Origin: an uncultured Ruminococcus sp. | GTDB lineage: Bacteria; Bacillota; Clostridia; Oscillospirales; Acutalibacteraceae | DNA length: 64,000 nt | NCBI GenBank assembly: GCA_902768825.1 | Contig: CACXMR010000001.1 | Location: 44,361-108,360, forward strand | Direction: 5' to 3' | In this document: one piece after another, positions 1 through 64,000 of the stretch | Layout: every line of letters begins with the position of its first letter | Numbering within the stretch: the first letter of the stretch is position 1 | The notes under the pieces: generated by a model | Seen by the model: the letters and a program-made list of their open reading frames with translations, nothing else | The model's database searches: none | Told to the model about the DNA's origin: nothing | Made by a program: the position numbers and the translations under genes

Positions 1-849
1 TCTGGCTGCCCGACCTTGTGATATTTATGGAAGCAGCCGTGTCGCTGAGCGTTGCCATCGTATATATCAAGTATCTTCTTCCTATGGAAAGGGTGGCGAT
101 GGTCTCCTATCTTGTGCTGCCCATGATAGCCATTATTATTTCGGAATTTCTTTACAGCTTCCCATGCACGAATATCGCCGTCGTTATTTCCACGATAATA
201 CTGTTTGTCTCTTATGAAGCCTATTATGCCCAGTATCTTGTGGAGCAGCAAAAAAGGATCAGCGAAGAAAGGCTCCGTCTCGTCAACCATCAGATGCAGC
301 CGCATTTCATTTTCAACACGCTGTCTCTGATTCGTTATCAATGCCTTAATGCGCCGGAAAAGGCCGCCGAGACCATAAACGATTTTTCCGATTATCTCAG
401 AAGCACTACCGACCTTATGCTGGAAACAGAGTGCATCTCCTTTGAAAGAGAGCTGGATATCGTAAAAAACTACATCCGCATACAGAAAAAAAGATTTGAG
501 GACGAGCTGAGCACTGAGTATCATATCAGTGACACTGATTTTGACGTACCGCCATACGCCGTGCAGACGATGGTGGAAAATGCCGTTCAGCACGGGATCA
601 GGGACGGCAATTCAGGCAAGGGCACTGTGATTATTACCACAAAGAAAATAAAAAAGCTGCATATCATTACCATAGAAGATAACGGCTGCGGCTTTGATAC
701 GTCCATATTGGAAAAAAAGGGCAAAAAAAAATATCGGCATTAAAAACACCGCCCAAAGAATCGAAGTAATGTGCAAGGGAACGCTGACGGTTGAGAGCAC
801 TCCCGGAACAGGAAGAAAGGTAACCATAACTATACCATCGGATTATTAA
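1..849 (+). pseudogene. LytS-type sensor histidine kinase, 5' end outside window, frameshifted
   Basis: The reading frame is open to the left edge, so the gene starts upstream. It shows several hydrophobic segments and then the phospho-acceptor motif QMQPHFIFNTL, typical of the LytS/YesM kinase family. A HATPase domain follows with an N box (ENAVQHG) and a G1 box (EDNGCGFD). The frame ends at 743, but removing one A from the run of nine at 723-731 lets it continue as KNIGIKNTAQRIEVM and on through GTGRKVTITIP to TAA at 847-849. That restores the missing G2 part of the ATP site. The kinase is therefore either broken, rescued by slippage on A9, or affected by a homopolymer error. The response regulator begins 13 bp downstream and is its likely partner. 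The family is clear; the activity of this copy is not. Confidence 0.8.
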
Positions 850-861
850 CGGAGAATGACA

Positions 862-1656
862 ATGGAAATATTGATCGCAGATGACGAAAAATTCATCAGA
901 GAAGAATTGAAAAATACCATCGAAAGGCTCAGTCCCGGAAACAGCTATTATCTGGCCAGGAGCTTTGATACCGCACTGGAGGAAATGAAAAGCCATAATA
1001 TTGATATTGCCTTTTTGGATATCAGGATGCCCGGAAAAACAGGCCTTGACCTTGCAAGGGCAATCAAGATCATCAAGCCCGATATCAATATCATTATCGT
1101 GACGGCCTATGCGGATTATGCCCTGGAAGCGCTCAGGCTTTATGTCAGCGGATACATACTCAAGCCCTTCCGGGACAGAGATATCGAGGAAGCACTCAAT
1201 AATCTGAGAAGGCCTTTAGGTGACACGAATACACTTGCATCCAAGCCCATCTGTGCCCAGTGCTTCGGCAATTTTGAATTATTCTTTAACAACAAGCCCA
1301 TAAGCTTTTCACGTCAGAAGGAAAAGGAGCTGCTTGCCTATCTGATCTGCCTTAACGGCTCGGCAGCAAGCAGAGGTGAGATCTGCGCCTATCTGTTTGA
1401 GGGTGAGGACTCGGAAAAGAAGAATAACGAATACCTTAAAAAGATCATTTACACACTGAGAAAGGATCTGTCACGTCTCGGCATCGAGGGCCTGCTTATC
1501 CACAGCAGGAATTCATATTCCATCAATACCGAGATGATAGAATGTGATTACTTCGACCACCTCTCGAACCGCAGCCAAAAAAGGGATCAGGATATCCTGA
1601 GCTCAGGATTCATGAACCAATACAGCTGGGCCGAGATGTATAGATGTACACTTTGA
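862..1656 (+). CDS. Response regulator with REC and SARP/OmpR-like winged-helix domain
   Basis: The protein is 264 aa. Residues 1-120 are a receiver domain (start MEILIADDE, phospho-acceptor Asp in LDIRMPG, then TAY and the KPF lysine). Residues about 130-250 look like the winged helix of SARP/Trans_Reg_C regulators, with a hydrophobic core strand, KEKELLAYLI, and YLKKIIYTLRKDL. The start at 862 is chosen because GGAG at 851-854 lies 7 bp upstream; the in-frame ATG at 856 is too close. It follows the kinase gene directly, so the two form a two-component pair. Its targets are unknown. The direct-repeat promoters of the surface genes in this window fit the binding style known for SARP proteins, but that link is inference. 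Confidence 0.85.
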   Translation: MEILIADDEKFIREELKNTIERLSPGNSYYLARSFDTALEEMKSHNIDIAFLDIRMPGKTGLDLARAIKIIKPDINIIIVTAYADYALEALRLYVSGYILKPFRDRDIEEALNNLRRPLGDTNTLASKPICAQCFGNFELFFNNKPISFSRQKEKELLAYLICLNGSAASRGEICAYLFEGEDSEKKNNEYLKKIIYTLRKDLSRLGIEGLLIHSRNSYSINTEMIECDYFDHLSNRSQKRDQDILSSGFMNQYSWAEMYRCTL

Positions 1657-1674
1657 AATTTATCATAAGCAAAA

Positions 1675-1711
1675 ACTGCCGCAGTATCAAAAGCTGCGGC
1701 AGTAGTTTTTT
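1675..1711. terminator. Bidirectional rho-independent terminator
   Basis: A perfect 10-bp stem (ACTGCCGCAG with CTGCGGCAGT) encloses a 9-base loop. It is followed by a T run on the plus side and preceded by an A run that serves the minus side. It lies between the convergent response regulator and STAS genes. Confidence 0.9.
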
Positions 1712-2006
1712 ATTCTATATCAAAGACATCGGTAAGCCCCGTCATATCAAAAATATCCATTATGACATCGTTGACATGGATGAACTTCATCTTGCCCTGC
1801 TTGTCCATAATTTTCTGTGCATTCATCAGCTCACGCAGGCCTGCCGAAGAAAGGTATCTGAGCTTTTTCAGGTCAAAAACAAGCCCAGTGACTCCCCCGA
1901 TGTTTTCCTTGAGAAATTCGCTGAATTCAGGCATCGTTGTGGTGTCAATGCGCCCCTCCGGACTGACTGTCAGCTTGCTTCCGTCTTTTGCAGATTTGAT
2001 TTCAAT
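1710..2006 (-). CDS. STAS-domain anti-sigma factor antagonist (SpoIIAA/RsbV-like)
   Basis: A single STAS domain of about 98 aa. The loop YLSSAGLRELMNA carries the serine that is phosphorylated in SpoIIAA/RsbV proteins. In the known partner-switch scheme the unphosphorylated form frees a sigma factor from its anti-sigma kinase; here the kinase and phosphatase are encoded directly upstream. Start choice is unusual. A clean AAGGAG (about 2015-2020) overlaps the upstream stop and sits 8 bp before an ATT codon at 2006. The only conventional in-frame start, TTG at 2039, has no ribosome site. An ATT start is therefore proposed. No sigma factor gene is nearby, so the output may be a non-sigma target. 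Confidence 0.85.
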   Translation of the reverse strand: MEIKSAKDGSKLTVSPEGRIDTTTMPEFSEFLKENIGGVTGLVFDLKKLRYLSSAGLRELMNAQKIMDKQGKMKFIHVNDVIMDIFDMTGLTDVFDIE

Positions 2007-2019
2007 TTTAGTGACTCCT

Positions 2020-2415
2020 TTACAGTTTCTTTTTTGCAATCAGAATATTCTGGCCGTTTTTATTTTCATAGCTGAGATTATCCATCGTATTCCTGACAAT
2101 GAACATTCCGAGACCGCCGATGGGTCTGTCGTCAAAGGGAACATCGATATCAGGCTCCTTTGCGGTTAACGGATCAAAGGGCTTGCCGTCATCCGTAAAG
2201 GTCAGGGTTATGGTGTTGTCCTCGTCTTTGGAAAAGCTGACACGAATAAAGCTTGCCCCCGAATATCTGACGATGTTTCCGCATATCTCATCGACAACGA
2301 TCTCTATCTTCATCATCGTTTTTATGGGGCAGCCGGATTCTTCCAGTCTGCTGCAGACAAAGTCATCGATCTTGTGGAGATTTTTAACCGATGCGCCCAC
2401 CTCGAATTCATCCAT
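2020..2415 (-). CDS. Anti-sigma serine kinase, RsbW/SpoIIAB-like ATPase
   Basis: The protein is 131 aa with one GHKL-type ATPase fold. It has an N box (EIVVDEICGNIVRYSG), a G1 box (TFTDDGKPFDP) and a G2-like segment (PIGGLGMFIVRNTMD). This class phosphorylates the STAS partner on serine and often sequesters a sigma factor. The start at 2415 has GAGGTGG upstream and overlaps the end of the SpoIIE-like gene by 8 bp, which suggests translational coupling. The order phosphatase, kinase, STAS is a complete partner-switch set. Confidence 0.85.
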   Translation of the reverse strand: MDEFEVGASVKNLHKIDDFVCSRLEESGCPIKTMMKIEIVVDEICGNIVRYSGASFIRVSFSKDEDNTITLTFTDDGKPFDPLTAKEPDIDVPFDDRPIGGLGMFIVRNTMDNLSYENKNGQNILIAKKKL

Positions 2416-3953
2416 ATTCAGCCACCTCTGTTCCCTTGTATTCAAGGCACAGCATCGTCAGATCGTCATACTGCGGTGCGTCCTGAACAAAGTCGTCTAC
2501 GGACCTTCTTACTTGGGAGAGTATCTCCTTTGGAGTGCCGTTTTGAGCTCTGCGCAGGGCTTCAAGCATTCGATCTGTTCCGAAGAGCTCCTCCTTTGCA
2601 TTGGTGGCTTCCACGACGCCGTCGGTATAGAGGAAAAGCTTTGACCCCTTTGTGAGGGTCAGCTCATAGGTCCTGTATTTTACCATATCCATATAGCCCA
2701 CCATGAGACCATGCTTATCCTTATAAAGCTCAAAGCTGCCGTTGGGTTCCTTAAGAGCAGGCTGCTCATGTCCGGCATTTGCGGCTGTAAGTATGCCTGT
2801 TTTTACGTCAAGTATTCCCAGCCATACAGTCACAAACATTCCCTCACGGTTGTTTTGACATATCTGATAATTCGTTTTTTCAAGGGCGGCCTTGGGATCC
2901 TTTGTCATCAGAGTATAATTCTTCAGCATAATCTTGGACGACATCATAAACAGCGCCGCAGGCACACCCTTTCCCGAAACATCCGCCATTACCAGCCCCA
3001 GGCGGTGGTCATCAACCATAAAGAAATCATAAAAGTCCCCGCCGACCTCCTTCGCAGGATCCATTGAAGCGTAAATATCAAATTCTTTTCTGTCCGGGAA
3101 CGCAGGATATTCGCTCGGCAGCATATCCTCCTGTATCTTTGTCGCCAGAGACAGCTCCGTGTCAAGCCTTGTTACCTCCGCCTTCTGCTTTTCATATTCC
3201 TCGGATTTTATTCTGAGTATGGACAAAAGAAGATATGTTGTAACAATGACCGTAGCCCACATAATGAAGGGATAATCCGGGAACACGGCCTTTAGCACAG
3301 CAGCCACAATGGGAGCGGCTATATAGACCCACATGGCAATGAGCAGCTTCCTGTCAAAGCTTTTGCGGTATTTCACAAGCAGTATGCCGTCCAAAAGCAG
3401 CATGGCGCGGGAGATATATTGGATATGAAGTAGAGATTTCCCTGTATAAAATTGATGAAGATAAGCCCATTCCCGAGCTCTAAAATCGGAAAGGTATAAT
3501 ACATTCCCGTAAACTGAGAAACGATGAGCAATATGATATTGATTCCCAGCAATGCGGAAAAGATGGCAAGACAGGACTTCTTCATTTTCTTTATGCCCGT
3601 ATTATTGAGGATAAACACCGAAATGACAAAAACAATGACTCCCGACATCAGGAACTCCGCAAAGCTTATAACAGGAAGAATAAACCTAAGACTGTTCCAG
3701 CGAAACTCCAGCAGAACCTCCCTTAAAAATGAGAGGTGAGATATACAATAACGGAAGCCGAAATGGTCAAAAAAAAGCGCCGGATATTCTTAGGATAAAG
3801 AGAATTTCTTGACTGCGAAATGCACATGATGCAGGCGCCGATACCGATAGGAATAAGAAAAAGAGTAAGATAAAACAATAGTCTCGGAAGATCGGTGTGG
3901 ATCAAAGATTCCCAGCTGCTAAAGCTTTCTTCATTCACGACATAGTCCCCCAT
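2408..3953 (-). pseudogene. Membrane SpoIIE-type PP2C phosphatase, two frameshifts in membrane part
   Basis: The C-terminal 330 aa are intact. They contain a short coiled coil (about 75-90) and a full PP2C/SpoIIE domain (GGDFYDF, DVSGKGVPAALFM, YTDGVVEA), the class that dephosphorylates STAS proteins. The N-terminal half is a multi-helix membrane domain lying in two other frames. From ATG 3953 (AAGGAGG 8 bp upstream) the frame stops at 3723; adding one T to the T5 run at 3725-3729 carries it on as LREVLLEFRWNSLRF. A second break near 3404-3414 is an extra AT in an ATATAT tract, whose removal joins NIS to RAMLLLDG. As written, only a soluble fragment starting at about 3403 could be made. Two errors or two real lesions are both possible. 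Confidence 0.8.
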
Positions 3954-4070
3954 TGGCACGGCCTCCTTATCATAAGCTTTTGTCCCATATTATTATATCA
4001 TATAAACTGCCACAAATGAAGAGACAAATCAGCAATTTGCAGTGTAATTTCCGGATAACCGAGGCACAGC

Positions 4071-4110
4071 AAAAAACAGCAGGGCAGCGTTTTTATGCGA
4101 GCTCTGCTGT
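4071..4110 (-). terminator. Rho-independent terminator after the PrsW-like gene
   Basis: On the minus strand ACAGCAG pairs with CTGCTGT and a run of six T follows. It closes the long surface-protein transcription unit and separates it from the SpoIIE-like gene. Confidence 0.75.
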
Positions 4111-4121
4111 CTTATTATCAT

Positions 4122-4772
4122 TCAGCTTTGCGATTTTGCGTTTTTCTTTCTGTAATTCATCACCATGGCGACGACCAGCGGAATGTAGGTGACCGCCGGC
4201 AGGAAGAAGCCAAAGTATTTCATGCTTTCCGACTGAACAAGCATATTGAATATGCCGTGATAGGTTATGGCAATCAGAAGAAGAGAGATGGTTCCGCAGT
4301 AAAACAGCTTTTTCTTCTTCTTAACGAAGCTCATGCCAAAGCCTACCGCCGCAGTACAGATGCCGTGCATAAGCGCCGTAGAAAAGCCTCTGACCAGCGC
4401 CCAGCTTATTGTAACATCCGTTGACGCCTGTGTAAGGATGTAGGTGTTTTCAAACAGGGCAAAGCCTAGTCCCACTGCAAAGGACGCCGTAAGCAGACGT
4501 TCCTTTTCGTCAGTAAACAGAAAGGCATAGATCAGCACGGGCAATGCCTTTACTATCTCTTCCGTGGCAGGAGTTATGGTAGTCGTCACCATAAGAATGT
4601 CGTTATCAAGCAGCCTGAGAAACAGTCCGTTTACCTCCGAAACAAACAGGGCAGTGCACATGCCGATAAGCATGAATATCATTATGCTTCGGGATGTCTT
4701 TTTTATCAAGGGGAGACTGAGCATCAATGGAGCGACCATGCAGATAAACAGAATATAGATCATGTTCTCCAT
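4122..4772 (-). CDS. PrsW-family intramembrane metalloprotease
   Basis: The protein is 216 aa with about seven membrane segments. The family's conserved sites are visible: the EE pair in PATEEIVKALPV, the glutamate in FALFENTYIL, a histidine in ALMHGICTAAVGFG, and the histidine in TYHGIFNML. PrsW enzymes are known to cut membrane anti-sigma factors in some Firmicutes; the substrate here is not visible. The start overlaps the preceding gene's stop by 13 bp, with a GGGGG site 8 bp upstream. It is the last gene of the unit that begins with the 802-aa surface protein, so a role in processing or sensing those proteins is a reasonable inference. Confidence 0.8.
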   Translation of the reverse strand: MENMIYILFICMVAPLMLSLPLIKKTSRSIMIFMLIGMCTALFVSEVNGLFLRLLDNDILMVTTTITPATEEIVKALPVLIYAFLFTDEKERLLTASFAVGLGFALFENTYILTQASTDVTISWALVRGFSTALMHGICTAAVGFGMSFVKKKKKLFYCGTISLLLIAITYHGIFNMLVQSESMKYFGFFLPAVTYIPLVVAMVMNYRKKNAKSQS

Positions 4773-5425
4773 TTCTTCAACCCCCTTACGATGAACGGCA
4801 TCATCGCCGCTGAGATAAGACCTGTTATGATGCAGCTTATAAGAGTAATCACGGCATTGTCACGGCTCAGACCGAAGCACTCCATATAGACCGAGGCCGA
4901 GTAGATCAGCACCAGAAAATTATAGGGGCGCAGACACTTTACAACGCCGAAATCCACATCGGGAAAGATCAGATGCTTTAGGTTGAAGTAGGTGCTAAGG
5001 GACGCAAAGACCGTCATAACACCGCCGAGTATCTTCCACATCATGCTGATATCGGCCGTCAGGAAAAGCAGGACATAAAGCACAATAAACGCCAAAGGGG
5101 CAGCAAGGGCTATCAGTCGGTATTTCCTGAAGGTCTTTGAGCCGTCATCAAGAAGGGAATCCAGGGTTCCGAAATTGCTTGAAAAGAAGAACATGAAGCT
5201 GCCGGCGATTCCGAAAAAACCAAGCTGTACGCTGCCCGTAATAAATCCCGTTGTCAGAAGACGCACAATATAGAACAGTCTTCCGAAGGCGTTACAACCG
5301 AGAGCCAGGGTTATCATCTGGGCATAGGTCGCCTTTCTGGGACGAAAGTAATGTATTCCGCCGTAGATAAACCCGAATAACGAGCATACAAAGCCGATGA
5401 TGTTTGCAGTAAGATAAAGATTCAA
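4760..5425 (-). CDS. Membrane protein of unknown function
   Basis: The protein is 221 aa with about seven predicted membrane helices and no domain I recognise. Charged loops are short and there is no signal peptide beyond the first helix. It starts at TTG 5425, with AAGGAGG 8 bp upstream, only 19 bp after the stop of the giant 1727-aa protein, so the two are almost certainly co-transcribed. Its end overlaps the PrsW-like gene. The topology resembles 7TM sensory modules, but no diagnostic motif was seen. Confidence 0.7.
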   Translation of the reverse strand: MNLYLTANIIGFVCSLFGFIYGGIHYFRPRKATYAQMITLALGCNAFGRLFYIVRLLTTGFITGSVQLGFFGIAGSFMFFFSSNFGTLDSLLDDGSKTFRKYRLIALAAPLAFIVLYVLLFLTADISMMWKILGGVMTVFASLSTYFNLKHLIFPDVDFGVVKCLRPYNFLVLIYSASVYMECFGLSRDNAVITLISCIITGLISAAMMPFIVRGLKKWRT

Positions 5426-5444
5426 AATGCAAACCTCCTTTGAA

Positions 5445-8400
5445 TTATTTTACGTTTAACAAATAGCCGATATCATCGTACTCATCGATATATCCTCCGG
5501 TGATCTCGGCGGAGGGCTTTACGCTGCCGTCCTCACGCTGAGCGAACATGGAAATACGGTTTTCGCTTGTGCGGTAATCACTGTCAAACTTTATTGCGCC
5601 TTCGTTGAGGTCGATATGCTGCTTATTGTTGCTTTGCATGATATATTCCCAGCGCAGTAAATTTGACTGTTCCGAGGTAGACGCTTCCACATCCTCCGAA
5701 TAGGGTACACGGTCATACTTTGAAAAAGCGATCTTTGTTAGCGGAGCAGAAAAATAATTATTCGGCATTGATGAGAGGATAGCCCGTTTATCGGTTTTTG
5801 CACGTTCATTATATTCCTTTGCCCCATAGGGGGTTGCGTAGTACATATAGATCTCAGGTCCTGTTGTGCCTTCGTTAAGGTTTACGCCAGACATCTTGTT
5901 GGTCTTTTTGTCAACAACGACAACGGGAGCATAATATATCTGATAGCGCTGGGACACAAAGCCTTCGGGTTTATAAGGCTCATCTACGGTGCATACGATA
6001 TCATATATTGCCTGACTGAGCTGATAAGCTCTTTCCGCTGCTTTTGCTTCGTCAGTGTTTTTCATGCGTATTGCTTTTTCGTTGAGCATATAGCTGCGGT
6101 AGCCGAAGTAAACAGCATTGCCCCCTGCATCTTCATTCAGATTGATATCGCAGTATTCTGTGCAGCCCTGCTCAAGGAGCTTCAGCTTTGCAGAAGCTTT
6201 GTCAGAGCCGGAAGCGGCATAGATCTTGTTGAAATAAACCTGATCGCCGTTTTCAAAGGCGGCACGGATAAAGGTCTTCATGGTGGTATCGCCGTAAAGC
6301 ACTGCTTTGGAATCACTGGTATCCGCCTTGTCTGTCACAAGTGCAGTTGCCTGTCTTGACTTGAACGGTTCGGAGCCTGCGGTGATATGGGTGATGGGTC
6401 TGCCGGGGCTTACACCCATATTATAGGAATAATACAGGAAATAGCTGTTTCCGTTAGACATCCTTATGGGTGAGCTATTGCTTGCACAATAGTAGGTCGC
6501 ACCGTCAACAACAAGCTGATTTGGTACTGCCTTGTCAGGAGAGGATTTATAGAGCATGATGCCCCTTATGGCTTCCTCCTCCTTGTCTGTCCTCGCAACA
6601 CTGATGTATGCTGCCGGCTGATCCTCCGCAGGCTCGATCTCCAGTCTGCCATTGCTGTCTTTGCGGCTATACCATGCCTTGTCCTGATCGGCAGCCACGT
6701 TTACAGGGATGACCTCGTCAGAGCCTGCCGCTGTTGCCGCAATAAGAGCATTGATATCAACCACCTTGTCAAATTCCTTTAGCTTGTCTTCGTCATCTGT
6801 CTTTGCGTCCTTGCGTGAGCACTGTCCCACAAAGATGCGTGAGATATACTTTTTATAGACAACGGTATTTCTGAAATAGATATAAAGCGGAGTACCGGCT
6901 TCAAACTTATCGTTTTCATCGCTTGTCCAATTGGGATAGGCAATGTTAAAGGGTTCTGTTTCGTTAGGATACATGAGGTCCTGTACGGAGGTGAATACTC
7001 CCTGAGCCTTTTTTCCGCTGAGAGTCCTTTCGTCGGTGACATCTATGCTGAGAGTGCCGCTGACTGCTTCTTCAAGGGGAGCTTCTTCCTCTTCCTCGTC
7101 AGTTGACTGGGATTCTTCCTCTTGGTCGTTAGTCCGGGACCCTCCATCATCGTCATAATCCCACGACTGCTCATCATCGTCATAATCCCACGACTGCTCA
7201 TCATCGTCATAATCCCACGATTCTTCCTCATCGTAGGTGGTCTGGGATTCTTCCTTTTCCTCAGTAGTCTGAGGTGTTTCCCCGTTACTGACGGTAGCGT
7301 TATGAGGTGTGGAGGATATGATAACATCGTCAAGGGTCAGGGGCTTTTTCCCCTCAGTATATCCGCTTACATAAAGACCGGTAGGAATAAATGCGGTTTT
7401 TTGACGATAAGACAGGAAATTAGAGAGATAATCCTCGGTATAGCCCTTGGGCACCTTTTCGTTCTTACCCAGCAGACCTGTGGTAGTCATATAAGCGTTT
7501 TCCGGCGAGATTCCTCTCACCACATAACGTCCCTGTGTCGTGCGCTGAACCACAACACTTACAGAAGTATAGTTTATGCTCTTGTCGGCTGCCCCTGACG
7601 GCGCACCCTGATATGACGTGGCCTTGGACATGGTGTAAGGGAGATTGGGAGAATTGACGGTGCCGCGGAAAGCCGCAATGCCGTAGAGTGCCCGATAGGG
7701 ATTATAGCTCCAGGTATAGCAAAGGTGCAGATATTTTTGATTGCTGTCGATCACATAGCCCTTGAAGTTAAACGACTTGGCAAGATTGAGGTCTTCAAGG
7801 ACTGTAGCATTCGGAACAGTCTTGAGCTTTTGCACCAGTTGGTTAAAATGCGCCGATGTCCCGATATCAAATCTTCCTTCGTTTTCGGAATCCGTACCAA
7901 AGGCAAAATAAATCTCCGAAAGATATTTTGTTTCGCTGTCATAGGTCATTTCCGGCTCATAGTATAGATAACAATCGGTATTTTCCCATGTATGATCTGT
8001 TTCGGTGTAGTATCCGGTATATTCAAAGGGATAAACATGCTTTCTGCCGGGAAGATATGCTTCTGAACCCTGCTTGTTATAGCGGGTGGTGTTGAAGTTA
8101 TAAACGAGACCGCTGAAGGTAGTCACTGCTTCCCAGCCGTCTTCTGCGTCGGAGAAATCTTTTACAAGATGGAGCTTGCCCACCTCGATGGGAGTCCCTG
8201 CTTTTTCATTGCGGGTGATGAACAGTCCGTCAAGATTCTGGGGATACTCGCTGTTTTCCTCCTTGCTTGTGGCAGGAAAGCCCAAGGTGCCTGCACAGCC
8301 GTAGGTGATATCTCCAAACTGTATCTGTCCGCTGGGAGTAAAGGTGGCAACACGGATATCCCTGATCGCCTGCTTGGGATCGTTAGTAATGGAATAGCCG

Positions 8401-10628
8401 ATATAGGTATACTGACCGCCACCCTCCCATTTTCCGCCATCTCTGACATCTGGAGAAAGGTTCTGATCCCAGATATAATAGCCCTCAACGGTGATCTTGC
8501 TTTTTGCAAGAGCCTCTGTCCTGGCTGTTCTGACGATGATATCGTTAAAATACTGTTTGGTGGATTTATCCTTGTCCTTGTCGTCGGTCTTGGGGGCATC
8601 GTTGGTTGTGGATGTGCGGTTTTTCAGTGATTTCTCGGTGTAGTAATTGATATAGATACCGCCGGTATTGTCATTCTTATGGTTAGTGTTGCAGTTGCCC
8701 GGAGTGACCTGACCAAAGAAACTAACACAGTCGCAGTCGTCGGGCTTGTGAGCGTCGCCGTAAATGATCCTGAAGATATTACCCTCGCCGTCGGCACGGA
8801 TAGGACTTCCGACACATTCATCGGTAGAGGTATACATACATACCCAGCCGTTAAAGCCATTATAGGCGTTCAGGTCGGCGATCTTTCCCTTGTTGTTCTT
8901 TACCGCCTTATATTTCACGTTTGCATAGCCGTCCTTGACCTTTACCGCATCTATGACATAATCGGGAATAGTGGTGTAGTCTTTTGCTTCTTCTTCCTTA
9001 ATCATATCCCTGATAACGCAGAAGCCGTAGAAAAGCAGTGTAAAGCCTAACACCGCCAACCCGAAATATCCTGCGTATTTAAAGATGCAGGCAGACACCG
9101 TCACCATCGTTGATGCAACGCTCATCAGGCATGAAATAGCGGCATATTCGGCAATATGAAGCAGTGCTCCGCCGACAACCCATCCTACAAAACCAAGCAC
9201 CGTTGCCGCTGAGCCTGCCACTCCCAGCCATTTGATGGCTGTTTCTATGTCTTCCTTTTTTTCGGCAAAGCTATCGTTGGCCTCACCGTTCAGCATAGCC
9301 TGAGCGGCATTCTGACGGATAGCAAAGGATGTGAAGGCTACATTGCTCTTTGCAAAATCCGGGTCGGTATTCGTCCATATAGACAGAGAATCCTTGCCGA
9401 TCAGATCCTTGATCTTGTTGGCGGTGGTATCCAGAAGCTTCTGATATTCCTCACTGTGGGCATTCTCGCTAAGACCTGAAGCGCAGGGAACAAATCCCGC
9501 CAGCTCTGTCATCCTGACCTGTGCATAGCTCATGGAGTCTATCATAGGATATATCTGGGTGAGATCCACCTCCTCGCTGGTCTGCTTGCCCATTTCAACG
9601 ATCCACTCTCCCAGGGGCATATCGGAATTGGCATCGTATTCGTTGAGCATCTTGTAGGCATTGAGATAAAGGGCACCGGCATCGGACTGTTTTATTTCAT
9701 CCATATTATCAACGGTCTCTTCCAGGCTGTCACCTGAAACCCTTTTTTTCATATCCTCCTCGTTATAGCTTGCCATACTGTTTTCAAAGTTTGTGGCAAA
9801 CTCCTGCATCTGTCTGAAAAGAGCCTTTGCGTCATCGCCATATTGACGGTAAAGCCTGTCTTTTTCGTCCTGAGAAAGATTTCCGCCGCCTACAACATCC
9901 CACAAAGAGCTGTCGGACATTTGCCCCGCCCATGTTGCCGTCTGCTGGGGTTCTTCGTCATCATCGCCTGTTTCGGGTTGATAGGGAGCAAGCCCTGCAT
10001 AGAGAAGACTGATGATAGAATTGATCGCCGCATTGCTGGACTCTGTAAGCACCCTTGCATAAAAATCCGTCGTGGTTTTGCCTTTGACGACATAATCACC
10101 GAATTTCATTTCGCCGACTTCTGGCACAGAAAGCAGGTTAAGTCCGTTATAAGCGTCGATAGCTTTGGGGCTGCCGTTATTGTAGCTGTCTATGAATTCC
10201 GTAGTTGCCATCTGCAGCGTTTCTGCGGTGGAATAGTTTGACTTGCGGAATTCTTCATACATTTCATTATAGTTCTTTATCTGGAAGCCGCCGTTCATAT
10301 CGAGAATAGCAATCTTATACAGTGCCTCTTCCCTGTTTTCGGTGGTCTTATAGCCCATATATACACGGCCGCCTTTTTCTGCGCCCTTGTTCAGGTCCTT
10401 TTCTACAAATGTGAAGCCCTCTTTTTCACAGGCAGCACGGGCTTCTTTTTCGCTGTCAGCCTCAAACACCTTTACTTCCTTGAGATAGACGATCCTTTCT
10501 GCCGCAGATGCTTTCCGGCTGGTGAAAATAGGTTCCTGGGTGAGAAAGCATAAAACAAGAAGCAAAGATATTGATGTCAGTACAAATTTTATTAATCTTC
10601 TGAGTCTCCTGTCTTTAGTCCTGATCAT
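5445..10628 (-). CDS. Giant secreted membrane protein with repeated MABP-like beta modules
   Basis: The protein is 1727 aa. It has an N-terminal signal or anchor helix (about 10-40); a first module whose core DLNKGAEKGGRVYMGYKTT resembles MABP/Vps62 beta-prism repeats (DLN-G-GG-YIYL-YK); a long helical region (about 125-490); a hydrophobic block of about three helices (495-575); and more beta modules with repeated DLN...YxYY signatures. A very acidic linker near 1120-1200 contains SWDYDDDEQ repeats. It ends without a C-terminal anchor. ATG 10628 is chosen because AAGGAGG lies 8 bp upstream. The start overlaps the frame-corrected end of the preceding Pmp gene by 14 bp. The 802- and 808-aa proteins share the N-terminal and central layout. 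Function is unknown; the MABP resemblance is by eye only. Confidence 0.8.
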   Translation of the reverse strand: MIRTKDRRLRRLIKFVLTSISLLLVLCFLTQEPIFTSRKASAAERIVYLKEVKVFEADSEKEARAACEKEGFTFVEKDLNKGAEKGGRVYMGYKTTENREEALYKIAILDMNGGFQIKNYNEMYEEFRKSNYSTAETLQMATTEFIDSYNNGSPKAIDAYNGLNLLSVPEVGEMKFGDYVVKGKTTTDFYARVLTESSNAAINSIISLLYAGLAPYQPETGDDDEEPQQTATWAGQMSDSSLWDVVGGGNLSQDEKDRLYRQYGDDAKALFRQMQEFATNFENSMASYNEEDMKKRVSGDSLEETVDNMDEIKQSDAGALYLNAYKMLNEYDANSDMPLGEWIVEMGKQTSEEVDLTQIYPMIDSMSYAQVRMTELAGFVPCASGLSENAHSEEYQKLLDTTANKIKDLIGKDSLSIWTNTDPDFAKSNVAFTSFAIRQNAAQAMLNGEANDSFAEKKEDIETAIKWLGVAGSAATVLGFVGWVVGGALLHIAEYAAISCLMSVASTMVTVSACIFKYAGYFGLAVLGFTLLFYGFCVIRDMIKEEEAKDYTTIPDYVIDAVKVKDGYANVKYKAVKNNKGKIADLNAYNGFNGWVCMYTSTDECVGSPIRADGEGNIFRIIYGDAHKPDDCDCVSFFGQVTPGNCNTNHKNDNTGGIYINYYTEKSLKNRTSTTNDAPKTDDKDKDKSTKQYFNDIIVRTARTEALAKSKITVEGYYIWDQNLSPDVRDGGKWEGGGQYTYIGYSITNDPKQAIRDIRVATFTPSGQIQFGDITYGCAGTLGFPATSKEENSEYPQNLDGLFITRNEKAGTPIEVGKLHLVKDFSDAEDGWEAVTTFSGLVYNFNTTRYNKQGSEAYLPGRKHVYPFEYTGYYTETDHTWENTDCYLYYEPEMTYDSETKYLSEIYFAFGTDSENEGRFDIGTSAHFNQLVQKLKTVPNATVLEDLNLAKSFNFKGYVIDSNQKYLHLCYTWSYNPYRALYGIAAFRGTVNSPNLPYTMSKATSYQGAPSGAADKSINYTSVSVVVQRTTQGRYVVRGISPENAYMTTTGLLGKNEKVPKGYTEDYLSNFLSYRQKTAFIPTGLYVSGYTEGKKPLTLDDVIISSTPHNATVSNGETPQTTEEKEESQTTYDEEESWDYDDDEQSWDYDDDEQSWDYDDDGGSRTNDQEEESQSTDEEEEEAPLEEAVSGTLSIDVTDERTLSGKKAQGVFTSVQDLMYPNETEPFNIAYPNWTSDENDKFEAGTPLYIYFRNTVVYKKYISRIFVGQCSRKDAKTDDEDKLKEFDKVVDINALIAATAAGSDEVIPVNVAADQDKAWYSRKDSNGRLEIEPAEDQPAAYISVARTDKEEEAIRGIMLYKSSPDKAVPNQLVVDGATYYCASNSSPIRMSNGNSYFLYYSYNMGVSPGRPITHITAGSEPFKSRQATALVTDKADTSDSKAVLYGDTTMKTFIRAAFENGDQVYFNKIYAASGSDKASAKLKLLEQGCTEYCDINLNEDAGGNAVYFGYRSYMLNEKAIRMKNTDEAKAAERAYQLSQAIYDIVCTVDEPYKPEGFVSQRYQIYYAPVVVVDKKTNKMSGVNLNEGTTGPEIYMYYATPYGAKEYNERAKTDKRAILSSMPNNYFSAPLTKIAFSKYDRVPYSEDVEASTSEQSNLLRWEYIMQSNNKQHIDLNEGAIKFDSDYRTSENRISMFAQREDGSVKPSAEITGGYIDEYDDIGYLLNVK
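7145..7220. repeat. 27-bp in-frame tandem repeat, about 2.8 copies
   Basis: Near-perfect copies begin at 7145, 7172 and 7199 and encode SWDYDDDEQ on the minus strand. The sequence identity suggests recent slippage expansion in the acidic linker of the giant protein. Confidence 0.95.
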
Positions 10629-10802
10629 CTTCTTCGCCTCCTTTTCCGGCATCTGCGCTCATTTTCTTTTTCCTGACAACGATAAGGATAATGGTCACAA
10701 GCGAGAGTATTCCAAAACAGATGATTACCTCCAGATTGCCGTTGCCGAAGATTGAAGCCGAGGTGGTTAGCAGGGAATATCTGACGAGGTACTTTGAAAA
10801 TT

Positions 10803-12773
10803 CTAACTTTCCTTCGTCGGCGGTGAAATATCTTGTCTGATCCTTACTGTACCCTTGTCAAGGAAGATCGCCCCGCCTTCGCAGTTGTCGGCGCTGTCGA
10901 TGGTCTGGCAGTGATAGATCCTGCCGCCTGTCAGTGTAAATTCTCCGTCAGCTATCCTTACAGCTCCGCCGTCTTCATCGGTGATACAATCGTAGATCGT
11001 ACCGCCGTTCATAATGACCTTTCCCTTTCCGGTTATCTCAAAGCAGCCTCCGGTATCAGAGCTGGCTCCTCCCGTCAGCACACCGCCCTTTATCCCGTCA
11101 TAGCCCGGGCTTTCGGGTGAGCTGTCCTTTATGGTCAGCAGGGCTTTGTCTTTGACACTGAACAAGCCTCCTTTGGATTTCTTGTCGTAGTTAAGGTCAC
11201 GCTTGATATAGTGGCCGTTAAGGTCAATGGTGATATGCTTTTCCGAGCCGAGCTCATACATCTCGCTGCTTTGCCAGTCACCGACGAGAGTGATAACTGT
11301 TTCTTTGTCGGAGCCTGCCGAATTGACGGCTTTGCTCCAGGCGTCAGCAGGTGCAGAGTATTCATTTTTGGAAATGCGCTTTTCACCGGAATAGACCTCC
11401 ACAAGAGTTTTTGTCGTATACCTGATGCTGTTGGGGTCCTTTTCGATGACAACCTCTGTTTTTTTGTTGTCGGGAGAAATGCGGTATTCTTCGTTGTTTA
11501 CAAAAAAATAGTTATTTGCCGAAACGGTATTGTTCTTTCCGTAACCGGTGGTGATCTCTGTCTGAAGGTCGGAAATATTCAGACCAATGCGGGTGCTGGG
11601 CTCAAACTTTCCTGTTACGGTTATCTTTGAAATAGTGCCGAATGCAATGTCGTTTTGATTGTTTTCATCGTCATTTTTGGTGTTGTCTTTTATCCTTGTC
11701 AGACCTCCGCCGAGGGTAACAGTGCCATCGTTCTGAAAAATACCGCCGCCATTCTGAGTGCAGTTGTTTACGGTTATTTCTGTGCCTGTGACGGTGAGGG
11801 CGCCGCTGTTGTATATACCTCCGCCGTATTCTGCACTGTTTTCGGTCAGGCTGCTTTCCTTCAGGAGCAAAGCTCCTTCATTGAGCACTGCACCGCCGTT
11901 TTTGCCGCACTTGTTTCGGCTGAAAGCCCCTTTTGTAAGCTCTGCTTCTCCAGTCTTTGCTATTGCCACAGCGCCGCCGGATACAACCGCCTGATTGTCC
12001 GTGAAGGATGCGTCCGAAACAACGAGCTTTCCATTTTCTGCATAGACAGCGCCGCCCTCCGTTCCTGAGGAATTGCCGCTGAAAACCGTCTTTCCCTTGA
12101 TGGTTACCTTGTCCTGATCTTTGGCATTCACATAGATTCCGCCGCCGCAAATCTCAGCACTGTTGTTCTTTACGGCACAGCCATCAAGGGTAACATTGCC
12201 CATAACCGCAACAGCACCGCCCTTTTCGGCACTGTTGCCCTCAAAGGTACAGCCGCTGACTGTCACTGTGCAGCCGCTGTCAGCATAGACTGCGCCCCCT
12301 GAGCCTGCTTTGTTATCCTTAAAAGTAACGCCGCTGAGAGTGAGACTTGAAGGGATCGTTTGTTTTTTCAGACAGGATATTCCTCCGCCAAAATCGGAAG
12401 CACCGCCGGTGATAACACCTTTATGCTCCTGAGAGCTGTCCTTGACGGTAAGGCTGCCTCCCTCAACGATGATAACGCTGCCCTTTGCTTCAGGTGAAGA
12501 GAGATTTCTGGCGAGAGTAAAGCCACTTAAATCAATGGTGATATTCTGACCCTCTCCGATGATGATACTGCTGCTTGCAGTGATATCCGCTGTAAGGGTC
12601 AGTGTGGCCGCATCTGTGCCTGCCGAGTCAACAGCACTTTGCATTGCCTCTGCAGAATTGACCTCAATACCTGCAGCAAAAGCGCTGATTCCTGAAATTG
12701 CCGATGTAATCACTATCACTGCGGATGAGAGCAGAAAGGCGGCGAGCTTTTTAAGCATCAGTTTATTTTTCAT
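10803..12773 (-). CDS. Pmp-like beta-helix surface protein, frameshifted before its membrane anchor
   Basis: The protein is 656 aa as read. A signal peptide (to about 33, ending SAFAAG) is followed by many repeats of the chlamydial-Pmp type (NNSAE-GGGIYV, GGAVYA, GGAVAI), predicted to form a right-handed beta helix. A second, similar block starts near 470. The frame ends at 10803, but the next frame continues from about 10830 as YFTADEGKLEFSKY. It then gives a hydrophobic helix (VIICFGILSLVTIILIVV) and RKKK, ending at TAA 10615-10617, overlapping the next gene's start. A 1-base change around 10825-10835 therefore removes the anchor and would turn a membrane protein into a secreted one. The start overlaps the frame-corrected end of the upstream Pmp gene (ATGA). 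Confidence 0.85.
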   Translation of the reverse strand: MKNKLMLKKLAAFLLSSAVIVITSAISGISAFAAGIEVNSAEAMQSAVDSAGTDAATLTLTADITASSSIIIGEGQNITIDLSGFTLARNLSSPEAKGSVIIVEGGSLTVKDSSQEHKGVITGGASDFGGGISCLKKQTIPSSLTLSGVTFKDNKAGSGGAVYADSGCTVTVSGCTFEGNSAEKGGAVAVMGNVTLDGCAVKNNSAEICGGGIYVNAKDQDKVTIKGKTVFSGNSSGTEGGAVYAENGKLVVSDASFTDNQAVVSGGAVAIAKTGEAELTKGAFSRNKCGKNGGAVLNEGALLLKESSLTENSAEYGGGIYNSGALTVTGTEITVNNCTQNGGGIFQNDGTVTLGGGLTRIKDNTKNDDENNQNDIAFGTISKITVTGKFEPSTRIGLNISDLQTEITTGYGKNNTVSANNYFFVNNEEYRISPDNKKTEVVIEKDPNSIRYTTKTLVEVYSGEKRISKNEYSAPADAWSKAVNSAGSDKETVITLVGDWQSSEMYELGSEKHITIDLNGHYIKRDLNYDKKSKGGLFSVKDKALLTIKDSSPESPGYDGIKGGVLTGGASSDTGGCFEITGKGKVIMNGGTIYDCITDEDGGAVRIADGEFTLTGGRIYHCQTIDSADNCEGGAIFLDKGTVRIRQDISPPTKES

Positions 12774-12791
12774 GTCGCCCCCTCCTCCTTT

Positions 12792-15700
12792 TCATCTTCG
12801 GCTTTTTTCTTCCTTTTCAGAGAATACAGCATTGCCGTGATAACTGAGACCAGTAGCCCCACAGCCTATATAAATAATGAGATTTCCTTCAGAGAATATT
12901 GATGCTGTGGTCGTTGGCGAAGTAAGCTTCCACTGGGCATAAAGATGAACAACATCGTTCGGGACGGTAGTAAGATCCTTTACCTTCTCCTTGTCGGCGT
13001 AGTTAGTGCCCGTACCGTCAGCCTTTGTGTTCCAGCCGGTAAAGGTATAGCCCTCCCTTTTGTAGTAGCATTTAGGAAGAGCCACAGCCGCCTTGCCATA
13101 GGTCATGGTCTTTGAGACCATCACGCAGGTAACATCCTTGCCCTCCATCAGCGGGTCGCCGTTCTTTTCAAATTCTATCGTATATCTGATACCCTTGAGA
13201 GTTGCCGTCAGGACAATATCCTCCTTGCCGAAGGCAAATGTGTATGTGCCGTCGTCATTTGCCTCGAGAAAGCAGGCGCCGCTGGCAACGTAATTATTGA
13301 TATAATACCCTTCCTTGCAGGGGTAGTTTTTGATCTGTATTCTTTCGTTGGCATGTCCTGTTTTTGTCATTACAGTCTCATCGTCTACCACTACCGTCAG
13401 ATGCAACGGGAAGGAAAAATGCACGGGAATGATCCTCGCAACCTCAGTTTCGTCGCTGCCGGAAACAAGGGTCAGCCTGTACTCACTGTAATGATCCGTT
13501 GCAAGGGAGGTATCCACCTTCCACTTCATTCCGGAATCATCTGCTTTTGTGCAGGTGTCATTTTCGGGGAAGGAAAGGTTTTCCGTTTTGACAGCACCCT
13601 CGCCCTTAGGGGTCCATCCTACGCCGTACTGATCCACTGCGGTTATGCTAATATATTTTGTTTCGTCCTTCTGGAGGTCTACCTCGTTTTTCTGATCTAT
13701 CTCAACAAACGGGCGAGGATATTTTCCGGCAGGAATATTGATCTTCGTTTCTTTTGCCTCTACACCGTATACATTATGTATGCAGTGCCTGCTGCAGCAG
13801 TTTACCCCGTTGATATAGATCTTTACATCAGCCTCAAAGTCACGCCACGCTCCCGCTGTGCCATACTTTGTGCGGAATTTCACGGCTGAGGGAAAGGAAG
13901 TGCCGCAGTCAAGCTCATATTCATAATAACCATCGCTGCTGTCGATTTTTTTGTGAAAGTCCGGTGAGCTTTTCAGATATCTTTCACTGTCCTGTCCGTA
14001 ATTGTCCTTTACATAGAAATACAGATAGGCTTCGTCCCACCAGTCGGCGTCATCGGTTACTTTTACAGTCACCTTGACCTTATAGCCCTTTGCTGTGGCT
14101 GTCAGTCTTTTTACAAGCTGCGCCTCGGGATATTCCTCTTCGGGGCTGATCCTGTAATTGCCTGTGTCGCAAAAGAAATAGGTGTCTGCATTTGCTTCGT
14201 TAAATTCGCTGTAGTTTTCGGTGAGATCACGGTTTTCATAATTCGCCGGGGGCGTTATGCCTATTCTGCTCTCCGGGTATAGCTCTCCGGTGACCTTGAT
14301 TTTTGTATAGTTCTTGAATGTAATTTTGCTGTAGGCGCTGTCCTTCATGTTGTCATCCACAACGATCCTGCCGCCGGCAAGTATCATGCTGCCTGAGTTC
14401 ATATAGATACCCCCGGCATTGCCGGTCACTGATGTATTTTTCAGCGTCAGCTTATTGCCGGAATCAAAATATACACCGCTGCCCCCTGTGTTGCTGCGTA
14501 TGGTGCAGTCGGTAAGAGAAAGAGCGCCCTTAGTGAATATTCCTGAGCCGTCTGATGTGCTGCTGTTGCTGCTGATATTTACATTTACAAGCTCAGCTGA
14601 TGTACCGCTGTCAAACCAGACCGCACCGCCGAAGCCCGAAGCAATGTTTCCTTCCAGGGCAGTATCCTTAAAATTGACCGTTCCACTTATGACGCAGATA
14701 CCGCCGCCGTCCTTTGCATAATTCTGACCTATGCCGGTTTTATCACTAAGTGAGGTCTGGGATCCTTCGGCAAGCATTATTCCGCCGCCGCTGCTTTTTG
14801 CGCTGTTGGATGCGATAGTGCAGCCGCTGAGGGTCATAGTACCGTAATTGATAATTCCACCGCCGTTTTCGGCATTATTGTTGCGGGCTATCTCAGCTTT
14901 TTTCAGGTCTGCCTTACCCTTTGACCAGATACCGGTGCCTGACTGCCCGGCAATATTTGAGCTTACTGTTCCTCCATTAACAGCAAGCTTGCCCAGATTA
15001 TAGATTCCGCCGCCGTTATCCGAACTCTTGTTATTTTCGGCACTGCCGCCGTTCATGGTAACAGTGCCGTTTTCGGTGATGTAGATGCCCCCGCCGTTTT
15101 GGGAAGCATTATCTTCGATAACTGCATTTTTATTGATAGTTACGGAGCCACCTCTGACAAACAGTCCGCCGCCGTTGTCGGCTGTATTGCCCGCAATAGT
15201 TCCTCCATCCATTATCAGTTCGCCGTCAATATAGGCGCCGCCGCCGTTCGGGGCAAGACCGCCGGTGATAAGCCCCGAATGTTCAGTGCTTGAATCCTTT
15301 ATTGTCAGCTTTGAACCCTTGTTGACCTGGAACACATGACCTGTGGCAACCTTGCTTTCCAGATTGCGGGACAGAGTGTAGCCGTTGAGGTCGATGGTGT
15401 GTTCTTTACCGTCTTTGACAAAAAAGCAATCGGAAAGCTCGATGTTATTTGCCATAACGATCACTTCGTCCTTGTTGAGTGCGGCGCAAAGTGAAGCCTC
15501 CGAACCCACCTCGCCATCAGCATAGAAGGTCTCAAATCTCATCACAAGCTTATTGGGACTGTAAGAGTCCTTTTCTGCCGAAACAAGCCTGATAGGCGTA
15601 GACGGGCTCCATTGAAAATAGCTGTCGTTAGCTCTTTTTGAGCTTTCGTCAAGATAGACCTCAAAGGCGGAATATTCGCTGCCGTCGCCGGAAGAATGAA

Positions 15701-16160
15701 GGGTTGCACCTGCGCCGGCAACGTCCCCGATCTTCATATCCCCGACATAGATATGAGAATTGTTCTTATAGTTCTTCTGGGAATCGCCTTCTTCATCAAA
15801 GGCTTTCAGAACGTAGGCGCAGATATTCCTTGAATAGACGCTGAATTTTATGCTGTCAACCCGCAGAGTGCGCTCGGTGGTATAGGTCTCTGCTAAAGAC
15901 TGCCTGATCTTGATCTGCTCGCCTTCAACATTCAGTTCCGCTGTTGTAACACCCATGCGAGCCTCCATGCTGGGATAGAGAACCGAGCCCTTGCCGATGA
16001 TATCCCCTGCCTTCAGGTCTCCTACATAGATCCGGGCGCCGCTTTTATACTCCTTTGCGTCGGCAGAAATCCTAAGCATTCCGCTGCACATAGCGCTGAT
16101 GACAAAAAGAAGGATAAGTGTCAGTGATAATACTCTCATATATGCTTTTGTTTTTTTCAT
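12792..16160 (-). CDS. Large Pmp-like beta-helix surface protein, frameshifted inside its membrane anchor
   Basis: The protein is 1122 aa as read. It has a signal peptide (to about 35), a region with two similar YVGD-K-GD strands (about 40-170), a beta-helix of Pmp-type repeats such as GNTADNGGGLFV and NASQNGGGIYI (about 250-610), Ig-like beta regions, and near the C-terminus a Listeria-Bacteroides/InlB-type repeat (YTFTGWNTKADG..., LYAQW). The last residues are a nonsense tail. Removing one G at 12865-12866 instead gives NLIIYIAVGLLVSVITAML, then LKRKKK, ending at TGA 12770-12772 and overlapping the next start. It is the second gene of the unit, 47 bp after the 802-aa gene. Likely a surface adhesin or stalk; the ligand is unknown. 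Confidence 0.85.
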   Translation of the reverse strand: MKKTKAYMRVLSLTLILLFVISAMCSGMLRISADAKEYKSGARIYVGDLKAGDIIGKGSVLYPSMEARMGVTTAELNVEGEQIKIRQSLAETYTTERTLRVDSIKFSVYSRNICAYVLKAFDEEGDSQKNYKNNSHIYVGDMKIGDVAGAGATLHSSGDGSEYSAFEVYLDESSKRANDSYFQWSPSTPIRLVSAEKDSYSPNKLVMRFETFYADGEVGSEASLCAALNKDEVIVMANNIELSDCFFVKDGKEHTIDLNGYTLSRNLESKVATGHVFQVNKGSKLTIKDSSTEHSGLITGGLAPNGGGAYIDGELIMDGGTIAGNTADNGGGLFVRGGSVTINKNAVIEDNASQNGGGIYITENGTVTMNGGSAENNKSSDNGGGIYNLGKLAVNGGTVSSNIAGQSGTGIWSKGKADLKKAEIARNNNAENGGGIINYGTMTLSGCTIASNSAKSSGGGIMLAEGSQTSLSDKTGIGQNYAKDGGGICVISGTVNFKDTALEGNIASGFGGAVWFDSGTSAELVNVNISSNSSTSDGSGIFTKGALSLTDCTIRSNTGGSGVYFDSGNKLTLKNTSVTGNAGGIYMNSGSMILAGGRIVVDDNMKDSAYSKITFKNYTKIKVTGELYPESRIGITPPANYENRDLTENYSEFNEANADTYFFCDTGNYRISPEEEYPEAQLVKRLTATAKGYKVKVTVKVTDDADWWDEAYLYFYVKDNYGQDSERYLKSSPDFHKKIDSSDGYYEYELDCGTSFPSAVKFRTKYGTAGAWRDFEADVKIYINGVNCCSRHCIHNVYGVEAKETKINIPAGKYPRPFVEIDQKNEVDLQKDETKYISITAVDQYGVGWTPKGEGAVKTENLSFPENDTCTKADDSGMKWKVDTSLATDHYSEYRLTLVSGSDETEVARIIPVHFSFPLHLTVVVDDETVMTKTGHANERIQIKNYPCKEGYYINNYVASGACFLEANDDGTYTFAFGKEDIVLTATLKGIRYTIEFEKNGDPLMEGKDVTCVMVSKTMTYGKAAVALPKCYYKREGYTFTGWNTKADGTGTNYADKEKVKDLTTVPNDVVHLYAQWKLTSPTTTASIFSEGNLIIYIGCGATGLSYHGNAVFSEKEEKSRR

Positions 16161-16207
16161 AACATCTCACATCCTTTGATCTTTTTGTCTCAGGCTATTA
16201 CATTGTT

Positions 16208-18616
16208 TTATTCATCGTCTTGCTGTTCTTTTTTCTTTTTAAGACTGGGCAGGATAATCAGCACAGCGATAACCACTCCCAACAGGAGACCGATACCTAC
16301 GCCCATGGCAAGTGCGCCTATAGAGAACACTGAGCCTTTGGTATTTTCTTCTTTGCCCTTATCATTTGTGGTCTTTGGGGTGTTTGTCTCAGTGGCTTTC
16401 ATTTTCATAGCCGCAACGGTATCTTCTCCATTCTTGAAATATACATAAGTGCCCTTCGCACCATCGTTATAGCAGTAGTATCTGGATGTAAGGTTGAATG
16501 CCGGTTTTTCGCCGAAACGATGGATACCTGTTTCATAGTCGCTCGGGAGTTTGTCAGTGCCCTTGACTACCTTAATGGAATCAACAAGAATAGGCTTGCC
16601 GTATTCGTATCTCACGCTGTAAAGTGCGAGCCACTGCTTGCCAACATCGCCGTTAAGGTCGCTTGATGTGCCGAGAACCTTGTAATTATCCTTTTCTACA
16701 TCGCTGCTGCCTTCCTTGCGGTTGCAGGGAACAACTTTATAGTATGCCGTCTGGTTATTGATAACTACCTTATTGCCGTTGATCTCCTGAGTAATATCAA
16801 CCTCATCAACGATATATTTCGGGATGGGAGTAAATGTAACCTTATAGTAATCGATCAATTCGGTGATATTCGTATAGATCAAGTAACCCGCAAGCAATAC
16901 TCCGAGCACAGTGAATCCGATGGTAAAATAGTAAGCCACTTTGGATTTTGTGGCATAGCCCATAGCCTTGGCCCAAAGTGCGTCCGTGTCAACATTTTCT
17001 GAAACCGTACTGGCCGCATCATCAAAACAGTCGATGTCATAGGTGGTAAACGATTCAAACCAAGCTTGTTTTGCCGGTTCAACGGAATTCAGATATTTTA
17101 CATGAAGTCCGTAGCTTGCAATGGCAGCCATCCCGGATACTCCTGTAAGACCCATGATAACAAAGCCCAGGGTAGAAAGCATAAAGTCGCTGTCATCGTC
17201 CTTAGCGTTCGCTCCCAAACGAAGAGCTGCATTGGTCAGGGCAACACCGCCGGGCTCATAGATCTGGCGGTCAACATCCTGATAAAAGGAAGCCTCCGGT
17301 ATATCTTTAATATCCAGTTTTTGATATCCTTCCTTCTTAGTCAGTGCCATTGTAAACAGATCGGTTATAGAAAGAAAATCAAGTCCCGCTATCTGGCCGG
17401 GAGACAATGCTGCTGCTATGGGATAAAGTGAACGGATACCTTCACCTGCAAAAACACTCTGATCTTTTTCAAAGAAATCCAGCAGAGTGCCGTCCTCATA
17501 TTCGATCTCGCTGATGTAGTCAACGACAGTGACCTCTTCAAGCCTCGACACCGCGCTTACATAATCCACACCTGCTTCAAAGCCCATGGCAATAGTATCA
17601 TTATCTTCCTTAGTCGGATTTTCGGTGTCGATTTTTCCGATTTTTTCGGCTAATGAATCATCAACGGTCTGCTCGGCATTGGCTACCTCGTTAAGCATAT
17701 CATCACGCATGTCGATGACATTGTAAAACTCGCCCCACTTTTCATATATCTTCCTGGCGGTGTCGTTATACTTTTTGTCAAGCGCTGCGTCGATATCCGC
17801 TTCTGTTGTGAGAGAGGGGTTCTCTTTCTTTATCTGCCTCTTGAGATCCTCAGGCTCTATTTTTAAAAAGCGGTCAAGCCATGTATTGTTTGAGCTGTCG
17901 GTTGCCCTTGAGATCAGTGTTTCCAGCAAAAGCACCGCTCTGCCGTTGCCCTGCATTAAAATTGTAATAATATCGGCATGCTTTTTCTTTTCTTTGTCAG
18001 AGAGGGCTTCATATTCTTTGTCGCCCAGCTCATACTTGGTTTTGTTCAGGAGAAGATCGCCCAGAGGCTTGCCTGTATCATCATCCTTCAGCTTGTTGAG
18101 CATCTGACGGTAATAATTTGCTCTGATGTAATTGATAGTATTCTTCGGCTTTTTGTAATTTGCCCTATACTCTTTTAGTGCGGCAATAAAGCGATCAACA
18201 AACGGCAGTATTTCGCTTTCAAGGTGGTTAGCCATAAGGACTTCATAATCCTGAACGATGTAACCGCCGTTCATGTTCATAACGGCAAGGTCGGTTATAG
18301 CCTGCTTCGGGTCATCTGTGGTCTTGTAGCCGATATAGACGATCTTTTTTGTCGGACCTTTTTTCAGATCACTGGTGGTACCGGCTTTTTCGTTCAGGTC
18401 GGCATAACTTCCGTCGTCGCCCTTGATGATGGTAAAGCCCTCTGCCAAAAGCTCCTTTGCGGCTTCTTCGGAGGTTTCGCCCATGCCCACCTTTACCTCG
18501 CTGATGTAAAGGGGTTTTTTTACGTTTTCCGCAGGGGCTGCCATTACCTGCATCGGTATCATCAACAGTGAAATACACAATATCAATGCAGTAATGATCT
18601 TCAGTGTTTTTTTCAT
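16208..18616 (-). CDS. Secreted anchored protein with MABP-like modules and internal membrane hairpin (802 aa)
   Basis: The signal peptide ends near MQVMAAPA. An N-terminal beta module follows (about 30-110: ADLNEKAG..., KKIVYIGYKTTDDPKQAITDLAVMN), then a long helical domain (about 120-450) and two hydrophobic segments (about 470-495 and 545-575). A second beta region (TPIPKYIVDEVDI, DLNGDVGKQWLALYSV, KGTYVYFK) leads to a C-terminal membrane helix and a KKKK tail. ATG 18616 has AGGAG 8 bp upstream. It is the first gene of a long unit and is preceded by the shared promoter element. It is clearly paralogous to the 808-aa protein and, over its front half, to the 1727-aa protein. I recognise no known function; the fold assignment is a visual resemblance. 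Confidence 0.8.
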   Translation of the reverse strand: MKKTLKIITALILCISLLMIPMQVMAAPAENVKKPLYISEVKVGMGETSEEAAKELLAEGFTIIKGDDGSYADLNEKAGTTSDLKKGPTKKIVYIGYKTTDDPKQAITDLAVMNMNGGYIVQDYEVLMANHLESEILPFVDRFIAALKEYRANYKKPKNTINYIRANYYRQMLNKLKDDDTGKPLGDLLLNKTKYELGDKEYEALSDKEKKKHADIITILMQGNGRAVLLLETLISRATDSSNNTWLDRFLKIEPEDLKRQIKKENPSLTTEADIDAALDKKYNDTARKIYEKWGEFYNVIDMRDDMLNEVANAEQTVDDSLAEKIGKIDTENPTKEDNDTIAMGFEAGVDYVSAVSRLEEVTVVDYISEIEYEDGTLLDFFEKDQSVFAGEGIRSLYPIAAALSPGQIAGLDFLSITDLFTMALTKKEGYQKLDIKDIPEASFYQDVDRQIYEPGGVALTNAALRLGANAKDDDSDFMLSTLGFVIMGLTGVSGMAAIASYGLHVKYLNSVEPAKQAWFESFTTYDIDCFDDAASTVSENVDTDALWAKAMGYATKSKVAYYFTIGFTVLGVLLAGYLIYTNITELIDYYKVTFTPIPKYIVDEVDITQEINGNKVVINNQTAYYKVVPCNRKEGSSDVEKDNYKVLGTSSDLNGDVGKQWLALYSVRYEYGKPILVDSIKVVKGTDKLPSDYETGIHRFGEKPAFNLTSRYYCYNDGAKGTYVYFKNGEDTVAAMKMKATETNTPKTTNDKGKEENTKGSVFSIGALAMGVGIGLLLGVVIAVLIILPSLKKKKEQQDDE

Positions 18617-18679
18617 AAGAATCACTCCTATCTGATTTTTTTACAGAAATAACACAATAGTTTATGTCTTTTCAAATAT

Positions 18680-18752
18680 ATTGTACAACACCAAGGGGGA
18701 CAATAGTGGGGACAAACATTTCCCTCATCCCCATTTGTAACAAAATTGTAAC
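18680..18752 (-). promoter_or_regulatory. Shared surface-gene promoter element, copy A
   Basis: On the minus strand the -10 is TACAAT (18685-18680). Ten bases upstream is the octamer TTGTCCCC (18703-18696), and 12 bp further a second identical octamer (18715-18708). After 20 bp comes a 17-bp block (18752-18736) close to TTACAAAACTGTAA. No normal -35 is present, which suggests an activator-dependent promoter. The same layout is found at 23414-23485 and 29870-29941. Confidence 0.8.
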
Positions 18753-18793
18753 TACTGCTTTTGGCTTATTCAAGTAAGCACTGACTATGCTGT

Positions 18794-18836
18794 AAAAAAA
18801 ATCAAAGCAGATACAGCACTGAGCCGTACCTGCTTT
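18794..18836 (-). terminator. Rho-independent terminator after the S41 peptidase gene
   Basis: A 14-bp stem (AAAGCAGGTACGGC with GCTGTATCTGCTTT, two G-T pairs) with a 5-base loop is followed by GA and eight T on the minus strand. Confidence 0.9.
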
Positions 18837-18850
18837 ATATGCAGCTGATA

Positions 18851-20821
18851 TTATCTCATTTTTCTTTTAGCGGTGACTGCACAGAAAGCGCCTGCAGCAA
18901 CCATCATAACCAATACGATCATAAGCACCGGTGTACTGTCGCCAGTCTTTACATTATCATCACCGGATGTCGGAGTGGGAAGTGCGGACTCCTGCTCTGA
19001 GGGCTGTTCCTCTGAGGGCTCGTCCTGAGAAGGCTCGTCCTTTGAAGCATAAAACTCGTCAATAAGAGATGCCATACTTTCATAATCATAAAGCCCGCTG
19101 TAATCGGTCTGCTCTTTGCCGTCCGAATCAATATATCTGCTTGTCAGCTCAAAGTCCAGGGGCGCACCCATGTCAACATCCTCATTGTCTTTGTTGATAT
19201 ACTTACTGTATCCGGAGATCGTATATGCCATTCCTTCCGGATTTGTGAGCACAAACAGACCGCAGGTGCCGCCGCCGCTCCTCTCACCCAGAATTGCTAT
19301 TCCCTCGTCCTTTGCCAAAACAGGGAACAGATTGCCGCAGGAGAATGAAACCTTGGACGTGACCACTGCAAATTCAAAATCATAGGCAACGTCCTTGTCA
19401 AGATCGTTGATTTCCCCGTTAAGGTCAAAATCAACTTCGGCTGTCCGTGAAATTATGTTGCCTGTAAGAGTCTCAAGAGTTTTGAGGGACCATTTGTTGT
19501 CGTGATACTTATTGTTGGTGATGGCCGCCATCATATAAATAATTACCGCACTGCTGCCGCCTGTGTTGCAGGATACGTCTATGACAAAGCGCTTAATTCC
19601 ATTCTGGGCAGCATAATCAAGGGACCACTTGAAGGCATAGACCACCTCATTCAAGAAAGAATCAAAAACAAACACACCTGTGTCACCCACCCTGTAGAAG
19701 CGGGACCCTGAGCCCTCGTCCCAGCTCTTTACAAGCTCATATTTTTCAAGCTCTGTATTCCTTTTTTGGGGAAGACTAAATACCTGCATCTGGCTGAAAA
19801 CTAATCGTGTAACATAATCTGTCAGCATCTGGCAATGTGGGCTTGTAGTGTCAGCCTTCACCTTAATCAGTTCCTGACCAATTTCGGTATCTGCCAGACG
19901 TCCCATAAAGAGCATACTGCTGAGATTGATCATTGTATGCCCGCCGTCAGAAAAATCATCCGCAAGATAGCACAGGCCAATAAGGTAGTCTATCATACTC
20001 TCCGAAAAAAGGAGCTGTTTGGCTGTTCTGGAGTCGTCACTGTATTCATCAAGGGTTTTGTCAAAGCCCTTTTCTGCAATGCTGTAGGAAATGGGTGCCT
20101 TTGCAGGACAGCCGTATAAGCTGTCAATGGCAAAGCAAAGCTCGTAATAGGTGTATCGGATGCTTTCGGGGGTGCGTGGCTTGTTGCTGTAATCAATCAC
20201 GTCTTCAAAGTATGTACCCTTCATGTTGGCAACTTCAACTGAGTTGAAGAAATAGATCGCACCCTTTACATATTCGGCGGCGTTGTAAGTGGAAACACAA
20301 ATATCGCTGATGGTGGTCAGCGGGAAATAAGCCTTGCCGTCATCTTCGATGATGTCCAGTCCGTATTTTCCAAGATCGAGAGTCAGGCTTTTTACTTCGC
20401 CCTCAAACACTGGGTTTCCTTCAGAACAGTAGGGCACATCAAACAAAGTACCTTCCGATACCGTAGGCTGTGAAACAAAGCTCTCAAACCCGTCAAAACA
20501 GAGGGTGTCATTTTCCGCATCAACGGTCATGCTTCCCTCCTTGCAGGACACGGTAACAGTGCCGTCATCGTTTTTGCTCTCGGTGTATGGCACTGTGTAT
20601 ACGGAGTTGAGATAATCAACCGCATCAATATATGGCATATCGGGAAGGGCTGAGGTAAACAGACACTCGATCTCTTTACTGTTATTCATGTTATAAAGAT
20701 AAGCTGTCACACTTCTTTTTTCGATGGCATCACTTACCGCACTCACCGGGGCAGGTGCCGAAACAGCAAGCACCATGGCGCCTGACAGTATGACGCCTAT
20801 TATTGATAAGGATTTTTTCAT
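18851..20821 (-). CDS. Surface-anchored S41-family (CtpA/tricorn-like) peptidase
   Basis: The protein is 656 aa: signal peptide (ending PVSAVS), a roughly 350-aa N-terminal region, then a C-terminal S41 core. In that core FVIDVSCNTGGSS is the family's IDLR-N-GG strand. VVTSKVSFSCGNLFP holds the likely nucleophile serine, and ILGERSGGGTCG is the GE-T-G segment. A Pro/Glu/Ser-rich spacer leads to VKTGD, a hydrophobic helix and KRKMR, a sortase-like sorting signal. It lies 87 bp downstream of the 808-aa gene with a hairpin between, so it is probably in the same unit. A role in cutting neighbouring surface proteins is inference. Confidence 0.8.
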   Translation of the reverse strand: MKKSLSIIGVILSGAMVLAVSAPAPVSAVSDAIEKRSVTAYLYNMNNSKEIECLFTSALPDMPYIDAVDYLNSVYTVPYTESKNDDGTVTVSCKEGSMTVDAENDTLCFDGFESFVSQPTVSEGTLFDVPYCSEGNPVFEGEVKSLTLDLGKYGLDIIEDDGKAYFPLTTISDICVSTYNAAEYVKGAIYFFNSVEVANMKGTYFEDVIDYSNKPRTPESIRYTYYELCFAIDSLYGCPAKAPISYSIAEKGFDKTLDEYSDDSRTAKQLLFSESMIDYLIGLCYLADDFSDGGHTMINLSSMLFMGRLADTEIGQELIKVKADTTSPHCQMLTDYVTRLVFSQMQVFSLPQKRNTELEKYELVKSWDEGSGSRFYRVGDTGVFVFDSFLNEVVYAFKWSLDYAAQNGIKRFVIDVSCNTGGSSAVIIYMMAAITNNKYHDNKWSLKTLETLTGNIISRTAEVDFDLNGEINDLDKDVAYDFEFAVVTSKVSFSCGNLFPVLAKDEGIAILGERSGGGTCGLFVLTNPEGMAYTISGYSKYINKDNEDVDMGAPLDFELTSRYIDSDGKEQTDYSGLYDYESMASLIDEFYASKDEPSQDEPSEEQPSEQESALPTPTSGDDNVKTGDSTPVLMIVLVMMVAAGAFCAVTAKRKMR

Positions 20822-20855
20822 AATGCTACGCTCTCCTATAATATTTTTTATACAG

Positions 20856-20892
20856 CCCAGGCTATGCAGATCGTTTTACCCCAAAGCCTGGG
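20856..20892 (-). other. Intergenic hairpin between the 808-aa gene and the S41 peptidase gene
   Basis: CCCAGGCT pairs perfectly with AGCCTGGG around a 21-base loop. No T run follows on the minus strand, so it looks like an mRNA processing or stability element rather than a terminator. Confidence 0.5.
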
Positions 20893-20908
20893 ATTATTGT
20901 TTGGTTCC

Positions 20909-23335
20909 TTAAGCCTCGCCGGCTTTTTTCTTTCTGATACGAGGCAGGAGAATCAGTACGGCTATACCGCCGCCAAGAAGCAATCCGATGCCTGCGCCCA
21001 ATGCAATAGATCCGGCAGAGAAAAACGAACCCATTTTATTATCGCCGTTGTTTTTAGCATCGGTTGTATTGCCGGTGCTTGTCTCTTCGGTTTTCATTGT
21101 CATAGCCGCAACGGTATCTTTTTCATTCTTGAAGTAAACATAAGTACCCTTCACGTCATCGTTATAGCAGTAATATTTGGATGTAAGGTTAAATGCCGGT
21201 TTTTCTCCGAAACGATGAATGCCTTTCTCATAGCCGCCGGGGAGAACGTCACTGCCCTTTACTACCTTAAATGAATCCGCAAATATAGGATTGCCGAATT
21301 GATATTTCACACTGTAAAGAGCGAGCCACTGCTTGCCCACGTCTCCGTTGAGGTCGTTTGCAATACCGAGTATCTTATAGTTATCCTTTTCAAAATCGCT
21401 GCTGCCTTCCTTGCGGTTGCAGGTAACGACTTTGTAGTATGCCGTCTGATTATTGATGACTACATTAGTGCCGTTAATTTCCTGAGTAATATCAGCCTCA
21501 TCAACGATATACTTCGGGATGGGAGTAAAATCAACCTTGTAATAGTCGATCATTTCCTTGAAGGTCGTATAGATAGAGTAACCGGCAAGCAGTACCGCTA
21601 TGACTGTAAAACCGATATAAAGAAAATGAGTTACCTTGGATTTTGTAATGAGCTTTTGGGTGGCATCATAAAGCCGGTCCGCCTCCGTAAAAGCTTTCTC
21701 AACGCCTTCCTCGGTCATGTTGCCTAACGCTACATAGTCGATACTATAATCATCTGCACCCTTACCGATCCTGGTGACATACGCAGTCCATGCTTCTCTG
21801 CCGTTGGCTTTGATGGAATCAAGAGTTCTCAGATAAACCGCCCGGCTTTTAATTGCTGCAAAGCCGGACAATCCGGTAAGACCCCAAAAAACAAAGCCGA
21901 GTGGACTGAGCAGAAAGTCGCTGTCATCATCTAATGCTTTTACTCCTTCGCGCAGAGCCGCATTCGTCAGAGCAACGCCGCCCGGCTCATATATCTCACG
22001 GTCAACATCCTGATAAACGGAAGCGGTAAGCATATCCTGGATTTCCGCATCTTTATAGCCTTCCTCGTTGACAAGTGCCATATTAAAAAGATCCACGAAC
22101 GAAAGGAAGTCAAGGCCTGCGATCTGACCATTTGATAACGAAGCGGCTAAAGGATAGAGTGAACGGATAGTATCAGCTGATAATTCGCTCATGTCACGTT
22201 CAAAAAAATCCAGCAGAGAGCCGTCTCCGTATTCGGTCTTGCTAAGATAGTCAACAACAGTAAGCTCTTCAAGCTTTATTACTGTGCCCACATAGTCGGT
22301 GCCTGCTTTATAAGCCTCTGACAGATTCTCGGCATCCTCCTTAGTGGGATTTTTCAGATCTATTTTTTCAACCTTTTCAGCTAAAGTATCGTCACCGACC
22401 GGCTCGGCATTTTGTATCTCATTGAGGGAGTCCTCTCTGTCGCAGATGATCTCGTACAAATCACCCCACTTTTGATATAGCTTCATTGCGGTATCGTTGT
22501 ACTTTTTGTCAAGCTCTGCCATGATATCCGCTTCTGTTGTAAGAGCAGGATTGTCCTCTTTGATCTGCGCTATCAAATCATCCGTATTCAGCTTTTCAAA
22601 ACGGTCAAGCCATGTGTCATCGGCGCTGTCGGACGCCTTTGTAATAAGCGCTTCAAGCAGAATGATCGCCCTGCCGTTGCCCTGCATAAGTATAGTGAGG
22701 ATATCGGCGTGGTTTTTCTTTTCGGCATCGGAAAGAGCGTTGTATTTGTCGTCGCCCATTTCGTATTTTGTTTCATTCAGGAGAAGATCGCCCAGAGGCT
22801 TGCCGCCTGTATCGTCGTCAGTAAGCTTGTTGAGCATCTGGCGGTAAAAATCGGCTCTGATGTGATTAAGCGTATTCTCCGGCTTTTTGTAGTTTTCTCT
22901 GTATTCATTGAGTGCGGAAATAAAACGCTCTACAAAGGGCTTTATCTCGCCTTCAAGGTGGTTTGCCATAAGTGTCTCATAATCCTGAACGCTGTAACCG
23001 CCGTTCATGTTCATTACAGCAAGGTCGGTTATTGCTTTTTTAGGGTCATCGGTGGTCTTATAGCCGATATAGACGATCCTGTTTTTCTTACCTTTCTTCA
23101 TAACGCTGTTAGAACCGGCTTTTTCGTTCAGGTCGGCGTACTTGCCATCGTCGCCCTTGATAATGGTAAACCCTTCCTCCAAAAGCTCCTTTGCGGCCTC
23201 TTCGGAGGTACTGCCCATGCCGACCCTTACTTCGCTGATGTAAAGGGGTTTTTTTACGTTTTCCGCAGGGGCTGCCATTACCTGCATCGGTATCAGTAAT
23301 AGGGAAATACATAATATCAACGAGGTAAGGACCAC
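20909..23335 (-). CDS. Paralogue of the 802-aa MABP-like membrane protein, stop codon at ancestral codon 4
   Basis: The protein is 808 aa as read from GTG 23335. It has the same layout as its paralogue: signal peptide (LILCISLLLIPMQVMAAPA), beta module with IVYIGYKTTDDPKKAITDLAV, helical domain, two membrane segments, second beta region (DLNGDVGKQWLALYSV), C-terminal helix and RKKK tail. Aligned with the 802-aa gene, the natural start is GTG 23350 (AGGAG 8 bp upstream), but codon 4 is TAA at 23339-23341. Translation could only proceed by re-initiation at GTG 23335, giving a signal peptide without its lysines. It may be a very young pseudogene or a re-initiation device; the rest is intact. It is first in its unit and preceded by promoter copy B. 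Confidence 0.8.
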   Translation of the reverse strand: MVLTSLILCISLLLIPMQVMAAPAENVKKPLYISEVRVGMGSTSEEAAKELLEEGFTIIKGDDGKYADLNEKAGSNSVMKKGKKNRIVYIGYKTTDDPKKAITDLAVMNMNGGYSVQDYETLMANHLEGEIKPFVERFISALNEYRENYKKPENTLNHIRADFYRQMLNKLTDDDTGGKPLGDLLLNETKYEMGDDKYNALSDAEKKNHADILTILMQGNGRAIILLEALITKASDSADDTWLDRFEKLNTDDLIAQIKEDNPALTTEADIMAELDKKYNDTAMKLYQKWGDLYEIICDREDSLNEIQNAEPVGDDTLAEKVEKIDLKNPTKEDAENLSEAYKAGTDYVGTVIKLEELTVVDYLSKTEYGDGSLLDFFERDMSELSADTIRSLYPLAASLSNGQIAGLDFLSFVDLFNMALVNEEGYKDAEIQDMLTASVYQDVDREIYEPGGVALTNAALREGVKALDDDSDFLLSPLGFVFWGLTGLSGFAAIKSRAVYLRTLDSIKANGREAWTAYVTRIGKGADDYSIDYVALGNMTEEGVEKAFTEADRLYDATQKLITKSKVTHFLYIGFTVIAVLLAGYSIYTTFKEMIDYYKVDFTPIPKYIVDEADITQEINGTNVVINNQTAYYKVVTCNRKEGSSDFEKDNYKILGIANDLNGDVGKQWLALYSVKYQFGNPIFADSFKVVKGSDVLPGGYEKGIHRFGEKPAFNLTSKYYCYNDDVKGTYVYFKNEKDTVAAMTMKTEETSTGNTTDAKNNGDNKMGSFFSAGSIALGAGIGLLLGGGIAVLILLPRIRKKKAGEA

Positions 23336-23413
23336 AAGTTATCTTTTCACTAAAATCACTCCTATCTGAATAATTTACAGAAACACAACAATAGTTTATT
23401 TCTTTTCATTTAT

Positions 23414-23485
23414 ATTGTACAACACAAAGGGGGACAATAGTGGGGACAAACCATGCCGACTTTTGGCTTGTTACAAAACTGTAAC
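23414..23485 (-). promoter_or_regulatory. Shared surface-gene promoter element, copy B
   Basis: The -10 is TACAAT (23419-23414), with octamers TTGTCCCC at 23437-23430 and 23449-23442 (period 12 bp, 10 bp from the -10). The 17-bp palindrome-like block GTTAC-AAAACT-GTAAC is at 23469-23485, 19 bp from the outer octamer. The leader down to the start also resembles copy A. Confidence 0.8.
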
Positions 23486-23509
23486 CGTTTTTTATACCAT
23501 GCATGTTGG

Positions 23510-23590
23510 GACGCTGTCCCAGACCCTGCCAAGGGAGCTTCTCACCCCTTGGAACCCTCGGCAGGAACGCATTCCCTGCACCCATCATAA
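23510..23590. repeat. Dispersed 80-bp intergenic repeat, copy 1
   Basis: This segment matches 49014-49092 with only about nine differences. Its core can fold: CCTGCCAAGGG pairs with CCCTCGGCAGG with one mismatch, and a smaller AAGGG/CCCTT option lies inside. No reading frame is conserved convincingly. It resembles small non-autonomous repeat families of Firmicutes. Confidence 0.85.
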
Positions 23591-23660
23591 AAAACATAAA
23601 TATACTATGCAGGCTATTATCAGTTCTGCCGAAACAAAAGTCAGACAGATTTTTTGGGGA

Positions 23661-23689
23661 TTGTAAACTTATCCCGAATATGGTATGAT
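23661..23689 (+). promoter_or_regulatory. Sigma-A-type promoter for the L,D-transpeptidase-like gene
   Basis: TTGTAA (23661-23666), a 17-bp spacer, then TATGAT (23684-23689). It lies about 34 bp upstream of the proposed start. Confidence 0.65.
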
Positions 23690-23722
23690 TGATTTAACCT
23701 ATTAACGAAAGGACAAGTTGCC

Positions 23723-24493
23723 ATAAAAAAAAGCATACAATCAAAGGCAATCGCACTGGCACTGGCTGTAGCCACAGCGTTTTCTGCGTCAATGATGCTG
23801 ACAGGCTGTACACAGCAGAAAACCGAAAACAAATCAACACCCGCCGCAACACTGTTTTCTGACCGCCATAACCTCGGTGCCTCCCCCGAATGGGTCACAA
23901 AGCTCGATGCCGCAAAGGATGCGGATCAGCTGATCGTTGTGGCCGGCTATGACAAAAACACCGCCTATGTTTCCATGCACGAAAAGGACTCAAACGGCAA
24001 GTGGCAAAAGATCATCTCCTCCCCCGGCCTGATCGGTCTTGACGGCTTAGGACAGGCTAACATTGAGGATGCGCTGACTCCGGTGGGCACATTTACCATC
24101 GACAAAGCCTTTGGTCTCGCTGATGATCCCGGCTGTCAGATGGAATGCACCAAGGTAGACGACACCTACTACTGGTCGGGTGATCCCAAAAACCACTTCA
24201 ACGAGCTGGTAACCATCAAAGACGTCCCCGATCTCGACACCAATGAGTGCGAGCATATTTCGGACTATCAATATCAGTATCAGTATGTGCTGAATCTCGG
24301 CTTCAACTCCGAGTGTGAAGTGAAAAACGGCTATGCCTTTTTCTTCCACTGCTTCGGTGACAGAAAGCCCTATACATGCGGCTGTGTTTCAGTGCCGGAA
24401 AATATAATGAAGATCATTATGCAGAGCATAAAGTCCGGCTGTAAAATCACCATCGACAGCATGAAAAACCTGAACGCAAGCTTTGACGATTGA
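23723..24493 (+). CDS. L,D-transpeptidase-like (YkuD-fold) lipoprotein
   Basis: The protein is about 256 aa. A lipoprotein signal peptide (KKSIQSKAIALALAVATAF, lipobox MLTGC) is followed by a YkuD-type domain. TPVGTFTIDKAFG is the family's entry motif, then YYWSGDPKNHFNE, a histidine in FFFHCFG, and the catalytic cysteine in TCGCVSVPENIM (the usual arginine after GC is replaced). Such enzymes make 3-3 crosslinks in peptidoglycan or attach proteins to it. The only start that keeps the whole signal peptide is ATA at 23723, with AAAGGA about 9 bp upstream. The first ATG, 23792, would remove it. ATA may be a rare start or a mutated ATG. Confidence 0.8.
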   Translation: MKKSIQSKAIALALAVATAFSASMMLTGCTQQKTENKSTPAATLFSDRHNLGASPEWVTKLDAAKDADQLIVVAGYDKNTAYVSMHEKDSNGKWQKIISSPGLIGLDGLGQANIEDALTPVGTFTIDKAFGLADDPGCQMECTKVDDTYYWSGDPKNHFNELVTIKDVPDLDTNECEHISDYQYQYQYVLNLGFNSECEVKNGYAFFFHCFGDRKPYTCGCVSVPENIMKIIMQSIKSGCKITIDSMKNLNASFDD

Positions 24494-24550
24494 TCAGACA
24501 TAAGGGGCATGCTGCCATTTTTGCACAAGCATAAACTACGCAATAAACAA

Positions 24551-24597
24551 AAGCATTATAACCTACATCTCTGGTGCAGGCTATAATGCTTTTTCTT
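24551..24597. terminator. Bidirectional rho-independent terminator
   Basis: AAGCATTATA and TATAATGCTT form the stem, extended by imperfect inner pairs. TTTTT follows on the plus side and TTTTGTTT on the minus side. It serves the converging transpeptidase-like gene and the 872-aa cell-wall protein gene. Confidence 0.85.
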
Positions 24598-24636
24598 TGG
24601 AAATCAATTAATTACTGCTGCTTTGGAATAAGCTTA

Positions 24637-27255
24637 TCAATTTGTGTGCTTCCTGCGTCTGAGCAGTGCCATTGCCGCCCCTGCCATAAGTGCAAGAACC
24701 AACGCTGCTGCAACGGGTGCACAGCTGTCGCCTGTTTTGGGTACATCATGTTCGGGAACGACAATCTCAGGATATGGCTCATCGTCGTCATCACTTCCTG
24801 CACTATAGCCGCAGCGTATCGGGATCCAATCAGAATAGTTGACTTTTCCGTTGGCGCTTCTGAGCTGAACATGGTAATCGCCTGGTTTTTTAAAGGTAAC
24901 GTCTCCGTTGGAATCAAGTAAAACACCATCCGCCTCAGTTTCCTTTGCTACCCAGATATACTTTGGTGCCTTGACCTTGTTTCCTTCACTGTCGGTAAAT
25001 CTTACAGTCAGCTTGTTGGCGCCTACAATATTATCCTTTGTTTTGCCGACATATCCTCTGTAGAAGCCTGTTACCTTAACGCCGTATCCGCCGCCGGTAG
25101 ACTGATAAACAGGAAGGGGTGCATAATAGTCTTTTCCGCCGAAGGTCACCATTTGCTTGCTGACAGAAGTTCCATCCTTCCGTTTGACCTCAACGGTTTT
25201 TGATTTAAGTGTTTCCTGATGCTTGCAGTTGGGATTTGAGCAAGTAAAGACAGCTGTTGCAAAGTAGTAATCCTCATCCCACGTCCAGACAGGCTTGCCG
25301 TAGGTGTGTGCGTCGGTAAATTCGTATTTGATGCTATTTGCCATGGTGTCAGGTGACCCTTTGAAGGTGGTTTTGTGGGTCAGACGGACAGTGACGTTCA
25401 TTTTATTGAACGCACCCTCTCCGATGGTTACCTTTCCGGGATAATCCAGCTTCAGATCCAGGTTATAGTCTCCCTTACTGTTTACCCGTGAAAAGGCGTG
25501 ACCGTCAATCTTTTTAAGCCCTGAGGTGTCGCCTGCAACCTTGGTTACTCCCATGGAGAAGAAAGTGTATGGCTTGATCTCGGTGTTATTCTTATTGAGC
25601 TTCAAAACGAACTGGGTATCATAATCCGGGTTGGTTATAAAAGCACTTAACTGATCGTTTCCGATGACAGTTACCGGTTTTCCGTTGTAGCTGGCGGGAA
25701 TGACAAGCTCCTTGATGTCCTTCATTTTGCCTGTATATGCGTTTATCTGGTATGTGTCATCAGTGCGAAGCAGGAAAACGAAGTCAGAAACAGTAACGTC
25801 CTCGACCTCGGTGCCGAGAGTTCCGTCCTCGTTGATCTGGTATTTTTTGCCGTCGATCACGGTATATGCAATGTTGCCGGGAATGTAAGCTCCATTTTCA
25901 TCAATATACGCTCTGTTCCTGGGAACTATATTTGTAAACCTCACGGTAACGGTAATGCAGCTTTCGGGCATTGCAAAAAGCTGTTTGTCAGAAGAAATGA
26001 CATTGCCCTGTTCATCGGTCACGGTCACGGAAGCAAGGATACTGCCGGCATCGGGGGTAACTGTCAGAGTAATGTCATCCAGTGCCTTTGCCTTTGTTTT
26101 GTCGGCTGTTGCGGTACCGCTTCCCAGAGCGGTGACAGTAATATCGAACCACTGCCTTACCCGCTTTTCGGTAGAATAATTCTTTCCGAGGAAGGTGCAG
26201 GAGGCTGAATAGACGATATAATCACCGTCCACGGCAGAGGTCACCTTTGCGTCAGCACTATACTCTGTGCCGCATCCGTCGTCAGTGCAGACAAATTTAA
26301 CTGTCGCACGGCTGTTATCACCCGACCAATTCCACTGGGGTTCTGCGAAATTATGATTTTCCATATAAGGGATCAGCTTCTTACCCGTGAGAGCCATTAC
26401 CTGATTTCCTGTCAGAAAGCCGGAATAGATATTGCCGCCCTCGTCAATAAACGCCTGTCCGTCAGTCACCTTGAGCGCAACATCGATGGGTTTTCTGTAA
26501 AATCCCTTCAAATAAATGCTGTCCGAGGGATTTGTCCAGCCCATCTCCAGCCATGGTTTATTATCCAGTGCGGAGTCATCTCTGTACGTCTTGATATTTC
26601 CGCCTTTGATGACAATACCATACTGAGAATAAGTGAACCTCCCGATGTCGAGTGTTCCGCGGATGATATTGGTGTGATGTTCTCCGCCAAAGGCGTTATC
26701 CTTTTGAATAATGATGCCTCCATAGACACTGGCGCTTGATACGGAAATAGAGTTATCACAAAAGTCAATAGTTCCTGTCTGATTGTGCTGACCATACAGC
26801 GACAGCTCCCCTCCGGTCCTGCTATAGATCATGATTTTCGTTGTATCAATCGGGTTACCGGATAACCGGCAGCCGTCTTCCAGTATCAGGTGGACTTCAC
26901 CTCTGAGGTAAAGACTATCCAAAAGGGAATAGTTACCCTTAAAAACATACCAGCCGTCCGGAAGGAGCAATCCCTCCAAGTCGCTTTCAAGCACCTTTGC
27001 GGGCACTGTCCTCTCAATACCGTCCTCGTCAATATACGGCGTATCCTCAACACTCATATACACAGCATAAAAAGATCTGTTGCTTGCCTTTACTACCTGA
27101 CGTGCGACATAGCAATCAAACCCGCCTCTGGTACGCCAGCAGACAAATTCCTTTCCTTCCGGTACATTCGTGGGTTCGGGCATGGCATATTCCCATTCAT
27201 AGGGTAATACTACTTCTGTAGATACAGTTTTTCCGTCGCTGCCCAGTTCATCCAT
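24637..27255 (-). CDS. Cell-wall-anchored repeat protein, C-terminal part of a split giant gene
   Basis: As read, 872 aa with no signal peptide. It contains beta-rich regions, a BspA-type LRR section (about 550-650: LVIPASYNGKPVTVIG, GHAFSRV, IGEGAFNKM), a region with C-x-x-CKHQ pairs, and a C-terminal sorting signal VPKTGD, hydrophobic helix and RRRKHTN. Upstream bases still encode the continuation HEWNSDKVCTVCGAKADLV in the frame of the 813-aa gene. They reach this frame by a 1-base shift near 27262-27272 (...DLV to YYEMDELG). It is thus probably the C-terminal half of one roughly 1.7 kaa protein. Without the N-terminal half it cannot be exported, so as written it is likely non-functional. 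Confidence 0.75.
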   Translation of the reverse strand: MDELGSDGKTVSTEVVLPYEWEYAMPEPTNVPEGKEFVCWRTRGGFDCYVARQVVKASNRSFYAVYMSVEDTPYIDEDGIERTVPAKVLESDLEGLLLPDGWYVFKGNYSLLDSLYLRGEVHLILEDGCRLSGNPIDTTKIMIYSRTGGELSLYGQHNQTGTIDFCDNSISVSSASVYGGIIIQKDNAFGGEHHTNIIRGTLDIGRFTYSQYGIVIKGGNIKTYRDDSALDNKPWLEMGWTNPSDSIYLKGFYRKPIDVALKVTDGQAFIDEGGNIYSGFLTGNQVMALTGKKLIPYMENHNFAEPQWNWSGDNSRATVKFVCTDDGCGTEYSADAKVTSAVDGDYIVYSASCTFLGKNYSTEKRVRQWFDITVTALGSGTATADKTKAKALDDITLTVTPDAGSILASVTVTDEQGNVISSDKQLFAMPESCITVTVRFTNIVPRNRAYIDENGAYIPGNIAYTVIDGKKYQINEDGTLGTEVEDVTVSDFVFLLRTDDTYQINAYTGKMKDIKELVIPASYNGKPVTVIGNDQLSAFITNPDYDTQFVLKLNKNNTEIKPYTFFSMGVTKVAGDTSGLKKIDGHAFSRVNSKGDYNLDLKLDYPGKVTIGEGAFNKMNVTVRLTHKTTFKGSPDTMANSIKYEFTDAHTYGKPVWTWDEDYYFATAVFTCSNPNCKHQETLKSKTVEVKRKDGTSVSKQMVTFGGKDYYAPLPVYQSTGGGYGVKVTGFYRGYVGKTKDNIVGANKLTVRFTDSEGNKVKAPKYIWVAKETEADGVLLDSNGDVTFKKPGDYHVQLRSANGKVNYSDWIPIRCGYSAGSDDDDEPYPEIVVPEHDVPKTGDSCAPVAAALVLALMAGAAMALLRRRKHTN

Positions 27256-27323
27256 TTCATAGTAACCAGATCAGCCTTTGCTCCGCAGACGGTACAGACT
27301 TTATCACTGTTCCATTCATGCCT

Positions 27324-29765
27324 TCACTTTTCCTCAATAAACTGTTCGCCGCAGGATTTACAGGCCTTAACATGGTAAACGCCATCATAAAATTTCCATA
27401 CGGTATTTTTGTGCTCACAGGGGTATATTTCTACGTTCTTACTGATCCGCATTTCTGAAACGCCTTTAGTAGCGTTATATACTACTTTCTTGATTTTGAC
27501 CTTGAGCTTGTTTCCAAGCTTCACTGTGCCAATTTTTCTGGAAAAAGTATAGTCGCCGTTACCGATGGCTATGCACCAGCCCTTGTTGCCTGCAATAGCC
27601 TTGACTTTGGAGGTATTGTCAATGTCGCAATAACCGCCGTCAGCGTCTTCACCGCCGCCGATGCCTGCTCCGTAATGATTGCCTTTAGCGTAGACATCGG
27701 AATAAGCATGGATATAGACATTACCGCCGTGACCGTCCTCACCGCCGCCGATGCCTGCTGCGTCCTTGCCGCCGGTAGCAGATATTTTAGAACCGGAAAT
27801 TCTGACAGTACCGCAGCTTACATCGTCACCGCCGCCGATACCGGCAGCATATTCTCCGCCCTTGGCAGTTATCTTTGAATTGTAGTTGATCTCTATATTG
27901 AAGGTGCGGGTTTTTGACTCGTTGCCGGTGCCGATACCTGCGCCTTCTTCGCCGCCGTTAGCTTCAATAGTGGATTCATTGATATAAACGCTGCTGATGC
28001 CGTTTGCTTTGTTGCCCGAGCCTATACCTGCGCCGCACTCGCCGCCGGTGGCCTTGACTTCGTTGCACTTGATGATCACAATTTTTATAGACGAGGCAGT
28101 TGTTTCGTTGCCTGTGCCGATAGCTGCCGCATTCTTGCCGCCGAAAGCTTTGATCTTGGAATTTTCGATTCTGATCTCGCCGGTGCCGGTGCCTTCGTTG
28201 CCGGTACCGATGCCTGCGCCAAAATCATCGCCGTGAGCTTCTACGGTGCTGTTTATTATGCTGATAGATTTGATCCCGCCCTGCTTTGAAGAACCGATAC
28301 CGGCAGACTGGAGGCCGCCGTTTGCAGTGACGGTGCTGTTTTTGATGTTGATGCTAACAACGCCGCCTCTTGAGCCTGCACCGATGCCTGCGCCAAAGCA
28401 CTCGCCGTCGTCGTCAGCAAGATTTGCGATGAACTTGAGCCCTAACTTAATAGCAGAAAGAGTCATCGCAGGGATGCTGCTCATATCCATATCCACTTCT
28501 TTTATCGCTTCGCTGATGGATTCACTAATCCTATCCATACCATTAAAAAATTTGTTGTTTACTTCCTTATTGAATGCTTTCGCTTCAACGACAGCGTCAG
28601 TGATGTTGATCTCATTTGCATTGGCGCCGTATTGTTTGCCGCCAACGCCCTTCAGGCTGCGCATACCGGCACCGATACCTGCGCCGCCGGAATAAGAGTG
28701 AGCAGTCACGTTGCCGCCTGTAATATTGATCTTGTAGGAGTCTCCGCAGGCTCCTGAGCCGATGCCGGCTCCCCTTACCGCTCTTGCGTATATATTGCCG
28801 CCGTGGATATTGATTTCATCGACCTGGTCGCCATTCTCACCGGTGCCGATACCTGCGCCAGACTCTGACGAATAGGCGTCGATGATGCCGCCGTAGATAT
28901 CTATTTTTCCGGTGCGGTTGCCTTTGTAACCGCCGCCGATAGCCGCTCCGTTTGTGCTCTTAGCCTGGATCTTGCCTTTATAGATGGCAATGAAGCCGCT
29001 TTTGCCGTTGTTGCCGTGGCCGCAGCCTATTCCCGCACCATATTTGCTTTCCGCAGTGATGGAACCGCCGTAGATAATGAGACCTTTGCCGGACTCACGA
29101 CTGGTAGGAGACGAAATGCCTCCGCCTATAGCTGCTCCGTAACCAGACTTAACGTCAATAGTGCCGCCGTAGATAGTTATTCCTCCCGTTGAACCTAAAT
29201 TACCGCCGCCTATAGCTGCACCTTTTAAAAACTCGGTAGGATCCTTGAGGGTCAGCGTGCCGCCGTAAATGTTGATAGCGCCCGAGGCGCCGTTGGTACC
29301 GCCGATGATGGCGTTATCAAAATATCCTGGATATGTTTCCTCAAGCTTTTCATAGGTGTATTTCTCAGCGAAAGTAATGGCGCCTGTGCCTTCCCACTGT
29401 GCATAGATATTCAGCGTAGCATTGGCACCCACACCGATACCGTAGATGGTTTTAAGTTCAGCGTCATCGCACAGGATAAGATTGACCGTTCCGCTGTTGA
29501 TCATCAGACGCTTATTGAGGGATATGCTTTTGGTAAGTGCATACCATCCCGCCGTCAGATTCACGTCCGTTTTTTCATCAAGGATCTTGTAGTCCTTGCA
29601 GAACATTTCCTTGTACATGATCTTTGTGCCGTTCCATGAACGCTGGATATAAGACATTCCTTCCTCTTGCCCCTCTGCGTTCACCCCAAGGGGTAAGATC
29701 GTGAATATTCCAAGCAGCATAATTACTGATAGCAGGATACTCACAGGTTTTTGCAGTTTTTTCAT
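27324..29765 (-). CDS. Secreted glycine-rich repeat protein, N-terminal part of a split giant gene
   Basis: The protein is 813 aa as read: signal peptide (to about 31, ending LGVNA), then a long array of 20-30-residue repeats of the type GAGIG-G...INI-GG-I-A. It probably forms a beta-helix-like stack, as in many Clostridia proteins annotated as carbohydrate-binding. The C-terminus has CEHKNTVWKF...HVKACKSCGEQF, a cysteine-pair motif that normally repeats. After the TGA at 27324-27326 the same frame continues with RHEWNSDKVCTVCGAK, the expected next cysteine pair, so the stop interrupts a longer gene. AAAAGGAGG precedes ATG 29765. Promoter copy C lies upstream. Truncated here, the product would be secreted without a wall anchor. 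Confidence 0.75.
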   Translation of the reverse strand: MKKLQKPVSILLSVIMLLGIFTILPLGVNAEGQEEGMSYIQRSWNGTKIMYKEMFCKDYKILDEKTDVNLTAGWYALTKSISLNKRLMINSGTVNLILCDDAELKTIYGIGVGANATLNIYAQWEGTGAITFAEKYTYEKLEETYPGYFDNAIIGGTNGASGAINIYGGTLTLKDPTEFLKGAAIGGGNLGSTGGITIYGGTIDVKSGYGAAIGGGISSPTSRESGKGLIIYGGSITAESKYGAGIGCGHGNNGKSGFIAIYKGKIQAKSTNGAAIGGGYKGNRTGKIDIYGGIIDAYSSESGAGIGTGENGDQVDEINIHGGNIYARAVRGAGIGSGACGDSYKINITGGNVTAHSYSGGAGIGAGMRSLKGVGGKQYGANANEINITDAVVEAKAFNKEVNNKFFNGMDRISESISEAIKEVDMDMSSIPAMTLSAIKLGLKFIANLADDDGECFGAGIGAGSRGGVVSINIKNSTVTANGGLQSAGIGSSKQGGIKSISIINSTVEAHGDDFGAGIGTGNEGTGTGEIRIENSKIKAFGGKNAAAIGTGNETTASSIKIVIIKCNEVKATGGECGAGIGSGNKANGISSVYINESTIEANGGEEGAGIGTGNESKTRTFNIEINYNSKITAKGGEYAAGIGGGDDVSCGTVRISGSKISATGGKDAAGIGGGEDGHGGNVYIHAYSDVYAKGNHYGAGIGGGEDADGGYCDIDNTSKVKAIAGNKGWCIAIGNGDYTFSRKIGTVKLGNKLKVKIKKVVYNATKGVSEMRISKNVEIYPCEHKNTVWKFYDGVYHVKACKSCGEQFIEEK

Positions 29766-29869
29766 TTGGATTCCTCCTTTTAAAATTCTTTCCGGGTTCC
29801 AAATATTTATATCAATACCATTTTATGGTATTTTGCCTATAAATATCTGAGAATTATTGCTTTTTATAT

Positions 29870-29941
29870 ATTATACAATACAAAAGGGGACAAAAGAGTG
29901 GACAAATTCAAAAAATATCTCACTTATTACAAAACTGTAAT
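29870..29941 (-). promoter_or_regulatory. Shared surface-gene promoter element, copy C
   Basis: The -10 is TATAAT (29875-29870), followed upstream by TTGTCCCC (29893-29886) and TTGTCCAC (29905-29898, one mismatch) with the same 12-bp period and 10-bp distance. The block TATTAC-AAAACT-GTAATA is at 29925-29942. The rest of the 29766-30126 gap holds the amidohydrolase promoter and AT-rich DNA. Confidence 0.8.
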
Positions 29942-30029
29942 ACTTTTTTGTGCTTTTTTTCACATTTCTTTCCTTTAGTCCCTGCAATAACCACTTCTTT
30001 ATTCGTCAATTTTATAAAGCAAATAAAAA

Positions 30030-30058
30030 TTGACAACATTGGAGGGATGTTTTATAAT
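30030..30058 (+). promoter_or_regulatory. Sigma-A promoter for the lipoprotein amidohydrolase gene
   Basis: TTGACA (30030-30035), 17-bp spacer, TATAAT (30053-30058), both perfect. Confidence 0.85.
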
Positions 30059-30126
30059 GATTGTATAAATATTGAATAAGAAGCGGTAATTCCTGTTGAC
30101 TATATTTTTGTGGAGGAGGAGACAAA

Positions 30127-31269
30127 ATGAAAAAATTAGCGGCTGTGTGTTTACTTCTGATCATGGCGCTCATGGCGGCGTCCTGTAATTCAAACGGAGC
30201 AGTGAAGAACGATGCATCCAAGGAAGAATCCATTGTGGCTTCCGCTGAATCAAAGGAGACTGTCAATAGTGATGAATCCAGAGAAGAGCACAAGGAAGAA
30301 TATAAGATCCGGGAGCCCGGACAGAAGATGCGCTATGAGCTGGTGGACTCCCATCTCCATTATCTTGACTTCCTTGAAAAGAGCGACGGATTTACCAAGC
30401 TGGTGGAAGCAATGGATATGTCCGGGGTCAAGAGCGCCATTATATTCGGAATGCCTATGGCAAAGCAGTGGGACGAAACCATGGCAAAAGCCCCCACATA
30501 TTACCTCAGCAATGACAGCCGCTGTTATTACTATTCGGGTACGGACTTTATTCTTGCCCAGGATCTTCTTGCTCAGCCAAAGGAAGTGCAGGACCGTTTC
30601 TATCCCTTCATCTGCGGAATAAACGGAAACGATCAGTTTGCCGCCGATCATATCAAACAGCTTCTTGATATGTATCCTGATTTCTGGTGCGGCATCGGAG
30701 AGATAATGAGCCGCCATGACGATCTGACTGCTCTGACATACGGCGAAGCACCCCATATCAACAGCAATGCCTTCAAGAAGATCTTCGATCTCGGTGCAGA
30801 GTATGACCTTCCTGTACTGGTGCACCATAACATCACCGGTCAGAATGTAGATGATGTGCTATATCTTGACGAGCTTAAAGAGGCTCTGGCGCATAATCGC
30901 AGCTGTAAGATAATATGGGCGCACATCGGTATTTCAAGGCGTGTGGAGATCCAGAACCTGGTAAAGATAGCGGATGAACTCCTCAGGGATAACGAAAATC
31001 TGTATGTGGATATATCATGGGTGGTTTATGATTATTATTTCCTGGATAAGTTCCCGGACAATTTTGTGGACGGGGATTCACTGGACGACTGGGTTAACCT
31101 GATCGAGAAGTATCCGGACCGGGTTATGATCGGAACGGACAAGGTGGGACACTGGGAGACATATCCTCAGGAAGTGGAAAAGTATTATAAACTGCTTGAC
31201 AAACTCAAGCCTGAAACCGTCAAGAAAGTCACCTGTGATAATGCCCTCTCCCTTGTCAAGAAGCATTGA
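30127..31269 (+). CDS. Lipoprotein of the amidohydrolase (Amidohydro_2) family
   Basis: The protein is 380 aa. A lipoprotein signal ends at MAASC. A charged, Ser/Glu-rich spacer (about 25-65) is followed by a TIM-barrel amidohydrolase: DSHLHYLD (metal-binding H-x-H), GIGEI, LVHHN, IWAHIG, and IGTDKVGHW with the C-terminal aspartate. The family hydrolyses or decarboxylates varied substrates, and the substrate cannot be told here. A surface location is unusual for this fold, which is mostly cytosolic. GGAGGAG lies 8 bp before ATG. It is transcribed alone between its own promoter and terminator. Confidence 0.85.
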   Translation: MKKLAAVCLLLIMALMAASCNSNGAVKNDASKEESIVASAESKETVNSDESREEHKEEYKIREPGQKMRYELVDSHLHYLDFLEKSDGFTKLVEAMDMSGVKSAIIFGMPMAKQWDETMAKAPTYYLSNDSRCYYYSGTDFILAQDLLAQPKEVQDRFYPFICGINGNDQFAADHIKQLLDMYPDFWCGIGEIMSRHDDLTALTYGEAPHINSNAFKKIFDLGAEYDLPVLVHHNITGQNVDDVLYLDELKEALAHNRSCKIIWAHIGISRRVEIQNLVKIADELLRDNENLYVDISWVVYDYYFLDKFPDNFVDGDSLDDWVNLIEKYPDRVMIGTDKVGHWETYPQEVEKYYKLLDKLKPETVKKVTCDNALSLVKKH

Positions 31270-31313
31270 CATCATTAACCGCCCCCTTTAACAGAATATG
31301 ACAGCATAAGAAT

Positions 31314-31357
31314 ATCCCCTTCACCGTGAGCAGATCATGGCGAAGGGGATTTATTTG
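31314..31357 (+). terminator. Rho-independent terminator after the amidohydrolase gene
   Basis: ATCCCCTTC pairs with GAAGGGGAT around a 19-base loop, followed by TTATTTGTT. Confidence 0.8.
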
Positions 31358-31455
31358 TTAATGATAACATAGGTCAGAGGCTTTTAGCTGAATATTAGTA
31401 TGAGTACGGACAATGCTCCAGACCCTCAGCAGCATAACCCTAATTAGTTGATTAA

Positions 31456-33357
31456 TCAGGTCTGCTTGGCGGCATATTCCAGACGCCGCTCCCATGTGGT
31501 TTTTTCCGGCCAGCTGTCAGTATTGTAATATTTCCGGATGAGGGCAAAGATATAGCTGCCCTTTTCCTGCAGATGAACGCTCTCAAAATAATCAGATATG
31601 GTGTCCCCGGACAGAAGATCACCCATAAATTCTGCCATCTCTTCATTTTCATTCTGTTTGCCATAGTCAGAAACAAAGTAGACGTTTTCAAAGTGTTCGC
31701 CGGGGTTATCTGAAAGTGATGTATATTCATCGGTCACGGCTTTGCTATAATCGTTTGCATACTCAAAATTATCGGGATTAGTGGGATAAAAGCCTTCCTT
31801 CAGTTCCGTGATACCGCCGGATACTTTTATTTTCTGATAGATCAGGTGATATATCTCGTGGAAGATCACGCTCTTTGTAAAATTATAGCCGCCGCAGATT
31901 ACCAGCAGACCGTAATCACCGGAAGCGTATGCCCGAGGACTTACGACGCCTTGACCGGTAGAGCTTTTGATTTCGTTTACCAACTCAATAGTGATGGGCT
32001 CGCCTTTATCAGATAACATCTGTCTGAAAAAACCGTCAGGGTACATCCTGAGAAGGTATCGGAGAGAGAGCATCGTGCTGTAAATGAGTTGATCGTCCTT
32101 CAGCGGTTGGGAAACATAGTAAAAATGCTCCGTATCAATTTCATCTCCCAGCTTGATGACCACGCCGAATTCATCCTGGAGTGATGTCCGCAGCCCTTCG
32201 ATATTCCCGGCATTAATCTGCGGAAGAGTGTATTCACTTTCCGATCTTGCCGGTGGGGTCTGGGGTTGTGCTGAGGAAAGATCCCACCGATAGAGGGTGT
32301 TATCTGATCCGGTAAAATACAACTTGCTGCCGCTCAGTGCCGCACCTGAAACATTTACAACCGGGTCATTGCCAGGCAGGTCGAGACTGCAGACCGTTCC
32401 ATCGCTGTTGTGCAGCTCCAGGACAGAGCCTTCGTTACCCTTTGACAGCGTGACATAGTAGTTTTCGTTGATGCAGCAGGTCTTGCCGTGAGCGTCCTCA
32501 GAAGTAAAATATGTATATTTATATTCAATGGGGTTTGTTGAAGAATAGATCACCTCAGGTTCGGAGGTCCTTTCAGGGGCGAGAGCAATAATGATGGATT
32601 TTCCGTTATCTATCCGTTCCGCCGACAAATAACGGCAGCCTGTTTCTATTCGATTTATCATCTGAGTTATATAGCGATCGTCTTGTTTTTTTATCTCATA
32701 AACCCCTCCGGAGCTTAAACAAAACAGCCTGTTTTGCATTTTAAAGCACTGTTCGATTATTTCGGGTGCTTCAAACGGCATTTCCAGATCAGGCTGATAA
32801 TGCTCTCCCCTCTCAAGGAAATAGATTACACCGTCGGTTTTGTCCACTACCGTGTCAGCGTCCGCAAAATCAAAGCGGTGAGGGGTGCTTGTGGAGCGGG
32901 GACGATAAAGAGCGGTGTTTGCCGCCACTGCTTCTGTTTTGCCGCTGTCTGTGTCCAGGCGGTCAACGGCAAACGAGCGTCTGTCATCGGATGTGTAAAG
33001 AAGCAGGACATGGTTATCATCCTCCGCACTGCATACGGACAGAGTCATGCCTTCCCGTTGAGGCAGCAGTCCGGAAATATCAGTCAGAGGAGACACAGCT
33101 TCGGAAGGCTCGGTGACTGAGGATTCATCGGACGATTCGGGTGTTGACGCTTTGCTCTCTTCAGATGTGGTTTGTTCGGAGCTATCATCCTCCGAAGCGT
33201 AGGAGCCGGTGCTTTGACTTGAAAAGGATGAATCCTGCGAAACGCTGATGTCCTGCTTCGGGGAAGGGTCAGTGCATCCCGATAACGCTATCAATCCTGC
33301 CACCATAAGAAGCCCCGCAGTCCTTGCCGGAAAAAAACGTGAGCTTTTATTATTCAT
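31456..33357 (-). CDS. Lipoprotein with C-terminal HExxH zinc-protease motif
   Basis: The protein is 633 aa: lipoprotein signal with lipobox ALSGC, a Ser/Glu/Thr-rich spacer (about 30-90), a beta-rich middle region that may be propeller-like (about 95-370), then a C-terminal domain with FHEIYHLIYQK. That HEIYH matches the zinc-binding motif of gluzincin-type metalloproteases, and EEMAEFMGDLL may supply the third ligand about 80 residues later. ATG 33357 is chosen because GAGGAGG lies 7 bp upstream. It is single and transcribed away from the amidohydrolase unit by convergence. A neutral description is a putative extracellular metallopeptidase; the substrate is unknown. Confidence 0.75.
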   Translation of the reverse strand: MNNKSSRFFPARTAGLLMVAGLIALSGCTDPSPKQDISVSQDSSFSSQSTGSYASEDDSSEQTTSEESKASTPESSDESSVTEPSEAVSPLTDISGLLPQREGMTLSVCSAEDDNHVLLLYTSDDRRSFAVDRLDTDSGKTEAVAANTALYRPRSTSTPHRFDFADADTVVDKTDGVIYFLERGEHYQPDLEMPFEAPEIIEQCFKMQNRLFCLSSGGVYEIKKQDDRYITQMINRIETGCRYLSAERIDNGKSIIIALAPERTSEPEVIYSSTNPIEYKYTYFTSEDAHGKTCCINENYYVTLSKGNEGSVLELHNSDGTVCSLDLPGNDPVVNVSGAALSGSKLYFTGSDNTLYRWDLSSAQPQTPPARSESEYTLPQINAGNIEGLRTSLQDEFGVVIKLGDEIDTEHFYYVSQPLKDDQLIYSTMLSLRYLLRMYPDGFFRQMLSDKGEPITIELVNEIKSSTGQGVVSPRAYASGDYGLLVICGGYNFTKSVIFHEIYHLIYQKIKVSGGITELKEGFYPTNPDNFEYANDYSKAVTDEYTSLSDNPGEHFENVYFVSDYGKQNENEEMAEFMGDLLSGDTISDYFESVHLQEKGSYIFALIRKYYNTDSWPEKTTWERRLEYAAKQT

Positions 33358-33505
33358 TGTCAATCCTCCTCAACTGATGCAATTCATTTTTGACAAGCAA
33401 AATACTAAAGTCATTTTAGCACATCTCAGCGGTAAAATCAATTCAGGCGCAAAGCCGGGCTACTAATTATCTTCCAACTGAAAATCCCCTTGGCTTTTGC
33501 TAATA

Positions 33506-33546
33506 CAAAAAAAGGAACCGGCTTTTCTGTTTGAAAACCGATTCCC
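33506..33546 (-). terminator. Rho-independent terminator after the YdcF-like gene
   Basis: GGAATCGGTTTTC pairs with GAAAAGCCGGTTCC (one bulge), followed by seven T on the minus strand. Confidence 0.9.
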
Positions 33547-33578
33547 ATTATAATGCATATTAACCCCAAACCTGTCTG

Positions 33579-35120
33579 TCAGAACAGGATCGTCAGGTAG
33601 AGGGATGCAAAAAAGACAATGCCTGCTACGATAAATAAGAAATGCCGCTTTTTCTGTTCAACGATAAGTCCGACAAACTCACGCAGAAAAGCATTCGGGA
33701 AAAAGTATAGCTTTGTCTTTGCCGAAAGCCCCTTGACCTTCATGCCGAGTCTTTTTGCAAGGGTATAACCCCGGAAAACATGATAATTAGTCGTTGAGAA
33801 GGCAATGCCCGCCTTGCTGAGATCGTCCACATCGGATTCTATTACCTTCTTTGAAAAGGCCATATTCTGATAGGTATTGACGGACTTATCCTCTTTGAGG
33901 ATATGCTCCTCAGGAATCCCCTGCTCCATCAGATAACGCTTCATGCTCTCGGCTTCGCTGATAACCTCATTACCGCCCTGTCCGCCGGAAGGCACGAATT
34001 TTGCGTGTTTGTTCCATTTTTCAAACTGCTCCTTCTCAAATGCAAGGGCACGGTCAATGCGTCCACGAAGAATAGGCGTAGGCGAACCGTCCTTTCTGAT
34101 GGCGCAGCCTAAAATGATGATGTAATCCATCGGCTGTTGTATTTTGTATTTTGTAGATAACAGCGCACAGAATATCGTTGAGATCAGCAGACATTCCATA
34201 TAGCAGAAGGTAAATGATATTGCAGCGTTAATAGAAAGCAGCAGCAGCTCCTGTGCTATGGAATTATTATAAAATCTGCTCACAAAATACATTGCCGCAA
34301 TTCCGCCGATGACGAAAACACCCAGCATAAACCCTAACAGATTCTGAACTCGGAAGCCCTCATGCCGCACAAGCCAAATATTACTGATGCACAGCAGGAT
34401 ACAAAACAGGCTTAGAGGAATCAGCGTTATAGCGATAAAGCTGTCGCTGACGGTGGCCACCGATATCAGCACCATTTTTGCGTTCATTAAAGACATAAAT
34501 TCCATTGACGAAAAGATATCATACAGTGAAAGTATCACCGTGACCGTCATAAACAATATCAGGCCGCCCAGTGTCACCATGGAATAGGAGAACTCACCCT
34601 TTTTTTGTCTTTCACGGAAGGTCAGGCAGAAGGTGATGATCAGCACAATCAAAATGGCATCCATCAACAGCCTCATGGTCCATATTCCGTTAAAAGAATC
34701 CTTTGTTAAAGACCAGATTGTTCCTATGTATGACACATGAAACGATTCGTTTGCGACATTATGATCTACAATGTGTTCTGTATGAGGCTGTTCGTTTTCA
34801 TCATACTGCTCCAGGTCGTAAATATCATCATAAAAAACAGAGATGTCCGTCCTGCCGTGGCCGACGCTCTCCAGGTCGATCTCCAGTGCATATAAATCCA
34901 TGCTCATACTGTGTGACCGGATGTCCGTTACCTTTACAACATTCTCGGAAGAACATTCGATCCTGACACTGCTCAGATCAGTAGACCCGTTGAGAAAGAC
35001 CGACATGGTATAGTTCCTGCCGAAAATGCACAAAAAGACAAAATAGCTGACCAGCAGCAGTGCTATGGCGGAGATGCAGAAGATATAACGGTTTTTGAGT
35101 TTGTGTTTTTGCTTTTTCAA
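33579..35120 (-). CDS. Membrane protein with YdcF-type DUF218 domain
   Basis: The protein is 513 aa. An N-terminal membrane helix and outside beta domain (about 1-130) are followed by about six helices (about 140-325). A DUF218/YdcF/SanA-like domain comes next (about 330-480: YIIILGCAIRKDGSPTPILRGRIDRA, FVPSGGQGGNE, SEAESMKRYL, TYQNMAFSK, STTNYHVFRG), then a last helix. Members of this family are linked to envelope biogenesis and polyprenyl carrier handling in other bacteria; the exact reaction here is unknown. It starts at ATG 35120. It has its own terminator, and two terminators upstream isolate it from the tRNA operon. Confidence 0.8.
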   Translation of the reverse strand: MKKQKHKLKNRYIFCISAIALLLVSYFVFLCIFGRNYTMSVFLNGSTDLSSVRIECSSENVVKVTDIRSHSMSMDLYALEIDLESVGHGRTDISVFYDDIYDLEQYDENEQPHTEHIVDHNVANESFHVSYIGTIWSLTKDSFNGIWTMRLLMDAILIVLIITFCLTFRERQKKGEFSYSMVTLGGLILFMTVTVILSLYDIFSSMEFMSLMNAKMVLISVATVSDSFIAITLIPLSLFCILLCISNIWLVRHEGFRVQNLLGFMLGVFVIGGIAAMYFVSRFYNNSIAQELLLLSINAAISFTFCYMECLLISTIFCALLSTKYKIQQPMDYIIILGCAIRKDGSPTPILRGRIDRALAFEKEQFEKWNKHAKFVPSGGQGGNEVISEAESMKRYLMEQGIPEEHILKEDKSVNTYQNMAFSKKVIESDVDDLSKAGIAFSTTNYHVFRGYTLAKRLGMKVKGLSAKTKLYFFPNAFLREFVGLIVEQKKRHFLFIVAGIVFFASLYLTILF

Positions 35121-35160
35121 TTATCTATCGCCTCCCTGGAAAAATTATAGCATAGTTTTG

Positions 35161-35199
35161 CAAAAAAGAAAAGCCGAACTTTGAATACAAAGCCGACTT
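35161..35199 (-). terminator. Second terminator between tRNA operon and YdcF-like gene
   Basis: AGTCGGCTTTG pairs with CAAAGTTCGGCT (one bulge) and is followed by TTTTCTTTTTT on the minus strand. It lies just before the YdcF-like start and could also act as an attenuator. Confidence 0.6.
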
Positions 35200-35281
35200 C
35201 TGACGAAATACTTTTCAAACCCAAGAGCGTGAAAACCAGCAAAAACAACCCCCTCCCTACCGGCGGAGGAATTGCACAAAC

Positions 35282-35329
35282 AAAAAAACCAAGCAGGCAA
35301 CGGGAACCAGACCCGTCCACTCAGCTTGG
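35282..35329 (-). terminator. Terminator of the tRNA operon
   Basis: CCAAGC pairs with GCTTGG, with an inner ACGGG/CCCGT stem, followed by seven T on the minus strand. Confidence 0.85.
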
Positions 35330-35368
35330 GATCCTGATGCACCATCAGCACATCAAGAAGAAAAAGAG

Positions 35369-35440
35369 AGGCGTCACCCGGATTTGAACCGGGGAATCGG
35401 AGTTTTGCAGACTCGTGCCTTACCACTTGGCTATGACGCC
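35369..35440 (-). tRNA. tRNA-Cys(GCA)
   Basis: Cloverleaf with acceptor GGCGTCA/TGACGCC, anticodon loop CTGCAAA, T-loop GTTCAAATC, discriminator U as expected for Cys. CCA is not encoded. Last of five tandem tRNAs. Confidence 0.93.
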
Positions 35441-35475
35441 GTATAAAAAAAGAGCTCAAAAAATATCAAGCTCTT

Positions 35476-35551
35476 TGGAGCGGATGACGAGGCTCGAACT
35501 CGCTACCTCAACCTTGGCAAGGTTGCGCTCTACCAGATGAGCTACATCCGC
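35476..35551 (-). tRNA. tRNA-Gly(GCC)
   Basis: Acceptor GCGGATG/CATCCGC, anticodon stem around TTGCCAA with anticodon GCC, T-loop TTCGAGC, CCA encoded. Confidence 0.95.
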
Positions 35552-35554
35552 ATA

Positions 35555-35630
35555 TGGTGCCCTCGGGCGGAATCGAACCACCGACACGGGGATTTTCAGT
35601 CCCCTGCTCTACCGACTGAGCTACAAGGGC
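35555..35630 (-). tRNA. tRNA-Phe(GAA)
   Basis: Acceptor GCCCTTG pairs with the 3' GAGGGC region, anticodon loop CTGAAAA with anticodon GAA, T-loop TTCGATT, CCA encoded. Only three bases separate it from tRNA-Gly. Confidence 0.95.
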
Positions 35631-35636
35631 AAATAA

Positions 35637-35710
35637 CGATCCGGAACGGGATCGAACCGTCGACCTCTAGCGTGACAGGCTAGCGTTCTAACCAGCTGAA
35701 CTACCGGACC
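35637..35710 (-). tRNA. tRNA-Asp(GTC)
   Basis: Acceptor GGTCCGG/CCGGATC with one G-U, anticodon GTC in loop CTGTCAC, discriminator G as expected for Asp. CCA is not encoded. Confidence 0.95.
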
Positions 35711-35713
35711 GTA

Positions 35714-35789
35714 TGGTGGGAACAACAGGGCTCGAACCTGTGACCCTCTGCTTGTAAGGCAGATGCTCTCCCAGCTGAGCTATGCTCCC
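35714..35789 (-). tRNA. tRNA-Val(TAC)
   Basis: Acceptor GGGAGCA/TGTTCCC, anticodon loop CTTACAA with anticodon TAC, T-loop TTCGAGC, CCA encoded. First tRNA of the operon. Confidence 0.95.
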
Positions 35790-35850
35790 ATATCAACTGA
35801 ATCCACAGATCGTTTCTTTTGTTTCCTCCGTGTCTCTCAGCGACTTCATT

Positions 35851-35879
35851 ATAATACCACGTCGTGGGTCATTTGTCAA
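35851..35879 (-). promoter_or_regulatory. Sigma-A promoter of the tRNA operon
   Basis: TTGACA (35879-35874), 17-bp spacer, TATTAT (35856-35851) overlapping TATAAT, about 60 bp before tRNA-Val. Confidence 0.85.
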
Positions 35880-36017
35880 GCATTTTTTTAATTATTTTCC
35901 GATTTTTTTACCCGAATTTTTTCAGACAGGAATAATCTCCGGAAATCATCTTTGTCCCCGCTGTATATAATATGCACCCACCGGAAAAAAGAGCACAGGC
36001 TCCCGAAAAATATTTCC

Positions 36018-36392
36018 TTATTCCGTAAACTGCTCCACAGGAATGCCCAGCTGGGTAAGGATATCAATAAATCCGTCGTAGACCTCATCCCTTGAAAAGT
36101 CCGCAGCCTCAAGCTCCTGATCGGTTATGGCGTTGAGCCGCTGATAAAAATCCGTTGCCAGCTCCACATACCTGTCGGAAAACTCCATATTTTCAAAAAG
36201 CTCGTCCTCCGCTTCGCAGATACGTCCCTCCTTGAGCAGAAGCATTATCGAATAATACACCTCGTCAGTGCGGGACAGCATATCGGACACACCCGGCTCA
36301 TATTTTACCAGATCCTTCTTAAAAACCAGACTGGACACAAACCTTGCTACTATATCTATCTGACGCATTACCCAATCATCCTGAAATCCCAT
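36018..36392 (-). CDS. DUF6483-like small helical protein
   Basis: The protein is 124 aa, predicted mostly alpha-helical and acidic, with no signal or membrane segment. It opens GFQDDWVMRQIDIVARFVSSLVFKK, a pattern I associate with the uncharacterised DUF6483 family of Clostridia. No function is known. It starts at ATG 36392 with GGAGAGGATAAC upstream, 40 bp after the flavoprotein gene, so it is probably the last gene of the RpiR-flavoprotein unit. Confidence 0.65.
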   Translation of the reverse strand: MGFQDDWVMRQIDIVARFVSSLVFKKDLVKYEPGVSDMLSRTDEVYYSIMLLLKEGRICEAEDELFENMEFSDRYVELATDFYQRLNAITDQELEAADFSRDEVYDGFIDILTQLGIPVEQFTE

Positions 36393-36432
36393 GTTATCCT
36401 CTCCTTTTTCTTACGGCACTGCTGCTGCCATG

Positions 36433-37674
36433 CTATCGCTGCGCCCCGCCCTCTCCTGCAATAACACCGGTCGAAAACGCACACTGCAGGTTAAAGCCTC
36501 CGGTGTAGGCATCCACGTCTATCACCTCTCCGGCAAAGAACAAGCCCCTTACAAGCTTTGACTCCATGGTTTTGGGGTCTATCTCCTTTACGGAAACTCC
36601 CCCTGAGGTTACTATTGCCTCCTCAATAGGGCGAAATCCTTTGATATGGAGTGCAAAATCCTTCAGCACACCCACCGTTCTTTTCCGTTCAGCCCTTGTC
36701 AGCTCACTGCAAAGCCTGTCCGCTGCAATCCCGGACATTTTTACAAACATCCTCACCATTCCTGCAGGAAGAAGACCCCGCACAAGCTGAGGGAAAGTTT
36801 CCGTATGCCTTGCACTGATCTCACGAAGCAAACGTGCATCCAGCTTTTCCTCGGACAAAGCAGGCTTCAGGTCTATGGATATCCTGTATCTGCCCCTCTC
36901 CATATTCCTAATGTGAGAGCTTGCGCTCAGGATGGTAGCTCCCGAAAGCCCGTAATGCATAAACTGCAGCTCACCGAAGTCTGAATATACCTTTTTGCCG
37001 CCGTTTTTGTCGTCAAAAACAGTGATAGCTGCATTTTTTATCAGGAGCCTGTCCGCCTCACTGTCGATAGGCTCTATGGTTTCGAGAGGCACAAGGGATG
37101 GTCTGAGAGGAGCTATCGTGTGTCCTGCCTTTTTGGCAAATGCATAGCCGTCACCCGTAGAGCCTGTCAGGGGATATGAGCAGCCTCCGCAGGCAATTAT
37201 CACCCTGTCAAAGGGCATTTCCTTGCCGCCGCAGACAACGCCCTTGGCAGCGCCATCCTCGATAATGATATCCGTTACGGGAGTAAAAACTATCCTGACG
37301 CCCTCCCTGCGGGCGACCCTGAGCAGTGTATCCGCCACATCGTATGCCTTGTCGGACACAGGAAAAACACGGCCTCCACGCTCGGTTTTGAGCGAAAGAC
37401 CGTTTTCTTCAAAAAATCTCATGGTATCCTGGGGCGAAAAGCGGTTAAGGGCACTGTAAAGGAACCTGCCGTTGGTAGGAGTGTTGGCAATGACGTTCCT
37501 GACGTCACAGTTATTGGTGAGATTGCAGCGTCCCTTGCCGGTAATGCAAAGCTTCCTGCCGATCTTGCTGTTCTTTTCAAACACCGTCACCCTGTCTCCG
37601 TTTCTTGCGGCAAAGACAGACGCCATCATTCCTGCCGCTCCTCCACCTATAATCGCAGTTGTCCTGCTGGTCAA
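36433..37674 (-). CDS. BaiN/HI0933-family FAD-dependent oxidoreductase
   Basis: The protein is 413 aa. The N-terminus has the dinucleotide-binding motif AIIGGGAAGMMASVFAARNG, then FEKNSKIGRKL and TGKGRCNLTN, signature strands of this family. GGCSYPLTGSTGDGYAFAKKAGH is the middle motif, and GLFFAGEVIDVDAYTGGFNLQCAFSTG closes the FAD site. Family members are annotated as aminoacetone oxidase or BaiN-like; the true substrate is uncertain. It starts at TTG 37674, overlapping the RpiR gene's TGA by 4 bp, which indicates coupling. The length is typical. Confidence 0.9.
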   Translation of the reverse strand: MTSRTTAIIGGGAAGMMASVFAARNGDRVTVFEKNSKIGRKLCITGKGRCNLTNNCDVRNVIANTPTNGRFLYSALNRFSPQDTMRFFEENGLSLKTERGGRVFPVSDKAYDVADTLLRVARREGVRIVFTPVTDIIIEDGAAKGVVCGGKEMPFDRVIIACGGCSYPLTGSTGDGYAFAKKAGHTIAPLRPSLVPLETIEPIDSEADRLLIKNAAITVFDDKNGGKKVYSDFGELQFMHYGLSGATILSASSHIRNMERGRYRISIDLKPALSEEKLDARLLREISARHTETFPQLVRGLLPAGMVRMFVKMSGIAADRLCSELTRAERKRTVGVLKDFALHIKGFRPIEEAIVTSGGVSVKEIDPKTMESKLVRGLFFAGEVIDVDAYTGGFNLQCAFSTGVIAGEGGAQR

Positions 37675-38546
37675 TCAGGCTCATCCTTTCTGTTGTTCTG
37701 ATAAACGTCATACTCCTGCCAGATGTTTTCAAGGGTCCCGAAGGTATCCTTGACCTCCCTCTCCATTTTGAGGACAGTGGCAACGATCAGGGCGTTGATC
37801 ATGCTCAGTGGTGCCACAAGAGAATCGACCACCGCCGCCATATCGCTCTTTGCGATGAGAATATGATCGGCAACCGTCGCAAGGGGGCTTGACATACTGT
37901 CGGTCAGAGCGATCACCCTTGTACCCCTGCGCTTTGCAAAAGTCATAGCCTGTATCGCCGCATTGGAATATCTCGGAAAGCTGATCCCGATAATGACGTC
38001 ATCCGAGGAGATGCGGAAGAGCTTTTCGTAGATCTCCGTCTCTCCGTAGTTGCTGATGACCTTAACATTCTCAAAAATGAGGGAATAATAGTATCCCAAA
38101 AACGAAGCAAGGGCTGCCGAGCTTCTTACTGCAAAGATATAAATTGTCTTTGCGTGTGCAATTGCGTCCACAGCTCTCTCAAAATCCTCCTTGGAGGTCT
38201 CCTCAAGGGTCTTGCGGATCTTGTCTATATCCCTGTTGAGAACGCTCTCCAGCACGTTGCCGCCGCTGAGTCTGCTCTGGGTCACCTCTATGCGCTGCAC
38301 GGAGGTAAGCTTGTCCCTTATCATCTCCTGCATTGCCTTCTGCATCTGAGGATAGCCCTCATATCCAAGCTCGGTAGCAAAGCGCACCACTGTAGATTCG
38401 CTGACCCCCACGGTGCTGCCAAGCTTTGAAGCAGTCATAAACGCAGCCTTGTCATAGTGCTGGGAGATAAAGCCTGCTATGAGTCTTTGTCCCTTTGAAA
38501 AGCCCTTCTTTTGCTCGTCTATCTTTGCCAGTAAATTTTTCATCAT
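37671..38546 (-). CDS. RpiR-family transcriptional regulator (HTH plus SIS)
   Basis: The protein is 291 aa. Residues about 1-80 are the RpiR helix-turn-helix (TASKLGSTVGVSESTVVRFATELGYEGYPQMQKA). Residues about 130-260 are a sugar-isomerase SIS domain (YIFAVRSSAALASFLGYYYSLIFENV, GISFPRYSNAAIQAM, ALTDSMSSPLA), which binds phosphosugars in known members. It begins with ATGATG at 38546, with AGGTGAG a few bases upstream. It is coupled to the flavoprotein gene. The regulated pathway is not evident from neighbours. Confidence 0.9.
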   Translation of the reverse strand: MMKNLLAKIDEQKKGFSKGQRLIAGFISQHYDKAAFMTASKLGSTVGVSESTVVRFATELGYEGYPQMQKAMQEMIRDKLTSVQRIEVTQSRLSGGNVLESVLNRDIDKIRKTLEETSKEDFERAVDAIAHAKTIYIFAVRSSAALASFLGYYYSLIFENVKVISNYGETEIYEKLFRISSDDVIIGISFPRYSNAAIQAMTFAKRRGTRVIALTDSMSSPLATVADHILIAKSDMAAVVDSLVAPLSMINALIVATVLKMEREVKDTFGTLENIWQEYDVYQNNRKDEPD

Positions 38547-38587
38547 AAAAACTCACCTTTTTTCTGTGCCGCTTTCAATGCAATTCA

Positions 38588-39112
38588 TCAGACACAGAAT
38601 ACCCTGTTTTCCTTCCTTGGAGCAGCAGCGGGCGGGTCGCCCTCGTAATAACCCAATGCGCAGTGACCTATGCCCTCGTAGTCGCCCTCTATTCCAAGGC
38701 TTTTCAGCAAAGCCTTGCCCTTTTCTCCTTCAAATTCCTCTTTGGCACGGTGTATCCAGCAGCTTCCCAGTCCAAGGGAATGAGCAGCCAGCATAAGCTC
38801 TCCCATCACAAGGCTGCCGTCATAAAGATATGTGGAGCGGCTCCTGTCCGCCAAAACTATCAGCATTACAGGCGCTCCGTAAAAGGGATCAAAGCCCTCG
38901 TTCCATCCGCCGATCCTGCGGTTTTCCTCCGAGATGGCATCACGAAGCTTTTTGTCAGTCACCGCAATTATTATCGCAGACTGATAGCCCCTGCCGCTTG
39001 CCGCATAGGTGCCAGCCTCCACTATCTCATCGATCAGCTCCTTGGGAACCTCCTTTGATGTGAAGCTCCTGATACTCCTTCTCTCCTTGATAGCTTTTAT
39101 CACTTCATTCAT
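38588..39112 (-). CDS. Nitroreductase-family FMN protein
   Basis: The protein is 174 aa. It has the family start IKERRSIRSFTSKEVPKELIDEIVEAG, AASGRGYQ (FMN contact), DGSLVMGELMLAAHSLGLGSCWI and a C-terminal GHCALGYYEGD. These enzymes use FMN and NAD(P)H to reduce nitro compounds or quinones; the physiological substrate is unknown. ATG 39112 is chosen because AAAGGAAG lies 6-8 bp upstream. It lies 32 bp after the kinase gene and may be co-transcribed with it. The sequence is shorter than the 200-aa subfamily, which is common in Clostridia. Confidence 0.85.
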   Translation of the reverse strand: MNEVIKAIKERRSIRSFTSKEVPKELIDEIVEAGTYAASGRGYQSAIIIAVTDKKLRDAISEENRRIGGWNEGFDPFYGAPVMLIVLADRSRSTYLYDGSLVMGELMLAAHSLGLGSCWIHRAKEEFEGEKGKALLKSLGIEGDYEGIGHCALGYYEGDPPAAAPRKENRVFCV

Positions 39113-39144
39113 AGTATTCTTCCTTTCTCTGCCCTGCGTTACCG

Positions 39145-41622
39145 TCATCCGTAGGATCCGCCGAACATAATGCTTGCATTGCACTCGCTGTCCCAGTCGC
39201 TTGCCCACAGTGCAGGCTTCTGGGTGAACTCGGGTATGTCTATTGTCTGGCTTGACTTCCAGTTTCTGAAGGCTGATCTTCCCATAACAGTAACATTTTT
39301 TCCTATGACAATGCGGGATATTCCCGTACAGCCCGAAAAAGCGTATCCGCCTATGGTATTGAGCGAGGTGGGCAGATCAACAGATGTGAGTCCTGTACAG
39401 CCGTCAAACGCCCAGTTTTCTATGCTCCACACCCCATAAGGAACGGAAACGGTGCCGCTCTTGGCTTCGGGACACTTTATCAGCTCCATCTTTGATTTGC
39501 TGTAGAGTATGCCATCCTGGGTAGAGAAGCTTGAGTTTTTGACATCGGCACTGAAGGCTGACAGCTTTTTGCAGTTGATGAACACCTCATCCTCCATATC
39601 CTCAAGTCCTGCGGGAATATTGAAGGTCTCTAAGGAAGAGCACCCACGGAAGGAAGACGCTCCAAGTATCTTTACACTTCCTGAGAGCCTCACATCCTTA
39701 AGCTTCGTACAATCGTAGAAGCTGTAGGAGCCTATCCTGGTAACACCATCCTCCACTACGACCTTGCTTATGCGGGAAGCCTCCGCTGACCAGGGCGCCG
39801 AACACTTTACTCCGGGAGAACCGTTGTCCAGGATCACATAGCTCAGTGAGAAGTCATCCATGTCTCCCTTTCCGCTGATATTCAGCACTCCGCTGTCCTT
39901 ATCAAGGGTAAAGCTCACATTATTTCCGCAGCTGCCCTTCATAACAGATGTATCCTGCTGCTCGACGGTCAGGGAAACCACCGTACCCTTGCTGCCGTAG
40001 CTGACTGTAAGTCTTTTTTCGCCGGGAGTGGAGGAGTCAAAGCTGCCAAAGGTACAATCTCCGGCAGGTATCTCCTTTTTTGTTCCGTCGCTGTAGGAGG
40101 CTTCTATCCTGATGCCCGTAGTATCCAGCTTTTCATTGATATTATATACCGTCTTTGTGGGAGGAGAAACAACGGTCAGACCTGTCAGCACCGGTTCTGC
40201 CGGAGTGACCGAGGATTCCTTGCTGCTTTCCTCTGTACGGGAGGGTTCTATACTGCTCTCATGCCCCAAGCTGCTTTCCGGCTCGCTGCTTTCCACAGTG
40301 CTGACATAAGAGGATACAGGCTCAGGCCTGCTGCCCTGAGAGGATTCACCTGAGGGGCTGACCTGGATATCTGTAGCCTCACTCGATAACTGAGAGGAAG
40401 CGTCCCCCTCCCCTTCGGCCTTCTTTTCGGGAGGCTTTCTCAGCACAAGTATGGTAACCACACAGGCTGCTACCACCAGGGCAATAAACACAGGAATAAT
40501 TATTCTGAGCTTACCCTTTTTCTTAGGCGGCTGGGGAGACCCTGCCTGTCCGGGAACGGTCACGGTGCTTGCCGATGCAGTAGGTGCGGTCCCGCCGGTC
40601 TGGGAATGGGTCTGAGACACACTATTCGCCGTAGGAGCATAGCTGCCCGTCTGAGCAGCAGGCTGCTGCTGTACAGCTGCCGATAACGGCTGTGCATTGC
40701 CTTCTAAGAGAGCCTCTAAGGTCTTTCTCATTTCCCTGGGCTTTTGCCATCTTTCGGCAGGGGCATATTCACAGGCCTTCATTATCACGGCTGCCAGCTG
40801 GGGATTTTTGCAGTAGATCGGCAAGGGCAGCTTGTCGCCCCGGAATCGTCTTATGTTTGCATTTTCCACCGTCTGAGCGTCAACAGAAGGAACGTCTGTA
40901 GGGACAAAGGGAGCCTTGTTGCCGTTGAGCAGTCTGTACATCACTATTCCCAGTGAATAAATATCGGCAGTGATGTTTGCGTTCCTGCCCATGGAAATCT
41001 CAGGCGCCATATATGTATAGGTCCCTCTTACGGTCATGCCGACATTCGTATTTGAGAGGACCTTTGATTCTCCAAAATCACCAAGCTTGTAAACACCCAC
41101 GGAGTTTACAAAAATATTAGCGGGCTTGATATCACGATGGATAATATTATGCTTATCAAGCACCTCAAGAGCCGAGCAGATGTCGATGCCCAGCTTTACC
41201 ACGTCCTTTTCGGTAAAGCTGTTTTCACGCATATATTTCGGGAGGGCAGTCAGGTGCTCCATACGGATAAAAATATCATATCCGGCTCCGTCGGGCTTCG
41301 GGATGATACAGTGATCCTCATAGGAGACAATATTGGTATTGCCCCTCAGAGCATAGCAAAAGTTTATCTCACTGATCATCTTGTCCCTGACAGCGTCATA
41401 ATACCTGATGACCGAGCGTTCGTCAGACACAACGCCCTCTGAAATGAGGGATTCCGCATTTACACTGTCATTGGGAATGGATATATGCTTGACAGCCGAC
41501 GTGTAGGTATTTCCGTATTCTGTTTTTTCAGCTCTGTAAACGGCACCAAATGTACCCTTACCGATCAGCTCCCTGATATACCATTCGCCCCACAGTGGGG
41601 AAAAGGAGGAAATATCCGACAT
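39145..41622 (-). CDS. Membrane Ser/Thr protein kinase with extracellular Ig-like and BspA-type LRR domains
   Basis: The protein is 825 aa. A kinase domain (about 10-280) shows the glycine loop GKGTFGAVY, lysine in AVKHIS, catalytic HRDIKPANIF, GDFGES and APE, so it should be active. A Gln/Ser/Thr-rich linker (about 290-345) is followed by one membrane helix (about 350-375) and a Ser/Glu spacer. A bacterial Ig-like domain comes next (about 470-540: TVYNINEKLDTTGIRIEASY), then BspA-type leucine-rich repeats (about 600-825: SYSFYDCTKLKDVRLSGSV, WAFDGCTGLTSVDLP). The layout resembles PknB receptors with PASTA replaced by LRR. ATG 41622 has GGAGGT 7 bp upstream. Confidence 0.9.
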   Translation of the reverse strand: MSDISSFSPLWGEWYIRELIGKGTFGAVYRAEKTEYGNTYTSAVKHISIPNDSVNAESLISEGVVSDERSVIRYYDAVRDKMISEINFCYALRGNTNIVSYEDHCIIPKPDGAGYDIFIRMEHLTALPKYMRENSFTEKDVVKLGIDICSALEVLDKHNIIHRDIKPANIFVNSVGVYKLGDFGESKVLSNTNVGMTVRGTYTYMAPEISMGRNANITADIYSLGIVMYRLLNGNKAPFVPTDVPSVDAQTVENANIRRFRGDKLPLPIYCKNPQLAAVIMKACEYAPAERWQKPREMRKTLEALLEGNAQPLSAAVQQQPAAQTGSYAPTANSVSQTHSQTGGTAPTASASTVTVPGQAGSPQPPKKKGKLRIIIPVFIALVVAACVVTILVLRKPPEKKAEGEGDASSQLSSEATDIQVSPSGESSQGSRPEPVSSYVSTVESSEPESSLGHESSIEPSRTEESSKESSVTPAEPVLTGLTVVSPPTKTVYNINEKLDTTGIRIEASYSDGTKKEIPAGDCTFGSFDSSTPGEKRLTVSYGSKGTVVSLTVEQQDTSVMKGSCGNNVSFTLDKDSGVLNISGKGDMDDFSLSYVILDNGSPGVKCSAPWSAEASRISKVVVEDGVTRIGSYSFYDCTKLKDVRLSGSVKILGASSFRGCSSLETFNIPAGLEDMEDEVFINCKKLSAFSADVKNSSFSTQDGILYSKSKMELIKCPEAKSGTVSVPYGVWSIENWAFDGCTGLTSVDLPTSLNTIGGYAFSGCTGISRIVIGKNVTVMGRSAFRNWKSSQTIDIPEFTQKPALWASDWDSECNASIMFGGSYG

Positions 41623-41693
41623 GATCCATACCTCCGAATCATTCTTATTCATTATACATATTAGCATAAACGAAGCCCATATTCAAGACTTGA

Positions 41694-41727
41694 TAAAAAA
41701 AAGCAGGACACCCTTCGCTGTCCCGCC
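41694..41727 (-). terminator. Rho-independent terminator after the glycine-rich protein gene
   Basis: GCGGGAC pairs with GTCCTGC around GC-rich loop bases, followed by eight T on the minus strand. Confidence 0.85.
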
Positions 41728-41745
41728 ATAAAAACTGTTTAATTG

Positions 41746-42693
41746 TCAGTTAAGCTTGTATGTATACTCCGCCATAACATTACCGGTCTTTCCAAGGAAC
41801 CTGAACACTATGCTGAATTCCCTGATATTGCTCTTTGACATGATCTTCTGGATCTCCTGCTTCATGCTGGTATCGATCATCTGGAAGTAAGCGTCTATTG
41901 CAGGCTTTTCCTTGGTCGTAAAGTTTACCTTATCATAGGTCACCACATAAACGAGGGTGTCGTCCCCCTCTGTGACTATGTTGAAATCCAGAGCATCCGG
42001 GTTTTCGGCAAGAAACTCCTTTTTGAGGACCTCTATCTCTCCCTGACCCGTCTTGCTCTCCCAATAATCCTTGATGCTCTTCTTCTCAAAGAGAGCCTTA
42101 TAGAGTATAAAGCCTCCTATGGCAAGGAACCCCAGCACAAGAGCAATAATTATGATCCAAGTATACTTGCCCTTGGAGATAGTCATGTTCAAATTATATT
42201 TTGATGAGGACAGGGATCTGTCAACGAAATCGACCTGACTGCCCGAGCTGTTGGATGAATAATTATCTCCCGAAGGATTATAAAGCGAGATATTGGGGTC
42301 ATAATCATTCTGTGGATTGTATAACGGTGCATTAGGGTCATAATTATCCTGCTGGGGCTGATAATCAGGTTCATTCTGATTGTAGTTCATGCCCCCGACA
42401 CCGCCGAAGGAGCCATTACCATCCTGACTGCCATAGCCCTGATTATCTTCACCGCCAAAGGAACCGCCGGAGGAATAGCCTTCGCCATAGCCCGTATCGC
42501 CGTTATAAGACGATCCGTCTCCATAATTTGTATCATTGCCGTATCCGCTGTCAAATCCGTCAGCCCCAGAAGGATCACCTGAGGCAAAGCCGCTGCCGTA
42601 ACCCGTAGGGTCGCCGGAAGCAAAGCCGCTGCCAAATCCGGATGGATCGCCGCCGTAGCCAAAGCCTCTGTCGTCATTATTGCCGTTGTTCAT
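41746..42693 (-). CDS. Glycine-rich single-pass membrane protein
   Basis: The protein is 315 aa. The N-terminal 100 residues are low-complexity Gly/Ser/Asp/Tyr with near-repeats of SGFASGDPTGYG. A Asn/Pro/Gln/Tyr-rich section follows (DNYDPNAPLYNPQND), then one membrane helix (about 182-205). The C-terminal outside domain is about 110 aa (SIKDYWESKTGQGEIEVLKKEF, ending VMAEYTYKLN), with predicted alpha/beta structure. No signal peptide is seen, so the low-complexity part is probably cytosolic. ATG 42693 follows AGGAGGATAAC. The next gene downstream is the receptor kinase, but a terminator separates them. The low-complexity tail could be a kinase substrate; that is inference. Confidence 0.75.
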   Translation of the reverse strand: MNNGNNDDRGFGYGGDPSGFGSGFASGDPTGYGSGFASGDPSGADGFDSGYGNDTNYGDGSSYNGDTGYGEGYSSGGSFGGEDNQGYGSQDGNGSFGGVGGMNYNQNEPDYQPQQDNYDPNAPLYNPQNDYDPNISLYNPSGDNYSSNSSGSQVDFVDRSLSSSKYNLNMTISKGKYTWIIIIALVLGFLAIGGFILYKALFEKKSIKDYWESKTGQGEIEVLKKEFLAENPDALDFNIVTEGDDTLVYVVTYDKVNFTTKEKPAIDAYFQMIDTSMKQEIQKIMSKSNIREFSIVFRFLGKTGNVMAEYTYKLN

Positions 42694-42839
42694 TATGTTA
42701 TCCTCCTTTTTCTACTGACAAAAAACTCACCATATTAATATTAATTACCGCCCTCAATGATATCACATTTACTCGGAATTTTCAATAGGAATATTGCCCC
42801 TGACAGGCAGTGCTGATTTCACCGGAAAGCAAGGTGCAT

Positions 42840-43000
42840 ACAAAAACAAAAGCAAAAGTGCGGGGGTTAACCCGCACTCTTGCTTAAAGGAATAAAAAGA
42901 AAAAAGGAAAAAGGAAAGAAAAGGAATAATCATTTTTTACTTCAGGCTCAAGGAGCATCTCCGCTTCCTCGACCCCTGCTGACTTTCTTCTCACTTGTTG
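42840..43000 (-). ncRNA. Candidate small RNA with CU-rich single-stranded tract
   Basis: A strong promoter (43034-43006) would start a transcript near 43000. No open reading frame with a ribosome site is visible. The transcript first has a foldable segment (CAGGGGTCGAGGA against TCCTTGAGCCTG, 42977-42948). It then carries a roughly 50-base tract made almost only of C and U (42945-42890), rich in UUCCUUUU, complementary to ribosome-binding sites. It ends in a strong hairpin (AGTGCGGG with CCCGCACT, 42886-42851) plus a U-rich tail. This is the usual shape of a trans-acting Firmicutes sRNA. I do not recognise a named family. Confidence 0.6.
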
Positions 43001-43005
43001 CTATT

Positions 43006-43034
43006 ATAATATACCAAAACTATCCATTTGTCAA
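43006..43034 (-). promoter_or_regulatory. Sigma-A promoter for the candidate small RNA
   Basis: TTGACA (43034-43029), 17-bp spacer, TATTAT (43011-43006) overlapping TATAAT. It resembles the tRNA operon promoter. Confidence 0.75.
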
Positions 43035-43137
43035 GTATTTTTTATAAAATATTTATAGTTAATTTTTTAACTATGAACAGTTTTTATATTGATTAATATT
43101 CTTGTTAAAAAATATTGTATAGCTTGCTCTGTTTTAT

Positions 43138-43166
43138 TTGACATTGGGGCAAAAAAGCGATACTAT
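43138..43166 (+). promoter_or_regulatory. Sigma-A promoter for the TIM-barrel gene
   Basis: TTGACA (43138-43143), 17-bp spacer, TACTAT (43161-43166). It supports the start at 43224 rather than any further upstream. The rest of the 42694-43223 gap holds the candidate small RNA and AT-rich DNA. Confidence 0.8.
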
Positions 43167-43223
43167 ATAGATGTACGGAGATTTGTTTTTTCCCGATCTG
43201 ATAATAAGAATTACGGTGGGGCT

Positions 43224-44036
43224 ATGGAAATTGGTATCTCAACGGGCTGTCTTTATCCCGAACTGACCGAAAACAGCATTAGGATCCTGACGGAGCTTGG
43301 CTTTAAAAGGCTGGAGGTGTTTTTTAACACCTTTTCCGAAATGGAGATCGATTACCTTGACAGGCTGAAGCGTTTGCTTGACAGTCATGGCGCCAGGGTC
43401 GTATCGGTGCACCCTTTTATTTCCTCCTTTGAGTCCTTCATGCTTTTCTCTGCCTATGAAAGACGCTTCCGTGACGGTGCCCGCTTCTACGAAAAATTCT
43501 ACAGGGCAGCCGCCAGGGTCGGCGCCGATAAGGTCGTGCTTCATGGGCTTAATACAAGCTATTCCTCCACCATTACCAATGATGAATATTTCCGCAGGTT
43601 CAGTGTCATGCAGCACAATGCCCGCAGCTATGGCGTGGAGCTGCTGCAGGAAAATGTAAATATCTTCCGCAGCAGTGATCCCTCTTTTATTTCAGACATG
43701 AGAAAAAGCATACCCGGAGAGGCTTCGTTTGTTCTTGACCTGAAGCAGGCGCTGAGAGCCGGCATTGATCCCGTTGAAATGATAAAGGCCATGGGCACAA
43801 GGCTCAGGCACGTCCATATAAGTGACCGCACGGCCCAGGGGCAATGTATGCTGCCCTTCTTCGGGAGCTACGATCTGGAGGGATTTATAGAGAGTCTTGC
43901 AGCAAACGGATACAACGGAGATATCATAATTGAGGTTTACCGTACAAGCTTTGGCAGCGTCGAGGATATGGTAAGATCAGCCCAGCTTCTGGATTCGGCT
44001 GTAAAACGTATATCTATGGGCGCCGGTCATCACTGA
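43224..44036 (+). CDS. Sugar phosphate isomerase/epimerase-like TIM-barrel protein
   Basis: The protein is 270 aa of the AP-endonuclease-2 / xylose-isomerase-like fold. It starts MEIGISTGCLYPELTENSI. Metal-site segments are visible: VVSVHPF, KVVLHGLN, LLQENVN, SFVLDLKQALRAG, LRHVHISD, and DIIIEVYR near the end. The substrate is unknown; family members act on sugars or inositols, or are endonuclease IV relatives. ATG 43224 is chosen because GGTGGGG precedes it and the promoter lies just upstream. It is followed 39 bp later by nrdR and an amidohydrolase, probably one unit. Confidence 0.8.
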   Translation: MEIGISTGCLYPELTENSIRILTELGFKRLEVFFNTFSEMEIDYLDRLKRLLDSHGARVVSVHPFISSFESFMLFSAYERRFRDGARFYEKFYRAAARVGADKVVLHGLNTSYSSTITNDEYFRRFSVMQHNARSYGVELLQENVNIFRSSDPSFISDMRKSIPGEASFVLDLKQALRAGIDPVEMIKAMGTRLRHVHISDRTAQGQCMLPFFGSYDLEGFIESLAANGYNGDIIIEVYRTSFGSVEDMVRSAQLLDSAVKRISMGAGHH

Positions 44037-44075
44037 ATAAATGCCAACTCTACTAAGGGCAGGAGGAATTGATAT

Positions 44076-44531
44076 ATGAGATGTCCCTATTGCGGATGCG
44101 AAGAAAGCAAGGTCGTGGATTCCAGACCGACAGACGAGGGCGAGCGCATACGCCGCAGACGTGAATGCTTCAACTGTCAAAAAAGATTCACTACCTATGA
44201 GGTCATAGAAACCACCCCGATAATGATAGTAAAGCGTGACAAGACCCGTGAGCCATACAATCGGCAAAAGCTCACAAAAGGCATCATGCGAGCCTGTGAA
44301 AAGCGCCCGATCTCCCTTGACCAGATAGACATGATAGTGGATAAGGTGGAGGCAAGGATCCAGAACACCCTTGACCGTGAGGTCCCCTCTGAGCGGGTGG
44401 GAGAATATACCATGGAGGAGCTGAAGGAGGTTGACGAGGTGGCTTACGTCCGCTTTGCCTGCGTATACAGACAGTTTCAGGATATACACACCTTTATGGA
44501 CGAGCTGAAGCGACTGATTGAAGATAAATGA
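44076..44531 (+). CDS. nrdR: Transcriptional repressor NrdR
   Basis: The protein is 151 aa, full length for NrdR. The zinc ribbon MRCPYCG...FNCQKRFTTYE is followed by the ATP-cone domain (VVKRDKTREPYNRQKLTKGIMRACEKRPIS..., GEYTMEELKEVDEVAYVRFACVYRQF). NrdR senses dATP/ATP and represses ribonucleotide reductase genes by binding paired NrdR boxes; no such genes are in this window. AGGAGG lies 9 bp before ATG. Its end overlaps the region just before the amidohydrolase start. Confidence 0.97.
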   Translation: MRCPYCGCEESKVVDSRPTDEGERIRRRRECFNCQKRFTTYEVIETTPIMIVKRDKTREPYNRQKLTKGIMRACEKRPISLDQIDMIVDKVEARIQNTLDREVPSERVGEYTMEELKEVDEVAYVRFACVYRQFQDIHTFMDELKRLIEDK

Positions 44532-44545
44532 CAGGAGTGAAAGAG

Positions 44546-45358
44546 ATGATAATAGATACCCATGTCCACATTGGCGATATGCTCAATTTCGTGCTGAAAA
44601 AGGAGGATGTGATCAGCTCCATGGACCGCTTCGGGATCGATCACAGCATCGTATCCAGCCTTAACGCCGCAGAGTTTGACCATCACCTCAGGCCGGTGCC
44701 CCCTAAATATCAGCATTCTCAGCTTGAATGTCTGAATGACGTGGTAGATTTTGCAAAGGAATATCCGAATAAGATATCTGCGGCAGTCTGGGTCAGACCC
44801 TTCAACGAGAAGGCAGACTATGACCTCTATAAGGCTATCAATGACAACCGCAAATACATCAGGGCTATAAAGTTTCACCCATATCATTCCAATATGCCCT
44901 TTGACGGCAAGGAGACCGAGCCTTTTATCGAGCTTGCACAGCACTACGGATTTCCGGTGGTGATACACACCGGGGGCTGCGATGCTGCATCCTGCGTCAG
45001 GGTATACAATGCGGCAAAAAAATTCCCTAAAACAAAATTCGTCATGGTGCACATGGGCCTCGGCACCGACAACAGTGAGGCGATAGAGCTGATTCAAAAG
45101 CTGCCCAACCTCTACGGAGACACCACCTGGGTGCCTGTTTCCAGCACCCTCAGGCTGATAGAAAAAGCAGGCATAGAAAAGATCATGTTCGGCTCTGACA
45201 ATCCCATAGACGGACCGGACACCTATCTGTGCAACCGCACCGGAGACAGATCCCTCTATCAGCAGTATTTCAACGAGTTGAAGGAGATCCTCTCCCCTGA
45301 CGACTATGACAGACTGATGTATAAAAACGCATCGGAGCTGTTTGGCATAAATCTCTGA
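44546..45358 (+). CDS. Amidohydrolase (Amidohydro_2 family)
   Basis: The protein is 270 aa with metal motifs IDTHVHIGD near the start, AIKFHPYHSN, VVIHTGG, FVMVHMG and the C-terminal MFGSDNPIDGPD. The TIM-barrel hydrolase family is clear; the substrate is not. ATG 44546 is preferred over 44528 because AGGAG lies 8 bp upstream. It follows nrdR by 14 bp and is probably co-transcribed. It is a cytosolic relative of the lipoprotein at 30127-31269, but clearly divergent. Confidence 0.85.
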   Translation: MIIDTHVHIGDMLNFVLKKEDVISSMDRFGIDHSIVSSLNAAEFDHHLRPVPPKYQHSQLECLNDVVDFAKEYPNKISAAVWVRPFNEKADYDLYKAINDNRKYIRAIKFHPYHSNMPFDGKETEPFIELAQHYGFPVVIHTGGCDAASCVRVYNAAKKFPKTKFVMVHMGLGTDNSEAIELIQKLPNLYGDTTWVPVSSTLRLIEKAGIEKIMFGSDNPIDGPDTYLCNRTGDRSLYQQYFNELKEILSPDDYDRLMYKNASELFGINL

Positions 45359-45382
45359 GGCAAGACCTGTTCCCGACAACAC

Positions 45383-45430
45383 AAAAGCCGTACACTGACT
45401 ATCACGGTCGTGTGCGGCTTCGTTTTTTTG
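45383..45430 (+). terminator. Rho-independent terminator after the nrdR-amidohydrolase unit
   Basis: AAGCCGTACAC pairs with GTGTGCGGCTT around an inner loop, followed by CGTTTTTTT. It lies between this unit and the convergent spoIIIA operon. Confidence 0.85.
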
Positions 45431-45459
45431 TAAGATGTCATCGTCAGCCCTTGACCTGC

Positions 45460-46089
45460 TCACCCGGTGTAGGGAGTGACGGTTATCTTATCAAAGGCAA
45501 CGCCTGACTGACGGTTGACTATGTCCTTGATGGTAATGGCGGAAGCGTCGTTCAGCCCCTGAGATGGAACGATCACAGTGCAGGAATCGTTGTTTATCAG
45601 AGCTATGCAGTCCTTAAAGCCCTTGGTGCGCACCTCTGCTTCTATGCCGGTTTCGGATTTTATTGCCGAGGACAGCTTTTCCAGTGCCTTGACCGCTTCC
45701 TTACGGGCTGCATCCGAGCTTTCACCCGACTGAACTATGTCCTGCAGTGATTTGAGGGCTTCCTCGTGAGCCTGAGTGCGTTTTTTTCGCTCCGATGAAA
45801 AATAGTCGTTTGTGTCAGTATTCAGGGCTGCGACTTCCTTTGCATCGGACGCTTCATCCTTTTTTGTTTTATTTGCAGTGGCGTCGGATTTACTGCTCTC
45901 CTGCCTGGTCTCTCCCGACACCTCAGTGTTGACATAGACCGTCTGACCAAGCTGCTTTGTACTGCTGGTCTGAGCTGTCTCGGTTACCTCCTCCGGCTTT
46001 GTGCCGGAAAACTGCCAGTTTAAGTAAACCGCCGCACCCAATGCTACAACAAGCGCACCCACCACCAGTTGTCTTTTCCCGAATGTCAT
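45460..46089 (-). CDS. spoIIIAH: Stage III sporulation protein AH
   Basis: The protein is 209 aa. One N-terminal membrane helix (about 8-28, VVGALVVALGAAVYLNW), a low-complexity charged stretch, then the YscJ/FliF-like ring-building domain (about 120-205: KALEKLSSAIKSETGIEAEVRTKGF, VIVPSQGLNDASAITIKDIV). SpoIIIAH sits in the mother-cell membrane and joins SpoIIQ of the forespore to form the feeding channel. Last gene of the operon; GAGGAGGATAAC precedes ATG. Confidence 0.95.
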   Translation of the reverse strand: MTFGKRQLVVGALVVALGAAVYLNWQFSGTKPEEVTETAQTSSTKQLGQTVYVNTEVSGETRQESSKSDATANKTKKDEASDAKEVAALNTDTNDYFSSERKKRTQAHEEALKSLQDIVQSGESSDAARKEAVKALEKLSSAIKSETGIEAEVRTKGFKDCIALINNDSCTVIVPSQGLNDASAITIKDIVNRQSGVAFDKITVTPYTG

Positions 46090-46128
46090 CTGTTATCCTC
46101 CTCATAATAGCTTCAGACTGCGTATCGG

Positions 46129-46716
46129 TCATGCCATTTTGGATACGCATATCCTTGATCCGGAGATATTCAGCACTGCCGCCACAGCACTTCTTATCTC
46201 TTCAGACACCTCCTGACTGTCTCCTCCGTCACACACCACCAGCACCCCTCTTATCTTCGGGAGCTGCTGTCCCACCGTCAGCGCCTCCTCCGAACCGTCC
46301 TTTCTTCTCAATAAAACGCAGGTATTTTTTTCGTTGTTTTGTTCATCGGAGTCTGTGCTTTTTGTGCTCTGTCGGGCAGAAATATCACTGTCGGAAGCGT
46401 ATATACTCCTGACCGTGCCGTCAAGGGTGACCATCAATCTCGTCCTGCCTGCCCCCTCAATGCTTGACACCATGTTTCCAAGCTCCTGAGTCAGCCTCTC
46501 CCTATACTCCTCAAGCTCTGAAAGCTGCATCTCACTCTGCAAGGAGCTGCTCTCCTCCGGTGCAGTCTGCTTCCTGCCCAGGGACGAAAAGAAAATAAGG
46601 CCTATTCCCAATATTCCTATCAGCACAACCAGCTTAACCAGGTTATCCTTTTTCCAAAAGAATCTCTGACCCTTCTCTGTGTCCTTTTCAGTCACTGCTT
46701 CAGTTTTTTCTGCCAT
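46129..46716 (-). CDS. spoIIIAG: Stage III sporulation protein AG
   Basis: The protein is 195 aa with an N-terminal helix (about 30-48, VKLVVLIGILGIGLIFFSSL), then a ring-forming domain (ERLTQELGNMVSSIEGAGRTRLMVTLD, KIRGVLVVCDGGDSQEVSEEIRSAVAAVLNI). In Bacillus SpoIIIAG forms a large ring of the SpoIIIA-SpoIIQ channel. It lies 13 bp after spoIIIAF and 39 bp before spoIIIAH. Confidence 0.95.
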   Translation of the reverse strand: MAEKTEAVTEKDTEKGQRFFWKKDNLVKLVVLIGILGIGLIFFSSLGRKQTAPEESSSLQSEMQLSELEEYRERLTQELGNMVSSIEGAGRTRLMVTLDGTVRSIYASDSDISARQSTKSTDSDEQNNEKNTCVLLRRKDGSEEALTVGQQLPKIRGVLVVCDGGDSQEVSEEIRSAVAAVLNISGSRICVSKMA

Positions 46717-46729
46717 TTTGCCATCACCC

Positions 46730-47197
46730 TCAGCCTATCACCGTCCTGCATTCAATTCCCAACCTTTCCCTCAGCAGATTACTGATGTCTCCGGATTTTG
46801 CTGCGTCATCACGATCCAGCCTGACCTCTGCTGTTATTATATTTATGCGCTTGTCGTCGTCAATATCCATGTTTACTCTGACCTCTCCCGGTTTTATTCC
46901 GTTTTCATTCAAAGTGACCACAACCAGCTCCTCCAGCTGCGACCTCAGATAATCCTTCTCCGCTTCCTCTATATCGTTTTTCATCCGGGCTTCTGCCGGA
47001 CCGTCCATCACAGGCAACTCCAGCCTGACCTCGCTCAGCACGTCGCCAAGGGGAAGAATTACCACACTCAGCAATACCCCTCCCAGCACAAATCTCACTA
47101 TCTTGTCAAATCCCGAATCGGCTGTCAGAATCTCCGCTATGCAGGTCATCACCGCACAGCAGGATACTCCCAATGCCCACATACTTATTCCGTCCAT
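46730..47197 (-). CDS. spoIIIAF: Stage III sporulation protein AF
   Basis: The protein is 155 aa with two N-terminal membrane helices (about 5-25 and 33-52, FVLGGVLLSVVILPLGDVL) and a soluble alpha/beta domain (LEELVVVTLNENGIKPGEVRVNMD). This matches the SpoIIIAF layout. AAAGGGGTAAAAAT precedes ATG 47197. The gap to spoIIIAE is 4 bp. Confidence 0.93.
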   Translation of the reverse strand: MDGISMWALGVSCCAVMTCIAEILTADSGFDKIVRFVLGGVLLSVVILPLGDVLSEVRLELPVMDGPAEARMKNDIEEAEKDYLRSQLEELVVVTLNENGIKPGEVRVNMDIDDDKRINIITAEVRLDRDDAAKSGDISNLLRERLGIECRTVIG

Positions 47198-47201
47198 ATT
47201 T

Positions 47202-48356
47202 TTACCCCTTTCCTGCCAACAGTATCACCGCAGTAGTGATGATAAAGACCGTAAGCACCGACAGCAGCAGCGCCGTCAGCATTGAAGCGACCTTTGACAC
47301 CGACCTGAACGCCGAGCTTATCATCTCAAGTCCCGCAATATCCGACACTGACGACAGCATAAACAAAGCCAGCTGCCAGATGATACATTCAAGCAGTACC
47401 GGCAGGACTATCACCGAGGACGCAATTATCACAAACACTCCCGCACCGGACCTCAGCAGCTCAAGACTCCCGCTGAATGTGCCGAGGGCCTCACTCAGGG
47501 CGCCGCCTACGATGGGTGCAAAGGAGCTGACTGTAAATTTCAGTGCCCGTCCGGTCACATTGTCCATTGACGAGGTCACCAGGGTGTTAAGGGACATCAC
47601 CGCCAAAAACACCGACATCACAAAGGTCAGCCCCCATTTTGCGATCTTGAATACCGATTCGCACAGAGAGCCGAGCTTCATTCTGGGGGACAGGGATGCC
47701 GTGACCGACAAGGATAAAAATACATTCATCAGAGGAACCATCAGCCTTGAGGACACCAGCGACACGGCATTGCCCGCCATCAGCATGGAGGCATAATAAC
47801 CGGCGGCAGTGGTTTCTCTTCCGGAGCCCATGAGAAGCCCTGCCATGATGGGCACATAAAGCATCATAAAGCCTGAGGCGCCGCTGAGCACCTGGGAGGC
47901 TCTGCCGATGGTGGAGCAGAGGGGCACGATGACCGCAGCACTGATGCACAGGGTGGCCACGGTATTTTGTACAGGTCCGAGCTTGCTTTCCTCAGTGCTT
48001 AACCTGAAGCCCTCAGTCACCGAGCAGAGCAGTATTATCCCGAAGCAAACACCCACTCCGCACAGGGGCGTTCCGCTGACCCCTGCAAGCATATCAAGCA
48101 GTCCCGAGAGCACCCTTCCCGCACTCAGCCCGGACATATCTTCTACATCAACCGAAGTGATACCCATTTGAGAAAGTGCGCTTTTTGTCTCCTCAGGCAA
48201 TCCGGAATAGAGTGCCTGAGCATTTACCCTGTCCGACTGGGCAGCTATCAGCTTTTCTGTGCTGTCCTCATTCTGAGCAGCCCTTGCCCTCACCGGAAAC
48301 AGTATTATCAGCATAATCATTCCTACTATCACTGCTATCCTTTTTATGCTTATCAC
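47202..48356 (-). CDS. spoIIIAE: Stage III sporulation protein AE
   Basis: The protein is 384 aa. A signal-like N-terminus (IAVIVGMIMLIILFPVRARAAQ) is followed by about eight membrane helices. Characteristic stretches include GVGVCFGIILLCSV and SSFAPIVGGALSEALGTFSGSLELLRSGAGVF. SpoIIIAE is the polytopic core of the channel complex. The start is GTG 48356 with only a weak ribosome site, 15 bp after spoIIIAD. Confidence 0.95.
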   Translation of the reverse strand: MISIKRIAVIVGMIMLIILFPVRARAAQNEDSTEKLIAAQSDRVNAQALYSGLPEETKSALSQMGITSVDVEDMSGLSAGRVLSGLLDMLAGVSGTPLCGVGVCFGIILLCSVTEGFRLSTEESKLGPVQNTVATLCISAAVIVPLCSTIGRASQVLSGASGFMMLYVPIMAGLLMGSGRETTAAGYYASMLMAGNAVSLVSSRLMVPLMNVFLSLSVTASLSPRMKLGSLCESVFKIAKWGLTFVMSVFLAVMSLNTLVTSSMDNVTGRALKFTVSSFAPIVGGALSEALGTFSGSLELLRSGAGVFVIIASSVIVLPVLLECIIWQLALFMLSSVSDIAGLEMISSAFRSVSKVASMLTALLLSVLTVFIITTAVILLAGKG

Positions 48357-48371
48357 TTCCCGTATGGTCTT

Positions 48372-48773
48372 TTAGCCTGCACCAACACTAAGCAATCCTG
48401 ACGCTATCCCCAGAATATCCTCAAACAGCGGCAGTGCTATGAGCAGGACGGCTATCTTTCCTGCAAGCTCTACCTTTGACGCAAGGGCGCCTTGTCCGGA
48501 ATCCCTGCAGGTCTCGGCTGTAAAACGGCAGATAAAGCAGATACCTATAGTTTTAAGCAGTACCGTACCATAGACTGTGCCAAGACCTGCTCTCTCTGAC
48601 AGCTGGGATATCTCTCTTACGACAGGGACAGCCCGCAACAGAATGCCCACAAGAATGACAGCTCCTGCCGAAACCGACAGCACAGCGGATATTTCGGGGG
48701 AATATCTTTTGAGTGCGACAGCACCGAACACTGCCGCTGCCGCCAGCCCCGCAGTCATCAGAAGCTCGCTCAA
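48372..48773 (-). CDS. spoIIIAD: Stage III sporulation protein AD
   Basis: The protein is 133 aa, four membrane helices, with the family pattern YSPEISAVLSVSAGAVILVGILL and TVLLKTIGICFICRFTAETCRDSGQGALASKVELAGK. It starts at TTG 48773, overlapping the spoIIIAC stop by 4 bp, so translation is probably coupled. Confidence 0.95.
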   Translation of the reverse strand: MSELLMTAGLAAAAVFGAVALKRYSPEISAVLSVSAGAVILVGILLRAVPVVREISQLSERAGLGTVYGTVLLKTIGICFICRFTAETCRDSGQGALASKVELAGKIAVLLIALPLFEDILGIASGLLSVGAG

Positions 48774-48964
48774 AAGCCGAAGAGCGTTTCTATCGTGGTG
48801 AAAAGCTCTGAAATCTGCTGAACCAGCATCAACAGTACCACGATAAGACCTGCTAAGGTAGTCATCATAGCCTGCTCCTCACGCCCCGAACGTGAAAGCA
48901 CCAGACTCAGTACGGCAACTATTATTCCGATAGCTGCGATCTTGAAAATAAAATCAATATTCAT
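48770..48964 (-). CDS. spoIIIAC: Stage III sporulation protein AC
   Basis: The protein is 64 aa, two membrane helices, start MNIDFIFKIAAIGIIVAVLS as usual for SpoIIIAC. ATG 48964 gives the family's normal length; an earlier GTG at 48976 would add four residues. It is preceded by an unusual 146-bp gap holding a dispersed repeat. Confidence 0.95.
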   Translation of the reverse strand: MNIDFIFKIAAIGIIVAVLSLVLSRSGREEQAMMTTLAGLIVVLLMLVQQISELFTTIETLFGF

Positions 48965-49013
48965 ACTTCTCACCACTTAACGATGACCGGAAACGGCGGT
49001 TCTTACTTTCATC

Positions 49014-49092
49014 ACGCTGTCCCAAACCCTGCCAAGGGGCTTCTCGCCACTCGGAGCCCTCGGCAGGAACGCAGTCCCTGCACCCGTCATAA
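49014..49092. repeat. Dispersed 80-bp repeat, copy 2, inside the spoIIIA operon
   Basis: Nearly identical to 23510-23590, with the same foldable CCTGCC...GGCAGG core. It occupies most of the gap between spoIIIAB and spoIIIAC, genes that normally nearly touch, so it looks like an insertion into the operon. Confidence 0.85.
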
Positions 49093-49110
49093 GCCGGGAT
49101 TATTGCTATG

Positions 49111-49617
49111 TCAGATCAGCACTACTGCCGCAAGGACTCCGCAAAAGGTTCCCATGGTCCTGTATAGCCGCTTTTTTATCTTAATATCCTCAAGAAGCTC
49201 TCTCTGCATTCTGACAGCGCTCTCCTTGTGAAGCTCAAGCTTTGACAGCTCCCCGCTGATATTTCCGGTGCCAAAGGTCTCGCCAAAAGCACATATCAGC
49301 TCCCTTTCCTCCTTTTCCGAAATATAATCCCTGACGGATCGGCACCAGGCATCCCTAAAGGACAGGCCGCCTTTCATCAGTGACCGGGCATTGTCAAGCA
49401 TGGGTGTCAGGAGCTTCAGCCCTCTCACATTTTCAAGAATCGACTCTGCGCTTTCGGCGGTATAACCTATCAGCGCCTGTGTCTGGGTAAGGAAACGGAG
49501 ATAATCCTCAAGCATTATAGCCCTTTGCCTTAGCCTTTTGCACATGACCTGCCCCGAAAGTGCCCCGCAAATGACAAGCATCAGTCCTCCTGCATACTTC
49601 AATAGCTCCGTATTCAT
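49111..49617 (-). CDS. spoIIIAB: Stage III sporulation protein AB
   Basis: The protein is 168 aa. An N-terminal helix (LLKYAGGLMLVICGALSGQV), a helical soluble domain (LEDYLRFLTQTQALIGYTAE...ENVRGL) and a C-terminal helix. It resembles GspF/PilC-type export proteins, as known for SpoIIIAB. ATG 49617 overlaps the spoIIIAA stop (ATGA), with AAGGAG just upstream. Confidence 0.93.
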   Translation of the reverse strand: MNTELLKYAGGLMLVICGALSGQVMCKRLRQRAIMLEDYLRFLTQTQALIGYTAESAESILENVRGLKLLTPMLDNARSLMKGGLSFRDAWCRSVRDYISEKEERELICAFGETFGTGNISGELSKLELHKESAVRMQRELLEDIKIKKRLYRTMGTFCGVLAAVVLI

Positions 49618-50567
49618 AAGCACTCCTTTTCTTTCTCCATATCAACGATCCGTTTTATCCTTCCGGGATGATCTGATGAGTCCAGAACAACCGCATACCT
49701 GAAGGCCCCGCACTCTCTCAGCTCCCGTGCAAAGCTTCTCCGGCAAAGCTCCTCATAGGACCCTGCATGAACAGTCGCAACGATCATCGCCCCTGCATTG
49801 AAGCCTCTCGAAAGCTTCCTGAGATCCAGGCTGTCGCCTATCTCGTCGCAGATAATCACCTGTGGGGACAGCGCCCTGACAGCCTGCACTATCCCCTCTC
49901 CCTTGGGGTAAGCGTCAAGGATGTCGCATAAACCCAGATCATTTGACGCTTCACCCCGGAACGTGCCCGACATCTCACTTCTTTCATCTATCACCACCGT
50001 CCTCATTATCCTGCACCCGATACCAAGGGACATACATCGGGCAAGATCCCTCAGCAGTGTGGTCTTGCCGCTGGAAGGAGCACCGACAATAAGTATGCCT
50101 CCGCAGAATGGGTAAAGCCTTGATATCAGCTCCCGTGATACGTCACGCAGCTGTCTGGATATCCTGATATTAAGAGAAGAAATGTCATTTACGGCTGTGA
50201 TGACTCCGCCGGAGCAGACCGCCGTGCCGCAAAGTCCTACCCTATGACCTCCCCTTACGGTTATATAGCCCTCCTTTATGCCGTTTTCACAGCTGTAGAC
50301 AGAATAGCCGCACAGCCGTCTGAAGGTATCATATATCTGCCTGCGGGTAACGATAAGAGCCTTGTCGCTGAGTGAATAAAGCACCCTGCCGGAGCTGTCG
50401 ATAAAAAGCGTAGAGCTGCCGTCGGTGAGAGTCAGGGGCTTGTTGATGCGAAGCCTTATCTCCTGCACCGTCCCCTGTTTCCTTTCGGGAACAGACCTGA
50501 CTATTCCCTGCAGCTCATCGCAAAGTATTTCCGTTGCCCCATAAAAGCTGTCGATGGTATCCTGCAT
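49614..50567 (-). CDS. spoIIIAA: Stage III sporulation protein AA (secretion-type ATPase)
   Basis: The protein is 317 aa. Walker A is GAPSSGKTTLLRDLAR. The Walker B region is QVIICDEIGDSLDL, preceded by VVIDERSEMSG. This belongs to the GspE/VirB11-like ATPases and is thought to power the SpoIIIA-SpoIIQ channel. ATG 50567 is chosen because AAAGGA lies 9 bp upstream. First gene of the operon. Sporulation operons are usually driven by sigma-E; I could not find a convincing sigma-E promoter here by eye. Confidence 0.95.
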   Translation of the reverse strand: MQDTIDSFYGATEILCDELQGIVRSVPERKQGTVQEIRLRINKPLTLTDGSSTLFIDSSGRVLYSLSDKALIVTRRQIYDTFRRLCGYSVYSCENGIKEGYITVRGGHRVGLCGTAVCSGGVITAVNDISSLNIRISRQLRDVSRELISRLYPFCGGILIVGAPSSGKTTLLRDLARCMSLGIGCRIMRTVVIDERSEMSGTFRGEASNDLGLCDILDAYPKGEGIVQAVRALSPQVIICDEIGDSLDLRKLSRGFNAGAMIVATVHAGSYEELCRRSFARELRECGAFRYAVVLDSSDHPGRIKRIVDMEKEKECL

Positions 50568-50703
50568 TTCAATCAGTCCTTTCCGTATCCGTATCGTTGG
50601 CGTTTTCCCAAGATGCATTGCCTGCTATGAAATAATATTTTTGACAGCGGGCTTTTATTCCACCAGGCGAAACCTTGGCTTTATCTGCTAAAAGCGTCAC
50701 CGA

Positions 50704-50732
50704 TTGACACCCGCTTTCATTGATGATATAAT
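50704..50732 (+). promoter_or_regulatory. Sigma-A promoter for the TtcA-like gene
   Basis: TTGACA (50704-50709), 17-bp spacer, TATAAT (50727-50732), about 38 bp before the start codon. The 50568-50769 gap is otherwise the spoIIIA upstream region. Confidence 0.88.
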
Positions 50733-50769
50733 ACGCTTGTCAAAAAATGACGGTCAGAGGTGAAGGGGA

Positions 50770-51603
50770 ATGGAAAAATTCAATGCAGCTGAGCACAGCA
50801 TTATCACAAAGTATAAAAAGACACTGTTCCATAGGTTTGTGGGAGCCGTCAAGGATTACAGACTGATCAGCCCCAAGGATAAGATTGCCGTGTGCATATC
50901 AGGCGGCAAGGATTCCATGCTCCTTGCAAAGCTCATGCAGGAATTATCAAGACACGGGGATTACCCCTTTGACATGGAATTCATCGTCATGGACCCGGGA
51001 TACAGCCCTGCCAACAGGGAAATGATAATACATAACGCAAGCATCCTTGACATACCTATCAGGATATTTGACACGGACATTTTCAGCTCTGTTGAACATA
51101 TTGAAAAAAATCCCTGCTATCTTTGTGCAAGGATGAGACGAGGACATCTCTACAAGCAGGCGCAGGAGCTGGGATGCAATAAGATCGCACTTGGGCACCA
51201 CTTTGACGACGTGATCGAAACCATCCTCATGGGGATGCTGTATGGCGCACAGGTGCAGACCATGATGCCAAGGATCAAAAGCACCAACTATGAGGGCATG
51301 GAGCTGATAAGACCCATGTATTACATCCGTGAAAAGGATATCATCTCCTGGAGAAATTATAACAACTTAGAGTTTCTCCAGTGTGCCTGCCGCTTTACGG
51401 AGCAGAACGCAATGGGCGACGGCGTGGGAGACTCTAAGCGTCAGGAGATAAAGCGGCTTATCCGTGACCTGAAAAAAGTGAACCCCCAGGTGGACATAAA
51501 CATTTTCCGCAGTGTTGAGCGTGTAAATCTCAGCACCGTGATAGGTTATTACAACGAGAGAGAGGAGCACAGCTTCCTTGAAAGGTTCGACCATGAGGAT
51601 TAA
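50770..51603 (+). CDS. TtcA-family PP-loop ATPase (tRNA 2-thiocytidine-type)
   Basis: The protein is 277 aa. The PP-loop is VCISGGKDSMLLAKLMQE, followed by FIVMDPGYSP, IFDTDIF, the cysteine pair NPCYLCARMRRG, then KIALGHHFDDVIETILMGMLYGAQVQTMMP and a later CACRF. These are TtcA/TtuA-type motifs, where cysteines hold an iron-sulfur cluster and ATP activates a tRNA base for thiolation. The exact tRNA position modified is uncertain. AGAGGTGAAGGGGA precedes ATG. It overlaps the EamA gene by 11 bp. Confidence 0.85.
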   Translation: MEKFNAAEHSIITKYKKTLFHRFVGAVKDYRLISPKDKIAVCISGGKDSMLLAKLMQELSRHGDYPFDMEFIVMDPGYSPANREMIIHNASILDIPIRIFDTDIFSSVEHIEKNPCYLCARMRRGHLYKQAQELGCNKIALGHHFDDVIETILMGMLYGAQVQTMMPRIKSTNYEGMELIRPMYYIREKDIISWRNYNNLEFLQCACRFTEQNAMGDGVGDSKRQEIKRLIRDLKKVNPQVDINIFRSVERVNLSTVIGYYNEREEHSFLERFDHED

Positions 51604-52549
51604 GAGATCAAAGGGCAGCATAATGTCATCCACTGCCTTTGTAGCCGCCGTTGCAGTGTTTTGCACCATGCTCTGGGGCACAGCCTTTCCCTGCATCAAG
51701 ATAGGCTATGAGATATTCAGGATCGGCAGCGAGGATATCCCTTCAAAGCTGATCTTTGCCGGGGCACGGTTCTTTATTGCCGGAATCATCGTGCTTACCA
51801 TAGGGCTTTTTCAGGACCGCAGTGCCATGAAGCTCCACAGACGGGACATTCTTCCCACTGGGGTGCTGGGTTTTTTTCAGACCTATCTGCAATATCTGCT
51901 GCTGTATATCGGACTGGTAAGGGTCAGCGGCACCAAATCGGCAATACTCACCGCAGTTTCCGCCTTTGGCTCGGTGATAATCTCCGCTATTGTATTCAAA
52001 AGCGACAGGCTGACGCTAAAAAAGCTTGCGGGCTGCTTCATTGGTCTTGCGGGCATTGTCATTATGAACCTGGGGGGTGACGGACTGGGCGGCTTCCTGC
52101 TGTTGGGAGACGGACTCGTTATACTGTCAAATCTTTCCGGAGCAGTGGGCAACGTGCTGAGCAAAAAAATATCCCCCGGCCGCAGCCCTGTCCAGCTCTC
52201 TGCCTGGCAGCTGATTTTCGGCGGCAGCGGACTAATACTTACGGGACTGTTATCAGGCGGCAGGCTGATTTTTTACGATCATGGGTGTTTCTGGCTGCTG
52301 CTTTATTTAGCAGCTATGGCAGGGATTGCCTTCATGCTGTGGACGATGCTTCTTTTCCACAACGACGTGAGCAAACTCGCCGTGTATAACCTGCTGATAC
52401 CTGTTTTTGGCGCAATGTGGTCAGGCCTCTTTTTGGGAGAGAATATTTTCACACTGACTAACATGACTGCTCTCACTCTGGTTTGTTCGGGAATATTCAT
52501 TGTAAATTATAAAAGGACGCAAAAAAAGCAGGTCAGTGAACCAAAATGA
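51593..52549 (+). CDS. EamA-family DMT transporter
   Basis: The protein is about 318 aa with ten membrane helices in two EamA repeats (first begins FCTMLWGTAFPCIKIGYEIF; second LLLGDGLVILSNLSGAVGNVLSKK). It ends with a basic tail. This class exports or imports metabolites such as amino acids; the substrate is unknown. ATG 51593 has GAAAGG 7 bp upstream; 51623, with AAAGGG 7 bp upstream, is an alternative. Co-transcribed with the TtcA-like gene. Confidence 0.85.
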   Translation: MRIKRSKGSIMSSTAFVAAVAVFCTMLWGTAFPCIKIGYEIFRIGSEDIPSKLIFAGARFFIAGIIVLTIGLFQDRSAMKLHRRDILPTGVLGFFQTYLQYLLLYIGLVRVSGTKSAILTAVSAFGSVIISAIVFKSDRLTLKKLAGCFIGLAGIVIMNLGGDGLGGFLLLGDGLVILSNLSGAVGNVLSKKISPGRSPVQLSAWQLIFGGSGLILTGLLSGGRLIFYDHGCFWLLLYLAAMAGIAFMLWTMLLFHNDVSKLAVYNLLIPVFGAMWSGLFLGENIFTLTNMTALTLVCSGIFIVNYKRTQKKQVSEPK

Positions 52550-52575
52550 TTCACCGGCCTGCTTCTGATTTTTCA
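52527..52575. terminator. Bidirectional terminator between EamA and clpX
   Basis: AGCAGGTCAGTGAA pairs with TTCACCGGCCTGCT (one mismatch). An A run precedes it and TTTTT follows after a few bases. The genes converge here. Confidence 0.75.
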
Positions 52576-52580
52576 GAAAT

Positions 52581-53897
52581 TTATGCGTAATTCTTTCTGG
52601 ACTTCTTTTTGTTCTGGGCACGGCGGTTGCCTGTATATTTCTTCACTCTCGTGGTCTTTGACCTCTCAAGCACGGGATCCGCCCCGTCCCTGACTGTGTC
52701 GGCAGTTATGGTGATCTTTATTACCGTTTCGTCAGAGGGTATCTCATACATCAGCTTTTTGAGGGTTTCCTCCATGATGGAACGCAGACCCCTTGCGCCG
52801 GTGTGCCTGTCAATTGCCTTCTTTGCCACCTCTCGCAGTGCGTCATCCTCAAACACAAGCTCCACACCGTCCATGTCAAACAGCTTTGTATACTGCTTGA
52901 CGAGAGAATCCTTCGGCTCCCTGAGGATCCGGACAAGGGCATCCTCGTCCAGTCCGTTTAGTGCCGTGATAACGGGTAGTCTGCCCACAAGCTCCGGAAT
53001 CAGTCCGAACTTCACAAGATCCTGGGGTATGACTTCTGACATCCAGCTGGTGGTGTCAAGCTCCTTTTTGGTCTTTATCTCTGCATTGAAGCCCAGAGCC
53101 GATGAGCCCATGCGCTTCTCGACTGTTTTTTCCAGACCGTCAAAGGCTCCGCCGCAGATAAACAGGATATTGGTGGTGTCTATCTGGATAAACTCCTGCT
53201 GAGGGTGCTTTCTGCCGCCCTGGGGAGGTACATTGGAGACTGTGCCCTCAAGGATCTTGAGGAGTGCCTGCTGAACGCCCTCGCCGCTGACATCCCTTGT
53301 GATGGAGGGATTTTCTGACTTGCGGGCGATCTTATCTATCTCGTCCACATAGATTATGCCCCTCTCGGCTCTCGGAATGTCAAAATCCGCAGCCTGGATG
53401 AGTCGCAGCAGAATATTTTCAACGTCCTCACCCACATAGCCCGCCTCAGTGAGAGTAGTAGCGTCAGCTATCGCAAAGGGAACGTCAAGTATGCGGGCAA
53501 GAGTCTGGGCAAGCAAGGTCTTACCAACACCGGACGGGCCCAGAAGCAGCACATTGCTCTTGTTGAGAGCAACATCGCTGTCCTCAATGCTGTTAATTCT
53601 CTTATAATGATTATACACCGAGACAGCCAGGGCTATCTTGGCATCATCCTGACCAATAACATATTCGTCAAGCTTTTCTTTGATCTCCATGGGCTTTGGC
53701 AGATCGTCAAGATCTGCTGCCGGCAGCTCCTCCGTTATCTGAAAGTCCGGGTCATTCCTGAGGATAGACGTGCAAAGCTTGACACACTCATCACAGATGT
53801 ATGCACTGGGGCCGGATATCATTTTACCCACCACATCCTGGGATCTTCCGCAGAATGAGCAGTATATATTCTTTTTGGATTCGTCCTTGTTTGCCAT
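52581..53897 (-). CDS. clpX: ATP-dependent protease ATPase subunit ClpX
   Basis: The protein is 438 aa. An N-terminal zinc-binding domain (CSFCGRSQ...ICDECVKLC) is followed by the AAA+ core with Walker [19 protein letters not shown], Walker [15 protein letters not shown], the IGF-type loop equivalent ([11 protein letters not shown]) and a sensor-2 region ([12 protein letters not shown]). ClpX unfolds substrates and feeds them to ClpP. It lies 12 bp after clpP; GATAAGGAG precedes ATG. It ends in a basic Lys/Arg-rich tail. Confidence 0.98.
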
Positions 53898-53909
53898 TTG
53901 AGCAACTCC

Positions 53910-54491
53910 TTATCGATGTGTGATGACCTTGTCTATAAGACCGTATTCCAGTGCCTGCTGAGCTGTCATAAAGTTATCACGCTCTGTGTCTCTTTCGATA
54001 GTCTCTATCGACTTGCCGGTATTTGCGGCAAGGATGGTATTGAGCTTTTTCTTGGTCTGGATGATATGATCGGCGTGGATCATAATATCAGTTGCCTGAC
54101 CCTGAGCGCCGCCCAAGGGCTGGTGGATCATAATATCGCTGTTGGGCAGTGCAAACCTCTTGCCCTTTGTGCCTGCTGAGAGCAGAAAAGCGCCCATGCT
54201 TGCAGCCATGCCCATGCAGATAGTAGAAACGTCACACTTGATGTACTGCATTGTATCATAGATAGCCATACCGTCGGTCACTGAGCCGCCGGGGCTGTTG
54301 ATGTAGAGGCTGATATCCTTGGTTGCGTCCTGACCCTCAAGATAAAGGAGCTGTGCCACCACAAGGCTTGCGGTTACGTTATTTACTTCCTCGGTCAGCA
54401 TGATTATTCTGTCGTTGAGCAGTCTTGAATAGATATCATAAGAGCGCTCTCCTCTGTTGGTTTGTTCAATGACATAAGGGATCGTTGCCAT
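53910..54491 (-). CDS. clpP: ATP-dependent Clp protease proteolytic subunit ClpP
   Basis: The protein is 193 aa. Catalytic serine in [16 protein letters not shown], histidine in [15 protein letters not shown] and aspartate in [22 protein letters not shown] are all present. The start [25 protein letters not shown] is standard. ATG 54491 has GGAGGT 6 bp upstream. It stands between tig and clpX, the classical order, and is co-transcribed at least with clpX. Confidence 0.98.
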
Positions 54492-54549
54492 ATAATTACC
54501 TCCGTTTCCTCTGTGGAAATTATTGCCACAGGGTTGGTTATTTATGCAA

Positions 54550-54578
54550 GACGACCCCGAAAGGTCTTCGGGATCGTC
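54550..54578 (-). promoter_or_regulatory. Strong hairpin between tig and clpP
   Basis: GACGATCCCGAA pairs with TTTCGGGGTCGTC (one G-U, small loop). The following TTGCAT is a poor T run, so this is more likely a partial terminator or mRNA-end stabiliser that sets the tig to clpP-clpX ratio. Confidence 0.6.
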
Positions 54579-54595
54579 AGTCAATTCAGTTATTC

Positions 54596-55879
54596 TTATT
54601 CTTCAGCCACTGCGTTGTCCTTGACAAATGTAAGGGCTTTTTCTACTGCGATGTCGTCTGCAATGTCCTTTGCTGAGAATGCAGCCTTTACTCTCGAAAC
54701 GTCAACCTTGTAGGTCTCTGCCATCTCGTTAAACTTAGCCTCTACATCCTCCTCTGAGGGTCTGAGAGACTCAAGCTCTGCGATCTTCTTGAGAGCAAGT
54801 CTTACCTGCACCTGAGAAACAGCTCTGTCATAGTATGTGTCATGGAGCTTCTCGTCAGTAAGTCCTGTATACTGCATATAGGTCTGCAGGTCAATGCCCT
54901 GTGACTTGAGTCTCATCTCAAACTCATCCACAAGATAATCCACCTGGTTCTCATACATTGCCTCCGGGATCTCAGCCTGGAGCAGCTCACGGAGCTTTTC
55001 GGCTACCTGACGCTCCTTGTCGTCATCAGCAGCGCCCTTTCTTGTTTCGGCAAGCTTCTCTTTTACGTCAGCCTTATATGCGTCAACAGTGTCAAACTCA
55101 CTTACATCCTTGACAAAGTCATCGTCAAGCTCAGGCAGCTCCTTAACCTTCAGCTCGTTGATCTTGATCTCAAACTGTACCGGCTGACCCTTGAGGCTCT
55201 CCTCCTGATACTCCTCAGGGAAGGTAACGTCTATAGTAAACTCGTCGCCTGCCTTGTGACCGATCACCTGATCCTCAAAGCCGGGAATGAATGCGCCGCT
55301 GCCGAGTGTCAGGCTGTAGTTTTCTGCTGTGCCGCCCTCAAAGGGAACACCGTCCTTGAGGCCCTTGAAGTTAATGACTGCGATATCTCCTGAAGCAGCC
55401 TCTCTGTCCTCAACAGTAACGATACGGCTGTTTCTGTCAAGCACCTTCTTGATCTCATTATCGATATCCTCGTCTGTGATCTCAAGAGACATGGGCTTGT
55501 AGGTAACGCCCTTATAGTTTTCGATAGCGACCTCAGGCTCTACAGTGATAACTGCCTTGATAGTAACGCCCTCGGGACCGGCTGCAGGGATATCCAGATC
55601 GATCTTATCCTTTACGACGGTGAGGCCTGCCTCCTCAGCAGCCTCTGCGATAGCTGAGGGATAGATCTCCTTGAGAGCATCCTCATAGAAGACGCCTGTG
55701 CCGTACTCTCTCTCAATGATAGAGCGGGGAGCCTTGCCCTTTCTGAAGCCTCGGATGTTGATATTCTTGACCTGCTTTTTATAGACAGCGTTGACCGCCT
55801 TCATAAAAGTGTCGCCATCGACCTCGATAACAAGCTCGTAGCGGTTGGTTTCTACCTTGTTTGATGATATGAGTTTCAT
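54596..55879 (-). CDS. tig: Trigger factor
   Basis: The protein is 427 aa. The ribosome-binding signature [17 protein letters not shown] lies near residue 45. The FKBP-type domain (about 150-240: [37 protein letters not shown]) and the helical chaperone domain follow. It folds nascent chains at the ribosome exit. GGAGGAAGAAGAAA precedes ATG, and a clear promoter lies upstream. First gene of tig-clpP-clpX. Confidence 0.97.
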
Positions 55880-55918
55880 TTTCTTCTTCCTCCATATTAA
55901 AACTGAAAATCAATAGCT

Positions 55919-55947
55919 ATTATAACACATACTTATCCGATTATCAA
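55919..55947 (-). promoter_or_regulatory. Sigma-A promoter of tig-clpP-clpX
   Basis: TTGATA (55947-55942), 17-bp spacer with TGTGT just before the -10, TATAAT (55924-55919). The same extended -10 is used at rplS. Confidence 0.85.
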
Positions 55948-56022
55948 GTTTTAATGACCTTTTTTCTTAGCAAATTTCACCGTTTTTTTATTGAAACAGC
56001 ATGAAAAGTCCGATTTTTTGTT

Positions 56023-56712
56023 TCAGTTTATTGCAAGGGGCATAAACCCTATATGATCACAGGCTATCAGCCTGAAGCTTATCCCATATTTTTCACCTAT
56101 AAAGGCACGTCTTGAAGCGTTGCCGCCGTGGATATGTCCATAGAAGCATTTCTTTATATTATACTCTCTGAGCACCTCAAGTATCTCGTCACATTCCACG
56201 TTATTGTATATAGGTGGATAATGCAGGAACACCACCGGGTCATAGCCGTCCTTTACCGCAGGCTCTATACTCATGCGCAGTCTGCCCACCTCACGTCTGA
56301 GAATGAGCATATCCGCATCTGTTTCTGCGTCATAAAACCATCCCCTTGACCCGCACAGCGCCGTCCCGTCACACACATAATAATTATTGTGCAGTATGGA
56401 CATGGTAGAAAAGCCCTTTTCCTCCAGGAATTTATCCATCTTGGACTTGGTTGTCCACCAATAGTCGTGGTTGCCCTTCATTATTATCTTGCGGCCGTTC
56501 AGCTCATTTATAAAGCGGAAATCCGACTCGGTATCCTGCAGCTTCATTGCCCATGAGATGTCGCCGGCTATCACCACGGTATCATCCTCTGTAACGAGCC
56601 TCTGCCAGTTCTGACGGATGCGCTCGGTGTAGTTCTGCCAGCCGCCAAACACGTCCATGGGCTTGTCCGTACCAAACGACAGGTGAAGGTCTGCAATTGC
56701 GTAAACTGCCAT
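56023..56712 (-). CDS. Calcineurin-like metallophosphoesterase
   Basis: The protein is 229 aa. The metal motifs are in order: AIADLHLSF (D-x-H), VIAGDISWAM (GD), MKGNHDYWW (GNHD), VVFLHYPPIY and CFYGHIHGG (GH-H). Fold and two-metal site are certain; the substrate is unknown (Clostridia homologues are generic phosphohydrolases). AAGGAGG lies 6 bp before ATG 56712, 10 bp after thrC, so it is translated from the same unit. Confidence 0.9.
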   Translation of the reverse strand: MAVYAIADLHLSFGTDKPMDVFGGWQNYTERIRQNWQRLVTEDDTVVIAGDISWAMKLQDTESDFRFINELNGRKIIMKGNHDYWWTTKSKMDKFLEEKGFSTMSILHNNYYVCDGTALCGSRGWFYDAETDADMLILRREVGRLRMSIEPAVKDGYDPVVFLHYPPIYNNVECDEILEVLREYNIKKCFYGHIHGGNASRRAFIGEKYGISFRLIACDHIGFMPLAIN

Positions 56713-56722
56713 CCGAACCTCC

Positions 56723-58228
56723 TTATTTTATTGAAAGGCTCTCAAGCACCACGTCAGGCATTTCATCCACCCTGCACTCAAGGGTAAAGCGCACCTGAGC
56801 GTCTCTGAGAGATGCAAGAGGAGCCGGAACAGGAGTCTTTGTTTTTGCGGAAAGCTCCTCAACCATTGAAAACTCGTCCCCGGGAAGCTCATCATCGCTG
56901 ACAGCCTCCAGTACGCTCTTTGCAAACTTGTAGGGGCTTGCGGTGGAAGCGATGACCGCCGGAGTGAGATCCTTTGTCTCCTCCACATACTGCTGATAAA
57001 CATTTACCGCAACGGCTGTGTGTGTATCGCAGAGATAGTTTTCTTCCTTATAGAGTTCAGCGATGGTCTTCTGGGTATTCTCGTCATCGCAGAAGCCGCC
57101 GTAGAACAGGGAAGCAAGCTTTGCCTTTACATCCTCGTCAACCGTATATTTACCCTCTGAGGAGAGCTTGCCCATCCAGTCAGCTACCTTTTCGGCATTG
57201 CCGTCGGTCAGGTGATAGAGCAGTCTCTCCAGATTGCTGGAAACAAGGATATCCATTGAGGGAGAGATGGTCGTATAGAACTTTCTCTGCTTGTCATAGG
57301 TGCCTGTTCTGATAAAGTCTGTAAGTACGTTGTTTGAGTTTGACGCACAGATAAACTTATTCACCGGCAGACCCATGTTCATAGCATAGAACGAAGCAAG
57401 GATATTGCCGAAGTTGCCTGTGGGAACAACCACATTGATCTTGTCGCCGAGAGAGATCTTGCCCTCGTTGACCATGTCGCAGTAGGCCGAGAAATAATAA
57501 ACCACCTGAGGAAGAAGTCTGCCCCAGTTGATGGAGTTTGCGCTGGAGAAAAGCTTGTTGTTTTCGGCAAGCTTTGCCTTTATGCCGCTGTTGGTAAATA
57601 TTTTCTTTACGCCTGTCTGAGCGTCGTCAAAGTTGCCCTCGATAGCCACGACGCTGACATTTGAACCCTTCTGAGTAGCCATCTGGCGCTTCTGCATGGG
57701 GCTTACGCCGTTTACGGGATAAAACACCATTATCCTGGTGCCGTCAACATCCTTAAAGCCTTCAAGAGCCGCCTTTCCTGTATCACCGCTGGTTGCCACA
57801 AGGATGACCGCCTCTTTGCCTGCGTAGGTCTTTGACAGAGACTTTGTGAGCAGGTGAGGAAGGATCTGGAGAGCCATGTCCTTGAATGCGCAGGTAGGAC
57901 CATGCCACAGCTCAAGGATTGACATTTTTGTGCTGCCGCTCTCGATGTATGAGATGGGGGCAGGGTTTTCTGAGCCAAACTTTTCCACGGTATAAGCAGC
58001 GTCTACGCTCTCTGAGATCTCCTGCTCCGTAAAGTCACCCAGGAAATCCCCAAAGATCTTCTTGGCTCTTCCTCTGTAGTCGGCTGCGGCAAGAGACTTT
58101 ATGTCCTCAATGCTATACTTCGGAAGGGACTGGGGCACAAAAAGGCCGCCCTCTTCGGAAATGCCCTGAGCGATAGCCTGAGAAGCAGTTACCACCGTAT
58201 TTTTGTTTCGAGTGCTGTTGTAATTCAT
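56723..58228 (-). CDS. thrC: Threonine synthase
   Basis: The protein is 501 aa, the long form of the enzyme. The start MNYNSTRNKN...ASQAIAQGISEEGGLFVPQSLP is typical, the PLP lysine is in HGPTCAFKDMALQ, and LVATSGDTGKAALEGF and VPTGNFGNILASFYA bind the phosphate of PLP. It converts O-phosphohomoserine to threonine. GAGGGAAG precedes ATG. It follows the M19 dipeptidase by 29 bp. Confidence 0.96.
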   Translation of the reverse strand: MNYNSTRNKNTVVTASQAIAQGISEEGGLFVPQSLPKYSIEDIKSLAAADYRGRAKKIFGDFLGDFTEQEISESVDAAYTVEKFGSENPAPISYIESGSTKMSILELWHGPTCAFKDMALQILPHLLTKSLSKTYAGKEAVILVATSGDTGKAALEGFKDVDGTRIMVFYPVNGVSPMQKRQMATQKGSNVSVVAIEGNFDDAQTGVKKIFTNSGIKAKLAENNKLFSSANSINWGRLLPQVVYYFSAYCDMVNEGKISLGDKINVVVPTGNFGNILASFYAMNMGLPVNKFICASNSNNVLTDFIRTGTYDKQRKFYTTISPSMDILVSSNLERLLYHLTDGNAEKVADWMGKLSSEGKYTVDEDVKAKLASLFYGGFCDDENTQKTIAELYKEENYLCDTHTAVAVNVYQQYVEETKDLTPAVIASTASPYKFAKSVLEAVSDDELPGDEFSMVEELSAKTKTPVPAPLASLRDAQVRFTLECRVDEMPDVVLESLSIK

Positions 58229-58257
58229 TTTACTTCCCTCTTTCGTAATGATTGTCC

Positions 58258-59202
58258 TTAAACAGGAGAGTTTCCGCTCTCGTATCTTGAAAAAAATGAC
58301 AGAGCATTGTTGAAAAATATATCCCTCACAAGCTCTTCATTATAGTTGTGGTGCAAGAACATCTCATAAAGCTCCGGCAGTGATTCAATACCTCTCATAT
58401 CCACAGGTATGTCCGCACCGTCAAGATCACCGCCAATAGCGACGGTCTTTTCTCCTCCGAGGGCCAGAAAATGCTCTGCGTTCCTTATTATATCACACAT
58501 TTTTGCATTTGTCGCCTGTTTATTAAGAAAATCTCGGCAAAAATTCAATCCCACTATGCCGCCCTTCTGACGGATAATACAAAACTGCTCATCCGTAAGG
58601 TTTCTTCTGTGGGGGGTAATGCTCATAGCGTCTGAGTGTGACGCCACAAAGGGCCGCTCTGACAGCTCTGCCACATCATAAAAAAGCCTCTGACTTGCAT
58701 GGGACACGTCAATGATGATATGGTTTTTTTCCAGCTCAGGAATGACGGCTCTGCCAAACTCCGTAAGTCCTCCGGCGTTCTCCACGCCCACTCCGTCACC
58801 CAGCTCGTTAGCTCCGTTCCAGGTCAGGGTCAGCATCCTCACTCCTGCATCACTCAGCTCCCTGACTCTCTCAAGCTTCCCTCCAAGCACGGCTCCGCCC
58901 TCTGCGGTCAGCACTATCCCTCTGCCCCCGGAAGCTTCGAGCCTTCTGATGTCGTCACTGCTGCGGCACTGTATGACAATGCCCTCTTCCAGCTCCTGCT
59001 TCAGCTTGTCAACGCAGCCCGAAAACAGCTCCCATGCTGCTTCTCCCCTGTATTCGTCAGGTATCCACACCGCCATGCACTGAATATAGGGAGCTATATC
59101 TCCGGCTCTGTCGTATGAAATATGAAACCTGCTGTCGTTGAAGCTGCCGTTTTCCGTAAAGGCACGATAAAGGGTGTCACAGTGCAGGTCAAATAGTCTC
59201 AT
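58258..59202 (-). CDS. M19-family (renal-type) dipeptidase
   Basis: The protein is 314 aa. Zinc-site motifs: LFDLHCDTLYRA near the start, the bridging glutamate in IVLTAEGGAVLGG, DVSHASQRLFYDVAEL, FVASHSDAMSITPHRRNLTDEQ, and GGDLDGAD near the end. These enzymes hydrolyse dipeptides, often with D-residues. No signal peptide, so cytosolic. ATG 59202 is chosen because AAAGGAGAG lies just upstream. Confidence 0.92.
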   Translation of the reverse strand: MRLFDLHCDTLYRAFTENGSFNDSRFHISYDRAGDIAPYIQCMAVWIPDEYRGEAAWELFSGCVDKLKQELEEGIVIQCRSSDDIRRLEASGGRGIVLTAEGGAVLGGKLERVRELSDAGVRMLTLTWNGANELGDGVGVENAGGLTEFGRAVIPELEKNHIIIDVSHASQRLFYDVAELSERPFVASHSDAMSITPHRRNLTDEQFCIIRQKGGIVGLNFCRDFLNKQATNAKMCDIIRNAEHFLALGGEKTVAIGGDLDGADIPVDMRGIESLPELYEMFLHHNYNEELVRDIFFNNALSFFSRYESGNSPV

Positions 59203-59224
59203 ATCCGTCTCTCCTTTCACACCC

Positions 59225-60208
59225 TCATTCTCCGAAGGCATTTTCAATATGTTCAATGAAGGGACGGGCTGTCTTGGGATCATAAACCACCTCCACCACG
59301 TCAAAGCGGGGCTGCAGTTCCCAGGAATTATCGTTCAGATAATGCATAGCCGTCTCGATGAGCTTCTTCCTCTTTCCCATGGTAACGCTCTCCGAGGGAC
59401 GGGAAAGGGAACTGATATCACGGGTCTTGACCTCCACAAACACTATGAACCCGCCGTCCTTCATTATTATGTCAATCTCACCGTGATCTGCCCGATAGTT
59501 CTTTGTCACAAGCTCATAGCCCTTTTTGGCAAGGTAATCAACAGCGGCAGCTTCTCCCCTGTCGCCCTGACGCTGCTTGGCTGTCCTTGGTTTCTTCTGT
59601 CCGGGATTCAGTATGCCCGAAAGGAAGGAAAGCCTGTGTATCTCGCAGGGACCGTGCTCCCTTATCATATTTCTGTGAAGCTCCGAGCCATAGCCCTTGT
59701 GTTTTTCAAAGCCGTAGTCAGGATATTTCTTTGCAAGCTCCAGCATGAGCCTGTCCCTGCTGACCTTTGCAAGGATGGAGGCGGCGGCAATGGACTCGGA
59801 AAGAGAGTCGCCCTTGACTATATCCACACAGGGAATATCCAGCACCGGCCGCCTGTTGCCGTCTATCAGAGCAAAGTCGGCACTGACCGCAAGACCTTCC
59901 ACAGCCCTGCGCATGGCAAGCATGGTAGCATTGAGTATGTTCATGCTCTCGATTTCTTCAACCGTCGCCCATGCAATATTGTATGCTTCCGCCTTTTCTT
60001 TGATTATATCAAAGAGCATTTCACGCTTTTTCTCTGAGAGCTTTTTTGAGTCATTGACCTGCTCGATCACAAGACCTCTCGGCAAGATCACCGCCGCAGC
60101 GCACACCGGTCCGGCAAGCGGGCCCCTTCCTGCTTCGTCTACTCCGCAGATGCGCTCATAGCCCTTATCGTAGTAATAATTCTCATATTTCAGCTTGTCG
60201 TCCACCAT
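59225..60208 (-). CDS. rnhB: Fusion of RNase HII and UPF0102/YraN-like nuclease-fold domain
   Basis: The protein is 327 aa. Residues about 15-205 are RNase HII ([63 protein letters not shown]), with the acidic active-site residues present. Residues about 215-327 match YraN/UPF0102 ([49 protein letters not shown]), a restriction-endonuclease-like fold with D-ExK residues. In related genomes these are two adjacent genes, so this is a domain fusion of neighbours. RNase HII removes ribonucleotides from DNA; YraN's role is unclear. ATG 60208 follows AGGGTG by 6 bp. Confidence 0.93.
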
Positions 60209-60225
60209 GAACCACACCCTGTCAA

Positions 60226-61113
60226 TTATATTCTTATATCAGTGCAGTCTGCCGCCCTGTCAAGGGTCATCCTGCCGAGGGTTGCATTCCTGAATTCGTC
60301 AAGGATCGTTGCCGCTGCCCGTTCCGTGTTTATCTCGCCGCCGGAAACCAGCATGCCTCTCTTTTTTCCTATCAGGGACACTATCTCATAGCCCTGGGCG
60401 TCACATATTTCCTCACGGGTCAGCTTGTAGCGAGAACAGAGAGCCTCCGGGAACCTGTCCCTGAGATATTCTGACAGTCTTCCTGCAAGGTGCTCCGTGT
60501 CAAGTATCTCATCCTTGACGGACCCGATATAGGCAAGCTTCTCGCCCACCGCCTTGTCGTCAAACTTAGGCCAGAGCACTCCGGGAGTGTCAAGGAGATC
60601 AAAGCCCTTGCTGACAGTAAACCACTGATTTCCCCTTGTCACGCCGGGTCTGTCCTCCACCTTGGCACGGTTCTGCCCTGCCAGACGGTTAATAAATGAG
60701 GATTTGCCCACGTTAGGTATGCCCACCACCATTACCTTTATGGTTCTTCCGGACATACCCTTGGCCTCCCAGCTTCTGAGCTTCTCAGAGAGCACCGATC
60801 TGACTGCCGGCACAAAGCCGTTCATGCCCTTTCCCGAGCGGCAGTCCAAGGCTATTGCTGACACACCCTTTTCACGGAAAAGCGACAGCCACCTTTTTGT
60901 TTCCTCAGGATCAGCCATATCGCACTTATTGAGTATAACGAGTCTCGGTTTGTTATTGATAATGCTTCTGAGGTCAGGATTGCAGCTTGAATAGGGCACC
61001 CTTGCGTCCAGCAGCACTGCTACTGCGTCAATGAGCTTTAGCTGAGCCTCGATCCTCCTCTTGGTTTTTGTCATGTGTCCCGGAAACCATTGTATTGTTT
61101 TTAGTTCTTCCAT
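60226..61113 (-). CDS. ylqF: Ribosome biogenesis GTPase YlqF/RbgA
   Basis: The protein is 295 aa, a circularly permuted GTPase. The order is NKCD (G4: [11 protein letters not shown]), then Walker [15 protein letters not shown], then TRGNQW and DTPGVLWP (G3). The N-terminal [16 protein letters not shown] is the family signature. It acts in late 50S assembly. GAGGAGGATAAT precedes ATG 61113. It follows a terminator after the signal peptidase gene and leads into the rnhB fusion. Confidence 0.96.
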
Positions 61114-61167
61114 ATTATCCTCCTCTGCGGGCTGTCTGCCTGTGACCCGCCCCGCCTTGCCTGAATA

Positions 61168-61202
61168 CAAAAAGGAAGCCGGGGAATATCCACGACTTCC
61201 GG
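61168..61202 (-). terminator. Rho-independent terminator between signal peptidase and ylqF genes
   Basis: GGAAGTCGTGG pairs with CCCCGGCTTCC, followed by TTTTTGT on the minus strand. Some read-through would be needed for ylqF unless an internal promoter exists. Confidence 0.75.
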
Positions 61203-61249
61203 TGCTGTTTTTTCTCATCCGACTCCGGACAAGCTCTCAGCCGCTGACG

Positions 61250-61858
61250 TCAATCCAGTGAGGTCATCTTTTCAAAGGGATAGAATCTGCATATTGCCTT
61301 TCCGATGACATTCTCTACAGGAATAAGACCCACCTTCTTGCTGCGGCTGTCCAGGGAATCCTCCCTGTTGTCACCCATTACAAAAACATAGCCCTCAGGT
61401 ATCACATCCGGTATCTGGGTAGAGTTTGGCAGACGAACGGTAATTCCCTTTGCATAATCGGTCTCATCAAGCTTTTCTCCGTCGATCTTTACCGTGTTGT
61501 TCTGATAGTCTATCTCCAGGTGCTGACCCTCAACTGCAATAACTCTCTTTATGATAGGCTCATCAAGCTTTCCGATCTCGCCGTGGGAGCAAACCACGAT
61601 ATCACCGCACTGAGGTGTATACATAAAGCTCGACACGATAAGCCTGTCCTTATCCTGAAGAGTATCGTTCATTGAATTGCCCTTTACTGTGATCTGTCTG
61701 AAGAAAAAGGTCATCACCAACAGAAGAACAGTGATCGCAATAAGCAGTGTGCCAAACCAATCATAGATAAATGCCGAAAACCTGAATTTTCCTTCCTCTC
61801 CGAGGACAATTTCTTCCTCAGTTTCAAATAGCTCCGGATTATTTGTTTTTCCTTTCAT
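61250..61858 (-). CDS. lepB: Signal peptidase I (third of three in the array)
   Basis: The protein is 202 aa. One N-terminal membrane helix (about 30-52), then catalytic serine in KGNSMNDTLQDKDRL, catalytic lysine in IIKRVIAVEGQHLEID, and the VFVMGDNREDSLDSRSKKVGLI box. It cuts secretory signal peptides outside the membrane. GAGGTGAGAAA precedes ATG. It is 15 bp after its paralogue. Confidence 0.93.
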   Translation of the reverse strand: MKGKTNNPELFETEEEIVLGEEGKFRFSAFIYDWFGTLLIAITVLLLVMTFFFRQITVKGNSMNDTLQDKDRLIVSSFMYTPQCGDIVVCSHGEIGKLDEPIIKRVIAVEGQHLEIDYQNNTVKIDGEKLDETDYAKGITVRLPNSTQIPDVIPEGYVFVMGDNREDSLDSRSKKVGLIPVENVIGKAICRFYPFEKMTSLD

Positions 61859-61873
61859 TTTCTCACCTCAGGA

Positions 61874-62440
61874 TCAAATATTGCCTATCTTGTTAAACGG
61901 GAACCACCTTGCATAGGCTTTTCCTATAACATTTTCCACCGGCACCAGACCCACATCAGCAGACCTGCTGTCCTTAGAGTTTTCACGATTGTCACCCATA
62001 ACGAATATATACCCCTCCGGAATGACCTTCGGGATGCGTATACCGTCAAAACCACTGCGCACCATTGTGATGCCCTTTACATAATCCTCCTTGAGCAGCA
62101 CTCCGTCCACTATCACGTCTCCCGTGGAAGAGTCTATCTCAAGAGTCTGTCCGGCTGTGGCGATCACTCTCTTGACTATCGGGTCAGGAAGATTTGCGCC
62201 ATGGGATACTATCACAATATCTCCGCATTTTGGTTCATAACCCATACAGGCCACCAGAAGCCTGTCATTATTTTCAAGTGTGTCATTCATGGAATCCCCG
62301 TCCACTGTCACCTGCCGGCAAAACAGCGCCAAAAACAGGAACAGTATTGCAAGGACCCTGAGTATCGTCCCCAGCAAGTCAAAGACCAGCGTGTGGAGCG
62401 GGACGCTGTCCACGTCCTCCTTTGTCTCCTCAGGGGTCAT
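61874..62440 (-). CDS. lepB: Signal peptidase I (second of three in the array)
   Basis: The protein is 188 aa. Membrane helix at about 18-40, catalytic serine in DGDSMNDTLENNDRL, lysine in PIVKRVIATAGQTLEID, and VMGDNRENSKDSRSADVGLV. It is clearly a paralogue of the downstream gene by tandem duplication. GGAGG lies 8 bp before ATG 62440. Different signal peptide preferences for the many secreted proteins are possible. Confidence 0.92.
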   Translation of the reverse strand: MTPEETKEDVDSVPLHTLVFDLLGTILRVLAILFLFLALFCRQVTVDGDSMNDTLENNDRLLVACMGYEPKCGDIVIVSHGANLPDPIVKRVIATAGQTLEIDSSTGDVIVDGVLLKEDYVKGITMVRSGFDGIRIPKVIPEGYIFVMGDNRENSKDSRSADVGLVPVENVIGKAYARWFPFNKIGNI

Positions 62441-62494
62441 GCATCACACCTCCTCATGGGGTAACCTCTTGCTCAGGTGTGTGCAAGAGAACCC

Positions 62495-63061
62495 TTATTT
62501 TTTAAGATAATCCGCCGTCCGGCCAAACAGCGAAAAGGGATAGAGCACAATGCTTGCCTTTCCCGTCACATAGCTTACGGGCACCAGCTCACCGACCACC
62601 AATGCTTCAGCCGAGCTGAAATCACCGTTGAGCATGAGATATCCCTCAGGCACCACAAACTCATCCATGACCTTGCCCAGCTCCTCATAGGAAAAATACC
62701 TCTGACCGCCTATCTGCACACAGTTGACATTTTTTTCGGGATCAGTGCCGATAGCTATTTTCTCTCCCTCAAAGGCCAATATCTCACCGGCAGAAATATT
62801 CTTTTCGGTCTTGACAGAAACTATATCCCCCTTTTTGAGATCATCAGCCTTTACGGTTATCACGCTGTAATTCTGCACCTTACCGTCCAGGACCTTGTTG
62901 AAGGTCACCACGTTAAGAAAAACAAGCAGGACCGTAGCCGCCACAAACAGCACTATCATAAAAACAAGCAGTGTCTCAAAAGCGCTTTTGGTAAGCGCTG
63001 CACCATCAGCGGCTCTCTCTCTTTTATATCTGCGGGTCTTTCTGATCTCACTGTATTTCAT
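62495..63061 (-). CDS. Signal-peptidase-like protein lacking catalytic residues
   Basis: The protein is 188 aa, same layout as the two signal peptidases: N-terminal helix (about 35-60, ETLLVFMIVLFVAATVLLVFL), then beta core ending GYLMLNGDFSSAEALVVGELVPVSYVTGKASIVLYPF, which aligns with the GDN...GLVPVENVIGKA box. The GDSM serine motif and the KRV lysine are absent (NYSVITVKADDLKKGDIV in that place), so it is probably not a peptidase. It might be a partner or scaffold. GGAGG lies 9 bp before ATG 63061. Confidence 0.8.
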   Translation of the reverse strand: MKYSEIRKTRRYKRERAADGAALTKSAFETLLVFMIVLFVAATVLLVFLNVVTFNKVLDGKVQNYSVITVKADDLKKGDIVSVKTEKNISAGEILAFEGEKIAIGTDPEKNVNCVQIGGQRYFSYEELGKVMDEFVVPEGYLMLNGDFSSAEALVVGELVPVSYVTGKASIVLYPFSLFGRTADYLKK

Positions 63062-63154
63062 AAGCGTCAGCCTCCTTGTTTTTATTATTTCCGGAACAGC
63101 ACTTATATTTTTCTTCAGAGGTACACCGTCAGGCGGCTCCGGAAAAGCAGATAG

Positions 63155-63182
63155 CAAAAAAGGGACATAACTGCCCCTTTTC
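63155..63182 (-). terminator. Rho-independent terminator after rplS
   Basis: AAAAGGG pairs with CCCTTTT around a 10-base loop, followed by TTTTTT on the minus strand. Confidence 0.75.
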
Positions 63183-63190
63183 CACGAAGA

Positions 63191-63541
63191 TTATCTGATT
63201 TGTTCCTTGACCTTTGCAGCCTTACCGACTCTGTCACGGAGATAGTAGAGCTTGCTCCTGCGAACACGGCCCTTTCTGACTACCTGTACAGCGACAACAT
63301 TAGGAGAATGAACGGGGAAAACTCTCTCCACGCCAACGCCATAGGATACACGGCGAACAGTGAATGTCTCGGCTACGCCGCTGCCTCTGCGGGCAATGAC
63401 TGTACCCTCGAACATCTGGATTCTTTCTCTCTCGCCTTCACGAATGTTTACGCTTACCTTTACTGTGTCACCGATCTCAAACTTCGGTACATTTGCCTCT
63501 TCCTTCATTGAAGCAGCTGCGATCATCTTAAGTGCGTCCAT
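63191..63541 (-). CDS. rplS: 50S ribosomal protein L19
   Basis: The protein is 116 aa, full length. Typical stretches are [55 protein letters not shown] and [25 protein letters not shown] lies 9 bp before ATG 63541. A roughly 145-nt leader precedes it. Confidence 0.98.
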
Positions 63542-63686
63542 CTTGATATTCCTCCTGTTTTTTTCAGACATTCTTGCTCGGCACAGGTAAAACCCAATAT
63601 TATCCACAGAGCAGAGGACTGTCCGTTTCAAAGTACGGCTCTCGCCGGGCTCCGAACCCCACCACAAGCAGCGGTATTCAAAGACT
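63542..63686 (-). promoter_or_regulatory. Structured rplS leader, possible L19 autoregulatory RNA
   Basis: The long transcribed leader is GC-rich in its first half and can fold several ways (for example GGCTCCGAAC-type pairs near GGTTCGGAGCCC). Many Firmicutes rplS leaders bind L19 for feedback control. I recognise position and size, not a confirmed consensus. Confidence 0.45.
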
Positions 63687-63691
63687 ATGCT

Positions 63692-63720
63692 ATTATAACA
63701 CATCTCTTTCCAAATTGCAA
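63692..63720 (-). promoter_or_regulatory. Sigma-A promoter of rplS
   Basis: TTGCAA (63720-63715), 17-bp spacer ending TGTGT, TATAAT (63697-63692). Confidence 0.8.
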
Positions 63721-63865
63721 GCAAAACTTTCCGCCGGCAAGCCTTTTTCCACTGCTACGGTTATCAGCATCCATAACAAAGTATGTGTGTGTAAGGTCGT
63801 CGTGATCATTTCCGGGCAGGACTCAGGTGCATTTTCTGCAGAGAATTGAAAAGGTGCTCATACAC

Positions 63866-63910
63866 ACTTTACTTTACTTTTCTTTACTTTACTTTTCTTT
63901 ACTTTACTTT
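63866..63910. repeat. Pentamer-derived tandem repeat (ACTTT; 15-bp higher unit)
   Basis: Runs of ACTTT with a regular ACTTTACTTTTCTTT unit repeated twice and partial units at each side. No gene is seen from 63725 to the right edge. Confidence 0.9.
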
Positions 63911-63937
63911 AGTGGAATAACTGCTGCATTTACTTTA

Positions 63938-63975
63938 GTTTCTGTAACAAAAACTCCGGTTTCTGCAACAGAAAC
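63938..63975. repeat. Pair of GTTTCTG...CAGAAAC repeats, 21 bp apart
   Basis: A perfect 7-bp inverted repeat GTTTCTG-CAA-CAGAAAC (63959-63975) is preceded at 63938-63954 by a near copy with the same left arm (GTTTCTGTAACAAAAAC). Start-to-start distance is 21 bp, about two helix turns, as for paired operators. The associated gene would be beyond the window. Confidence 0.5.
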
Positions 63976-64000
63976 AAAGCCTGAGGGTGCACTTTTAAAA

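Follow-up and report, generated by a model that had tools for sequence, protein, structure and literature searches.

Direct repeats close to a -10 box have been described for PhoB and for the SARP activators. In the portion of the PhoB source used here, the site consists of 8-bp repeats with a 3-bp linker, the downstream repeat lying 10 bp from the -10 box (PMC1906773). The corresponding portions of two SARP sources describe direct repeats 11 bp apart, placed a few bp from the -10 box and overlapping a poor -35 box (PMC10936776, PMC10972967). Here, we analysed a window (the whole stretch of DNA under study, 64,000 nucleotides) in which the genes of three large proteins, A, B and C, are preceded by tandem TTTGTCC repeats near the -10 box. 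A literature search found no title describing this regulator-repeat system, and a prior description is possible.

Results

Three genes share a composite promoter pattern

The original prediction held that the three genes have common promoter elements, with two octamers at a 12-bp period and a 10-bp gap from the second octamer to the -10 box. All of these elements were found on the minus strand, upstream of A, B and C (Table 1), and both the 12-bp repeat period and the 10-bp gap were measured identical in the three promoters. In gene orientation, their consensus reads (A/G)TTACA(A/G)TTTTGT(A/T)A(C/T)A, 18-19 bp, TTTGTC, 12 bp on (A/T)TTGTC, 13 bp, and TACAAT or TATAAT. The first of these elements, the TTACA block, ends 19 bp before the first TTTGTC in A and 18 bp before it in B and C (35-36 bp from start to start), and the start of the second TTGTCC is 18 nt upstream of the -10 box in 3 of 3 promoters. 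In promoter C, the first octamer is TTGTCCAC instead of TTGTCCCC.

Table 1. Features of the analysed window and their positions
Feature	Position	Strand	Remarks
Histidine kinase, 3' part, His_kinase + HATPase_c	1-743	plus	Start left of the window
Response regulator, REC + OmpR/PhoB-like wHTH (below Pfam cut-off)	856-1656	plus	Predicted to bind the repeats
STAS-domain protein	1710-2039	minus	
HATPase_c_2 (RsbW-like) protein	2020-2445	minus	
SpoIIE-type phosphatase gene	2408-3959	minus	Interrupted, three reading-frame pieces
Fourth, degenerate site, before SpoIIE module	3992-4028	minus	TTTGTC, 12 bp, TTTGTG, -10 TATAAT; PWM 31.9
Genes downstream of A	4122-16160	minus	PrsW (4122-4772), 221 aa, 1735 aa, 656 aa, 1122 aa
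Gene A	16208-18625	minus	805-aa secreted-type protein; heads long same-strand run
Promoter A, -10 box	18680-18685	minus	TACAAT
Promoter A, tandem TTTGTCC repeats	18699-18716	minus	Period 12; predicted response-regulator site
Promoter A, 17-bp block	18736-18752	minus	GTTACAATTTTGTTACA
Peptidase_S41 match, downstream of B	18851-20821	minus	656 aa
Gene B	20909-23335	minus	808 aa, 69% identical to A
Promoter B, -10 box	23414-23419	minus	TACAAT
Promoter B, tandem TTTGTCC repeats	23433-23450	minus	Period 12
Promoter B, 17-bp block	23469-23485	minus	GTTACAGTTTTGTAACA
Gene C	27324-29765	minus	813-aa protein, beta-helix repeats (PF18889, 12 stretches)
Promoter C, -10 box	29870-29875	minus	TATAAT
Promoter C, tandem TTTGTCC repeats	29889-29906	minus	Period 12
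Promoter C, 17-bp block	29925-29941	minus	ATTACAGTTTTGTAATA

The octamer alone was mildly enriched in the window (6 matches against 1.78 expected, with 2 of 100 shuffles reaching 6), and this signal was too weak for the octamer on its own to be kept as evidence. The composite occurs 3 times in the window, and 300 first-order Markov copies of the window produced no match to its strict form and 1 in total to its loose form. At the level of the 2.49-Mb genome, the pattern TTGTCC-N6-TTGTCC-N10-14-TANAAT gave 3 matches (control, 0), and both the 28-bp core with up to 3 mismatches and the exact 16-bp core of the block matched at promoters A, B and C only; with up to 1 mismatch, the 16-bp block gave 6 matches altogether, compared with 1 in the control. 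A fourth exact TTGTCC-N6-TTGTCC, on contig C20, lies within a reading frame and was set aside. The composite promoter pattern is not due to chance, and the genome scan, which confined the strict pattern to these three promoters and returned no scattered sites, agrees with the small dedicated regulon that had been proposed.

Conservation of the elements points to regulation

Gene A encodes 805 residues from a GTG, or 802 from an ATG that is its fourth codon, and its protein matched no Pfam or NCBIfam family; the spacing of the genes downstream suggests their co-transcription with A. Gene C is unrelated to A and B, and ends at a stop ahead of an 872-aa frame, while B has an upstream A-like start codon followed by an in-frame TAA. 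The coding signal of the kinase shifts frame near 718-731. The reading frames of the kinase, SpoIIE, B (at its start) and C look damaged in the window genome, and unbroken orthologues exist of the kinase (in G044) and of SpoIIE (in G016 and G044), so that this genome may contain a circuit in decay, or assembly errors may lie behind the frame breaks.

Comparison of the promoters of the unrelated genes B and C gave 84% identity for the block and 84% from the repeats to the -10 box, but only 30% for the linker, 39% for the leader and 30% for the upstream region; from the repeats to the -10 box, A and C are 81% identical. The A block, compared without gaps, is 37-47% identical to those of the other promoters, the A linker being one base longer and the comparison therefore out of register. 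Its letters match the block pattern exactly despite this low ungapped identity. The block, the spacing and the repeats are also found ahead of a C orthologue in G001 and of an A/B homologue in G012.

One could read these promoters as duplicated copies of each other, with no special regulator, given that A and B are paralogues (Table 1) and that their leaders, described as alike in the original prediction, are indeed 80% identical. We give this reading almost no weight, because the elements are conserved between B and C while the linker between them, of nearly fixed length, has diverged together with the leader and upstream region, and because the layout recurs in other species next to one regulator lineage, with different letters. 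Together with the sites of G001 and G012, this supports the earlier proposal that the conservation of the A, B and C elements points to regulation rather than to mere duplication.

The sites accompany one lineage of response regulators

The regulator encoded near the left end of the window carries an N-terminal REC domain (PF00072, residues 5-114, E 7.9e-23, 81.2 bits against a cut-off of 30.2) and a weak C-terminal match to the Trans_reg_C wHTH (PF00486, E 0.00063, 20.2 bits against a cut-off of 26.2); 6 of 11 orthologue domains match Trans_reg_C at E up to 1, the best at 0.00042, and none of the 11 has BTAD among its Pfam matches at that threshold. The LytTR DNA-binding domain is not in the regulator's Pfam matches, and an NCBIfam LytR match is limited to residues 3-121. 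A PDB profile search with the regulator gave no significant match, and its single-sequence fold (pLDDT 41) was too low in confidence for a fold search. The regulator's tail carries QYSWAE or QYEWAE, and the adjoining kinase is LytS-like (PF06580).

In three relatives (G037, G023 and G042), B homologues are preceded by TTTGTC repeats with a period of 11 bp, again 13 bp from the -10 box. This period-11 form gave 18 matches in 9 of 64 genus genomes, against 2 control matches; the 18 are heterogeneous and include several near-identical copies between G037, G023 and G017. Three matches in G008 and one in G031 have other letters, and another G031 match seems to belong to a TTTGTCGGTAC tandem array. 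Nine of the 18 sit on contigs with a regulator orthologue, which hold 0.21 Mb of the ~143 Mb, and these nine are not all independent, four lying on one G037 contig. Loose TTTGTC patterns stayed below control (18 against ~61 in one scan, 50 against ~86 family-wide). A stricter TATAAT form gave 36 matches in 28 of 398 genomes, compared with 16 in the control, and a regulator-type domain was found near its matches in 6 of 32 loci (covering 34 of the 36 sites) and in 0 of 9 control loci, so most TATAAT-form sites have no adjoining regulator in the stretch examined.

We set the limit of the regulator lineage at 45% identity, which leaves out G008, whose regulator (40%) lay within the limit of the family-wide search. 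The lineage so defined is present in 10 of the 64 genus genomes, own genome included (split or partial in G016 and G039, and with an internal stop in G023), and in 4 more of a 398-genome family sample (G224, G231, G289 and G307). Sites lie on the same contig as the regulator in 10 of these 14 genomes (G000, G044, G042, G024, G037, G017, G023, G224, G307 and G231), those of G307 and G231 with TTTGTA letters instead of TTTGTC; no site was found on the regulator contigs of G052, G016 and G039 (4.2-4.5 kb) or of G289 (19.5 kb examined). Within the genus, lineage and motif occur together in 7 genomes, the regulator only in 3, the motif only in 4 and neither in 50 (Fisher p 5e-5), counting as motif genomes those matched by the period-11 or the strict-composite scan and leaving out G012, which only other scans had picked up. 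Both G001 and G012 have the motif, and in each the best match to the regulator has 38% identity; these genomes are 84 and 88% complete.

The sites of the relatives also occupy recurrent positions. In G044, the site stands at the head of an operon that encodes a SpoIIE-type phosphatase, HATPase_c_2 and STAS proteins, a LytS-like kinase and the response regulator. In G017 and G024, the same pair of kinase and regulator has the site upstream and in divergent orientation; the window regulator is an 80% identical orthologue of the regulator of this pair. A TTTGTAAC variant adjoins the kinase start, again divergently, in G307 and G231, and in G224, which belongs to another genus, the regulator lies on one side of the site and a 1,739-aa reading frame on the other. 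The B homologue, the kinase and the regulator follow the site in a row in G023 and G037, which suggests that in these genomes the kinase-regulator operon controls itself.

The relatives also bear on whether a global regulator, Spo0A or a PhoP/PhoB-type phosphate regulator, uses the sites, a possibility that we consider very unlikely. The unit TTTGTC recalls the Spo0A box, which we take to be TTTGTCRAA, and the geometry is like that of PhoB as given in the excerpted source; against this, the genome has only three strict sites, all within ~11 kb, and the sites of the relatives adjoin one local regulator lineage. As for Spo0A itself, both units have C as the second letter after TTTGTC, where RAA needs A, in 9 of 9 period-11 sites; among the 6 period-12 sites, the first unit has C at this place in 4, A in 1 and T in 1, and the letters TTTGTCRAA are not matched by the collected sites.

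Spacing and letters favour activation

The absence of a -35 box, also part of the original prediction, stood only in part. The hexamer 17 bp upstream of TAYAAT (CACTAT in A and B, CTCTTT in C) is not -35-like, but 17 bp separate the second repeat's TTGTCC from overlapping hexamers, TATATT in A, TATAAA in B and TATATA in C. This spacing would suit the same regulator and sites working by repression, with TTGTCC as the -35 box of an ordinary promoter that the dimer blocks. We regard repression as unlikely: the 17-bp hexamer varies (TATAAG in G001), whereas the 12-bp one stays TAYAAT in A, B, C and G001, and TG is present at -15/-14 of the 12-bp -10 box in 7 of 9 period-11 sites (TATG in 6 of 9), which we take to be an extended -10 promoter feature. 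Because of this TG, and because the sites are positioned like PhoB and SARP activator sites as far as the source portions describe them, activation by the regulator is favoured.

Further sites lie before signalling genes

A two-part position weight matrix (PWM) was built from 15 sites (9 of period 11 and 6 of period 12, at the same distance from the -10 box) and applied to the window plus the adjoining 20 kb on the left. It gave scores of 45.1-45.5 to promoters A, B and C, and of at most 17.4 in 8 Markov copies of the window. Besides the fourth site (Table 1), which the loose TATAAT-form pattern also recovered, the scan returned a half-site ahead of the kinase at C1:43843 (22.9 at period 13 and 17.2 at period 12), which is without a good first repeat. 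Three Markov sets of relatives' DNA (265 kb) held no match of at least 17, and across 26 own-genome loci (78 kb) promoter C was the sole site. Four matches of at least 17 were obtained in 37 other loci (285 kb), all of them in loci with a regulator paralogue, yet 24 of the 37 loci hold one, and this confinement lends mild support to a link between regulator and sites. From the fourth site and the half-site, we predict that the further targets are signalling genes (the SpoIIE module and the kinase) rather than surface genes.

The TTACA block is distributed differently from the repeats. It is present with 0 mismatches at the G001 and G012 sites, and absent within 120 bp of 13 other relatives' sites (best match 3-6 mismatches) and of the fourth site (6 mismatches); among the sites checked, it marks only A, B, C and these two relatives. 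The block is probably the site of a second factor, as the original prediction suggested, and this factor would be specific to surface-gene promoters.

The partner-switch module in the locus raises another possibility, namely that an alternative sigma factor freed by the SpoIIE-HATPase-STAS switch reads the promoters. We give this very little credence, as TAYAAT is a normal sigma-A -10 box, the TTTGTC unit, unlike a -35 box, comes in repeats with a period of 11 or 12 bp, and no sigma-factor gene was recognised among the scanned window proteins, which are part of the window's set.

A possible wider letter code in related regulators

We chose 20 loci solely by similarity of their regulators (30-40% identical) and scanned them for TTTGT-N6 pairs before a -10 box. 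Pairs at 11 bp sharing at least 4 of 6 letters, a rule chosen after seeing earlier sites, occurred in 6 of the 20 regulator loci (70 kb), compared with 2 matches in 42 control loci (239 kb); without the letter rule, the regulator set and the control set each gave 7 matches, in 6 loci apiece. The sites of L157 and L160 are near-identical, so there are fewer than six independent cases. The last six letters by lineage are CNCNCW, AACCTT, TGGACA, TGCACN and TATACA. Regulator lineages differ both in these variable letters and in the residues of the recognition helix, which we assigned as the DNA-reading helix on the assumption of an OmpR fold; this is a correlation over few lineages.

We see an even chance that these regulators form a whole REC-wHTH family of these gut anaerobes with a letter code, in which each would read its own TTTGT-N6 pairs in place of a -35 box and the recognition helix would change with the letters. 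Surface proteins would be among the targets, together with the operon of the kinase and regulator and, in two relatives, a structured non-coding RNA; the RNA-like stretch matched no Rfam family.

Discussion

We think it likely, on the sequence evidence gathered here, that the local regulator, fed by the adjoining kinase, binds the tandem repeats, replaces the -35 box and activates A, B and C. The kinase would phosphorylate the regulator, and a head-to-tail dimer of its OmpR/PhoB-like domain would cover both repeats, from about -43 to -26 if TAYAAT occupies -12 to -7, where it would substitute for the -35 box and recruit RNA polymerase. The circuit would drive A, B and C and their operons, as well as the SpoIIE-HATPase-STAS switch and, probably, the operon of the kinase and regulator; the second factor at the TTACA block would act on the surface-gene promoters only.

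Such a circuit would allow sequence alone to link an unnamed two-component lineage to the DNA sites it uses and to its targets, here large surface proteins that lack a family name. Should the TTTGT-N6 code prove right, the sequence of Ruminococcaceae-type genomes could show which targets many such regulators have, and natural pairs would offer a test of helix-to-letter specificity.

Among known systems, the SAPR-type response regulators, which we take to be REC-wHTH-BTAD proteins (COG3947), offer a possible label for the window regulator, which resembles them in its order of REC and then wHTH and in its QYSWAE/QYEWAE tail, and differs in having no BTAD match. With the SARP activators (AfsR and kin), it shares, as far as the source portions describe them, a putative OmpR-type wHTH and direct repeats near the -10 box (PMC10936776, PMC10972967). 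Unlike in SARPs, the wHTH is C-terminal, behind REC, with no BTAD matched, and the host is apparently a Ruminococcaceae-type anaerobe. The system departs from PhoB in its LytS-like kinase (PF06580), in the confinement of strict sites to one locus and in a wHTH that matches Trans_reg_C weakly. It is like PhoB and the pho box, in the portion of the source used here, in combining REC with a putative C-terminal wHTH and in its tandem 8-bp direct repeats 10 bp from the -10 box (PMC1906773); the window sites, of period 12, have a 4-bp linker, compared with 3 bp in PhoB as given there, and the period-11 relatives match PhoB.

Repeat-type sites and conserved elements beyond the surface-gene promoters

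In one genome of the comparison set, G008, the TTTGTC repeat had 7 matches versus 0 for the control (contigs C45, C48, C85, C98 and C111; loci L118-L120, L211 and L212), with second units of the TTGTCAT(A/T) type, and these matches perhaps represent the regulon of another regulator. Several genomes carried, upstream of -10 boxes, tandem 11-bp units of the TTTGTTGGACA type (L254, L255, L270, L279, L156, L157, L160). Across the whole window, the relaxed pattern TTGTCC-N6-TTGTCC (up to 3 mismatches) was in excess, with 100 occurrences observed against 54 expected, possibly owing to codon usage.

Away from the repeat promoters, the TTACA block recurred at locus L130, where the TTTGTC repeat site was absent, and a single octamer lay before a row of tRNA genes. 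The reading frames of the kinase, the SpoIIE phosphatase and surface-protein genes B and C appeared broken, through decay, phase variation or assembly error.

Location of the features
Feature	Position	Strand	Setting
TTACA block copy, 1 mismatch	L130 10084	+	between genes for 572-aa and 170-aa proteins
Five consecutive tRNA genes	window 35369-35789	-	
Single GGGGACAA	window 35952		upstream of the tRNA genes
Kinase, frame change or in-frame stop	window 718-743		
SpoIIE, frame changes or in-frame stops	window 2408-3959		
Gene B start, frame change or in-frame stop	window 23290-23372		
Gene C end, frame change or in-frame stop	window 27240-27345		
Conserved ~280-nt stretch	L122 2986-3300; L123 9599-9890		downstream of predicted regulator-type promoter; kinase-regulator pair adjoining

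No gene was visible after the predicted promoter at L122 or L123, and an Rfam search with the conserved stretch gave no match. Parts of this stretch resemble hairpins by eye and its end is terminator-like; we consider it a candidate small RNA.
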